This document shows, piece by piece, positions 1 through 47,731 of a DNA stretch of 47,731 bases (the stretch's first letter is position 1; every line of letters starts with the position of its first letter). A model generated the notes under the pieces. The model ran no database searches and was not told the origin of the DNA. It saw only the letters and a program-made list of their open reading frames with translations. Origin of the DNA: an uncultured Actinomycetes bacterium (GTDB lineage Bacteria > Actinomycetota > Acidimicrobiia > Acidimicrobiales > RAAP-2); assembly GCA_903874965.1 (NCBI GenBank), contig CAIQUD010000132.1:1-47731 (forward strand), given 5' to 3'. A program made the translations under genes and the position numbers.

Positions 1-2
1 CC

Positions 3-611
3 ACGTCGCTTGGTTTTGAATGGAACTTGATCACGACCGTTGGTGGCAACACGACGACGGCAACCTTCTACGACAATGTGGTGGTTCCGGCCGAGAATCT
101 TGTTGGTCTTGAAAATGAGGGCTGGAGAATGATCACCACCCAGCTCAACCACGAACGAGTGGGGCTCGCCGCATGGTCCGGACTTGGCCACCACCTCTTT
201 AGTCAGGTCATGGACTTTGCCAAGACGACCAAGACCGACAGCGGAACGTATTTGATTGATGAACGATGGGTCCAAATGGATCTCGCTCGAGTCGATGCTG
301 AACTCGAGGCGATGTGGTTACTCAACTGGAGAATGGCGGTCAACGTTGCCAATGATCAGGTGACGGCAGCAGAGTCGTCAGCCATGAAGGTGTACGGCAC
401 CGAGCGGATCATTGAGATCTACCGCCTGCTGCTTGGCATCATTGGCTCTGCGGGCTACCTGTCAGGCGGTTCTCCGGGATCACTCCTCGGTGGTCGCCTG
501 GAAGAGGCCGGTCGGCAAGCGCAGATCAATACCTTTGGTGGCGGCGTCAATGAAGTCCAACGAGAAATCCTGGCGATGGCGGGACTTGGCATGAAGCGCG
601 GAGCGCGCTGA
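3..611 (+). CDS. acyl-CoA dehydrogenase, C-terminal part (partial, 5' end outside window); ChsE/FadE29-like
   Basis: Frame open from the window edge; VPAENLVGLENEGWRMITTQLNHERVGLA and FGGGVNEVQREILAMAGLGM are typical acyl-CoA dehydrogenase segments; first gene of an igr-like cluster. Confidence 0.88.
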   Translation, partial: TSLGFEWNLITTVGGNTTTATFYDNVVVPAENLVGLENEGWRMITTQLNHERVGLAAWSGLGHHLFSQVMDFAKTTKTDSGTYLIDERWVQMDLARVDAELEAMWLLNWRMAVNVANDQVTAAESSAMKVYGTERIIEIYRLLLGIIGSAGYLSGGSPGSLLGGRLEEAGRQAQINTFGGGVNEVQREILAMAGLGMKRGAR

Positions 612-1639
612 TGCCGACAGAGTTTCCCGACCATTCCGACGCGCTCGCCAAACTTGTTGGCGAGCCATCAGGTCCGGTTGAACTATCTCCCGAGGCAGTG
701 AATTCAGCCATGATTCGCCATTGGGTCGAAGCAATGGGTGACCGAAATCCCGTCTACTTGGATCGTGAAGCAGCAAGAGCAGCTGGCTATCGAGATGTGA
801 TTGCACCGCAAACAATGCTGCAAGCGTGGATTATGAAGGGTCTTCGCCACACGCTCGATTTGGAGGCCGCCCGGGCCGCTGGAACGGTTGCATCCAATGA
901 TGCCAACTCGACGATGATGGCGCTGTTTGATGACGAGGGTCGGACATCCGTCGTTGCGACCAACTGCGACCAGTCCTACGTTCGGCCTCTGTATCTCGGT
1001 GATCGCCTGCTTGTCCGATCGTCAATCGAAGCGATTTCTGATCCGAAGCAGACAGGTCTTGGTCATGGCCGATTCGCAACCTCGCTCATGGAGTTCTTCG
1101 CCGTTTCAAATGAGGTCGCCGAACGAGGTGTGTCGGCAGAGGAGCTCGTTTCGCAGGCTGAACTCGTTGGCACCATGCGATTCAGAATTCTCAAGTTCCG
1201 CCCAGGAACTGGGGCCACCGCAGTAGTGGCAAAGCCCCCACGCCCTCGTCCGGCAATCACCGAGGACAATGCGTTCTACTTCGAAGGTCTCCGAGCCGGA
1301 GAACTGAGAATTCAGCACTGCACGGATTGCGGAACCCTTCGTCATCCTCCGCTTCCGGGGTGTGGAACCTGCACCAGTCTCAATTGGGACTATGTCGTTT
1401 CGGAAGGCAAAGGTGAGCTCTATTCCATGGTCGTCAACCACTACCCCCAAGTTCCAGCCTTTGACTACCCGCTACCTATTGGACTCATCGAACTCGATGA
1501 AGGCACACGCCTCGTTGCCAACCTCGAGGGTGATCCAGAGTCTTGGGCCATTGGCCAACGAGCAACCGCAGAGATCAGGGCGCTTGATGACGAGCTATCA
1601 CTCCCGTTCTTCCACCACGACGACACGCAGGAGGACTAG
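611..1639 (+). CDS. MaoC-like hotdog domain fused to DUF35 OB-fold/zinc ribbon; ChsH2-like steroid enoyl-CoA hydratase subunit
   Basis: N-terminal MaoC-like region (HWVEAMGDRNPVYLD), C-terminal zinc ribbon CTDCGTLRHPPLPGCGTC plus OB-fold; TGATG overlap with the previous gene. Confidence 0.88.
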   Translation: MPTEFPDHSDALAKLVGEPSGPVELSPEAVNSAMIRHWVEAMGDRNPVYLDREAARAAGYRDVIAPQTMLQAWIMKGLRHTLDLEAARAAGTVASNDANSTMMALFDDEGRTSVVATNCDQSYVRPLYLGDRLLVRSSIEAISDPKQTGLGHGRFATSLMEFFAVSNEVAERGVSAEELVSQAELVGTMRFRILKFRPGTGATAVVAKPPRPRPAITEDNAFYFEGLRAGELRIQHCTDCGTLRHPPLPGCGTCTSLNWDYVVSEGKGELYSMVVNHYPQVPAFDYPLPIGLIELDEGTRLVANLEGDPESWAIGQRATAEIRALDDELSLPFFHHDDTQED

Positions 1640-2778
1640 TGGATTTCACGTTTAATGAGGCCCAGGAAGCTGTTGCTGAGGCTGCCGCATCGATTTTCAA
1701 TGGACTGGTCACACCAGATCGAGTTGCCGAAGTTGAGGCAACCGAAGATCGATGCGATCAACAACTGTGGAGGCAATTGGCCGAGGCTGGCCTCCTCTCG
1801 CTCTCGCTGCCAGAGCAGTTGGGCGGCGAAGGCCTCGGACTGCTTGAGACCTGTTTGCTCCTTGAAGCTCAGGGGCGAGTGGTGGCACCAATTCCTCTGC
1901 ACGCAACGCTGGTGCTCGGAGCGTGGCCCGTGGTCAAATTCGGAACTCCTGAGCAACAACTTCGGTACCTTGCTGGCGTTGGCGACGGATCCACTCGAGC
2001 CACAGCAGCGCTGACGGAGATTGCCTTATCAACGACCGGTCGCCCAGGGGTTGTTGCGACAGACCATGAGTCTGGGTACAAGCTCACTGGAACAGCTGCT
2101 GCGGTTCCTCATGCCCACCTTGCGGGCTTCATGCTCATTCCGGCAGTGACCGCTGCAGGCGACACCATTGTTGCCATTGTTGAGCCGAACCTTGCAGGGG
2201 TCACCCTCGAGCGGGCAGTGACCACCAACCGTGAGGTGCACCCCAACGTCTTGTTGCACGACGTAGTGGTCGGTGACAGCGAAATCCTCGCCGGCCCCGA
2301 TCGTGGGGCTGCAGTGGTTGCCGCAATGCTCGAAGCAGCGATGACTGGACTTGCGGTGATCTCCGTTGGAGCCGGCGAGGCTGCAATTGCCCAGACCGCT
2401 GCGTATCTCAATGAGCGTGAACAGTTCGGGCGACCCTTGTCGACGTTCCAAGGAACGATGCTTCGCCTTGCCGATGCGGCAATTGACCTCGAGGCGATCC
2501 GAGTAACGGCCTGGAACGCAGCGTGGTTGATTGACGAAGGATTCGACGCCGCAGAAGCGGTTCGAGTGGCGAAGTGGCAGGCATCTGAACGAGGACAACG
2601 TGTCGTGCATGCCACCCAGCACCTCCACGGAGGAATGGGCGCCGACATCAGCTATCCAATGCACCGCTACTTCCTCTGGTGCAAGCAGATTGAACTCATG
2701 CTCGGCGGTCCAAGTATTCAGCTGGCGGCACTTGGAGCGCTACTTGCCGCTCGTCCCGTTGGTGCAGGAGGACGCTGA
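1639..2778 (+). CDS. acyl-CoA dehydrogenase, ChsE/FadE28-like partner subunit
   Basis: 379 aa acyl-CoA dehydrogenase (MDFTFNEAQEAVAEAAASIF..., QHLHGGMGADISYPMHRYFLW); GTG start overlaps the previous stop. Confidence 0.88.
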   Translation: MDFTFNEAQEAVAEAAASIFNGLVTPDRVAEVEATEDRCDQQLWRQLAEAGLLSLSLPEQLGGEGLGLLETCLLLEAQGRVVAPIPLHATLVLGAWPVVKFGTPEQQLRYLAGVGDGSTRATAALTEIALSTTGRPGVVATDHESGYKLTGTAAAVPHAHLAGFMLIPAVTAAGDTIVAIVEPNLAGVTLERAVTTNREVHPNVLLHDVVVGDSEILAGPDRGAAVVAAMLEAAMTGLAVISVGAGEAAIAQTAAYLNEREQFGRPLSTFQGTMLRLADAAIDLEAIRVTAWNAAWLIDEGFDAAEAVRVAKWQASERGQRVVHATQHLHGGMGADISYPMHRYFLWCKQIELMLGGPSIQLAALGALLAARPVGAGGR

Positions 2779-2779
2779 G

Positions 2780-3217
2780 ATGGCCATGACTTCTTCGACG
2801 CTTGAGGTCGGACTCGAATTGCCGGAGCTTTCCATTCCGATCACAAGAACGTTGATTGTCTCGACCGCGATCGCGAGCAGGGATTATCAAGATGTTCATC
2901 ATGATCATGTGCTCGCCCAAGAGCGAGGAAGCAAGGACATCTTCATGAATATCTTGACGACCAATGGGCTGGTCGGCCGGTACGTCACCGATTGGTCCGG
3001 TCCGACTGGCCACCTTCAAGAGGTCAATATTCGTCTCGGAGCCCCGAATTACCCAGGCGACACCATGGTGCTGACCGGGCAAGTCGCTTCAGTGGAAGAA
3101 GGCGATGGAACCTCAGGACGTGCAACGGTGACCGTGGCAATTCGGGGTGCGAATGGTCTTGGTGACCATGTGACGGGAACAGTGCGCCTCACGGTGCCAA
3201 TGGGAGCCAATTCATGA
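2780..3217 (+). CDS. MaoC-like dehydratase, ChsH1-like
   Basis: ATG at 2780 inside the longer listed ORF; SRDYQDVHHDH catalytic Asp/His hotdog motif; ~145 aa. Confidence 0.85.
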   Translation: MAMTSSTLEVGLELPELSIPITRTLIVSTAIASRDYQDVHHDHVLAQERGSKDIFMNILTTNGLVGRYVTDWSGPTGHLQEVNIRLGAPNYPGDTMVLTGQVASVEEGDGTSGRATVTVAIRGANGLGDHVTGTVRLTVPMGANS

Positions 3218-4395
3218 CGAGCCACGCCTTCGCCGGAAAGGTAGCAATCGCTGGGATTGGTGCCACGGAGTTCTCGAAGAAATCTGGGCGGTCGGAACTG
3301 CGACTCGCCGTCGAAGCGGTGAAGGCTGCGCTCGATGATGCAGGGATTCACCCTTCCGAAGTGCAAGGGACGGTGACCTACGGCACCGACACCAACCCTG
3401 ATGTTGATATTGCTCGGAGCCTCGGGTTTGATGACCTCACGTTCTTCTCGCGGATCTACTTCGGCGGGGGAGCAGCCTGCGGAACGATTCAACAGGCAGC
3501 ACTTGCCGTCAACTCTGGTGTCGCCGATGTCGTCGTTTGCTACCGGGCGTTTAATGAACGGTCAGGAAACCGGTTTGGTGCTGGTGTGCAGGGTCGTGCA
3601 CCAATTGCGAACGCCGAGAATGCTCATTTGGCTTCCTACATCCCAGTTGGTCTTCTGACGCCTGCACAGTGGGTTGCAATGGCTGCCGCGAGGTATCTCT
3701 ACTCAACCGGCGCGACTTCTGAGGACTTCGGTCGAGTGGCTGTAGCCGATAGGAAGCATGCCGCGACCAATCCCAAGGCTTGGTTCTACCAACAGCCGAT
3801 CACTTTGGAAGAACACCAAGCGTCAAGATGGATCGTGGAGCCACTGCACCTCCTCGACTGCTGTCAGGAGACTGATGGTGGTCAAGCAATCGTCGTGACG
3901 TCAGTTGAACGCGCACGGGACCTTCGTCAAGACGTAGTCATCGTTGATGCTGCCGTTCAAGGGTCGGCCAAGGGTCAAGACATGATGACGAGTTACTACC
4001 GCGATGACCTCTGTGGTCTCCCCGAAATGGGCGTGGTCGCTCGGCAACTTTGGGAGACGTCAGGTCTCAAGCCTTCAGATATTGATGCGGCAATTCTTTA
4101 CGACCACTTCACCCCCTACGTCTTGTACCAGCTCGAGGAGCTTGGATTCTGCGGGAAGGGCGAGGCAAAGGACTTCGTCAAAGATGGTCGGATCGAACTT
4201 GGTGGAGAGCTCCCGATCAATACGCACGGTGGACAGCTTGGCGAGGCCTATCTGCATGGAATGAATGGCATCGCCGAAGGAGTTCGCCTCCTTCGTGGTC
4301 AGTCGTATAACCAAGTTGAAGGTGCGGAGAAGGTGCTCGTCACCGCCGGGACCGGAGTCCCGACATCAGGGCTCATCCTCGGCAAGGACGTCTAA
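3214..4395 (+). CDS. thiolase-like lipid-transfer protein, Ltp2-like steroid aldolase
   Basis: 393 aa non-decarboxylating thiolase family (KVAIAGIGATEFSKKSGRSELRLAVEAVKAALDDAGI ... INTHGGQLGEAYLHGMNGIAEGVRLLRG); overlaps the chsH1-like stop. Confidence 0.88.
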   Translation: MTSHAFAGKVAIAGIGATEFSKKSGRSELRLAVEAVKAALDDAGIHPSEVQGTVTYGTDTNPDVDIARSLGFDDLTFFSRIYFGGGAACGTIQQAALAVNSGVADVVVCYRAFNERSGNRFGAGVQGRAPIANAENAHLASYIPVGLLTPAQWVAMAAARYLYSTGATSEDFGRVAVADRKHAATNPKAWFYQQPITLEEHQASRWIVEPLHLLDCCQETDGGQAIVVTSVERARDLRQDVVIVDAAVQGSAKGQDMMTSYYRDDLCGLPEMGVVARQLWETSGLKPSDIDAAILYDHFTPYVLYQLEELGFCGKGEAKDFVKDGRIELGGELPINTHGGQLGEAYLHGMNGIAEGVRLLRGQSYNQVEGAEKVLVTAGTGVPTSGLILGKDV

Positions 4396-4862
4396 CTCGC
4401 CGGCTCTTTGGCAGCGTCAACGTGAACGCGTGCCCTGTCGAGCGCAGCGATGAAGATGCCGTCTCTGAGGGTGCTCGCCATAAAGCCTTCGCTAAAGCGA
4501 TCGCCGAGACCGGCCATCGTGAGCCAGCGTGCACAGTCGGCAAGAGAAAACGTGGAGACGCTTTGCCTATGGTCGTCGTACGTTCCCCGTAGGGGCTGCC
4601 ACTTCAGGTTTGGGAGCATGAGTCCAACTTCGGTGAGCGACCGAAATGTGGTTTCAAAGGCATCGTCATATTCAACCCAGGAGTTGTCGCTCACCATTGG
4701 GCTTTTGCTCTTTCGATGTTTCCACGTGAATGGGGTCGGATTCATGCGCCAAACCTCAATGGATTTCCACAACACTCCCCAGGCTGGGTCACTGAATGGG
4801 AGGAGCTGTGCGAGCACTTCTTCGTCGGTTGCCATGGTGGAAGTGTGCAGGAGGGTCGTCAC
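4392..4862 (-). CDS. hypothetical protein (C-terminus weakly DUF6508-like)
   Basis: 156 aa coding-like ORF converging on the ltp2-like gene; LGDRFSEGFMASTLRDGIFIAALDRA segment; start may be GTG 4862 or ATG 4835. Confidence 0.6.
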   Translation of the reverse strand: MTTLLHTSTMATDEEVLAQLLPFSDPAWGVLWKSIEVWRMNPTPFTWKHRKSKSPMVSDNSWVEYDDAFETTFRSLTEVGLMLPNLKWQPLRGTYDDHRQSVSTFSLADCARWLTMAGLGDRFSEGFMASTLRDGIFIAALDRARVHVDAAKEPAS

Positions 4863-4969
4863 AAGAGATCACGTTCGACCCAGAGGGCCTCTTTCCAGGA
4901 GACAGTGATGTCGAGAACACGGGAGACCTCCGTAACAAAGGCGACCGGGAGCGTTCGTGCAGTAGTCAT
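4859..4969 (-). CDS. putative 36-aa small ORF, overlapping the start of the downstream gene
   Basis: ATG at 4969; MTTARTLPVAFVTEVSRVLDITVSWKEALWVERDLL*; its TGA overlaps the GTG start at 4862 (GTGA); below the ORF-track length cutoff. Confidence 0.35.
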   Translation of the reverse strand: MTTARTLPVAFVTEVSRVLDITVSWKEALWVERDLL

Positions 4970-5284
4970 GGATTCGTGACGTTCCTGAAATATTGGACCC
5001 GTACCGTAGGTGCATGGACAACCTGCGAAGTGCGCTACTCAATTCATTCCGGCGATCAACGTCTCCAAAATGGGTGGATGACAGCTGCAGCAATGTGCTG
5101 GCCATTCGACGTCGAGAAGCACTCCAACTCGGAGCTGCGGGTCGGCTCAGCTGAAGCGGGCTTCGTTGCTCACCATGGTGCATCGAAGTGTTGAGCGGAG
5201 GGACTCCTTCAAGAGCCAAACCCGCCTCAAGTCAGTTCCACGTAGATGGTGTCGAGCCTCGCGGCGACAACCATAAGGCATGGA

Positions 5285-5304
5285 GCCATCGGTTCACCGA
5301 TGGC
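5285..5304 (-). terminator. inverted repeat just 3' of the acyl-CoA ligase gene (possible terminator hairpin)
   Basis: GCCATCGGT-TC-ACCGATGGC, perfect 9-bp arms ~30 bp past the minus-strand stop; no U-tract. Confidence 0.4.
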
Positions 5305-5336
5305 CTAAGCATGACGATCGTAGGTTTACTCACCGC

Positions 5337-7001
5337 TTAAAGGCGTTCTCCAACAACTCGATTGAGTTCGTCCTGGTCGCTGGTCCCGAAGGAGACGTAT
5401 TCGTCAGACCTCGACGGGGCGAAGAACACTGGATCACTCGTGTTCCATGCTTCAGCTCGAAGCGATTGCTTCAACACCTTGGTGGTTGCCGTGATGGGCA
5501 GGGCACTGCAGATTCGAATGTAGGTCGGCGACCACTTCGTTCCGAGGTCAGCTTGAGCATTGAGAAATGCTCGGAACTCTGCACCATCAAACACAGCACC
5601 AGGGCGGAGTTCAAGTGCAGCCATGACGGCGTCGCCGATCACTCGATCCGGAACGGCAAAGACGGCACCAACGACGACGTCTGGATGACGAGTGAGAATT
5701 GCCTCGACCGGGGCTGAGGCAAAGTTCTCGCCATCGACTCGAAGCCAGTCAAAGTCTCGACCAGCGAAGTAGAAGAAGCCCGCCTCATCTCGGTAGGCGA
5801 GGTCACCCGTGTGGAACCGACCATCCCTCATTCGTGCAGCGTCGGCCTCTGGATTCTTGTAATAACCCTCAAACGAAGAATTCGGAGGAGAGACGAGTGC
5901 GCCAGTGGCTTCCTCTCCGTTGAGGAGTTTGCCGTCGGCATCAAAAATTGCCCTCGGGCACTCATTGCCGTTCTCATCAATGACCGAGGTTCCCTCCGGT
6001 GCAACGCCCAAGGCTCCGGCAGGTGTGTCCGGCGTACGTGTTACCGAAAGTCCACCTTCAGTTGAGCCGTAGCCATCAACAATTGGGCACCCAAATCGCT
6101 CAACGAAGCGAAGTCGATCGTCGGCACTTGCTTCATTGCCGAAGCCAAGCTTGAGGCGGTGTTGCTTGTCGAGCTCACTCGGCGGTGACGCAAGGATGAA
6201 CGCCAAGGGCTTGCCGACGTAGTTAAAGAACGTGGCGCCACTTGCAATGACATCTGGAAGGAAGTTCGAGGCCGAGAAGCGACCTTGGGATGGCAGCGCA
6301 AGTGCACCTTTTACTCCTCGACAAGGCGAGTAACAGGCCATCAGCGCATTGGAGTGGAAGAGCGGCATCGAGCAGTAAAAGACGTCGTCTTGCCCGAGAC
6401 CAAACATTTGCCCCATGATGCCGCCGATCATCGCGAGCCGCCCTTGGCTGCACTTGACGGCCTTTGGTGCTCCTGAGGTGCCGGAAGTGAAAATGAGTCC
6501 CGCAAGCGTCGAAGGACTCACTGAAGGATCCGCGGTGTCGAGCGCGGAGGTTCCGATGAAGGTTGCGAACGTCGCTTGACCCTCGGCACTATCGACGATG
6601 ACGATGCGAGGATTCGTTTTTGAAGCTCGACCAATGGCTGGGCCGAGATCGAGACCATCAATCAGTGGGTAGAGCGCTTCATTCGTGAGGAGGAGCTGGC
6701 AATCGGTGTGGGAGAGGTCTCGAGCGAGATCTGCGCCGCGGTGGGTCGAATTTCCTCCCACAATTGCGGCGCCAACCAAAGCGGCAGCGTCGAGTGCGTA
6801 GACATACTCCTCACTGACATCGAGCAAGGTCGCAATATGAAAGGGGCCATCGATTCGATTCGCAACCATCCACGCCGCGCGCTGCGCCGCACGAGCAACG
6901 ACTTCCCTGTGGGTCGCCACGCCACTTGGACCAATCAGGCCGACGCGATTGTCCTCCGCAAGGCTCAGTACTCGCTCTTGCATGGTCGGGAATTCCGACA
7001 T
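5337..7001 (-). CDS. AMP-dependent acyl-CoA synthetase (FadD family)
   Basis: ANL-family P-loop LAGLIFTSGTSGAPKAVK, YGSTEGG, FHTGDLAYRDEAGFFYFAGRDFDWLRVDGENFA; ATG at 7001. Confidence 0.88.
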   Translation of the reverse strand: MSEFPTMQERVLSLAEDNRVGLIGPSGVATHREVVARAAQRAAWMVANRIDGPFHIATLLDVSEEYVYALDAAALVGAAIVGGNSTHRGADLARDLSHTDCQLLLTNEALYPLIDGLDLGPAIGRASKTNPRIVIVDSAEGQATFATFIGTSALDTADPSVSPSTLAGLIFTSGTSGAPKAVKCSQGRLAMIGGIMGQMFGLGQDDVFYCSMPLFHSNALMACYSPCRGVKGALALPSQGRFSASNFLPDVIASGATFFNYVGKPLAFILASPPSELDKQHRLKLGFGNEASADDRLRFVERFGCPIVDGYGSTEGGLSVTRTPDTPAGALGVAPEGTSVIDENGNECPRAIFDADGKLLNGEEATGALVSPPNSSFEGYYKNPEADAARMRDGRFHTGDLAYRDEAGFFYFAGRDFDWLRVDGENFASAPVEAILTRHPDVVVGAVFAVPDRVIGDAVMAALELRPGAVFDGAEFRAFLNAQADLGTKWSPTYIRICSALPITATTKVLKQSLRAEAWNTSDPVFFAPSRSDEYVSFGTSDQDELNRVVGERL

Positions 7002-7067
7002 ACCCACCCCCTCGGTGTTCGGTCGAATCTACTCCGAAGGGCAACCGGGCAACCTCCCCAAGGTTGT

Positions 7068-8213
7068 TCAGTGAGGTAGCCAGCCAAGCCCAACCCCAAT
7101 GCCTCCGGCGAAGGCAGCGGCGAGAAGGAGGAGAACAGGAGTTTTTCGAGCAACGAGTATCCAACCGGCAGCGATGCCAAGAATCAACCACTGCCAAACT
7201 TCAGTGATTCCCTGTGCAAACAGGACACTGCTGCCCAAGATCGCACCAATGGCCGCTGGTCCAGCTCCTCGCAAGAAACTCAAGGCCGTTGGGTTCGATC
7301 GAATGTGTGTGAACGCCCTTCCACCGATCAGGACGAAGAGAAACGAGGGTGCAAAGGCGACCGCTGATGCGAGAAGTGCACCACCAAGACCGTGTGCGCC
7401 GTAGCCAACAACCGCAATGGTCTGGACGACGGGGCCAGGTGTGAGCTGGCCCAGAGCCACCGCATCTAAGAATTGTGAAGAGGTGAGCCAGCCGTGATGC
7501 AGCGCATCGGCTCTCATGAGCGGGACAATCACGAACCCTCCGCCAAAGGAAAGCAGACCCACCTTCAGGCCAGTCACAACGAGGGCAGGGAGGCCAGCAA
7601 CAACACCGAGGAGCCCAATGCCAGTAAAGGGACTCAACGGTCCTCTGGGTTGGCTTTGGAGAAGTAGCTCAATCAGTCCACATGCAAGCAACACAAGGAC
7701 GAGCCATGAACCCAGAAAGATGGTTGCCAGGCCGCCGGCTACGAGATAGCTCATGAGGCGCCAAATCCCTGCTCCGCTGCTCCGTCGCTCCGACAACATG
7801 GGTTCGAGCAGTGATCGTCCGGTCCCAAGTGCAAGTGCCGGAACAACTGCTCCAGCTCCTCCCGCCGCACCAAGGAGCCAGAGCGGAGGGGCGGAAGACA
7901 GCAGCACTGCAGCAAAGGCGATGATGAGCAGAAGGCCTGGAAGGATGAACGCAAGACCTCCAACAACGGCACCGATGGGACCGCCAACGACCCAAGCGCA
8001 GTAGATCGCAGTTTGGGTAGAGGCAGGACCCGGAAGGATGCTCGTGGCTGCAACAGCGTGTGAGAACTCGTCCTCCGTCAGCCACTCATGATCAAGAACG
8101 CAAAGTTCGCGAAGGAGTTGGAGATGGGCGGGCGGACCACCAAAGCCAATGCAGCCAAGTCGCAGCCAGTGTCGGGCCACCGCACTTGCCGTGAGCGTCT
8201 TTCGGTTCTGCAC
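7068..8213 (-). CDS. chrA: chromate transporter family protein (two-domain ChrA-like)
   Basis: Two ChrA repeats: LRLGCIGFGGPPAHLQLL...FSHAVAATSILPGPASTQ and LKVGLLSFGGGFVIVPLM...FLDAVALGQLTPGPVVQ. Confidence 0.92.
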   Translation of the reverse strand: MQNRKTLTASAVARHWLRLGCIGFGGPPAHLQLLRELCVLDHEWLTEDEFSHAVAATSILPGPASTQTAIYCAWVVGGPIGAVVGGLAFILPGLLLIIAFAAVLLSSAPPLWLLGAAGGAGAVVPALALGTGRSLLEPMLSERRSSGAGIWRLMSYLVAGGLATIFLGSWLVLVLLACGLIELLLQSQPRGPLSPFTGIGLLGVVAGLPALVVTGLKVGLLSFGGGFVIVPLMRADALHHGWLTSSQFLDAVALGQLTPGPVVQTIAVVGYGAHGLGGALLASAVAFAPSFLFVLIGGRAFTHIRSNPTALSFLRGAGPAAIGAILGSSVLFAQGITEVWQWLILGIAAGWILVARKTPVLLLLAAAFAGGIGVGLGWLPH

Positions 8214-10004
8214 CTACTTGTTTGGTCCGTTTCCCGCTCGATTACAGGCGGTTGGATCCCAGGGAGCAAGTGGTTGCGCAGTGGCAGACGGTGCGGAAAG
8301 GCGATTGTCCTTGGCAACTGCCGCAGGATCAGGCACCGTCGTTTCCGTCACACCGTGTCGAATCGTTGTCGTCGTGCGGTGATGCTTGATGATCTTCACT
8401 ACCGGCGCAATCGTCAAGTCAGCTCCGGTTTGAACGGTCACCGTCGCTCCGGGGTCAACTGCACTTGGGTTATAACCAAGAACGACTGGTCCAGCGAGTT
8501 GAGCCATGACTCGCTCGGCTGCATCGAGCGAAGCGCTCGACCAGTTCCCGGACTTCGGCGGCGGAGGTCCGCCGTAATACACGACGGTTTCGGGGAGTGG
8601 ACCTGTTGGCGTCCTGTTGGACGTGCCAATGATGTTGAAGCCACGGGACCGAAGCGCGCTCGCAACCGTTCCGGCTTGTCCAGGGGTGCCTGAACCGTTG
8701 GCGATCGACACCTTGACATCAGCAGGAGGTGGCAACGAGGCTCCTGTCCACGTTGACTGACGTGTATTGATGCCGAGAACTTGGTTGATGGTCGTCGAGC
8801 CACCGGGCTGAATTGGGAGGACGACGTCGCCGTAATTCCCACCCTTGTAGTGGTAGCCGCCAGTGAGATCGACAATGACTGGATAGGTCAACTGAGGTGC
8901 GGCTCCAATCGAGACACCTGCAAAGGCAGTGGCAAGTCCGATCATGTGGTTCTCTGAGAATCCTTGGTCGACCGTGAGGTTGGGGACGACTGCCTGGGCG
9001 AGGCTCAAGTCAGTAGCTGGGTCAGAAATTCCCTTCGCAGCGACGGTTGCTCCCATGACCCGGAGAAACTCATGCGTTCGGCGGATCCTCGCAAGGTCAG
9101 ATTGATTCTCCTGTGGCCACGTCGAGTGCACGCTGCTTCCGCCAAGAGGTTGGATTTGGAGGTGGCGGGATCGAACGACTTGCAGCGCATGGAAGCCATC
9201 CAAGTGGAAGCAACCAATGTGATGAATGTTGAGACCTGACTCCTGGTCGAAGATTGGACGAGGGAACCACATATTGATGCCGCCGAGAGCGTCGACCACC
9301 TTGGCGAAGGTCTCAAAATTGAGCTCAACGAAGTGGTTGATCGGGATCCCAAAGTCTTCTTCGATCGCCCGGACCAGTTGGCTTGGACCTTGGTAGAGGG
9401 CTGCATCAATCTTGTTGGCGCCTTCTTGGCGAGCATTGGGAATGAAGACGTCTCTTGGAAGAGAGAGGAGTGTCACCTTTCCAGTTGCCGGCACGAGGTG
9501 AACGATCATCGTGATGTCGGAATTCACGCCGTTGACGCCCTGTGAACACAGACCGTATTCGGCATGCTGCACCTTCAGGGCACAGCGATCGGTCGATCCG
9601 ACCAGAAGAATGTTCTCCGCCGATCCCGCCGCTTGGAGTCCGTTGACCTGGGTGTGATTGACCAGAAAGCCAAGGTAAAAGTAGTAGCCAACACCAACAA
9701 GAAGGAGCAAAATCGCGAGAGCGGCAGAGATCACGCCTACGCGACGTGCCATATATCGCCTTGAAGAAACTGGACCTCGACGGGCCTGCGGTGTCCGAGA
9801 GCTGGTGGCTGGCGCTCGACCCGAAGATGACGAACTCGTCAGTCGTCGTTGATTCGTCGCGGAAGTATTGGCCGAACTTGCTAAAAGTGGACGTTTTGCC
9901 GGCTTTGCCTTCCCGTGGGCGGGAGGCCTTCCACCGGATTTTCCGCCGACAGGGCGATAGGGATCTCCTCCTCGACGGGAGGGAGGGAGATCATCATTCG
10001 GCAC
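8214..10004 (-). CDS. LytR-CpsA-Psr (LCP) family protein with C-terminal LytR_C domain
   Basis: TM helix, then DITMIVHLVPATGKVTLLSLPRDVFIP, GPSQLVRAIEEDFGIPINHFVELNFETFAKVVDALGGI; C-terminal KVSIANGSGTPGQAGTVASALRSRGF. Confidence 0.92.
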   Translation of the reverse strand: MPNDDLPPSRRGGDPYRPVGGKSGGRPPAHGKAKPAKRPLLASSANTSATNQRRLTSSSSSGRAPATSSRTPQARRGPVSSRRYMARRVGVISAALAILLLLVGVGYYFYLGFLVNHTQVNGLQAAGSAENILLVGSTDRCALKVQHAEYGLCSQGVNGVNSDITMIVHLVPATGKVTLLSLPRDVFIPNARQEGANKIDAALYQGPSQLVRAIEEDFGIPINHFVELNFETFAKVVDALGGINMWFPRPIFDQESGLNIHHIGCFHLDGFHALQVVRSRHLQIQPLGGSSVHSTWPQENQSDLARIRRTHEFLRVMGATVAAKGISDPATDLSLAQAVVPNLTVDQGFSENHMIGLATAFAGVSIGAAPQLTYPVIVDLTGGYHYKGGNYGDVVLPIQPGGSTTINQVLGINTRQSTWTGASLPPPADVKVSIANGSGTPGQAGTVASALRSRGFNIIGTSNRTPTGPLPETVVYYGGPPPPKSGNWSSASLDAAERVMAQLAGPVVLGYNPSAVDPGATVTVQTGADLTIAPVVKIIKHHRTTTTIRHGVTETTVPDPAAVAKDNRLSAPSATAQPLAPWDPTACNRAGNGPNK

Positions 10005-10029
10005 CCTGACAGGCTACCGACTCCTCGTT

Positions 10030-10677
10030 CTACAAAGGGGCCGCACTCAGGATTTCATCAACTGTCGCCAAGGTGGAAATGAGCGAGAGCGTCTCGTTGA
10101 TGACGCGATCGGCATACTCAGTTGGAATCCCTGCCACGGCGTTTGTTGCGAGAACAATCTGGTAGCCAAGGTTCGCCGCTTCGATGCAGAGGCCAAGAAC
10201 TCCAAGATTTACTGAAACTCCCGAGACGACAATGACCGTGACGCCAAGACTTCGAAGAAGCTGGTCGAGGCCAGTCCCAAGAAAGGGAGAAACGCCGGAC
10301 GTTCGTGCGACGAGAAGGTCGTCTTCGTGTCCTTGGAGCTCAGGAATGAGTTGAACGGCAGGCGTTCCGCTGACGAGGTGGCCAGGGATCCTGCTCATCG
10401 CCGTGTGCAGTGGTGTATTCATCACCGAGCCAGACCAGTCGGGTCTGAATTCGGCCAGGCAGTGCACAACTGGCCAGTTTCGAGCTCTGGCACCGTCGCA
10501 CAGGATTGCAGCAGCCAGGCCGGCACCCCGGGCTTCGACGGCTTCACGAAGTTGTGGAAAGGTCGCTAGGTCTCCAATAACGCCACGTTGGAGCTCCATC
10601 GTCAAGACGGCGACGGTTGCACTCCTCCCGCGACGGAACTCCAAGCCAGCAAGCAGATTGGAGAGGTCGATGGGCAT
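10030..10677 (-). CDS. isochorismatase-like cysteine hydrolase family protein (degenerate active site)
   Basis: Fold landmarks SPFLGTGLDQLLRSLGVTVIVVSGVSVNLGVLGLCIEAANLGYQIVLATNAVAG. Confidence 0.78.
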   Translation of the reverse strand: MPIDLSNLLAGLEFRRGRSATVAVLTMELQRGVIGDLATFPQLREAVEARGAGLAAAILCDGARARNWPVVHCLAEFRPDWSGSVMNTPLHTAMSRIPGHLVSGTPAVQLIPELQGHEDDLLVARTSGVSPFLGTGLDQLLRSLGVTVIVVSGVSVNLGVLGLCIEAANLGYQIVLATNAVAGIPTEYADRVINETLSLISTLATVDEILSAAPL

Positions 10678-10680
10678 TGC

Positions 10681-12300
10681 TTACGGAGTTGGCGTAGCCG
10701 TCGTGACGATGTTTGCTGCCCAGCGGTAGTCAGGCTTGCCAGCAGGTGAACGCTCGAGACCCTCAACGGTGAAGAGCAATCTCGGAACCTTGTAGCCAGC
10801 AACGTGCTTGCGGCAGTGCTCCTGAATCGATGCGAGATCAATTGGTTCGCCATCGGGCCTTGGGGCGATGATGGCCGCAACCGTTTGGCCCCAGCGCTCG
10901 TCTGGAGCCCCGACCACAATGGCGTCTGCAACGCCTGGGTGCGACCGAACGACCGCCTCGACCTCTTCGGGGAAGATCTTCTCGCCACCAGAGTTGATGA
11001 CGACGGAACCGCGACCAAGAAGGGTCACGCTGCCATCGGCCTCAACCGTGGCGAAGTCGCCAGGCATGACGTAGCGAACGCCGTCAACTTCAAAGAATGT
11101 CTCACGAGTCTTCTCTTCGGCCTTGTAGTAGCGCAAAGGAATATCCCCACTTCGTGCGATTTTGCCAATCACACCGGAACCTGGCTCAACAGGCTTCATG
11201 TCTTCGTCGAACACCACGGTGTCGCCGAGGCGGGTGACGGTGGGACCGGACTTCATTGCGGTATTGCCCTTCGTCATCATGGTGAGCCCGTTGTTGCCAC
11301 TCTCCGAAGATCCAATCGCGTCAGAGATCATGATGTTGGGGAGAACATCAAAGAAGTGGTCCTTGACCGGAGCTGAGAACAATGCAGCCGAGGACACGAC
11401 GGCAAAGAGGCTCGAGGTGTCATAGGCAGATGGATCCTCGGCCAAGTGTTCAATCAGTGGCTTGCCCATGGCATCACCGGTGATCATGACCGAGGTGACC
11501 TTCTCGTCTTCAACCAGTCGCCAAACTTCTGCCGGATCAAACTTCGGCATCAGTACGATTTTGGAGCCGACAAAACTTTGACCCATGACGCACCACTGTG
11601 TGGCTCCATGCATCAGCGGAGCCACTGGAAGATGGGTCAAGACAAAGCCGCTGTTGCCCTTTTCAATGAGCTCATCGGGAGACTCCATCCTTGTCTTCGT
11701 GACCGAATCCCAGCCTCCACCGAGCGCGTAGAAAACGTCCTTGTGCTGCCAAACAACGCCTTTTGGCATCCCGGTCGTGCCGCCGGTGTAGAGCATGTAG
11801 ATGTCGTCGCCTGAGCGAGGCGCAAAGTCCCGCACCGGGGCTCCGGTCGCGAGGAAGTCATCGTAATGAAGCGTGTCCGGTGTTGGGTCCGCGGTCGTTG
11901 AGTCGTCTTCAATCACGACGACACGCTCAAGCGTTGGGAGTTCTGGAGCAAGTGCCGCAACTCGGTCGGCAAAGGTGCGCTCGACGAAGAGGACTTTTAG
12001 ATCCGAGTTGGTGAAGAGATAGCGAAGTTCATCTTCGACGTAGCGGTAGTTGATATTGATCCAGATTGCTCGAATCTTGAAGGTCGCCCAAAGGATCTCA
12101 ATCCATTCGACCGAGTTGTAACTGTAAATACCGACGTGGTCGCCAGGCCCGACGCCAATTGATTGGAGCGCATGAGCCAACGAGTTCGCCCGAGCCTCCA
12201 TTTCTGCGTAGGTTCGACGCTTTCCACCTGCCACCAAGTACTCCCGGTCGGGAAAGTGATCGACGGCATTCTCGAAGAGGGTCGCGAGGTTGAAGTCCAT
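10681..12300 (-). CDS. acyl-CoA synthetase, FadD19-like (steroid side-chain CoA ligase type)
   Basis: NYRYVEDELRYLFTNSDLKVL, DIYMLYTGGTTGMPKGVVWQHKDVF, LMHGATQW, SDAIGSSESGNNG, AGYKVPRLLFTVEGLERSPAGKPDYRWA; close to the mycobacterial FadD19 sequence as I recall it. Confidence 0.88.
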   Translation of the reverse strand: MDFNLATLFENAVDHFPDREYLVAGGKRRTYAEMEARANSLAHALQSIGVGPGDHVGIYSYNSVEWIEILWATFKIRAIWININYRYVEDELRYLFTNSDLKVLFVERTFADRVAALAPELPTLERVVVIEDDSTTADPTPDTLHYDDFLATGAPVRDFAPRSGDDIYMLYTGGTTGMPKGVVWQHKDVFYALGGGWDSVTKTRMESPDELIEKGNSGFVLTHLPVAPLMHGATQWCVMGQSFVGSKIVLMPKFDPAEVWRLVEDEKVTSVMITGDAMGKPLIEHLAEDPSAYDTSSLFAVVSSAALFSAPVKDHFFDVLPNIMISDAIGSSESGNNGLTMMTKGNTAMKSGPTVTRLGDTVVFDEDMKPVEPGSGVIGKIARSGDIPLRYYKAEEKTRETFFEVDGVRYVMPGDFATVEADGSVTLLGRGSVVINSGGEKIFPEEVEAVVRSHPGVADAIVVGAPDERWGQTVAAIIAPRPDGEPIDLASIQEHCRKHVAGYKVPRLLFTVEGLERSPAGKPDYRWAANIVTTATPTP

Positions 12301-12393
12301 GGCCGAACATTAGAACAGCGGGGCAGGAGCCATAGGTTTACCGCCGTTTTTGACCGCCTGGCGGCCCGGTCCGTGCGTCTACAGCGATGATCC

Positions 12394-12421
12394 GTTACGA
12401 CCGCGTAACACGCCCGTTACG
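12394..12421. promoter_or_regulatory. triple GTTACG motif (inverted pair plus a third direct copy)
   Basis: GTTACG-ACCG-CGTAAC-ACGCCC-GTTACG, ~20 bp upstream of the ATP-grasp start. Confidence 0.4.
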
Positions 12422-12442
12422 TGGAGTGCGTAGCGTTGGACC

Positions 12443-13984
12443 GTGCCCATCCACTTCGAAGCAGACGCATCAGCTGCTTGGAATGAGATGTTCGAATCTG
12501 TTGGCAAACCTCGTCCGATTTATCGAGCAATGGTGCAAGAGCTCGAACGTCACAATTTGGGCGAACTCCACCAGCGACGAGACATGCTGGCTAAGACGTT
12601 TTCCGATCGTGGCGTGACGTTTGCCTACTCCGGCGAAGAGCGCCCTTTCCCCTTAGATCTCCTCCCTCGGCTGCTTTCGGCAGTGGAATGGGACCTCGTC
12701 GCAAAGGGCATCTCACAGAGAGTCCGCGCGCTCGAAGCATTTCTCAATGACATCTATGGCGAGGGAACGGTCTTCGACGAAGGCCTGATTCCTCGATCGG
12801 TGGTCTTCTCAAGTCCCAACTTCGTTCGGGCGGCAAGTGGGATCGTCCCGATCAATGGGGCACGAATTACCGTTTCGGGCGTCGATTTGATTCGCGATGA
12901 AGTAGGCGTCTTTCGAGTCCTCGAAGACAACGTCCGGATTCCTTCGGGTGTGAGTTACGTCATTGAGAACCGGCGAGCCATGACCCAACATGCGGGATCG
13001 CTTTTCAGTGACTATCGAGTGCACCCAGTTGATGCGTATCCGGGTCGGCTTTTAGCGGCGCTTCGAGCCGCCGGTTCCTCCTCTCCAGATCCAGTTGTCG
13101 TGGTTCTGACGCCAGGTGTGCACAACGCGGCCTATTTCGAGCATGTACTCCTCGCAAGAATGATGGGAGCAGAACTCGTTGAGGGCAGTGATCTCGTTTG
13201 CCGTTCCAACAAGGTCTACATGCGAACCACCCATGGCGAACGTCGGGTCCATGCCATCTATCGACGGGTTGATGATGAATGGCTGGATCCCCTGCACTTC
13301 CGCCCAGACTCCATGGTTGGGGTACCGGGCCTCGTCAATGCGGTCAGAGCGGGAAATGTTGCGATCGCCAATGCGCTTGGTAATGGCGTGGCAGACGACA
13401 AGTTGGTGTACACGTACGTCCCGTCATTCATTCGCTACTACTTGGCCGAAGATCCGCTTCTTGAGAATGTTGAGACCTACCGACTCGAAGACGACGATGT
13501 TCGAGATGACGTGCTCTCGAATTTGGATCGCTACGTCGTGAAGCCAGTTGATGGCTCCGGGGGCCGAGGCATCGTCATTGGTCATCAAGCTTCCGCAGAG
13601 GAACTGCAAGCGACCCGCAACGCCATCCTTGAGGCTCCGCGGAACTGGATTGCCCAACGTCCAGTTGCTCTTTCAACGCTTCCAACCTTGACCGAAGGTG
13701 GAATTGGGTCGAGACACATTGATCTCCGGCCTTTTGCCGTCAATGACGGTGAGTCAGTCTGGGTACTCCCAGGTGGACTCACTCGAGTGGCCATGGAGGA
13801 GGGAGAGCTCGTGGTGAACTCTTCCAAGGGAGGCGGCTCCAAGGACACCTGGATCGTTGATGACCGCACGGCTCCACTCATGAAGCCACCATTGATTCCT
13901 GTGCCGGCTGGTGCGCCAATCGATCGGGCCGCCATGGCGATCCGACAAAATGATCCGGTGACGCGAGCGGAAGACGATCAATGA
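12443..13984 (+). CDS. circularly permuted ATP-grasp family protein
   Basis: YVVKPVDGSGGRGIVIGHQAS, SRHIDLRPFAVNDG..VLPGGLTRVAMEEGELVVNSSKGGGSKDTW; GTG start. Confidence 0.9.
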   Translation: MPIHFEADASAAWNEMFESVGKPRPIYRAMVQELERHNLGELHQRRDMLAKTFSDRGVTFAYSGEERPFPLDLLPRLLSAVEWDLVAKGISQRVRALEAFLNDIYGEGTVFDEGLIPRSVVFSSPNFVRAASGIVPINGARITVSGVDLIRDEVGVFRVLEDNVRIPSGVSYVIENRRAMTQHAGSLFSDYRVHPVDAYPGRLLAALRAAGSSSPDPVVVVLTPGVHNAAYFEHVLLARMMGAELVEGSDLVCRSNKVYMRTTHGERRVHAIYRRVDDEWLDPLHFRPDSMVGVPGLVNAVRAGNVAIANALGNGVADDKLVYTYVPSFIRYYLAEDPLLENVETYRLEDDDVRDDVLSNLDRYVVKPVDGSGGRGIVIGHQASAEELQATRNAILEAPRNWIAQRPVALSTLPTLTEGGIGSRHIDLRPFAVNDGESVWVLPGGLTRVAMEEGELVVNSSKGGGSKDTWIVDDRTAPLMKPPLIPVPAGAPIDRAAMAIRQNDPVTRAEDDQ

Positions 13985-14937
13985 GCGATCGCGGGATGTT
14001 GTCGCGACTCGCAGAGTCGCTGTATTGGATTGGGCGGTATGTAGAGCGAGCCGATGACACCGCCCGGATCCTCGACTCCTACATTCACCGACTTGCAGAA
14101 GCGCCAATGGGCGAACAGGACGAGACGGTCCGCTCCCTCTTCACCATCCTTGGGGTTGCCTACACCGCCGACGGGAGCCTCACCGTTGCTGACGCGTTGG
14201 CAGTCCTTGCCTACGATGCCGAGAATCCCAGTGCAATTGCGGGTGCACTCGTTGGGGCATTTGAAAATGCCCGCCGAAGCAGAGACATCATTTCGTCAGA
14301 GATGTGGGTGGCCATCAACGCGACTCGTCTCCGGCTACCTTCTGTCGAAGCAACGAGCATTGATCTTGGTCCGTCGACCTATTTGCAATTCGTTCGGGAA
14401 CGAGCGGCGTTGTTTCTCGGTTTGGCCGACTCAACCATGAGTCGAGATGATGCATGGCGATTCCTCATGCTTGGGCGGTCAGTGGAGCGCATCGACATGA
14501 CCGCACGCCTTTTGCGGTCTCGAGTCGCAGGCGTCGAAGGGGACCCAGACTGGATGGCGTTTCTTCGCGCCTCGGGCGCAATGGAGGCCTACATGCGTGG
14601 GGCATCTGGCCTGTCCGATGTATCGGGAATCGCATCGTTTCTGCTCATTGACCGACTCTTCCCTCGATCGGTTCTTTTCATGGTTCATGAAGCCGATCGC
14701 TGGCTCCTTGAGTTACAGGCAACGCAGCATCGAGCAAGTTCGTCTGACCCAATTCGACAACATCTCGTCCAGGCGGCGACCGTATTGGAGTTCCTGCAAA
14801 ACGACGAAGTATTGCCCCGTCTCCACGAATTACTCGACTTGATTGAAGCCACGTGTATTGCGGTCAATGATCAAATCACCTCGAGATTCTTCAATCGAAT
14901 CCTCGCAGTGAGTTGGATGACCGAAGGTGGCCTGTGA
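13981..14937 (+). CDS. alpha-E domain-containing protein
   Basis: MLSRLAESLYWIGRYVERADDTARILD, FLMLGRSVERIDMTARLL; ATGA overlap with the previous gene. Confidence 0.92.
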   Translation: MSDRGMLSRLAESLYWIGRYVERADDTARILDSYIHRLAEAPMGEQDETVRSLFTILGVAYTADGSLTVADALAVLAYDAENPSAIAGALVGAFENARRSRDIISSEMWVAINATRLRLPSVEATSIDLGPSTYLQFVRERAALFLGLADSTMSRDDAWRFLMLGRSVERIDMTARLLRSRVAGVEGDPDWMAFLRASGAMEAYMRGASGLSDVSGIASFLLIDRLFPRSVLFMVHEADRWLLELQATQHRASSSDPIRQHLVQAATVLEFLQNDEVLPRLHELLDLIEATCIAVNDQITSRFFNRILAVSWMTEGGL

Positions 14938-15782
14938 CCAGTCCACTTGTCCTCGAGCTCCGTCATCACACCGGTTTTGACTACGCCGAACCCGTCACGA
15001 CGTCCTACAACGAGGCTCGGATGACCCCAGTCAGTGAACCTGGTCAACTCGTGCGGAGATCCCGCTTACACATTGATCCTGCGGTGGCGCAAGGTCGCTA
15101 TACCGATTACTTCGGGACTGAGGTGATTTCGTTTGAGATCACCGAACCACACCGTCGACTCGTCGTAGAGGCGACCTCCCTTGTTGAACGACGCGTCTCG
15201 CCAATTGACCACGCGGTCGAGAGTTCGGTACTTGATCTCGCGACGACCCAGGACCGTTTCGTCGAATATCTGACGCCGACAACTCGCTCGGCGATTGCCC
15301 AAGAAGTGATTGATGCGGTGAAAGTGGGAGCATCTCGCCAAGACCTTCACCAACTGGCCGAGCACGTAGCGGAATTTGTCCGTGCATCAATGACCTATTT
15401 GCCCGGTGCGACCTCAGTGTCGTCAACCGCACAGCAAGCATGGGATCGTCAAGCAGGGGTGTGCCAAGACATGACGCACGTCACCGTCGGCCTCCTTCGA
15501 TCCCTTGGTGTCCCGACGAGGTATGTCTCGGGTTATCTGTATTCCGAAACAACGGTCGTTCCGGGTCTCACCATCTCTGGTGAGAGCCACGCGTGGATCG
15601 AGTACTGGTCAGGCGAATGGACAGGGATTGACCCAACCAATGGCCTGAGGGAATCAGAACGTCACGTGATTGTTGCCCGAGGCAGGGACTACGACGATGT
15701 CCCGCCCCTCAAGGGCGTCTACGACGGTCTTGGTTCAACTCGACTTGGTGTCGAAGTGGAGATGACCGCCCATCCATCCTGA
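14934..15782 (+). CDS. transglutaminase-like family protein
   Basis: Cys-His-Asp triad context GVCQDMTHVTVGLLRSLGVPTRYVSGYLY, ESHAWIEYWSGEWTGIDPTNG; GTG start overlaps the alpha-E stop (GTGA). Confidence 0.92.
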   Translation: MTSPLVLELRHHTGFDYAEPVTTSYNEARMTPVSEPGQLVRRSRLHIDPAVAQGRYTDYFGTEVISFEITEPHRRLVVEATSLVERRVSPIDHAVESSVLDLATTQDRFVEYLTPTTRSAIAQEVIDAVKVGASRQDLHQLAEHVAEFVRASMTYLPGATSVSSTAQQAWDRQAGVCQDMTHVTVGLLRSLGVPTRYVSGYLYSETTVVPGLTISGESHAWIEYWSGEWTGIDPTNGLRESERHVIVARGRDYDDVPPLKGVYDGLGSTRLGVEVEMTAHPS

Positions 15783-15785
15783 TGC

Positions 15786-17396
15786 CTACTTGTTGAAGAT
15801 CTCCGCCGCTTCTCGCTTGTGACGTCCGTAGTCCATCTTTCCGGAGGGGCTTCGGCCAATGGTGTCGACAAGGCGAAGTTGCCGAGGTGCCTTGTAGTGA
15901 GCCAATTTCGTCTTCACAAACGAGATCAATTCTGGTTCTGAGCAGGTGCCGCTCTCATGGAGCTCAACTGATGCGACGACCCGTTCGCCATACTGCTCGT
16001 CAGGGATGCCAACAACGCAAGCGTCAGCGACCAATGGATGGGTCTTGAGGGCTTCTTCGACTTCTTCAGGAAAGACCTTCTCGCCAGCAGTGTTGATGCA
16101 CTGTGAGCCGCGACCAAGAAGTTGGATTGAGCCGTCCTCGCGAACTTTTGCGAAGTCACCGGGGATGGAATACCGCACGCCATCGATCGTCTTGAAGGTC
16201 GCGGCTGATTTCGCCTCGTCTTTGTAATACCCGAGTGGGTTGCGACCACCAACGCCAATCACTCCGATTTCGTCACTACCAGGCTCAACTCTCCTACCGT
16301 CTTCGGTGAGCACGATGACTGTTGGTCCGAGCGAAAACGCTGCCGTTGCCTTCGTGTCCTTCGCCGTTGAGACCGAACTCCCCATGCCAAGGGCCTCAGA
16401 CGAGCTGAAGGCATCGATCAGCATCATGGTTGGGTGAAGTGTGAGGAGGCCTTGCTTAATTTCTTCAGACCACATCGCCCCGGACGACATCATGGCGAAC
16501 AGGCTTGAGAGGTCGTAGCGGCTTGGGTCTGACTCGAGGACTCGCAGCAATGGACGCGCAAATGGATCGCCGACAATGACAGCGACGTTCACGTTGTCGG
16601 CTTCAATCGTTGCAGCCAACTCGTCGGCCGAGAAGTGTCGTGAGGGAAGGAGCGAGACGGTTCCACCCTCGGACAAACACTCAAGAGCGGTGAAGAGTCC
16701 CGTGCCATGCATGAGCGGACAGGCTGGAAGAAGGGTGACCCCAGGACCATTGGCCTCAAGATCGGTCCGAATTCCGCCCAGTCCTGCTCCTTGGTCATAC
16801 TTCCGAAAGCCCGCAGGATTGAGTCGAGCAAACAGGTCGTCCTGGCGCCACATGACACCTTTTGGCATGCCAGTTGTTCCGCCGGTGTAGAGCATCAAGA
16901 GGTCATCGGGCGACCTGCCCCATGGGGCGACTCCAGAACCCTTCGTGAGCAGTGCCTCACTCAGTGGCGTTGCCCATGATGGGCAGGGACTTGTGTGGTC
17001 ATCAACAAAGAGAAACGAATGCACCTTTGGCGTTCGAGCGCGAACTGCTTCGACCTGGCTCGTGAAGGTTCCGTGAAAGACGACGACGGTTGCGTCAGCA
17101 TTTTCCCAGAGATAGGCGAGTTCGTCTTCGCCGTATCGATAGTTCGTATTGACCGGGACGCATCCGATTCGAAACGCCGCCGCCACGCTCATGAGGTACT
17201 CGGGGGAGTTGTAGAGGTAGATGGCCACTTTGTCTTGCTTCGCAATGCCAGCGTCAAGCATCCACGAACCGAGCGCACGCGTCGACGCGTCGAACTCCCT
17301 CCACGTGATTGATCGTTCCCCCTGGTTGACGGCGGCACGATCCGGCTGGTTCTCTGCCACGAGGTCAAATATGTCTGCGTAGTTCCAACTCGTCAC
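15786..17396 (-). CDS. acyl-CoA synthetase (FadD family; related to the 10681-12300 ligase)
   Basis: LLMLYTGGTTGMPKGVMWRQDDLF, NTNYRYGEDELAYLWENADATVV, HYKAPRQLRLVDTIGRSPSGKMDYGRHK. Confidence 0.9.
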   Translation of the reverse strand: MTSWNYADIFDLVAENQPDRAAVNQGERSITWREFDASTRALGSWMLDAGIAKQDKVAIYLYNSPEYLMSVAAAFRIGCVPVNTNYRYGEDELAYLWENADATVVVFHGTFTSQVEAVRARTPKVHSFLFVDDHTSPCPSWATPLSEALLTKGSGVAPWGRSPDDLLMLYTGGTTGMPKGVMWRQDDLFARLNPAGFRKYDQGAGLGGIRTDLEANGPGVTLLPACPLMHGTGLFTALECLSEGGTVSLLPSRHFSADELAATIEADNVNVAVIVGDPFARPLLRVLESDPSRYDLSSLFAMMSSGAMWSEEIKQGLLTLHPTMMLIDAFSSSEALGMGSSVSTAKDTKATAAFSLGPTVIVLTEDGRRVEPGSDEIGVIGVGGRNPLGYYKDEAKSAATFKTIDGVRYSIPGDFAKVREDGSIQLLGRGSQCINTAGEKVFPEEVEEALKTHPLVADACVVGIPDEQYGERVVASVELHESGTCSEPELISFVKTKLAHYKAPRQLRLVDTIGRSPSGKMDYGRHKREAAEIFNK

Positions 17397-17439
17397 GGTT
17401 CCCCCAGAAGCCCGGTGTGTCTCTGCGTAGGCTAGGCCA

Positions 17440-18579
17440 GTGGACCTCCAACTGCCTGATGCTTCTCACCCAGTTCGGCAAGAATTTCGAGCTTTTTTAG
17501 CAAGCCATCCGAGCCCAACGGGCAGAGACCTCGCAGAGGCTGGCTACGTCGTCCCGCATTGGCCGAAGCCATGGGGGCTCGATGCCGATCCACTCAGTCA
17601 ACTGCTCATTGACGATGAGTTGAAGCTCGCTGGCCTCAAACGGCCAATCAATCCCATTGGTATTGGCTGGGCGGGTCCAACGCTGCTCGCCGGTGGCAGC
17701 CCCGAGCAGCAAGCGCGGTACCTGCCTCGCCTTCTCTCAGGCGAAGACTTTTGGTGTCAGCTCTTCAGCGAACCCGATGCGGGTTCTGACCTCTCCGCCA
17801 TCAGGACAACTGCAGTCCGAGATGGCGAAGAATTCATCATTTCCGGTTCAAAGATTTGGACCAGCTATGGACATGTTGCCCGCTATGGAATCCTGCTGGC
17901 GAGGACCAACACTGAGGTCGAGCGCCACCATGGAATTTCCTACTTTGTCTGTCCAATGGATCTTCCAGGGATCACGATTCGACCATTGGTCGACATGACT
18001 GGTGATCATGCCTTCAACGAAGTCTTCTTTGATGAGGTTCGCATTCCGGCCGAGTGCCTCGTGGGCGAACTCAATGAAGGTTGGTCGCTCGCCAAAGTCA
18101 CGCTGATGAATGAGCGAGTGTCACTCTCGGGAGAAGGTGCGCTCTGGGGGCGCGGCCCCACGGTTGATGACCTTCTCGATCTCGTCCGGAGCGATCCTCG
18201 ACCGCTGTCACCGGCCCTTCGACGAAGAGCAGTTGACGTCTTCATTGAGGCCGAGGTCTTGGCAATGCTGCGACAACGGCTCGTTAGTTCAGTGCTCGCT
18301 GGTCGCCAACTCGGGCCGGAGGCGTCAGTGCGAAAAGCGCTGGCTGATGAACACGGCCAACACGTGATGCTTCTGGCGACTGATCTCGCTGGGCTTGCCG
18401 GGCAGTTGCAAGGCTATGGACCACACGGGACGAAAGAGTCCGATGCACTCGGCTGGTCGCACGGGTTCCTGTATTCGCAAGCGCTCACCATTGGCGGCGG
18501 AACGAAGGCTGTTCAACGCAACATCATTGGCGAGAGAATTTTGGGACTGCCGAGAGACGTTGAAGGTTCATCAACTTGA
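17440..18579 (+). CDS. acyl-CoA dehydrogenase
   Basis: WCQLFSEPDAGSDLSAIRTTAVRDGEEFIISGSKIWTSYGHVARYGILLARTN; GGGTKAVQRNIIGERILGLPR. Confidence 0.92.
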   Translation: MDLQLPDASHPVRQEFRAFLASHPSPTGRDLAEAGYVVPHWPKPWGLDADPLSQLLIDDELKLAGLKRPINPIGIGWAGPTLLAGGSPEQQARYLPRLLSGEDFWCQLFSEPDAGSDLSAIRTTAVRDGEEFIISGSKIWTSYGHVARYGILLARTNTEVERHHGISYFVCPMDLPGITIRPLVDMTGDHAFNEVFFDEVRIPAECLVGELNEGWSLAKVTLMNERVSLSGEGALWGRGPTVDDLLDLVRSDPRPLSPALRRRAVDVFIEAEVLAMLRQRLVSSVLAGRQLGPEASVRKALADEHGQHVMLLATDLAGLAGQLQGYGPHGTKESDALGWSHGFLYSQALTIGGGTKAVQRNIIGERILGLPRDVEGSST

Positions 18580-18877
18580 GTTCTGGCGAGACACCACCTT
18601 CTCTACCTCCACCTCCAGCGCCTCTTCCGCAGAAGTCAGCAGAAGCGACCCGCCAAACGGTCATTGGCATTGCTGCAATTGTCGTTGGCATGAGTGGTGT
18701 TCTTGTGCCCTTTACTCGATCATTGCGGCGTTTTTTGGATCCCTCGGGACTGGGAGTTCCATGTGGGACGAAAGTGGAAGCGGAGCGGTGCTCTGGTTGT
18801 TGTTCGTCACAGTTCCAATTGGCGGAGTGATCGCCCTCTTTGGACTGGTGTGTTTGATCATGTGGATGGTGCTTTAG
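18576..18877 (+). pseudogene. small proline-rich/TM hypothetical membrane protein with an apparent -1 frame disruption
   Basis: Frame A (from TTG 18576): MSSGETPPSLPPPPAPLPQKSAEATRQTVIGIAAIVVGMSGVLVPF; hydrophobic continuation in frame -1: YSIIAAFFGSLGTGSSMWDESGSGAVLWLLFVTVPIGGVIALFGLVCLIMWMVL*. Confidence 0.6.
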
Positions 18878-18924
18878 CAGAACTCATCGACTGCGCGAAC
18901 GTTTCACTGATGCAGCCAAAGAAG

Positions 18925-19404
18925 TCAGTTGGTTTGGAGAGGTCCCGCGTTGCCAAATCCCTGTCGGATTCCTTGACCTGCGCGAGCAACTAACTGATCA
19001 GGATCGAATCGCATCCAGTAGGCATTTCGGGCATGGTCTCGGCTGCGGTTCTCAAACACCATTGCCAAGGTCTCGGGATCGTCGGACTCGTCCTCGTGGA
19101 CGAAGACTTCAAGGATTGGCGTTGACGTCATCAATTGCGCCTGCATGATGCCTTGGCTTGCTTCGTGGGCACAGACCTTGTCGACGTCAGCACTGCCAGG
19201 CATGCCAAGGGCCACGACGATCGTGCAGCCTTGACGCTCAATGAGGTTCTTTGCAGCAACGGCTAGGTCTTTAAAACCAGGCACCGTTTGACGGATCACC
19301 GTGAAGGTTTCTCCGTAGCCGGGGCATGACTCGAGCTCGTCGAGCGCGGCTCCACCCATGTCGTAGCGAGCAAACATCGTGTCGACGACGCCAAAGGTTT
19401 CCAT
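18925..19404 (-). CDS. ribC: riboflavin synthase, archaeal-type (RibC)
   Basis: VGVVDTMFARYDMG-like N-terminus, VIRQTVPGFKDLAVAAKNLIERQGCTIVVALGMPGSADVDKVCAHEASQGIMQAQLMT..ILEVFVHEDE..DPDQLVARAGQGIRQGFGNAGP; ATG at 19404 inside the longer listed ORF. Confidence 0.85.
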   Translation of the reverse strand: METFGVVDTMFARYDMGGAALDELESCPGYGETFTVIRQTVPGFKDLAVAAKNLIERQGCTIVVALGMPGSADVDKVCAHEASQGIMQAQLMTSTPILEVFVHEDESDDPETLAMVFENRSRDHARNAYWMRFDPDQLVARAGQGIRQGFGNAGPLQTN

Positions 19405-19427
19405 GACCGCTCCTCTTCTTGGGCCTC

Positions 19428-19442
19428 CCACCTTAAAGGTGG
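19428..19442 (-). other. inverted repeat between the LLM oxidoreductase and ribC
   Basis: CCACCTT-A-AAGGTGG; a second shorter stem AGCCG-GCCCGA-CGGCT lies adjacent. Confidence 0.4.
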
Positions 19443-19459
19443 TCAGCCGGCCCGACGGC

Positions 19460-20674
19460 TTAGTTGAGGGGCTTGAGTGCGTTGACTGGAAGACCAGGCA
19501 CCGAGAGGTTTGCGTCGATCGGGAAGTTGAACTCCTGATACTTCGGCTTTGCCTCGGCGCGCATACGGGTCGTTGAGTGGATTGGATCCTTGTCGAATTC
19601 TGGGATGACCTTCGTCCCGAAGACTTCGAGCATCTCAAGGACTTCGTCGTACTTGACACCGTCTGAGGGGAGACCGAACACGAGTTGCGTGCAACCAACG
19701 GTCTGGTACTTCTCCACTTGCTCGCAGACGTCTTCTGGATTGCCACAGAGAATCCAACCGGCCTCAATGAGCCCGTCAAGTGCTGCCTCGTCCATCCCGT
19801 CTGGGTTGATTGGAGGAGTTGGCCACACCGGTGCGTAGTCAGGCTTCGGCATGGTGTCGTGGTAGAGGCAGACGAGGGAGTAGAGATAGCCGCGGTAGGC
19901 ACGAAGGGCAATCGCACGAGCCTGATCACGATCGGCCATGCAGATGACGGCGTTGGTCATCATGACGTTCTTGTTCTTGTACTGACCGACTGGATCAGTG
20001 CAGTTCTCGAAACCTTCGTAGTAGCTGTCGATGCGACCCTTCAGTGCGAAGACGGGCTCGAAGTTGAAGGCGATTGCTCCAATGCCCATTTCACCAGCCT
20101 GGGCGAACGTCCCTGGGTTTCCGCAAGCAACCCAGATTGGTGGGTGTCCAGGTCCATAGGGCTTCGGGAGAATGTTGTGCGGGTAGGGAACCGTGAAGGA
20201 CTCACCGTGGTGCTGGTAGTCGCGCTGTTCCCACATGCGAGGAATCTCACGAACGACCTCAGCCCACTCAGGCTTGGTTGAGTCCTTGTCCAAGATGTTG
20301 AACTGTGCCATCTCGTGGCTTCCAGCTCCTCGACCGGTGCCCCACTCAAAGCGGCGGTTGGTCAAGTGGTCCATCATCGCTGCACGCTCGGCATACCGGG
20401 TCGGGTGCTCTTTGCGAGGGGAGAGTGAGTTGATGCCTGTGCCGATGTGAATCTGGTCGGTCTTGGCGGCGACGTAGCCCATGAAGGGCTCAGGGGCGGA
20501 CATGTGGGAGTACTCGGTGAGGGAGTGGTGCTCGCCAAACCAGGCGTACTTCCAGTTGTTGCGATCCGCAGTGATCGCGTATTGAAGTTCCTGCTCGAAC
20601 ATCAGGTGCTCCATGTTGGTGTCCCGTGATGCCGGGCCGGGTACATATCCGTTGAGAAATACGCCGAATTCCAT
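19460..20674 (-). CDS. LLM class (luciferase-like) flavin-dependent oxidoreductase
   Basis: MEFGVFLNGYVPGPASRDTNMEH...WKYAWFGEHHSLTEYSHMSAPEPFMGYVAAKTDQIHIGTGI; ATG at 20674. Confidence 0.9.
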   Translation of the reverse strand: MEFGVFLNGYVPGPASRDTNMEHLMFEQELQYAITADRNNWKYAWFGEHHSLTEYSHMSAPEPFMGYVAAKTDQIHIGTGINSLSPRKEHPTRYAERAAMMDHLTNRRFEWGTGRGAGSHEMAQFNILDKDSTKPEWAEVVREIPRMWEQRDYQHHGESFTVPYPHNILPKPYGPGHPPIWVACGNPGTFAQAGEMGIGAIAFNFEPVFALKGRIDSYYEGFENCTDPVGQYKNKNVMMTNAVICMADRDQARAIALRAYRGYLYSLVCLYHDTMPKPDYAPVWPTPPINPDGMDEAALDGLIEAGWILCGNPEDVCEQVEKYQTVGCTQLVFGLPSDGVKYDEVLEMLEVFGTKVIPEFDKDPIHSTTRMRAEAKPKYQEFNFPIDANLSVPGLPVNALKPLN

Positions 20675-20716
20675 GAAGTCCCCCTTCGAGATGACCGAAC
20701 TGGCCAACAGGTGAAA

Positions 20717-20734
20717 ACTAGAACAAGTTCTAGT
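20717..20734. promoter_or_regulatory. KstR-type (TetR-family) operator palindrome
   Basis: ACTAGAAC-AA-GTTCTAGT; core TAGAACAAGTTCTA (20719-20732) fits TNNAACNNGTTNNA; between divergent genes. Confidence 0.72.
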
Positions 20735-20870
20735 GAGCGTCAAGTAACGCCAGAGGTCGAAGAAACGTCGCGAGGACCCTGCGCGACTGTCGTAGGTTGA
20801 GGACGGAGCGCGAAGGAGACTCGCCGGAGAACTTGTCCGGAGGTGCCCTTCGACAACAAGAGGAGCGCAG

Positions 20871-22163
20871 ATGGCCTGGGACTTTGAAACTGAACCAGAG
20901 TTCGAACAGCAGTTGGAGTGGATGCGGACTTTCGTCAAGGAGGAAGTGTTCCCACTCGAAACACTCAATCTCACCTACGACCAGATCTTGGTAGCGATCA
21001 AGCCATTGCAAGAGCAGGTCAAGGCGCGAGGACTCTGGGCAGCCCACCTCGACCACGACCTCGGCGGTCAAGGTTTCGGTCAATTGAAGCTTGGCCTCAT
21101 GCACGAGATCCTTGGCCAAACACCACTCGGACCCGTCGTGTTCGGCAACAACGCGCCCGATTCCGGAAATGCTGAGATCATCGCCATTGGCATGAAGATG
21201 TCTGGTCGCTCAGATCACTGGGAGCCTTGGCTTACCCCACTGCTCGAAGGCCGAATTCGGAGTGGTTTCTCAATGACCGAACCAGCAACCGCTGGCTCCG
21301 ACCCCACCTTGCTGCAGACCCGCGCGGTTCGCGACGGCGACGAGTGGGTCATTTCAGGTCACAAGTGGTACACGACCAATGGCTCGGTCGCGGACATCTT
21401 GATCGTGATGGCCGTAACGAATCCTGATGTTCACCCATATCAAGGATCGTCCATGATCATCGTTCCGGTCACGACCCCAGGCGTCACCATTGTTCGCGAC
21501 GTTGCCTCAATGGATGATCCTGAAGTTTCCTATGGAAAGTTTGGCAATCACGCCGAGATCATCTACGACGAAGTGCGAGTTCCTGCCGCGAACCTGATCG
21601 GCAATGAAGGCGATGGTTTCCTCCTTGCCCAAGCTCGTCTTGGACCCGGACGTATTCACCACTGCATGCGTTGGCTCGGACAGTCGAAGCGAGCCTTCGA
21701 CATGCTGTGCGAGCGAGCAGTGTCTCGTTACACACATGGTTCGTTGTTGGCCGAGAAGCAGACGGTGCAGAACTGGATTGCGGACTCAAAGGCAGAGATG
21801 CATGCTGCTCGGCTCATGACCCTCCACGCCGCCTGGAAGATGGATCAAGTTGGCGCATCTGCTTCGCGAGATGAAATCGCCATGATCAAGTACTTCGGCG
21901 CTTCCGTGCTCTACAACGTCATTGATCGGGCGCTCCAAGCTCACGGTGCACTTGGGTACTCGGCGGATATGCCGCTCGAAGCTATGTACCGCGCCGCCCG
22001 TGCGGCCCGCATCTACGACGGACCTGATGAAGTCCATCGTCAGACGGTCGCCCGTCGTGCGCTCAAGTCCTATGAGGCGCACGAGCGTCCATCCGAGTTC
22101 ATTCCTGATCGAACGATTGCGGCCAAGGAGAAGTTCGCCGAGTTGCTCGAGCAGTTCAACTAG
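20871..22163 (+). CDS. acyl-CoA dehydrogenase family protein
   Basis: SGFSMTEPATAGSDPTLLQTRAVRDGDEWVISGHKWYTTNGSVADILIVMAVTNPD; ALQAHGALGYSADMPLEAMYRAARAARIYDGPDEVHRQTVAR. Confidence 0.93.
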   Translation: MAWDFETEPEFEQQLEWMRTFVKEEVFPLETLNLTYDQILVAIKPLQEQVKARGLWAAHLDHDLGGQGFGQLKLGLMHEILGQTPLGPVVFGNNAPDSGNAEIIAIGMKMSGRSDHWEPWLTPLLEGRIRSGFSMTEPATAGSDPTLLQTRAVRDGDEWVISGHKWYTTNGSVADILIVMAVTNPDVHPYQGSSMIIVPVTTPGVTIVRDVASMDDPEVSYGKFGNHAEIIYDEVRVPAANLIGNEGDGFLLAQARLGPGRIHHCMRWLGQSKRAFDMLCERAVSRYTHGSLLAEKQTVQNWIADSKAEMHAARLMTLHAAWKMDQVGASASRDEIAMIKYFGASVLYNVIDRALQAHGALGYSADMPLEAMYRAARAARIYDGPDEVHRQTVARRALKSYEAHERPSEFIPDRTIAAKEKFAELLEQFN

Positions 22164-22182
22164 ACGAAGCGACTCCGACGCG

Positions 22183-22803
22183 GTGCGTCAAGAAGACTTC
22201 TTTGGTGAATCACAACAATCGAGGAACCTCGAAGGTCCCGACCTCGAGGTCCGGTACGTGCCTAGTTTTCTTGACCCATCTCGAGCTCAGTTGGTCATGG
22301 AGCGTCTGCTCAATGAGACCTCGTTTCACCAATACGAGCGGACGCTCTTTGGAGTGACGCGTCCAACACCTCGGGAAGAAGCTTGGATTGGCGATCCAAA
22401 CTGCAGCTACGGCTATTCGGGTGTTGTTCTTCAACCTTCGCCATGGACACCTCTGCTTCAAGAACTCCGAGACGAACTTTCACGTTTGGTCGATGCAACG
22501 TTCAATTCAGTGCTGATCAACCACTACCGAACTGGTTCGGACTCGATGGGGTGGCATGCGGACGACGAAGCATCGTTGGGAAGCAGTCCAGTGATTGCGT
22601 CACTCAGCCTTGGAGCAACCCGCACGTTTCAACTTCGCCATGTCACCCTTCGAGAATTCCGCCACACGATTGAACTCCATAGCGGCGATCTGCTGGTCAT
22701 GAGTGGACGAACACAGGCCCATTGGCAACATCAGATCCCAAAGACCTCACGCACCGTTGGTTCTCGGCTGAATCTGACCTTCAGGACAATCGAGGTCACC
22801 TAA
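22183..22803 (+). CDS. AlkB-like 2-oxoglutarate/Fe(II)-dependent dioxygenase
   Basis: SVLINHYRTGSDSMGWHADDEASLGSSPVIASLSLGATRTFQLRH...LHSGDLLVMSGRTQAHWQHQIPKT..GSRLNLTFR; GTG start at 22183 inferred within the longer ORF. Confidence 0.88.
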   Translation: MRQEDFFGESQQSRNLEGPDLEVRYVPSFLDPSRAQLVMERLLNETSFHQYERTLFGVTRPTPREEAWIGDPNCSYGYSGVVLQPSPWTPLLQELRDELSRLVDATFNSVLINHYRTGSDSMGWHADDEASLGSSPVIASLSLGATRTFQLRHVTLREFRHTIELHSGDLLVMSGRTQAHWQHQIPKTSRTVGSRLNLTFRTIEVT

Positions 22804-23987
22804 GCGTCGAGACGAAGCGTCGCATGACGAAGGCCAGCAATCACCGTGCTCGGGGAACGCTCAACTTCGCCAATTCGTTGAAGGGTTGATGCCCGCGACG
22901 CAAGTCCGCGTAAGAGAATGTCGGCTTCCATTCGTGCAAGTGCCGCACCCAGGCAGAAGTGGTTGCCAACGCCGAAACTCACCTGGGGATTTGGTGATCG
23001 AGTCACGTCAAGCTCGTTGACGGTCGGGCCAAAGGCTTCTTCATCGAAGTTGGCGGAACCATAGAGGAGCAAGATTGGGTCACCCTCCCCAATCTCAACG
23101 TCTCCAAGTGAGGTCTGTTTGGTGGCGGTCCGAAGAAACGACGTCACCGGCGTTGTCCACCGAAGCAATTCTTCAACCGCCGTTGGGAGCACGTCTTCGT
23201 TCTTGACGATTCGTTGCCACTGCTCGGGGCGATCTGCCAACGCGACGAGTCCACCAGAAATCAGATTTCTGGTGGTTTCGTTACCTGCGACGAGCAGTTG
23301 AATCAGAAACATTGCCAACTCGGCCTCAGAGAGGAGGTCGCCGTCGATGGTTGCCGTGGCAATGGCAGAAACGAGATCGTCTCGAGGTTCACGGCGACGT
23401 TGTTCTGCCAAGCCAATGAGGTAGTTCCACATTTCGAGCTGTGTTGCGGCTCGAGTCTCCGCATCGAGTTCTTGCGCACCAGGAATTGCGGCTTCAGACC
23501 ATCTGAAGAACGTTGGCCATTCGTCGATATCGGCGCCCAGAATTTCTGCAATGACTTGAAGGGGAAAGGGAATGGCGAGCGACGTCACGATGTCGAGGTC
23601 TTCGCCGATTGGCAAGGTGTTGAGCAAGCGTTCCGCCGTTGCAGCAACTTGATCCCGGAGTTGCCGGACAACGGTTGGTTTGAAGCCAGGTTGTGCAAGA
23701 CGCCGATACCGCGTGTGTTCGGGGGCGTCGGTGTGCATCATGGTTGGCGGACTTGCGTAGGTCGTCCCAATCTCCTCGACGAGAATTCCGCGACTTGAGC
23801 AAAAGTCTTCCGGGTGGAGCGAAGCTTTCGTCAGAAGTTGATGTGTTGAAACTGCCCAGAATCCGGGCTCTTCCACCCACGTAACCGGTGCCTCACGGCG
23901 AAGCGTCGCATAGAGGGGGCGAGGGTCTCCGAGATAGGTCGTTGGGTCGAGAAGTTCAGCTCCCCGCGGATGGCTCTGACGCATCAA
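22800..23987 (-). CDS. cytochrome P450
   Basis: I-helix LVAGNETTRNLISGG, EELLRWTTPV, heme loop VSFGVGNHFCLGAALARME. Confidence 0.95.
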   Translation of the reverse strand: MMRQSHPRGAELLDPTTYLGDPRPLYATLRREAPVTWVEEPGFWAVSTHQLLTKASLHPEDFCSSRGILVEEIGTTYASPPTMMHTDAPEHTRYRRLAQPGFKPTVVRQLRDQVAATAERLLNTLPIGEDLDIVTSLAIPFPLQVIAEILGADIDEWPTFFRWSEAAIPGAQELDAETRAATQLEMWNYLIGLAEQRRREPRDDLVSAIATATIDGDLLSEAELAMFLIQLLVAGNETTRNLISGGLVALADRPEQWQRIVKNEDVLPTAVEELLRWTTPVTSFLRTATKQTSLGDVEIGEGDPILLLYGSANFDEEAFGPTVNELDVTRSPNPQVSFGVGNHFCLGAALARMEADILLRGLASRASTLQRIGEVERSPSTVIAGLRHATLRLDA

Positions 23988-25378
23988 AGTGGCGCCACAT
24001 CAGTGAATGGATGCACTCGTTCCAAGAGCAGTGCGAGCTCCAGAACGAGCGAATCTTGAAGCCAGTTGCCAACAACTTGCAGACCAATTGGAATTCCCGA
24101 TGTCGACTTCCCGATTGGAACGGATGCTGCAGGGGAACGCGTCATGTTGAACGCGTAGGTGTACTGCACCCAATTAATGGTCTCAACTCCGTTCACAACA
24201 CCAATCCCACCGAGGTCATTGCGTGGGGCAACACCTGCAGTTGTCGGACAGAGGAGGAGGTCATAGCCCTCGAGCGCCGTGGTGAGCTGTCGAGTGAGGA
24301 AATGGCGAGTATCGATGGCTTCAATGAGGCCCCGCGCGCTGAGTGCTGCTCCGCCGGCAACGATCATCTGGAGAATGGGATCGACTTCCGCCAATGCCGG
24401 GCTGCCCTCAAATGGGGCAAAGGACCGGTCGAGGCAGGCGCCAACAATCGAGAGCCAGGGATTGATCGGGTCTTCATCAAAGACACGATCGATTGGCGTG
24501 ACCTCTACGCCTGCAGCCTCGAGTGAACGAAGGGCGGCTTCGCAGGCACTGAGGACTTCGCGATCGGTCTCTCCAAATCCAAGGTCGGGGGACCAAAGGA
24601 CCTTGAGTGGTCGTCCAATGCTTCCACCAAGTGGCGCCTCCAAGGCAGGGAGGCTGGAGCTGTCCGCAGGGTCTGGTCCAACGACGAGGTTGAGCGCCAT
24701 GACGACGTCACTGAACCTTCGAGCGAGCGGACCCTTTGCCGAGAGATCCAACCATCCAGGTGCTTCAGCGTCGGCCTGCGGCACCCGTCCATATGACGGC
24801 TTCATCCCCGCCAGCCCGCAGGCGGAAGCAGGAATTCGAATGGATCCGCCGCCATCAGATGCCGTTGCCATCGGGACCATTCCCGAGGCGATTGCCGCAG
24901 CGCTTCCTCCAGAGGATCCAGCCGGCGTGTGCTCGAGATTCCAAGGATTCTTGGTTAACCCAAAGAGGGCATTGTCGGTCTTGGCCGTCCATCCAAATTC
25001 AGGTGTGTTGGTCTTGCCAACGACAATGCATCCAGCAGCCTTGAGGCGGGCAACCAACGTCGAATCACCGGTGGCCGGTTGCGCCCCGCGGTAACACGCT
25101 GACCCGTAGGAGGTTGGCAGTCCCTCGGCATCTTCGAGATCCTTCACGCCAATCGGGATGCCTGCCAGAGGTGGCAGTGCCTCGCCACGTGCTCGACGCT
25201 CGTCAACGGCCCGAGCAGCAGCCAACGCACCCTCTTCATCGAGGGAGACAAAGGCATTTACCTGACCATTGGTCTCGGCGATCCGGGTGAAACTGCCCTC
25301 GATGACTTCCCGGGCGCTCTTTGCTCCCGAAGCGATTTCTGCGGCGAGGTCACTGACACGGTGTTCACGAAAGTCCAT
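23984..25378 (-). CDS. amidase (amidase-signature family)
   Basis: GIPIGVKDLEDAEGLPTSYGSACYRG, NPWNLEHTPAGSSGGSAAAIASGMVPMATASDGGGSIRIPASACGLAGMKPSYGRVP. Confidence 0.94.
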   Translation of the reverse strand: MDFREHRVSDLAAEIASGAKSAREVIEGSFTRIAETNGQVNAFVSLDEEGALAAARAVDERRARGEALPPLAGIPIGVKDLEDAEGLPTSYGSACYRGAQPATGDSTLVARLKAAGCIVVGKTNTPEFGWTAKTDNALFGLTKNPWNLEHTPAGSSGGSAAAIASGMVPMATASDGGGSIRIPASACGLAGMKPSYGRVPQADAEAPGWLDLSAKGPLARRFSDVVMALNLVVGPDPADSSSLPALEAPLGGSIGRPLKVLWSPDLGFGETDREVLSACEAALRSLEAAGVEVTPIDRVFDEDPINPWLSIVGACLDRSFAPFEGSPALAEVDPILQMIVAGGAALSARGLIEAIDTRHFLTRQLTTALEGYDLLLCPTTAGVAPRNDLGGIGVVNGVETINWVQYTYAFNMTRSPAASVPIGKSTSGIPIGLQVVGNWLQDSLVLELALLLERVHPFTDVAPL

Positions 25379-25447
25379 ATCTCAAGTCCTAGCACCTTCA
25401 CTCCGAGGACTCCAGAGTTCACGTGGATGAGGGTTGAAGCGTGCGAG

Positions 25448-26371
25448 TTAGCTTCGCCCAGTGAGCGCTGCGGCTTTGGCTGCTGCACCGACTTCACGGA
25501 GGAGAGTCACGGCATCGTCTAGGAACGCAGCGAGTTGAAAGAACCCGTGCATCTGTCCCTCGTAGACAGAGGTTGTGACCTCGACGCCGAGCGCGGCCAA
25601 CTTTGTGGCGTAGGCGAGGCCTTCATCGGCGAGAGGGTCATACGCAGCGATGGCGACGAACGCAGGTGGGGCACTTCGCAGTCGCTCTTCGTCGTAGTGA
25701 AGCGGACTCACCCGGGGATCGAGACGTTGCGCATCGGTGATGTAGTGATCGAAGAACCAGGCCATTTGCGCGGTGGTGAGTGCATAGTCAGTGCCCATGG
25801 TTTCGTGACTGTGATGGGACATCGTCGCATCGGTCACCGGGTAGATGAGCACTTGGAAGGCGATGCTCGGTCGTTCGACAGCGGCCACCGCTGCCAAGTT
25901 CCCGCCAGCTGAGTCTCCGGCAACAATGATTTTTCTCGGGTCAATGTCGAGGCCGGTCTCTTCGTTGATCAGCGCATCGATGACGTCCAACACCTCTTGG
26001 AGGCCGGTTGGAAAGGGTTGCTCAGGGGCCAAGGCATAGTCAACGAGGAGTACCGGCAGTGATGCGGCTGCGGCCAAATCTCTTGCTACTGGGATGTAGA
26101 GATCAGGGGTCCCAAGAACCCAGCCACCACCGTGGAGAAATACGATCATGCCGTTCGTTGCAAGGTCGTGTGGGGTGATGAGGACGCAGGGAACACCAGA
26201 CACCTCACGAGCCGCAATTTCAGCAACGTCAGCGCCAACATGAGGATTCATTGCTCTCGTTGCTTCATAGCCCGCACGTGCTTCAGCGACCGTCAATTCG
26301 TTGAGTGGCTTTGCCTCATTTGCTTGGATGAATTCCAAGATGATTTGAGCGACAGGATCAAGGGGCACCAT
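25448..26371 (-). CDS. alpha/beta hydrolase (HSL/lipase-esterase type), paralog A
   Basis: FLHGGGWVLGTPD, VAGDSAGGNLAAVAA, catalytic Asp/His context YDPLADEGLAYA...GQMHGFFQL. Confidence 0.92.
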   Translation of the reverse strand: MVPLDPVAQIILEFIQANEAKPLNELTVAEARAGYEATRAMNPHVGADVAEIAAREVSGVPCVLITPHDLATNGMIVFLHGGGWVLGTPDLYIPVARDLAAAASLPVLLVDYALAPEQPFPTGLQEVLDVIDALINEETGLDIDPRKIIVAGDSAGGNLAAVAAVERPSIAFQVLIYPVTDATMSHHSHETMGTDYALTTAQMAWFFDHYITDAQRLDPRVSPLHYDEERLRSAPPAFVAIAAYDPLADEGLAYATKLAALGVEVTTSVYEGQMHGFFQLAAFLDDAVTLLREVGAAAKAAALTGRS

Positions 26372-26378
26372 TCTCCTC

Positions 26379-27386
26379 TCACGCCGATGGTGTGGAGCCG
26401 GGCTGGCTCAAGGCTTGGGCAATCTTGTCAGCACACCACGCCTCGAGAGCAATCGCAGCGGCATGGTCTTGTGTTTCGGTCAGTTTGGTGCGTCGCAACT
26501 TGTGCAGGGACCTTGGGGCTCGATCGAGCCAGAGTTGGCCCGGTCGACGTGTAGCTGGGTCAGTTGTTGCCAACCAGACCAACGTGTCAACACCTTGCTC
26601 AGGGCTTCGCAGTAGCGGTCCCATGAGCGTCGAGAAGATCGGCAGACTCTCGTCAACTCCTGGAGTATCAGCCCACCCTGGATGCACGAGCTGCGCAGTA
26701 ATCCCGCGGTCGCCAAAATCCTCGTTCCACTTGGCCGTCAGAAGCGTCTGGGCCCGCTTTGCTCGTGCGTAGGCAACCGTGCCTTTGTAGGTGGCCTGAG
26801 TCATTTGCAACGTGGCGAGATCAAAGCGCTCGCTGTAGAGGCCACCCGAGGTCATCGTGATGACTTGACCTTTGCCTGCGACAAGCTGCTCTGTGAGACC
26901 TCGCGTGAGCAGTTCGGGTGAGAGCACGTGCACGGCCAAGGTTTGTTCCAAGCCCTCACTTGTCTCAGTGAAGGCGGTCGCCAAGGCTCCCGCGTTGTGG
27001 ATGAGTACATCAATGATCGGCACGGCGCGTTGTAGTTCGCTCACGAGTTTGACGGTGTCGTTGAGGAGCGAGAGATCACAAACGTGTCCGGTCGCACTTC
27101 CACGGTGGGCTTTGGCCAAGGGCTTCAACCCATCGACCACACCACGCAATTTCGCTTCGTTTCGTCCAACCAAGTGCACCTCAGCGCCGAGACCAACGAG
27201 TAGCTCAGCCGCCTTCAGGCCAAGACCCGACGTCGCACCAGTGATGATGACGTGGAGCCCCGTGGCCCGCTCGAACTTCTGCCAGTGTGCGAGACGACGT
27301 CGAACCGTTGGCCCGATCTTGGTGAAACTCCCGATAACAGACGCCTCAAGGAGGCGATCGACGAGGTCGTTGCTACGGCTGCTCAT
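26379..27386 (-). CDS. short-chain dehydrogenase/reductase
   Basis: VIITGATSGLGLKAAELLVGLGAEVHLVGRN, IHNAGALA, YARAKRAQ. Confidence 0.88.
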   Translation of the reverse strand: MSSRSNDLVDRLLEASVIGSFTKIGPTVRRRLAHWQKFERATGLHVIITGATSGLGLKAAELLVGLGAEVHLVGRNEAKLRGVVDGLKPLAKAHRGSATGHVCDLSLLNDTVKLVSELQRAVPIIDVLIHNAGALATAFTETSEGLEQTLAVHVLSPELLTRGLTEQLVAGKGQVITMTSGGLYSERFDLATLQMTQATYKGTVAYARAKRAQTLLTAKWNEDFGDRGITAQLVHPGWADTPGVDESLPIFSTLMGPLLRSPEQGVDTLVWLATTDPATRRPGQLWLDRAPRSLHKLRRTKLTETQDHAAAIALEAWCADKIAQALSQPGSTPSA

Positions 27387-27817
27387 TTCGAAAGGAAACT
27401 AAGGAGCCCGGGCTTCGCTCCCTTACCAAAGTACGAGAGAACGGCCTGGAGGAATGGTTCAACGAGGACTGCCAGGCCCTTGCCCGAAAGGGAAGCGTGG
27501 TAGCGCACGGTGGAGCCACCGTCATCGTTCGCCTTGACTTCAACCGTGTCTTCAGAAACAAGGAAGGACGACTCCGACCGGAGAACGAGTCGCTCAGGAG
27601 CTTCGAACTCAGTGATGCGGTAGGTGAGTACTTTCTCGGCGCCGAGGAAGCCAAGGGTGACCGAGAATCCCGAACCCACCTGCAGCGGGCCTTCTTCGGT
27701 CCGGGCGACGCCAATGATGGAAGGATCCCAACCCGTCGCGTTGGTCATGTCGGCCAGAAACCCGAAGACCTCACTCGGTGATTTCGACGTACCGGCGTTG
27801 ACCTCAAACGTCGCCAC
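27383..27817 (-). CDS. SRPBCC family protein
   Basis: MATFEVNAGTSKSPSEVFGFLADMTNATGWDPSIIGVARTEEGPLQVGSGFSVTL. Confidence 0.82.
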   Translation of the reverse strand: MATFEVNAGTSKSPSEVFGFLADMTNATGWDPSIIGVARTEEGPLQVGSGFSVTLGFLGAEKVLTYRITEFEAPERLVLRSESSFLVSEDTVEVKANDDGGSTVRYHASLSGKGLAVLVEPFLQAVLSYFGKGAKPGLLSFLSK

Positions 27818-28785
27818 TATGGACGAGCGCTTGGAGCGAGAGCGGTCACTGCTTCGTTCAGGTCAATGCCGATCGGAAGCACGGCAATGTTTGGAATGTC
27901 GACCCCATTCGCAACATAAGCATCGATTTGGTCACGACAAGAGGCGTAACTCCCGTGAACAATCAACTCGTCAACAATGTTGTCGGGAATGACCTCAAGC
28001 GCCTTCTTTCGGTCGCCTTCCTTCCACGCATCCCACATTGGTTGCAGTGCGTCCCCCCGGCCAAGCCAACGGTGGAACTGGGCATACGCCTCTACGTTCA
28101 AGTAGGAGGTAATCATTCGGCGACCGACGTAGCGGGCGAGGTCGGCATCTTCGGTCGGCAGGACAAAGATCCGTGCAGTGAGAGGTGCCTCAGTCCCGAC
28201 GACCTCGACGACCTTCTGCACATCTGCAGAACTCAACCAGTTGAGGATTGCTCCGTCTCCTTCGTTGGTCGCCAACTTCAACATTCCTGGCCGCAAGGCC
28301 GCCAAGAACAAGTTCGGCTGCACGGCAACCGGGCGTGCGAGCTTGAACCCCTTCACCGTGAACGACGGAGACTCAAAGTCCACCTTTTCCCCGGACAATG
28401 CCAACCGCAAGAACGCGAGCGTGTCCTTGACTCGTTGGAACGGTGCGTCGAAGGGAATCCCGTTCCAACGTTCCACAATGACTTGAGACGAAGCACCAAG
28501 GCCAAACGTGAACCGACCTGGTGCGACCTCTGCCAACGCTGCAATGCTCTGCGCCAAGATTGCCGGCCCACGCGTGAATGCCGGGATAATTGCCACACCG
28601 AGATTCAGCTTGGGCTCCCATGCAGCGGCGAGTGCGAGGGGAGTGAAACCATCGACACCATCAACTTCTGCCGACCACACATCGGTGTAGCCAAGGTCCA
28701 CCAACTTGGTGAACCATTGGCGGTGGTCGGGAAGGGTGATTCCTTCAAAGGGAATCGTGATGCCGTAGCGAGCGTCTGCAGTCAT
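27817..28785 (-). CDS. LLM class oxidoreductase, F420-dependent type
   Basis: MTADARYGITIPFEGITLPDHRQWFTKLVDLGYTDVWSAEVDGVDGFTPL...LGVAIIPAFTRGPAILAQSIAALAEVAPGRFTFGLGASS; ATG at 28785. Confidence 0.82.
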   Translation of the reverse strand: MTADARYGITIPFEGITLPDHRQWFTKLVDLGYTDVWSAEVDGVDGFTPLALAAAWEPKLNLGVAIIPAFTRGPAILAQSIAALAEVAPGRFTFGLGASSQVIVERWNGIPFDAPFQRVKDTLAFLRLALSGEKVDFESPSFTVKGFKLARPVAVQPNLFLAALRPGMLKLATNEGDGAILNWLSSADVQKVVEVVGTEAPLTARIFVLPTEDADLARYVGRRMITSYLNVEAYAQFHRWLGRGDALQPMWDAWKEGDRKKALEVIPDNIVDELIVHGSYASCRDQIDAYVANGVDIPNIAVLPIGIDLNEAVTALAPSARP

Positions 28786-28802
28786 GGGTTCATCCTGCCA
28801 CT

Positions 28803-28844
28803 GAGGATCACTGGAGGCGAAAACCATCACCTCCAGTGATCCTC
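28803..28844 (-). terminator. long perfect inverted repeat, putative terminator of the aquaporin gene
   Basis: GAGGATCACTGGAGG-12 nt-CCTCCAGTGATCCTC, 15-bp perfect arms directly 3' of the aquaporin stop; no U-tract. Confidence 0.7.
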
Positions 28845-28861
28845 GCTAGACCACGGACTCC

Positions 28862-29605
28862 CTAGTCGGCGTTCTTGAGTCCAAGCCCATTGTGAACGAG
28901 TGCGGCAAGCACACCTCCGACCAGCGGAGCAACGAGAAACACCCAGACCTGCTTGAGAGCGTCTCCACCAACAAACAGCGCAGGTCCAAACGAACGTGCA
29001 GGGTTGACAGACGTTCCATCAATGGAGATTCCAAAGAGGTGGATCATGGTCAGGGTGAGTCCAATCACGAGACCGGTCATGAGTCCTGCGCTCACCTTGC
29101 CAGTCGCCGCCAAGATCACGAAGACGAACATGGCAGTCATGAGGACTTCTGCCAAGAATGCGCCGGCCGCAGAAATGTGGATCATGGATGCCGACCCGTA
29201 GCCGTCAGCTCCAAGTCCGGTTGACGTCCTGAAGTAGCCAGGAGCCTGCTTAAAGGTGAACCAGAGAAGTCCGGCGCCAACAATGCCGCCCACGAATTGT
29301 GCAATCCAGTAGCCAATGGCTTCTTGGAGAGAAATGCGCTTAGCGACCAGTGCACCAATGGTCACTGCCGGGTTCACGTGGCAGCCCGAGATTGACCCGA
29401 TTGCGTAAATGAGGCCCATTAACACAAGGCCGAATGCCAGCGAAGTGGCGACAATCCCCGCCGACGTCGACAGACCAGTCCCAATGAACGGGTCAGCACC
29501 TCTGAACTTGCCGAACGAGAGTGTCGCCACCCCGCAAGCGAAGTAGACGAGTACAGCCGTCCCAAACAATTCAGCCGTGATCTTTTTCCGCATTTCCGCC
29601 TCCAT
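28862..29605 (-). CDS. MIP family channel (aquaporin/glycerol facilitator)
   Basis: Both NPA boxes: ISGCHVNPAVTIG and GTSVNPARSFGPALF; six-TM hydrophobicity; alternative ATG at 29593 with a GGAGG upstream. Confidence 0.94.
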   Translation of the reverse strand: MEAEMRKKITAELFGTAVLVYFACGVATLSFGKFRGADPFIGTGLSTSAGIVATSLAFGLVLMGLIYAIGSISGCHVNPAVTIGALVAKRISLQEAIGYWIAQFVGGIVGAGLLWFTFKQAPGYFRTSTGLGADGYGSASMIHISAAGAFLAEVLMTAMFVFVILAATGKVSAGLMTGLVIGLTLTMIHLFGISIDGTSVNPARSFGPALFVGGDALKQVWVFLVAPLVGGVLAALVHNGLGLKNAD

Positions 29606-29609
29606 GAGT

Positions 29610-29623
29610 TGACCAATTGGTCA
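29610..29623. promoter_or_regulatory. perfect 14-bp palindrome upstream of aquaporin, operator-like
   Basis: TGACCAATTGGTCA. Confidence 0.5.
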
Positions 29624-29645
29624 TCGCGTGATTCCGGAAACGAGG

Positions 29646-30584
29646 TTAGGGAAGTGCCTCATTCGAGTGGTGGATGCCTTCGATCGCCATACGTGCCGAG
29701 TGGCCAACAAGGCGCATTAACGAGCGAGCATCTTCTACCAATCCACCCAGTTGGAAGAAGCCGTGCATTTGCGATTCGTACACGGCGAGCTCTACGTCAA
29801 CACCGGCCTCGATCAGGCGACGAGCGTAGGCGAGTCCCTCATCAGCCAGCGGATCGTAACCAGCAATGGCGATGAGCGCGGGAGGTGCCGTGGATAGCAG
29901 TTCTTCGTCGTAGCGAAGCGGGCTGACCCGAGGATCCAGGCGTTGTTCTTCAGTTGTGTAGTGGTCAAAGAACCACGCCATGGTGTTTGAGGTCAGGAAG
30001 TAGCCCTCCGAGCACGTTCGGTAACTCTCTGTTGCCATCTGCCCATCGGTCACGGGATAGATCAGGGCTTGAAAGCAAAGATTTGGTCGTTCAACGGCAA
30101 CGACGGCTGCCAAGTTGCCTCCGGCTGAATCTCCAGCAACGATCAGCTTCTTGGGATCAACATCGAGGCCTGCTTCGCCATTGAGCAGCGCATCGACGAC
30201 CGTGAGGGCATCGAAGAAGGGTGTTGGGAAGGGATGCTCTGGAGCAAGTCGATAGTCAACGAGGAGAACCGGCAATGAACTTGCGGTTGCGAGGTCTTTG
30301 CAGGTTGGGGTGAAACTCTCGAGCGTTCCGAGAACCCAACCGCCTCCGTGGAAGTAGACAATGAGGCCATTGGCGACGACTTCAATTGGTGTAATGAGTG
30401 CACAAGGCACGTCGGCGATTTGGACCTCTTGAATGCTGGCGACGTCAGCACCTTTATGACCATCGAGTGCCCTGAAGGACTCGAAGGCAGCACGGGCTTG
30501 CTCTGGGGTCAATTGATGGAAGGGAGGGGCGTTCGACGCTCCAATTCGGTCCATGATGGCTCTCGCTACCGGATCGAGTGGCAT
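29646..30584 (-). CDS. alpha/beta hydrolase (HSL/lipase-esterase type), paralog B
   Basis: FHGGGWVLGTLES, VAGDSAGGNLAAVVAVERPN, QMHGFFQLGGL; collinear with 25448-26371 product. Confidence 0.92.
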   Translation of the reverse strand: MPLDPVARAIMDRIGASNAPPFHQLTPEQARAAFESFRALDGHKGADVASIQEVQIADVPCALITPIEVVANGLIVYFHGGGWVLGTLESFTPTCKDLATASSLPVLLVDYRLAPEHPFPTPFFDALTVVDALLNGEAGLDVDPKKLIVAGDSAGGNLAAVVAVERPNLCFQALIYPVTDGQMATESYRTCSEGYFLTSNTMAWFFDHYTTEEQRLDPRVSPLRYDEELLSTAPPALIAIAGYDPLADEGLAYARRLIEAGVDVELAVYESQMHGFFQLGGLVEDARSLMRLVGHSARMAIEGIHHSNEALP

Positions 30585-30704
30585 AACGACTCCCTTCAAC
30601 TGCGACGTTAACTAGGTCACGCGCTGCGAGCCGGGTGCAACTTTGCAGTTGTGGCTCTTATTCGCTTTCGACCAATTCTTGACGCAGTTGTCATTCTGCG
30701 GGAA

Positions 30705-31190
30705 CTAATGACGAATCATCGTGCAACTTGAACCAGATTCGGCAAGAGGCACAAATCCGAGCGATTCATAGAGTCCCACTGCTCGCTGATTATCAGTATC
30801 AACGCTGAGACTCATCGTTGGGTGGCGATCGAGCAGATCGAGGAGGAGTTGGCGACCAATGCCTCTTCCCCTCATTGAGGCATCAACAGCCATGCCAAGT
30901 TCGGGGATGGACGCATCAACAAACCCGTACCCAGGATCTGATGGGCTCATACGTCGACACCAAGCCGCTCCGATCTGAACACCTTCGCCGGTAACTGCAA
31001 CCTGAGCGTCGTCACCGCTTCGAGTACCAAAGTCCTCTAGGTAGTGCCTAATTTTGGGTTGGTCCAAGATTGTTCGATCAGGCCGTGCGGAGCCTTCAGG
31101 GACGTGAATTGAGCAGTACAGCATTTCCCAAAGAAAGTTCATGTCTGGGGGCAACCACGGACGAAAAGTGATGATCAATTCGTTTTCCAC
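30705..31190 (-). CDS. GNAT family N-acetyltransferase
   Basis: GMAVDASMRGRGIGRQLLLDLLDRHPTMSLSVDTDNQRAVGLYESLGFVP. Confidence 0.9.
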   Translation of the reverse strand: MENELIITFRPWLPPDMNFLWEMLYCSIHVPEGSARPDRTILDQPKIRHYLEDFGTRSGDDAQVAVTGEGVQIGAAWCRRMSPSDPGYGFVDASIPELGMAVDASMRGRGIGRQLLLDLLDRHPTMSLSVDTDNQRAVGLYESLGFVPLAESGSSCTMIRH

Positions 31191-31252
31191 GGATGCACGG
31201 TATCCCTAAGGCAATCCTGATCACTTGATTGATGGGCAAATGTGAACACCCA

Positions 31253-32275
31253 CTACCAAGGGATCGAAACATTCCTGCCACTTCGCACGTAGATCGCAAA
31301 GAAGTCCCGCAGTGAGTAGGTGAGATGCCGGTTCGCCCATTGATTCGGATTTGGAACCACCATGGTGGGGATTCGACCGCCTTGAGCTCGATAACTCACG
31401 AAGATCGGCCAGTCGGCGTTGATGTCTAATTCCATGGTTCTCAGACACCCAATGTGCGCCATGGCGACGGCAAGTCCCGCAGCGGTGAGATCTTGGCCAG
31501 CTCCATAGCGAAGGTTCCCGGCCTCATCAACGCAGAGCGCAGAACGCCAGACTGCCGGAACCCCATGGACTGTCCCTCCCCAATATCCCCAGCCATTCAT
31601 ATCGAGCGCGCGAGAAGTTGGTCTGCCGCCGGCGGTGAGGAGAGTCAGGTTTTGTCTTGCGGTCACAATGTCCGCCCCCGGATGTGGCCCTCCTGTCCAA
31701 GGAATGATGTCGACGGTCCTGTCGGCTCGTTCTATGAACGTGGCAAGACCTCGGACCATGGGTTCGTAGAGCGTTCTATTGGTGTAGAAGCCGGCTGCAC
31801 CATCCTTTTCATAAAACGCTGCATTGAAGGTCGCGAGTAGTCTCGACCTACCGATGAGCGGAACCATTTCTGGGCCTCGACTGAACGCCGAAGGACCTGG
31901 ACCTTTGGTCCCAAGGTACAGGCCAACGTCAATGGACGAGGCTCGCATCCAGACCGCGTGAAACGTCTTGTTTGGGGAAATCCGGTAGCTCGAAGAAAGC
32001 ACCATTGGGGGGCCATTTGTCCAACTGATCTGGCTTGCCCATCGTCCTTCAGATGCAGGAGATCCGGCGAGCACTGGGCGGATTCGCAACGGCATTGCTG
32101 GAGGCAGGGTGGTGGTTGTTGTTGGAGACACCAAGGTTGTCGTTGTCGTTGACCCCACCGTGGTGTCAGTTGCCGCCGCTCGGTCAAGTGCCGCGAGAGA
32201 GATCGAGATCAGCGCAGCGAGTGGCACCACTCCAGCACGCCAGGACTTGCTCCTCAGTTGGCGACGCCCCGTCAT
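31253..32275 (-). CDS. exported protein, phosphodiester glycosidase (NAGPA/DUF2233)-like
   Basis: N-terminal hydrophobic segment, STTTTTLVSPTTTTTLPP linker, FNAAFYEKDGAAGFYTNRTLYEPMVRGLATF ... LAVAMAHIGCLRTMELDINADWPIFVSY; ATG at 32275. Confidence 0.62.
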   Translation of the reverse strand: MTGRRQLRSKSWRAGVVPLAALISISLAALDRAAATDTTVGSTTTTTLVSPTTTTTLPPAMPLRIRPVLAGSPASEGRWASQISWTNGPPMVLSSSYRISPNKTFHAVWMRASSIDVGLYLGTKGPGPSAFSRGPEMVPLIGRSRLLATFNAAFYEKDGAAGFYTNRTLYEPMVRGLATFIERADRTVDIIPWTGGPHPGADIVTARQNLTLLTAGGRPTSRALDMNGWGYWGGTVHGVPAVWRSALCVDEAGNLRYGAGQDLTAAGLAVAMAHIGCLRTMELDINADWPIFVSYRAQGGRIPTMVVPNPNQWANRHLTYSLRDFFAIYVRSGRNVSIPW

Positions 32276-32324
32276 GCTGAGAACGGTAGGCGATCTTTCA
32301 CTTCGTGAAGAACGACCAATGCTC

Positions 32325-33566
32325 CTAGACGGTGGCGAAGCGAGTGATGAATCCGGAGTAACTGGAGACCCAAACCTGTGCGGTGAGCGGGTCGAAGGTG
32401 ATGCCAATTGGATTGGCGGGGACTGAGACAGTTTGCAAGATGGCGAGGTCTGCTGATCGCAGCATGGTCATGGTCGAACTGCCATAGTTCACGACGAACA
32501 GCGCTGTTCCGTCAGTAGAGATGACTAAGGATCGTGCTTCTGAGCCGGTATGCATCGCCGCAATGACGCGTCCCGTTGCAAGGTTGACCTTCACCACCTC
32601 GCCTGGTCCGTTGAGAGAGACGTAGGCGAACTTGCCGTCCGGACTCAGAACGACCGTTCGGGGATTTGAACCAACGTAAATCTGACCAATGATCGAGAGC
32701 GTCTGGAGATTGACCTTCACCAACACGCTGCCTCCCATGATGGCGACGTAGGCCGTGTGCGAGGTTGGGTCGACGGCAATGCCTCGAGGAGTTCCAGGCA
32801 TCGGCAGGGTCTTGACGACTTTTGCTGTGTCGGCGTTGATGATGTTGAGAGTCCAAGAACACCAATTGGTGACGAGGACCCACTTGCCGTCTGGAGTGGT
32901 TTCAATGAACTTCGGGACGTAACCAACTTCGACGACTCGATCAATGGCGAAGTTCGAAACATTGATCCGCATTGCATACGAGGGCGTTTCGCCGCGAGAA
33001 CTCTTGGTGTACGGCGTGCAGGAATCGAGACCTTCCGGACCCATGGTGGGGCCGTACATCGAGTAGTTCGAAATCCAGTAGTACTTCGCGTCGGGGGAGA
33101 AGGCGCCCTCAACCGGGGCACCGATCACGGTGCCAGGGTGGCCGACAAAGCCGAACTTGCTCAATTGGACGGCGGTCGGAATCGTCTTCACGACCGCTCC
33201 AGTTCTTGAGTTAAAGGCGGTCACTGTGTGGCGGTAGACCATGTTCTGCGCCATGGTGAGTCCTGCGCCAGAAGCGGTCACTGACTTTGGAGTGATCGCT
33301 GCTGAGTAGTACTGACCAGCGCGGACAAGACGACGAAGAACAATGGCCTTTCCAGGTGGGATCTTGTTACGAGGTGGAACCGTGGTCGTCGTTGAGGGTG
33401 TCAAGGTCGTCGACGTCGTCGACGTCGCACCGCTCCCACTCGAGCCGGTCCACGTCAACACGGTGCTCACGCCCAGCGCCACAATGACGCAAGCGACGAG
33501 CCCAATGGTGATCCTCCGGCGGAGATAGACAGCCTTCGTTTGTTGGCGACTGTGACGTGCAGGCAT
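32325..33566 (-). CDS. membrane-anchored/exported YVTN beta-propeller protein
   Basis: TM helix, STTSTTLTPSTTTTVPP linker, repeats such as NPRTVVLSPDGKFAYVSLNGPGEVVKVNLATGRVIAAM. Confidence 0.85.
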   Translation of the reverse strand: MPARHSRQQTKAVYLRRRITIGLVACVIVALGVSTVLTWTGSSGSGATSTTSTTLTPSTTTTVPPRNKIPPGKAIVLRRLVRAGQYYSAAITPKSVTASGAGLTMAQNMVYRHTVTAFNSRTGAVVKTIPTAVQLSKFGFVGHPGTVIGAPVEGAFSPDAKYYWISNYSMYGPTMGPEGLDSCTPYTKSSRGETPSYAMRINVSNFAIDRVVEVGYVPKFIETTPDGKWVLVTNWCSWTLNIINADTAKVVKTLPMPGTPRGIAVDPTSHTAYVAIMGGSVLVKVNLQTLSIIGQIYVGSNPRTVVLSPDGKFAYVSLNGPGEVVKVNLATGRVIAAMHTGSEARSLVISTDGTALFVVNYGSSTMTMLRSADLAILQTVSVPANPIGITFDPLTAQVWVSSYSGFITRFATV

Positions 33567-33671
33567 GAGTGCACGGTAGTTGACGACAACACCCCAATTT
33601 GGGAGCGATGGAGCGAAGCCCTAATTCCGAGATTTCACCAGTAGGATGGGGTTCTACCTTGAAGGAGCCAA

Positions 33672-34760
33672 ATGACTCAGCAAGTGCTTGACGACGTTCC
33701 TGAGTCACGCGGTCCAGCAGCCGGATCACTGAAGCCGGTTATCGACATCATCCCGGAAGAAGCCTATGAACGCCCGACGTGGCGGGGTCTTTCGTATTTC
33801 GCCCGGGATTTGGTGTGCTACTTCGGACTGTTGGCACTGTTGTTCTTCGTCACCAATCCTCTGCTGGTCATCCCAATCGAAGCGGTCCTCGTCTTTGTGA
33901 CGACAGGGCTCTTTGTGATTGGCCATGATGCCGCCCACGGAGCCCTCTTCAACTCAAAGAAGATGAACTCGATTGTTGGGCACCTCGCCATGCTGCCGAG
34001 TTGGCACGTCTATGAGGGTTGGGTGCTTGGCCACAACCGCATCCACCACTCCTACACCGTTCGCCAGGGCTACGACTTTGTCTGGCACCCCTACACCGTT
34101 GAGCAGTTTCAAGAGATGTCGTGGATTGGCAAGCTCCGCCACCGTTTCGAGTGGTCGTGGATAGGTGCCGGTGCGTATTACCTCCGCGAAGTTTGGTGGC
34201 ACAAGATGGTGGTTGGTCAGCCACCTTCACGCTGGCGCAAGGCAGTTCGGCGCGACCGACTTGTCGTGCTTGGTTTCGCTGTTGGTTTTGCTTCGCTGCT
34301 TGGCTACCTCGGCTGGGTGGAAACGCATTCGGCCTTTGGCGTTGCGTGGATGATCCTTCGTATTGAAGTCATCCCATTTCTCCTCTTCTGTTCAATGATC
34401 GGATCCTTGGTACATGTGCATCATGTGCAGCCGACGATCAGGTGGTGGAAGCGAGGCGAGTGGACCAAGTTCCGTGGACAAATGGAAGGAACGACGGTCC
34501 TTCGAGTCCCGAAGGGCGTCAACTTCTTCTTCCACTGGATCATGGTGCACACGCCACATCATGTGGACATGCGAATCCCGATGTACCACTTGGAACTCGC
34601 TGCGTCAGCCATTGAAGAGCACTATCCAGACACGGTGCATGACGCGCCTCTGCGCTTTCGTGACTTCCGGAGCAATGCGAAGATTTGCAAGCTCTACAAC
34701 TTCGACACTGGAACCTGGATTCCGTATCGGGCAGCCAGGAAGGCAAGCGCAACTGCTTGA
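33672..34760 (+). CDS. membrane fatty acid desaturase family protein
   Basis: His boxes GHDAAHGALF, GHNRIHHSY, VHVHHVQ, HTPHHVD. Confidence 0.93.
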   Translation: MTQQVLDDVPESRGPAAGSLKPVIDIIPEEAYERPTWRGLSYFARDLVCYFGLLALLFFVTNPLLVIPIEAVLVFVTTGLFVIGHDAAHGALFNSKKMNSIVGHLAMLPSWHVYEGWVLGHNRIHHSYTVRQGYDFVWHPYTVEQFQEMSWIGKLRHRFEWSWIGAGAYYLREVWWHKMVVGQPPSRWRKAVRRDRLVVLGFAVGFASLLGYLGWVETHSAFGVAWMILRIEVIPFLLFCSMIGSLVHVHHVQPTIRWWKRGEWTKFRGQMEGTTVLRVPKGVNFFFHWIMVHTPHHVDMRIPMYHLELAASAIEEHYPDTVHDAPLRFRDFRSNAKICKLYNFDTGTWIPYRAARKASATA

Positions 34761-34763
34761 GTC

Positions 34764-35585
34764 CTAGCCCTCCGAGGCTGGGTGCGTCCAAGTAAACACG
34801 GGAGTTCGCTTCGCAACGAATGCCTCCACGCCCTCGGTGATGTCAGGGCCGTGCTTGGCTTCGTATTCCCACTTCGCCGTGACGTCATCGCTGATTGACG
34901 AGGTGGCATCAAAGGAGGCGAGCTGCTCTTTGGTCGCACGAATCGTCAACATCGACCGAGACGCAATCATGTTGGCGATGCTCTCAACCTTGGTCTCGAG
35001 CTCTTCGGGTGCAACCACGAAGTCGGCCATACCCCACTTGTCAACAAGGTCGCTGTCGATGATGTCACCCGAATACAGGATGTAACGGGTCTTGGACGCA
35101 CCAATGAGTCGGGCACATCGGTCGAGGGCGAATCCCGGATAGCTAAAGCCCAACTTGGCAACCGTGATGCCCATTTTGACGGTGGTGTCAGCGACTCGAA
35201 GATCGCACGCGAGTGAAATCTGGCAACCGCCACCAACGCAGAAGCCCTTCAGCATCGCAATGGTTGGTTTTGTTGCTGCAGCGATGGTCTCTTCGGCAAC
35301 CTTGTTGATCTGCCGGTAGCTCGTTGGGCCATCTCCGTCGGTCAGTTGAGCGCCAATGGTGGCAATGTCTGCGCCACCGCAGAAGTGATCGCCAACGCCT
35401 CGAAAAACAATGACTTTGACGTCGTCATTCGCTTCCAGTTGGTGCACGGCTCCTGGCAGTGCGGCCCAACTCTCGAGCGACACTGCGTTTCGCTTCTCTG
35501 GCCGATTCAGCCAGATGGTGCCGATATGACCTTGAACGGTGACCGAGACGTCACCTGGTTGCGTTGGGCCGCTGTCAAGCGCCAT
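34764..35585 (-). CDS. crotonase (enoyl-CoA hydratase/isomerase) family protein
   Basis: LNRPEKRNAVSLESW, DHFCGGADIATI, MLKGFCVGGGCQISLACDLRVAD. Confidence 0.9.
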   Translation of the reverse strand: MALDSGPTQPGDVSVTVQGHIGTIWLNRPEKRNAVSLESWAALPGAVHQLEANDDVKVIVFRGVGDHFCGGADIATIGAQLTDGDGPTSYRQINKVAEETIAAATKPTIAMLKGFCVGGGCQISLACDLRVADTTVKMGITVAKLGFSYPGFALDRCARLIGASKTRYILYSGDIIDSDLVDKWGMADFVVAPEELETKVESIANMIASRSMLTIRATKEQLASFDATSSISDDVTAKWEYEAKHGPDITEGVEAFVAKRTPVFTWTHPASEG

Positions 35586-36073
35586 CAGGCGGTCGCCTTG
35601 AAGCGCTCAATTGAATCCGCAAGCTCACGCTCTGCCGACTCTGGACCTTCCCAGCCCGTTACTTTGACCCACTTGCCTTCATCCAAATCCTTGTAGACGG
35701 TGAAGAAGTGGCGAATCCGGTCGAGGTCTCGCTGAGGAACGCCAGACAGGTCTGCGACGTCCTTCCACTTCTTGTCATAGGTCGGCACACCAATCAGCTT
35801 GGCGTCTTGGCCACTCTCATCTTCCATCTGGCAGACACCAATGAGCTTGACCTCAATGTGGCAGCCAGGGAAGGTTGGGTATTCCGTCAGGACGAGGATG
35901 TCGAGCGGGTCACCGTCACCTCCAAGGGTGTCCGGGATGAATCCGTACTCAGCTGGGTAGCCCATCGAGACAATCAAGTGACGGTCGAGTTTGATCGCAT
36001 GGGTCTCGTGGTCGTACTCGTACTTGTTCTGGCTTCCACGGGGAATTTCAATGATGGCGTCAACGGTCTGCAT
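35585..36073 (-). CDS. ppa: inorganic pyrophosphatase (family I)
   Basis: IEIPRGSQNKYEYDHETHAIKLDRHL, GDGDPLDILVLTEYPTFPGC. Confidence 0.96.
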   Translation of the reverse strand: MQTVDAIIEIPRGSQNKYEYDHETHAIKLDRHLIVSMGYPAEYGFIPDTLGGDGDPLDILVLTEYPTFPGCHIEVKLIGVCQMEDESGQDAKLIGVPTYDKKWKDVADLSGVPQRDLDRIRHFFTVYKDLDEGKWVKVTGWEGPESAERELADSIERFKATA

Positions 36074-36206
36074 CGCTGCTCCAAGGGTCAGGTGCCGGCG
36101 ATGTCACCGGCCTGGTCGGACGCCTGATCGTAGCCTTCCTTCGTGAGCGCTAAGAGAATTGGGGCCATGCTCGTCAGTCGGTAGGGTCTCAGGCGGAGGT
36201 TTCACC

Positions 36207-37418
36207 ATGCCGACTGCTCTTCAAGACCTGGATCTGCCCTACCTCGATGTCCTTGGGATGCCTCGAGCCGAGGCGAATGCCGTTGCCGCAGAGATGGCAA
36301 AGACGTCCTGGTTGGCCCGGAGTGAACTCGGCTACACCGTGCTTCGCTATGACGAAGCCGTGTCACTCCTTCGAGAGCGGAAGTTCTTCAACGGCATTCG
36401 CCTGCTGCGTGAGATCAATGGTGTTGAAGCCGAGGAGGTTGGCCCGACCAAGCGAGAGTCAATTCTCGCCATGGAAGGCGAAGGGCACACTCGGCTCCGT
36501 CGGCTTGTCGCACCAGCATTCACTCCGGCCGCAACTGACGGTCACCGGGGAAAGATGCGTGAGGTCTTCACCGACCTCCTCAATCCTCACCTCACCGGCA
36601 CTCAAATCGAATTGGTGCAAGCGGTTTGTGAGCCCTACCCGATTCCGATTATTTGCGAAGTGCTCGGTGCGCCACCAGAAGACTGGGAGCAGTTCAGCGC
36701 CTGGGCGACGGACATCTTCAAGATTTTCAATCAAAACCTTCAAGAAGACCTTCCCGCAATTACTGCGGCTGGTGAAGCGCTAGCCGCATACATTGCCAAT
36801 CTTGTTGCCGTTCGACGACTCGAGCCGAAAGATGACCTGCTGTCTGCACTGATTGCAGCAGAAGAAGACGGTGACCGCCTTTCGACAGAAGAGCTCTGCA
36901 TGCTGGCTGAAGCAGTGCTCATGGCAGGGACGGACACCACCCGAAATCAGCTCGGGTGCACGATGGCGCTGTTCGCGGAGAATCCAGAGCAGTGGGCGAT
37001 CTTACGAGAACGACCTGAACTCATCGGACGAGCAGTCGAAGAGTCAATGCGGTACCTCGGAGCAGTTCGAGGCACCCTTCGCTATGCCAGCGAACCGGTG
37101 GTGTTTCGCGACATTTTGTTTCCCGAAGGCACGATTGTGTCCGTCAGCCTCGCCGGTGCGAATCGAGACCCCCATCTCTTCGAACATCCCGACGACTTTG
37201 ACCTGCTGGCGGAGCGGTCGACAAAGCACCTCACCTTCGGTTCGGGAATCCACCACTGTCTCGGAGCTGCATTGGCTCGGGCCGAGCTCCAAGAGGCCCT
37301 CTCGGTCTTGGCGAAGACGTTTGAAACGGTTGAACTCGCCGGACCGGTTGAGTGGAAGCCACCGACCTTCGGCATTTGGGGACCATCGGTCCTCCCACTT
37401 CGTTTCACCCTCGCGTAG
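36207..37418 (+). CDS. cytochrome P450
   Basis: VLMAGTDTTRNQLG, heme loop LTFGSGIHHCLGAALARAELQ; ATG at 36207. Confidence 0.95.
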   Translation: MPTALQDLDLPYLDVLGMPRAEANAVAAEMAKTSWLARSELGYTVLRYDEAVSLLRERKFFNGIRLLREINGVEAEEVGPTKRESILAMEGEGHTRLRRLVAPAFTPAATDGHRGKMREVFTDLLNPHLTGTQIELVQAVCEPYPIPIICEVLGAPPEDWEQFSAWATDIFKIFNQNLQEDLPAITAAGEALAAYIANLVAVRRLEPKDDLLSALIAAEEDGDRLSTEELCMLAEAVLMAGTDTTRNQLGCTMALFAENPEQWAILRERPELIGRAVEESMRYLGAVRGTLRYASEPVVFRDILFPEGTIVSVSLAGANRDPHLFEHPDDFDLLAERSTKHLTFGSGIHHCLGAALARAELQEALSVLAKTFETVELAGPVEWKPPTFGIWGPSVLPLRFTLA

Positions 37419-37479
37419 AGGAACCGAGCGAATCGCGTTGGCTCGGCATAGGGTTGCCGCAAGCAATAAAGGGGGCTCC

Positions 37480-38601
37480 ATGGAACTGCACCTACCTCGC
37501 GGAGAGTTCACCGAAAACGACGTCTATGACTCGCTGAAGGTCCAAGCGGAAGTTGGTTCGTGGCTTGATGGTTTTCAACTTCGACCTCGAGATGCTGACC
37601 CTTGGAACCTCGGCATCTTCCGGCCGGACCGAGTGGTGTTCGAGAAACCTCCGGAACGGAAGAGCGAAATTACGCACCTGAGGTCAGTGCTTCTCGACAT
37701 GCTGATCTCGCTGTTCATCAGTCAAGAGGCTTGGGACAAATTGGGTGCACAAATGCTGGCGCTCTATACGAACCCAGCTCTTTGTGATTTCATTGAGCGC
37801 CGACGGGGCAACCTCTTCCTCATCACACCGCACGTGCAGTTCCACGACCTTGGCATCGTCGCCTTGAAGTCACTCCAGATTCGGTCTGAACTGCCGAAAG
37901 ACAATCCTTTTGCTTCGCCTGATGACCCGGCTGCCGATCAAGTCATCGTGGCGAACCGGGTGCTCTCGATGCTCGACCATGCAGCATTTCAAGCGGTCAC
38001 CGGGGTGCCGATCCTTGAGGGATTAATGCTGCCAATGTGTGACGTCGTCACCACCATCTCCGGAAATGGAACCGGCCGATACGCCCGGAGGCTTCTCGGC
38101 CGCCAGATGGTTACCGACATGAATGCCTTGACAAGAAATCACCTCATTGAGCGGACAACTCGGGGCTCGCAAATTGTGATTCTCGCCCCGTCAGGCGCCC
38201 AAGCATCACTCGACGTCGTCGATCGTTACTCAAAGGCACTTGTCGTTGGGGCAGCGAGCCCTGGCACCGAGGCCATCATTGTTGAGCACAACACGGGCGA
38301 GGAGATGACGCGCCGCAATGCGGTAGCCGGGATCTTTCTCGACTGTCCGTCCATCACGCCGAAGGGCGAGATTCTGGCGATTGATGCGGGTGTAGCCGTT
38401 TGTCCAGAAATCTTCATCCCGACGAAGCCTGAGCACATTGAGGCAATCATGCGGGCCACGATTTGGTGCGGCGTTGGTCAAGGACGAAAAGGTGGGCACG
38501 AGTTCCGGTTCGGCACGCCACATGGTTCGACCGATCTCCGTCGAGGTCAATTGCAAGATCTCCAGAACATCACGTTGGCCGAGGTCGACCTTCCCCGGTA
38601 G
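37480..38601 (+). CDS. hypothetical protein, possible divergent PlsC-like acyltransferase
   Basis: 373 aa from ATG 37480 (internal to the listed ORF); ITPHVQFHDLGIVALK contains HX4D, followed later by ILAPSGAQASLD. Confidence 0.5.
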   Translation: MELHLPRGEFTENDVYDSLKVQAEVGSWLDGFQLRPRDADPWNLGIFRPDRVVFEKPPERKSEITHLRSVLLDMLISLFISQEAWDKLGAQMLALYTNPALCDFIERRRGNLFLITPHVQFHDLGIVALKSLQIRSELPKDNPFASPDDPAADQVIVANRVLSMLDHAAFQAVTGVPILEGLMLPMCDVVTTISGNGTGRYARRLLGRQMVTDMNALTRNHLIERTTRGSQIVILAPSGAQASLDVVDRYSKALVVGAASPGTEAIIVEHNTGEEMTRRNAVAGIFLDCPSITPKGEILAIDAGVAVCPEIFIPTKPEHIEAIMRATIWCGVGQGRKGGHEFRFGTPHGSTDLRRGQLQDLQNITLAEVDLPR

Positions 38602-38616
38602 GCGCGAGTAGATGCC

Positions 38617-39879
38617 TCAGGCGTCAACCACTGCGATGCGAGCGATGCTTGTAAGCGAGCAGTAGTAGAGGTCTCGATGTTCGCCTGGTGTCGGGAACAG
38701 AACCGACTGGACCGGAGACTCGGTAGACACCCTTGAGAGTTCCTCGCCAGTTGAAATATCGAGAACGACGAGAGCGTCAGTTCCACCGGGCTCAAAATCG
38801 AACGTCACAAGTTGACCGGATTCTTGAAGCAAGACCAAGTGGCTTGCATGGTCTTGGAGACGACTCCATGCCAGGGACGTGACGCCGCTTCCATCAAGAT
38901 GAAATCCCGACAAGACGGCATTGGAGGAGTCGTAGCCAACCGCAATCATCCGGACCGGATCAACGATGGGTGGGTTGGCAATGAGCCCATTTGGGAGCCC
39001 TGCAACTTCAGTCAGCTGGACTTCTTGCGTCGAGAGATCGACACGAACGAGGTGGAGCGGAGCCTCAGAGATCCCCTTTCCTCGGAACGATCCATCAAAG
39101 GCCTCGCTCCCTTCACCGTTATCGAGAAACCATGCGCAACCTCCGACGAGAACCGGGTCCCATCCATAGGTCTGACCCTTGAGCGTGCGGTAGCGGATCC
39201 TCGAGATTTCCTCGATGATTTGGTCTTCGGGATGAAAAGCGAACGTGACGAGGTCATTTACGCCGATGAGGACAATCTCATCTCCGTTTGCAGAGAGACG
39301 GGCGATGGAACCCTGATCAATTTCGATTGAGGCGCAAACCGCCAAGGTCTCCGGATCGAGCACCAGCAACTCAGTCGAACCGGAGAAATCTCGGCCATCG
39401 GGGAGCCTCCCGCCGAAGTCCTTGGTGGCGAGAAATCCCGAGTCGAGAATCACGAAGCTGTTGTAAGGGGAATGCCGGGGGAGCGTCACAGTCGCTTTCA
39501 GCTCAAGCGAAGGACTCAAGCGATGTGCGTGGTTCCCAAAGACCACGTAGAGATCACCATTTGCGTGGACGGCGAGGCCACCGGGCCAAATCGGTCCACC
39601 TGGCAAATCGGCCGAACGTGCGAGCGTTTCGAGGGTGAGGGGGTCAATCTGTTCGACATGACACGGGGCGTCGCCACCCACGTCGTGACTCAAGAGAAAG
39701 AGTTCACCGGGATTCCTCCGGACCACCATGGTCGTGGCGATATTCAGGCGGTGGACCACCTCGTAGCGTTCATTTGGGCCGGGCACGAGCCCTCCGTGGC
39801 CTTCAATTCGTTGTTGACGTCTCGGACCACCATCTTCAGCGGGCCAAGGGCTGTTCCAGTAGCCAAGTGCACGAGTCAT
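38617..39879 (-). CDS. hypothetical beta-propeller-like protein
   Basis: ~420 aa with repeated strand patterns (GGLAVHANGDLYVVFGNHAHRLSP; LLVLDPETLAVCASIEIDQGSIARLSANGDEIVLIG); ATG at 39879. Confidence 0.6.
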   Translation of the reverse strand: MTRALGYWNSPWPAEDGGPRRQQRIEGHGGLVPGPNERYEVVHRLNIATTMVVRRNPGELFLLSHDVGGDAPCHVEQIDPLTLETLARSADLPGGPIWPGGLAVHANGDLYVVFGNHAHRLSPSLELKATVTLPRHSPYNSFVILDSGFLATKDFGGRLPDGRDFSGSTELLVLDPETLAVCASIEIDQGSIARLSANGDEIVLIGVNDLVTFAFHPEDQIIEEISRIRYRTLKGQTYGWDPVLVGGCAWFLDNGEGSEAFDGSFRGKGISEAPLHLVRVDLSTQEVQLTEVAGLPNGLIANPPIVDPVRMIAVGYDSSNAVLSGFHLDGSGVTSLAWSRLQDHASHLVLLQESGQLVTFDFEPGGTDALVVLDISTGEELSRVSTESPVQSVLFPTPGEHRDLYYCSLTSIARIAVVDA

Positions 39880-39936
39880 GAAGGTGAGAGTAGGCCATGA
39901 CGCAAAGAAGTTCGTTCTTGCCGCCAGACTGGAGGT

Positions 39937-40542
39937 ATGTCGATTCCCCAACTGAAACCCTGGAAAGCAATTGCGGTCTACTGCGGTTCAGCCAAAGGAG
40001 TGATTCCTGCCTACAGCGAAGCAGCAGCCACGCTCGGTCAAGTGCTCGTTCGTCGAGAACTTGACCTCGTCTATGGCGGAGGTTCAATTGGTCTTATGGG
40101 GGTCATTGCGGCATCGGTTATGGAACACGGCGGGCGTGTCCACGGGGTCATCACCGAAGCCCTCCACAAGAAAGAGGTTGGCAACGCGGCAATTTCTGAA
40201 CTCGAAGTGGTTGCGACCATGCACACCAGAAAGGCGAGAATGGCCGATCTCGCTGATGCCTCGATCATTCTTCCTGGCGGATTCGGAACGCTCGATGAGT
40301 TCATGGAGACTGTTACGTGGAATCAGTTGGGTGTCCACGCGAAACCGTGTGGAGTCCTCAATGTTGCTGGCTTCTTCGACCCGCTCCTCGAGTTCATTGA
40401 CCACGCCGTTGATCAGGGATTCATTGCTCCGCACTATGCCGACAGTTTGCTCGTAGCCGATGATCCTGACGACCTCCTTGATGCAATGCGTCGCATCGTG
40501 CTGCCTAAAGGAATCACGGTGATCCAGCCGGACGACCGTTGA
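39937..40542 (+). CDS. LOG family (lysine decarboxylase-like Rossmann fold) protein
   Basis: IAVYCGSAKG, LVYGGGSIGLMG, LPGGFGTLDEFMETVTWNQLGVH. Confidence 0.94.
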   Translation: MSIPQLKPWKAIAVYCGSAKGVIPAYSEAAATLGQVLVRRELDLVYGGGSIGLMGVIAASVMEHGGRVHGVITEALHKKEVGNAAISELEVVATMHTRKARMADLADASIILPGGFGTLDEFMETVTWNQLGVHAKPCGVLNVAGFFDPLLEFIDHAVDQGFIAPHYADSLLVADDPDDLLDAMRRIVLPKGITVIQPDDR

Positions 40543-40820
40543 ACGAGACCCCGCTCGCAACGAAGATCCTTGACGTGGTTGCCCAAATTGCCGAAGGGGA
40601 CCTTTGGACCTATGGCGAAGTTGCCGAGGCTGCGGGTTGCAGGAATCCAAGAGCCGTGGGCCACGCACTCAAGACGACTACTCGAGCGGTGCCTTGGCAT
40701 CGAGTGATTCCAGCTTCGGGAAAACTTGCGCCGCACCTGGCTGCAGAACAAGGCAAACGGCTGGCGCAAGAGGGCCATCGGATCATCAATGGGCGAGTCA
40801 CGGCGACACCAACGCATTGA
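40539..40820 (+). CDS. alkyltransferase-like (ATL) protein of the MGMT family
   Basis: LWTYGEVAEAAGCRNPRAVGHALKTTTRAVPWHRVIPASGKL; PWHR in place of the MGMT PCHR active site; TTG start overlaps previous TGA. Confidence 0.9.
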   Translation: MNETPLATKILDVVAQIAEGDLWTYGEVAEAAGCRNPRAVGHALKTTTRAVPWHRVIPASGKLAPHLAAEQGKRLAQEGHRIINGRVTATPTH

Positions 40821-40913
40821 GGTTCGATTCGGGTTAAAGGCGGCCGATTCGTTGGTGACCTTTAGGGTTGCAGGAGCGGCGAGTAGTCGCTTGCCACTCC
40901 AGAGGAGATCTTC

Positions 40914-41486
40914 ATGACCTTGCCTGTTCTACAAGTCATCATTGGCAGCACGCGTCCCGGCCGAATTGGAGACCGGGTTGCCGCATGGGCAGCGGCCCAA
41001 GCAGAAGCCCACGGCGGTTTCGAGGTTGAAATCATTGATCTTGCGGAGATCGGTCTTCCTCTCTACGACGAACCTAACCATCCAATGCTCGCCACCTACG
41101 TTCACGAGCACACGAAGCAGTGGAGCGCAACCATTGGTCGTGGTGATGCCTATGTGCTCGTGTGTCCTGAGTACAACCACGGCATCAATGCCGCCCTCAA
41201 GAACGCACTCGATTTCCTCTATCACGAGTGGCAGAGAAAGGCCGTTGCCTTCGTTTCGTATGGCGGCGTCTCGGCTGGAACTCGGGCCGTCCAGCAGTTG
41301 CGCCAAGTGACGGCGGCGCTTCGGATGGTGGCAATTGTTGAATCGATTCACTTGTCGTTTCCAATGGCGCATATGGCAGAAGACGGAACCTTTGCTCCAG
41401 GTGCGGCGTCCGATGCTGCGGCAAAGGCAATGTTTGATGAAGTGGAACGATGGACGACGGCAACGAACACGATGCGAAAGGGCTAG
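40914..41486 (+). CDS. NADPH-dependent FMN reductase family protein
   Basis: VIIGSTRPGRIGDRVAAW, VLVCPEYNHGINAALKNALDFLYHEW, VSYGGVSAGTRAVQQLR. Confidence 0.94.
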   Translation: MTLPVLQVIIGSTRPGRIGDRVAAWAAAQAEAHGGFEVEIIDLAEIGLPLYDEPNHPMLATYVHEHTKQWSATIGRGDAYVLVCPEYNHGINAALKNALDFLYHEWQRKAVAFVSYGGVSAGTRAVQQLRQVTAALRMVAIVESIHLSFPMAHMAEDGTFAPGAASDAAAKAMFDEVERWTTATNTMRKG

Positions 41487-41497
41487 AGCGTCGTTTC

Positions 41498-42457
41498 ATG
41501 GCGCGTCCACGTCGACAACGATTCCGATGGGTTGTCGTTGTTGGAAGCCTTGTTGGATTGTTCATCTCCATCACCGGAATTGCTCAGCTCTACGTTGCGA
41601 CGACCTCAAAGCCAATGTCGGTACCTCGAAATCTGCACTTCGTTGAAACCGGTTCCTATGCAACTCGGTACGAAGCATGGGGGAAGCCAACGAAGCATTC
41701 GATTGTGTTGCTCCATGGGGCGTTTGAATCCGTTGCCACGTGGGTTCCTCTTGCTCGGGTCCTTCAGAAGACCAACCACGTAGAGGCATATGACCTGAAG
41801 GGTTATGGCTACACCGATCACGTGGGGCCGTACACGGTCGACGCCTTGAGTCAGCAATTGGAGGCCTTCCTCCACGCACGCCACCTTGTGCACGCGGTCC
41901 TCGTTGGCCACTCACTTGGTGCGGGGGTTATTGCCGCCTTCGTGCTGAAACACCCAACCGAAGCGGCCGGAATGGTCTTCCTCGACGGTGATGGACTCTC
42001 GATGGATTATCCAGGTCGTGCCTTTCAGTCGCTCCTCATTGAGCCCTACCGGTCGGCACTCTTTCGTTCCGTTGTGAGAAGCAACTTCTTGCTGTCGACC
42101 ATCTTCTCAACGGCTTGCGGTCCGGAGTGTCGACCGCTCACCTCGTCAGAACTGCAAGACCTTCGATGGCCCCTGTTGGTCGCCGGAGCGGAGCAAGCGC
42201 TCCTTGGATACATGGAGCATCCGATTGTCGGCGTCTCTCGAGCGCAACGAGAGCAATTGGGGCGCCTTCGACTTCCAGCGCGCGTGATCGCCGGTCGTGA
42301 AGACTCGGTGCTTCCACCCATTGAGGCCCGAAGAACCGCAACCGTTCTCCATGCGCCGCCTCCAACCGAGATTGTCGGAGCTGGCCATCTCGCCTTGTGG
42401 TCAGACCCGGTTGCGGTGGCGAAGCCCATTCAAGAACTGTTGACCGAGCTCGGTTGA
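41498..42457 (+). CDS. membrane-anchored alpha/beta hydrolase
   Basis: N-terminal TM, VLLHGAFESVATWVPLARVL, VLVGHSLGAGVIAAF, IVGAGHLALWSDP; start 41450 or 41498. Confidence 0.9.
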   Translation: MARPRRQRFRWVVVVGSLVGLFISITGIAQLYVATTSKPMSVPRNLHFVETGSYATRYEAWGKPTKHSIVLLHGAFESVATWVPLARVLQKTNHVEAYDLKGYGYTDHVGPYTVDALSQQLEAFLHARHLVHAVLVGHSLGAGVIAAFVLKHPTEAAGMVFLDGDGLSMDYPGRAFQSLLIEPYRSALFRSVVRSNFLLSTIFSTACGPECRPLTSSELQDLRWPLLVAGAEQALLGYMEHPIVGVSRAQREQLGRLRLPARVIAGREDSVLPPIEARRTATVLHAPPPTEIVGAGHLALWSDPVAVAKPIQELLTELG

Positions 42458-43393
42458 CGCCCAAGCCGCCAACAATGAAAGCCCCTCGTCAACGCTGACT
42501 TGAGGCTGCCAGTTGAGTGCTGACTCCGTTGCTCGTTGGTCAAACCAGTGCGCCATGGACAACTGCTCAGCGGCAAAGGCGGTAAGTGGTGGCTCATCGC
42601 CGCGCCAAACCCGCTCGATCACGGAGCCAAGCAGTTTTGCAAGAGGAGCAGGAATCGACGCAATCTTTCGCTCCATGCCAAAGGCAGCCAGGATGCCGTG
42701 GACGAGTTCGCCGACGGGTCGAGGATCGCCACCAGTCACGAGAAACGCTTGGCCCGAGAGCTGTGGGCTATCTCCTGTTCGATCGAGTGCCGCCACGATG
42801 GCCGCTGCAGCGTCGTCGACATACATCGTCCCAATGAGCGCTCTTCCATGATCGGGAAGAGCGAGGCGGCCCTCTGCCGCACGCTCAAGGAGTCGACCCA
42901 CCAACTGCGTATCGCCTGGACCCCAAAGGAGATGTGGTCGAAGAATGATTGTCTGGGCGGTGCTCTCCTTGAGCACCAGTTGCTCGCCCAGTGCCTTTGA
43001 ACGCGCATAGCGATCTCGCCCTGCATAGGCCGGGGCTTCCGCGCCTCCGCCCATGCTCGGCTCGTGGGCGAAGCCAACTGAAGGCGTTGAGATGTGGACA
43101 AGTCGACCGAGCTCGTTTGCTGCATGCACGATGTTGCTCGTTCCGACCACGTTGACCGCGTAGGCATCGTTCCAAGAGGGCTTCGGGGCGACGAGTGCAG
43201 CGAGATGAATGATCGCGTCATTGCCCTCGGCCGCCTTCATCACTGCATCTCGATCACGAATATCCCCAGTGATCGAACGATGCGGAGAGGAGGCACTTCG
43301 TTGGAAACCACAGACGTCGTCACCTCGAGCTGAAAGCGCGGCGACGACCTCCTTGCCAAGGAGGCTGCTCGACCCTGTGACGAGCACCTTCAT
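42401..43393 (-). CDS. oleD: NAD(P)-dependent 2-alkyl-3-oxoalkanoate reductase, OleD-like SDR
   Basis: MKVLVTGSSSLLGKEVVAAL, YARSKALGEQLVL (YxxxK), WGPGDTQLV; immediately downstream of oleBC. Confidence 0.85.
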   Translation of the reverse strand: MKVLVTGSSSLLGKEVVAALSARGDDVCGFQRSASSPHRSITGDIRDRDAVMKAAEGNDAIIHLAALVAPKPSWNDAYAVNVVGTSNIVHAANELGRLVHISTPSVGFAHEPSMGGGAEAPAYAGRDRYARSKALGEQLVLKESTAQTIILRPHLLWGPGDTQLVGRLLERAAEGRLALPDHGRALIGTMYVDDAAAAIVAALDRTGDSPQLSGQAFLVTGGDPRPVGELVHGILAAFGMERKIASIPAPLAKLLGSVIERVWRGDEPPLTAFAAEQLSMAHWFDQRATESALNWQPQVSVDEGLSLLAAWASTELGQQFLNGLRHRNRV

Positions 43394-43395
43394 CC

Positions 43396-45825
43396 TTATC
43401 GACCTTCGAGGAAGGTCGCGACTAGGTCGCGAAGCACTGTTCGGTCGACCTTCGACTGATGTCGGTGATCGACGGGGAGTGTTCCTTCAAGGACCGCCGC
43501 GAGAGGAACGTTGCTGACACGCCGAGCCTCGAGTGCCAAGTTCGGCTCCGCGAGGCGAAGTTTGCCTTGCGTGTTGAGAACGACGGTGACGACCTGGAGC
43601 CCTTCTGGCCCGACGCCAACTGCGGCGACTTCGCACCCAAGGGCTGTGGCAATTGGTCCCTCGATTGCCACCGAAGCTCGGGGGCCATCTTTGGTCGACA
43701 GGACGTGGGCAAGTCTTCCGAGAATGTAGAGGCGTCCCTCGTTGAAGTAGCCAACATCGCCCGTTCGGTGAAAGGAGATGCCGTCGAGATCGAGCGTTGA
43801 TGCTTCGGACTTCGTCCAGGCGCCGTCATAGCCAGCAAACATCCACGGAGCGTTGACAAGGATTTCTCCCCACTGCCCATCGCCGAGAGCTTGGCGTGGA
43901 TCAGACAAGCTCACTACCTTGACCGTGCAGCCATCAACGGGGAAGCCAACCGAGGTCCCACCGCTTGGTCCAATGAGTTCAGGGTCTTCACCGCCGGTGA
44001 TCGGGAGGCACTCGGTCATCCCATACGGTGCGAGGACAAGACCGCCCGTGATCTCCTTCACCGAATGCGCAAGAGGTGCGGGAATTGGGGCTCCTGCCAA
44101 GAGCGTGCGCCCAATCGCGATCGACCTCCCCGCTGCGGTCTTCGTCAGCTGACGAGCAGAAGCAGGGGAGAGCCAAGCCGTTCCAATGGGGCCCCCGTCG
44201 CTAGCGGCGAAGAGTTCATCGAAGCCGAGCGCGCTCGGTTGGTCTATAGGGATGTCTGGTCGAACGCAAGACATTTCGAGAACTGGTGCGAGCAAGAGAA
44301 ATGCGGCAAATGAGGTGGTGAAGACTTGGTCAGGTTCCGGCTGCACCAAGGCTCGAAGTGCTTCTCGCTGGGACGTCAGCGCCCCATGTGTGTAGCGGAC
44401 TGCCTTTGCTGGCCCGGTTGCCCCAGAGGTGTGGACAATTGCGGCCAAATCCTCTCGATGGAGGCCCACCATTGGAAGTGCGGCATCAATGGAAGCGTCG
44501 AGGTCAAGGGCGACCCCTCGAACACCAAAGCCCGCAGCGATACTTCCCGGGGTGAAGCGAAAGAGGCGGTCACCGAGAAGTGTCCTTCTTGTTCCAATGA
44601 CCATTCGAGGCGCTTGGGCTCGAAGGAGGCGCCGAATCGACCAAAGTCCTCCTGAGGGGTCGACCACTGCAAGGACTCCACCACAGCGCCACACCGCAGC
44701 GGCTGCAACGAGGAGATCTGGCGAAGGAGGAACGAGGAGGGCAACTCGGTCACCTGGCCGGAGACCTCCCATAGCCAGCACCTTCGATGCCTTCTCGGCA
44801 CGTCGACCAAGGTCCTCCCACGTGAGCGAACCATCTGGACCTCGGTAGATCGTTGAAGTGTCGCTCGAATGACGTGTAAGCGAGGAAAAGACGGTCTCGT
44901 CGACCAACTGGTCATTGAGAGTGTCCGAAGCATCAGCGGGAAGTCCGCTCGCTTGTAGGTTCAGCCATTGTGCAATGACAGGCCCAACTGCACCATCGAG
45001 GAGGACCAGGTGACCCGAATTCGGGTGCCGTTCAATCGAGGCACTTGGTTGACGCCTTCGTAGATCACTGAGGAACCGGTCGTGAAAGACGGGATCCTTT
45101 CCGCCCCAGATGAGAAGGATTGGGCACGTGAGCTGGTCGAACGTCGTCCCGACCAACGCAAGTGCTTCGGCGGAGGGATCGTCAGGTCCGAGTGGAATGT
45201 CAGCGACAAAGTCTCGAACTGCCTCTCGACGATCTGCCGAGCGGTAGGGGGCGTTCAGGGCCTTTCGGTGTTCCTTGGTCGTCATTGCGGCGGTTCCGCG
45301 AACGAACATCGGTGTTCTCCTGCAGCTGAAATCAACAAGCGCTCGAGCGGCCTTGATCAGTGGAGGAACCTCCACGCCCTCGGGCTTCGCCACCGCAGTA
45401 TTCGCCAAGATCAGCGCCTGCACGTTGAGGTGGCCGGCTGCGCCAACGGCGACAGGGCCTCCCCAGTCATGGGCGACGAGCACGACTGGACCGCAAACTT
45501 CCTGCCGACAGAATTGGACGAGTTCGTCAATGCGTTCGCTCAATCGACGCGGATGGTTCCTCTCGGAGTACCCCATGCCCGATTGGTCAACGGCAATCAC
45601 TCTCCAGCCTGGAGCGAGTGTCGTGAGCACGTCTTTGAAGAGATACGACCAGGTTGGATTTCCGTGAACACAGACGAGCGTGCCAAGTGGACCAGCTCCC
45701 GTGTCAAGGACGTGCCAATCAACTGGTGTTCCAGCGGTGTTCAAGAACGTCACTCGACGTGACCAGGATGGATTGAGGCCAAACGAAAGGAGCTCTTCAG
45801 CGCTCGGGCTCTTTGGAGCTGACAC
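43396..45825 (-). CDS. oleBC: OleBC fusion: beta-lactone decarboxylase (alpha/beta hydrolase) + beta-lactone synthetase (ANL ligase fold)
   Basis: N-terminal haloalkane-dehalogenase-like VHGNPTWSYLFKDVL and VLVAHDWGGPVAV; C-terminal LAAIVHTSGATGPAKAVRYTHGAL, APYGMTECLPITGGE, FHRTGDVGYFNEGRLYILGR. Confidence 0.88.
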   Translation of the reverse strand: MSAPKSPSAEELLSFGLNPSWSRRVTFLNTAGTPVDWHVLDTGAGPLGTLVCVHGNPTWSYLFKDVLTTLAPGWRVIAVDQSGMGYSERNHPRRLSERIDELVQFCRQEVCGPVVLVAHDWGGPVAVGAAGHLNVQALILANTAVAKPEGVEVPPLIKAARALVDFSCRRTPMFVRGTAAMTTKEHRKALNAPYRSADRREAVRDFVADIPLGPDDPSAEALALVGTTFDQLTCPILLIWGGKDPVFHDRFLSDLRRRQPSASIERHPNSGHLVLLDGAVGPVIAQWLNLQASGLPADASDTLNDQLVDETVFSSLTRHSSDTSTIYRGPDGSLTWEDLGRRAEKASKVLAMGGLRPGDRVALLVPPSPDLLVAAAAVWRCGGVLAVVDPSGGLWSIRRLLRAQAPRMVIGTRRTLLGDRLFRFTPGSIAAGFGVRGVALDLDASIDAALPMVGLHREDLAAIVHTSGATGPAKAVRYTHGALTSQREALRALVQPEPDQVFTTSFAAFLLLAPVLEMSCVRPDIPIDQPSALGFDELFAASDGGPIGTAWLSPASARQLTKTAAGRSIAIGRTLLAGAPIPAPLAHSVKEITGGLVLAPYGMTECLPITGGEDPELIGPSGGTSVGFPVDGCTVKVVSLSDPRQALGDGQWGEILVNAPWMFAGYDGAWTKSEASTLDLDGISFHRTGDVGYFNEGRLYILGRLAHVLSTKDGPRASVAIEGPIATALGCEVAAVGVGPEGLQVVTVVLNTQGKLRLAEPNLALEARRVSNVPLAAVLEGTLPVDHRHQSKVDRTVLRDLVATFLEGR

Positions 45826-45836
45826 GCGAGGCTCGC

Positions 45837-46850
45837 CTACCAGCGAAGTTCTGCGGCGGCGCAGTTGAGTCCCGATCCAATTCCCATGAGGAGGACTCGC
45901 TCTCCAACTTCAATGGTGTCCGCAATTGTCGACAAGGTATACGGCACGGCTGCTGGACCCATGTTGCCGAACTTCGGGTAGGTAAGTGGAACTTTGGTCA
46001 TATCGACGTCGAGAAGTTCGCAGAGCTGCTCATTGTGAACCTTTGACACCTGGTGCATGACGTAGTGGTCACAATCGGACCAAGACCATCCTTCAGCAAT
46101 CGCATCATCAAGTGCCTCACGTGCGAGTTTCAATCCGCTCGTTAGGAGACCAGCCGTATCGGTGCGCATGCGGTCAAGGTCGCCAATACAAAGTTCATGG
46201 TGGACGGTTGCCGCACGAGTGATACCTCCGAGGTATCGGTGGGCGTCGGATCGAATACCCCCAAGCACCATGGCAGCTGCACCTGAGCCAATCGTGAGTG
46301 AGGCAAATTGTTCGAAAACATCTTCGAGGGTTGCCGTCTCTTGACGCAGTCGACTGATGGTCGCCTCTTGGGTTTGTCGACTTCCTTCACCATCGACGAT
46401 GAGCACGGTTCTCGCTTGACCCGATTCAATGGCCATTGCTGCAACGTGCATCGCATTCACAAATCCAAGACAGGCGTTGCCGAGGTCAAAGTTTCCGCAC
46501 GATGCCGAGAGGCCAAGTCGGAAATGAACCGCACAGGCAACGCTCGGCTCTAAGTGGTGCTTGCTCACCGACGTCGAGATCAACAGGTCAATGTCGCTTG
46601 GCTTCAGTCCTGCAGCGGTGATCGCCTTCGCACCAGCGAGTGCAGCTGCCTCGTCGAATGGCATGCCAGCGGGCCACCAGCGGCGTTCTTGAATGCCCGC
46701 AAGCGAACCAAGCAGGCCCGGACGAACGCCAACACGTTCGAAGGTTGTCGCTAACTGTTCGTCGATCCAAGCCGAAGTGATGACCTCTGGAGCCTCGGCA
46801 TGGGCAACGCTCCAGACGGAAGTAGTGGGGAACGTTGAAGGACTCGGCAC
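45837..46850 (-). CDS. oleA: OleA-like thiolase-superfamily fatty acyl-CoA condensing enzyme
   Basis: LISTSVSKHHLEPSVACAVHFRLGLSASCGNFDLGNACLGFVNAMHVA, YVMHQVSKVHNEQ, YPKFGNMGPAAVPYTL. Confidence 0.88.
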   Translation of the reverse strand: MPSPSTFPTTSVWSVAHAEAPEVITSAWIDEQLATTFERVGVRPGLLGSLAGIQERRWWPAGMPFDEAAALAGAKAITAAGLKPSDIDLLISTSVSKHHLEPSVACAVHFRLGLSASCGNFDLGNACLGFVNAMHVAAMAIESGQARTVLIVDGEGSRQTQEATISRLRQETATLEDVFEQFASLTIGSGAAAMVLGGIRSDAHRYLGGITRAATVHHELCIGDLDRMRTDTAGLLTSGLKLAREALDDAIAEGWSWSDCDHYVMHQVSKVHNEQLCELLDVDMTKVPLTYPKFGNMGPAAVPYTLSTIADTIEVGERVLLMGIGSGLNCAAAELRW

Positions 46851-46998
46851 CTGTCTAGGTTACGACGATCAGCGGCAGCCTGCTGACGATCGACCTCGCA
46901 ATCGTCATATGCACCCAGAAACGACTATCGGGCCTCGTCGAGCCGAAGCCCAGCGAGACCCGATGGTCAGTTCAAGTAGCGCAATGAGCGCTCGTGGT

Positions 46999-47731
46999 TT
47001 ACGGGACCAAGTTGTCCGCATCGGTGCGGGCAATCGCAATCCAGTAGACCTGCGACGGTTGCGTGTCACACTTCGCCGTGAAGCCCGTGCTCGAGACCGC
47101 AGTCACTGCACAGTTTGCGGTCGGAACGTTGGACGTCAGGTTCACGATTGGAGCACCAGTACCGAAGGCAGCGGAGAATGTCCAACTCTGCGAGTAACCG
47201 CCGGTCGTTGGCGAGAGGTTCTGCAGGTTACCTGCGAGGTACGGAGCAGCTGGACCCTGGGGACCAGTGGTTCCCTGAGGACCTGCAGGTCCGCGGGCAC
47301 CTTGCGCGCCCTGCACGCCGTTTGCACCCTGAGGTCCCTGTGGGCCAGCTGCACCCTGCGGTCCAGCGGCACCCTGTGCGCCGGGAGCGCCGGGAGCGCC
47401 TTGTGCGCCAGGAGCGCCATCAGCACCCTGAGGTCCTTGAGGGCCAGCTGCGCCCTGAGGTCCATTTTCACCATTAGCGCCAGGAGCACCTTGTGCGCCA
47501 GGCGCACCGTTCTCACCTTGTGATCCAGGAGCGCCGGGAGCACCTTGTGCGCCAGGCGCACCGTTCTCACCATTGGAGCCTTGAAGTCCCTGCGGTCCAG
47601 CTGGGCCTTGGGCACCAGGAGCACCAGGAGCACCAGGAGCACCGTTCTCACCATTTGCGCCGTTGGCACCTTGTGCACCAGTTGCACCCTGTGCGCCAGC
47701 CATACCCTGAGGACCCTGAGCACCGGTCGCA
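46999..47731 (-). CDS. collagen-like Gly-X-Y repeat protein with C-terminal ~75-aa domain (partial; N-terminus beyond window)
   Basis: [31 protein letters not shown]... repeat open to the window edge; C-terminus [28 protein letters not shown]...[42 protein letters not shown]. Confidence 0.9.
47477..47571. repeat. 54-bp period tandem repeat inside the collagen-like gene
   Basis: gcgcc[a/g]ggagcaccttgtgcgccaggcgcaccgttctcacc at 47477-47517 and 47531-47571 (41 nt, one mismatch). Confidence 0.85.

Follow-up and report, generated by a model that had tools for sequence, protein, structure and literature searches.

The steps by which Ole enzymes make olefins are known from the characterised pathways of Xanthomonas and Micrococcus, and in Xanthomonas campestris oleB and oleC are separate genes. 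In Micrococcus luteus and its relatives the genes are ordered oleA-oleBC-oleD (PMC7158056), and the oleBC fusion is described as typical of Micrococcales plus Granulosicoccus (PMC7064751). OleA, OleC and OleD homologues also occur together without OleB, in the oleACD beta-lactone clusters of Streptomyces toxytricini and Nocardia. We analysed a 47,731-nucleotide stretch of DNA (hereafter the window) from an uncultured member of Acidimicrobiia, presumably of freshwater going by bin names alone, which is genome G000 of our set and one of five genomes of its genus (G000 to G004). The window carries the following ole genes and domains:

45837 to 46850, minus strand: oleA, 337 aa, a head-to-head acyl-CoA condensing thiolase with Cys127, Glu101, His266 and Asn296
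43396 to 45825, minus strand: oleBC, 809 aa, a fused beta-lactone decarboxylase (OleB) and beta-lactone synthetase (OleC)
44938 to 45825, minus strand: OleB domain, approximately aa 1 to 296, with N56, D120-W121, D244 and H272
43396 to 44889, minus strand: OleC domain, approximately aa 313 to 809, with TSGATGPAK at 466, YGMTE at 601, RTGDVG at 687 and K792
42401 to 43393, minus strand: oleD, 330 aa, an NAD(P)-dependent 2-alkyl-3-oxoalkanoate reductase with a YARSK motif at 129

All four Ole functions are clustered on one strand (42401 to 46850) with intergenic gaps of 11 and 2 bp, and these positions, gaps and protein lengths agree exactly with those given by a first-pass annotation made from the sequence by itself. 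The locus resembles that of Micrococcus luteus and relatives in the order of its genes, the fusion of B and C, the catalytic residues and the layout of the operon, but its host belongs to another class than the Micrococcales, its OleBC is about 31 to 39% identical to theirs (among loci that did not include M. luteus itself), and, unlike those bacteria, the host appears to be without the canonical condensing enzymes of fatty-acid synthase. With X. campestris oleABCD it would share the same four activities, although B and C are fused in the window and separate there. The Granulosicoccus locus has a fused oleBC in the same order but belongs to Pseudomonadota. The 3' end of oleD is overlapped over 57 bp by a convergent alpha/beta hydrolase gene (41450 to 42457, plus strand), and a gene for a collagen-like repeat protein (46999 to 47730), truncated at the contig end, lies immediately upstream of oleA.

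The product of oleA is clearly closer to OleA than to FabH. It is 42% identical to X. campestris OleA (PDB 3row and others) and matches twelve X. campestris OleA chain sequences with E values from 2e-79 to 7e-78, whereas the next-best KAS III (FabH-type) protein reaches only about 1e-20. The NCBIfam model NF006720 scores above its cut-off, and the FabH model scores 107 bits, under its cut-off of 292. When aligned to the PDB chain, all four catalytic residues of the X. campestris enzyme, Glu117, Cys143, His285 and Asn315, correspond one-to-one to E101, C127, H266 and N296 in the window, and these are invariant in 87 homologues. Glu117 is the general base specific to OleA (PMC7064751), and its position is occupied by the glutamate of the LEPS motif, from which, among other features, an OleA-type condensing enzyme had first been proposed.

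The 809 aa protein contains an alpha/beta hydrolase domain (Pfam Abhydrolase_1/6) followed by an AMP-binding domain in one ORF, as expected of the hydrolase-ligase fusion that had been called here, and was compared with its relatives in a 13-row alignment. In its AlphaFold model (mean pLDDT 83), residues 293 to 309 form a linker of low confidence between two domains that are predicted with fair confidence. The best curated matches of the OleB domain are haloalkane dehalogenases, and the domain has an Asp nucleophile followed by Trp, an Asn past the first HG motif, a catalytic His and an acid, for which D244 is the probable residue. The OleC domain takes the fold of ANL enzymes in the predicted structure, carries the adenylation motifs and is nearest to OleC among ligases, making it a predicted beta-lactone synthetase; its top NCBIfam models are NF006754 (217 bits) and olefin beta-lactone synthetase (144 bits), both under cut-off. 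The HDWGG Asp nucleophile and the OleC motifs, which the first-pass annotation had singled out for alignment, are invariant in 84 homologues, 1 or 2 alignment gaps aside, as are N56, W121, D244 and H272.

Similarly, the product of oleD is an SDR with a YxxxK motif that is nearest to 2-alkyl-3-oxoalkanoate reductase. Its best NCBIfam model is NF042422 (OleD, 2-alkyl-3-oxoalkanoate reductase) with 250 bits, under a cut-off of 580 bits, and Y129 and K133 are invariant in 81 homologues, bearing out the earlier call of an OleD-type SDR. We note, as a point against the pathway, that OleC and OleD both fall under NCBIfam equivalog cut-offs and that the names of these models suggest proteobacterial members.

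Since the tested catalytic residues are present and (almost) invariant in 81 to 87 homologues, the best reading of the locus is the known OleABCD olefin pathway, and the pathway assigned initially agrees with what each gene encodes, with the B-C fusion and with the catalytic residues. Exogenous fatty acids would be activated to acyl-CoAs by acyl-CoA ligases, and OleA would then condense two fatty acyl-CoAs head to head to a 2-alkyl-3-oxo acid, which OleD would reduce to a 3-hydroxy acid. The OleC domain would close this to a beta-lactone in an ATP-driven step, and the OleB domain would remove CO2 to leave a cis internal olefin located in the membrane. We put the probability that this is a working, fused-oleBC operon for long-chain olefins, with acyl-CoAs most likely derived from exogenous fatty acids, at roughly 0.85, where expression of the operon and its olefin product are inferred by analogy with the characterised pathways.

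The homologues of OleA, OleC and OleD that the window has in common with the beta-lactone clusters (PMC7064751) could also mean that the operon yields a beta-lactone of the lipstatin or nocardiolactone type as its final or exported natural product. Those clusters are without OleB, however, and in the window OleB is present and intact, so the locus is not an oleB-less one; OleB is moreover fused to OleC, and its active site is preserved throughout the 84 homologues, which disfavours a pathway that dispenses with it. In the part of the window that was annotated, the operon has no glycosyltransferase, NRPS or exporter next to it. We consider such a product highly improbable, and the suggestion made at the outset that a beta-lactone might accumulate if OleB were slow finds no support in the sequence.

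The product structure of such a pathway is set by OleA, and the enzymes might instead act on special acyl-CoAs, for example steroid-derived or branched-chain ones, to give something other than a C23 to C33 olefin. Genes resembling those of side-chain degradation and P450 genes are present in the window and would fit such substrates, but the operon and its residues are the same as in ordinary olefin producers, and we regard an unusual product as improbable. The genes concerned resemble those of steroid side-chain beta-oxidation (611 to 4395; a ChsH2-like hydratase, an acyl-CoA dehydrogenase and a thiolase), and the P450 genes lie at 22800 to 23987 and 36159 to 37418.

Beyond the window, OleBC is encoded by 13 of 60 relatives, not counting the host, and because the order oleA-oleBC-oleD is kept in all 13, the operon is not a chance arrangement. 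An OleA match, distant in a few cases, is present in 73 of the 395 Acidimicrobiia genomes that sample the class, and most of the 73 have OleBC either full-length or split across contigs; separate oleB and oleC genes occur in one genus of family f60. Among 80 named loci, nearly all of them actinobacterial, 78 have the fusion layout as far as their contigs permit, spanning Micrococcales, Geodermatophilaceae, Propionibacteriaceae, Acidimicrobiales, Nanopelagicales and Granulosicoccus, with B and C apart only in loci of Myxococcales and Deltaproteobacteria. The first-pass annotation was right that the fusion occurs in actinobacteria such as Micrococcus; it is, however, the usual form across Actinomycetota and not special to Micrococcus-like bacteria, and with a layout so widely shared we rejected the idea of the fusion as the mark of a special lineage. 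No mention of the breadth of the fusion in Acidimicrobiia was found in the literature examined, and our data extend the range of an already known fusion. Near ole in G001, G003, G004 and G022, as in the window (38617 to 39951), there is a gene for a conserved 444 aa protein that matches neither Pfam nor NCBIfam models, adjoining a TIGR00730 gene.

Between G000 and its congener G002 the ole proteins are 78 to 97% identical while fourfold sites are 38 to 50% identical, which places oleA, oleBC and oleD under purifying selection. A horizontal sweep of oleA between these two genomes, considered as OleA is 97% and OleBC 80% identical, was rejected in view of the third positions of oleA, which are nearly as diverged as those elsewhere. 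In the OleA tree, the window sits inside a supported Acidimicrobiia group, in a group of 17 rows (support 100/100) that belong to the host family or to named actinobacterial bins. The bin CANFJV01, labelled 'Acidimicrobiaceae', belongs to the host genus, since its locus L061 and G001:C39 are one and the same contig. OleA of G003 (L026), a member of the host genus, groups with that of G013 (L025) from another genus (support 99/98), and on this tree evidence some exchange of the operon within the host family is likely. The Granulosicoccus OleA (L086) is placed within an Acidimicrobiales group, which suggests that this oleBC operon was acquired by transfer from a donor of that group, though the contig may be mis-binned.

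A KAS III search of the host returned OleA as the sole match, which is why we made a wider check for fatty-acid synthase genes. Matches of FabH strength (E 1e-24 or better) occur throughout the rest of the family sample but in none of the five genomes of the genus, nor in G022 and G033. None of the five has a strong ketosynthase (FabF/FAS-I, PF00109), their matches reaching at most about 25 bits as against at least 127 bits in most relatives, and FabD is missing from all five and from G022. Those of the weak PF00109 matches that were read (G000 C17 and C67; G003 C23) were considered as divergent ketosynthases and rejected, being thiolase-like with the sequences judged by eye. A ketosynthase (E 1e-20 or better) is found in 257 of 267 good genomes of the class, and the ole-positive genomes of the class that are without one are G000, G003 and the poorer bins G386, G412 and G420 (60 to 82% complete). 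Apart from the host genus, and probably one neighbour, good-quality ole-positive genomes retain a ketosynthase.

All genomes of the genus are draft bins, 80 to 97% complete with G000 itself at 85%, and the missing genes might therefore be thought an artefact of assembly or binning. However, three gene families are missing in five genomes of five, the 97% complete one included, and the ancestral site can be read on one contig in three species with other genes in its place. In G013, G010, G032 and G047, fabD-fabG-acp-fabF lies between tRNA-Leu(CAA) and trpA. In G001, G002 and G003 both flanking genes are on a single contig with no fab genes between them, the interval being occupied by amidotransferase and acetyltransferase genes and, in G003, also by a carbon-nitrogen hydrolase gene; in the host and G004, these acetyltransferase and amidotransferase genes come after trpA, and the contig then ends. 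Loss in every genome together with intact flanking loci makes incomplete assembly a very unlikely cause. A 24-residue 'fabD' match in G002 was examined as a remnant and rejected, as it is the tRNA-Leu gene read through.

Each member of the genus has one acyl carrier protein, whose gene adjoins plsX and rnc in those that were read, and most of the FAS-positive relatives checked have at least two, one of them adjoining fabF. From these gene contents, fabH, fabD and fabF have apparently been lost in the host genus together with the carrier protein of the synthase, and all five genomes show the gene pattern of a fatty-acid auxotroph, with ketosynthase, malonyl transferase and FabH all missing. Despite this apparent loss, plsX and an acyl carrier protein of the second type are retained beside rnc in the genus (L199:756-2123, L202 and L204). 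OleA as a substitute for FabH was rejected, neither FabF nor FabD being left for elongation.

With these genes apparently gone, the acyl-CoAs used by OleA would most likely come from scavenged fatty acids from outside the cell. The window also carries acyl-CoA dehydrogenases and a hydratase, in addition to the following:

5337 to 7007, 10681 to 12300, 15786 to 17396 and 33672 to 34760: three AMP-binding ligases and a fatty-acid desaturase, candidate acyl-CoA suppliers for OleA

The host could alternatively run the olefin pathway on fatty acids that it makes itself without FabH, FabF or FabD, for example by thiolase-based chain growth (reverse beta-oxidation), with no need to scavenge. The gene content includes several thiolases and acyl-CoA dehydrogenases, and the retained plsX and single carrier protein fit this option and count against strict fatty-acid auxotrophy, in which the need for them is smaller. 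Against it, we know of no thiolase-type de novo route to fatty acids established in bacteria, and Corynebacterium offers a documented case in which the synthase was lost and outside fatty acids are used (PMC8733736). We therefore hold synthesis by the host itself to be doubtful, though clearly a stronger contender than either a special substrate or an artefact of the draft bins, the latter being about as improbable as the former.

Uptake of fatty acids from outside, the preferred source for the OleABCD pathway, has its nearest parallel in these corynebacteria: lipophilic Corynebacterium without fatty-acid synthase likely builds its mycolates, which are condensed lipids, from exogenous fatty acids (PMC8733736), similar to the host genus, which likewise appears to have no de novo synthase and likely makes a condensed lipid from outside fatty acids. 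The two differ in that FAS-I is what Corynebacterium lost, with Pks13 making its mycolates, whereas the host genus appears to have lost type II genes and kept Ole. In the open-licence PMC literature we found neither fatty-acid auxotrophy in Acidimicrobiia nor an ole pathway coupled to synthase loss, and Acidimicrobiia are absent from the main text of two aquatic surveys of olefin genes (PMC10176705 and PMC13170169).

By itself, the operon does no more than widen the known range of fused oleBC. The retention of ole in a lineage with no obvious fatty-acid synthesis, on the other hand, is a natural test of what head-to-head olefins do for bacteria, since retention of ole by a cell that has to import every acyl chain is to be expected only if the product matters. 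We consider the chances about even that the genus discarded its fatty-acid synthase, kept ole under strong purifying selection and makes olefins from scavenged lipids only. If so, the value of the hydrocarbon to the cell would have to exceed that of the two acyl chains spent on each molecule, and uncultured Acidimicrobiia would be possible converters of the lipids of other organisms into hydrocarbons. Elsewhere in the same order, four genomes of family f20 (G055, G334, G383 and G423; 92 to 96% complete) have neither a strong ketosynthase match nor an ole operon, and may represent a second loss of the synthase.
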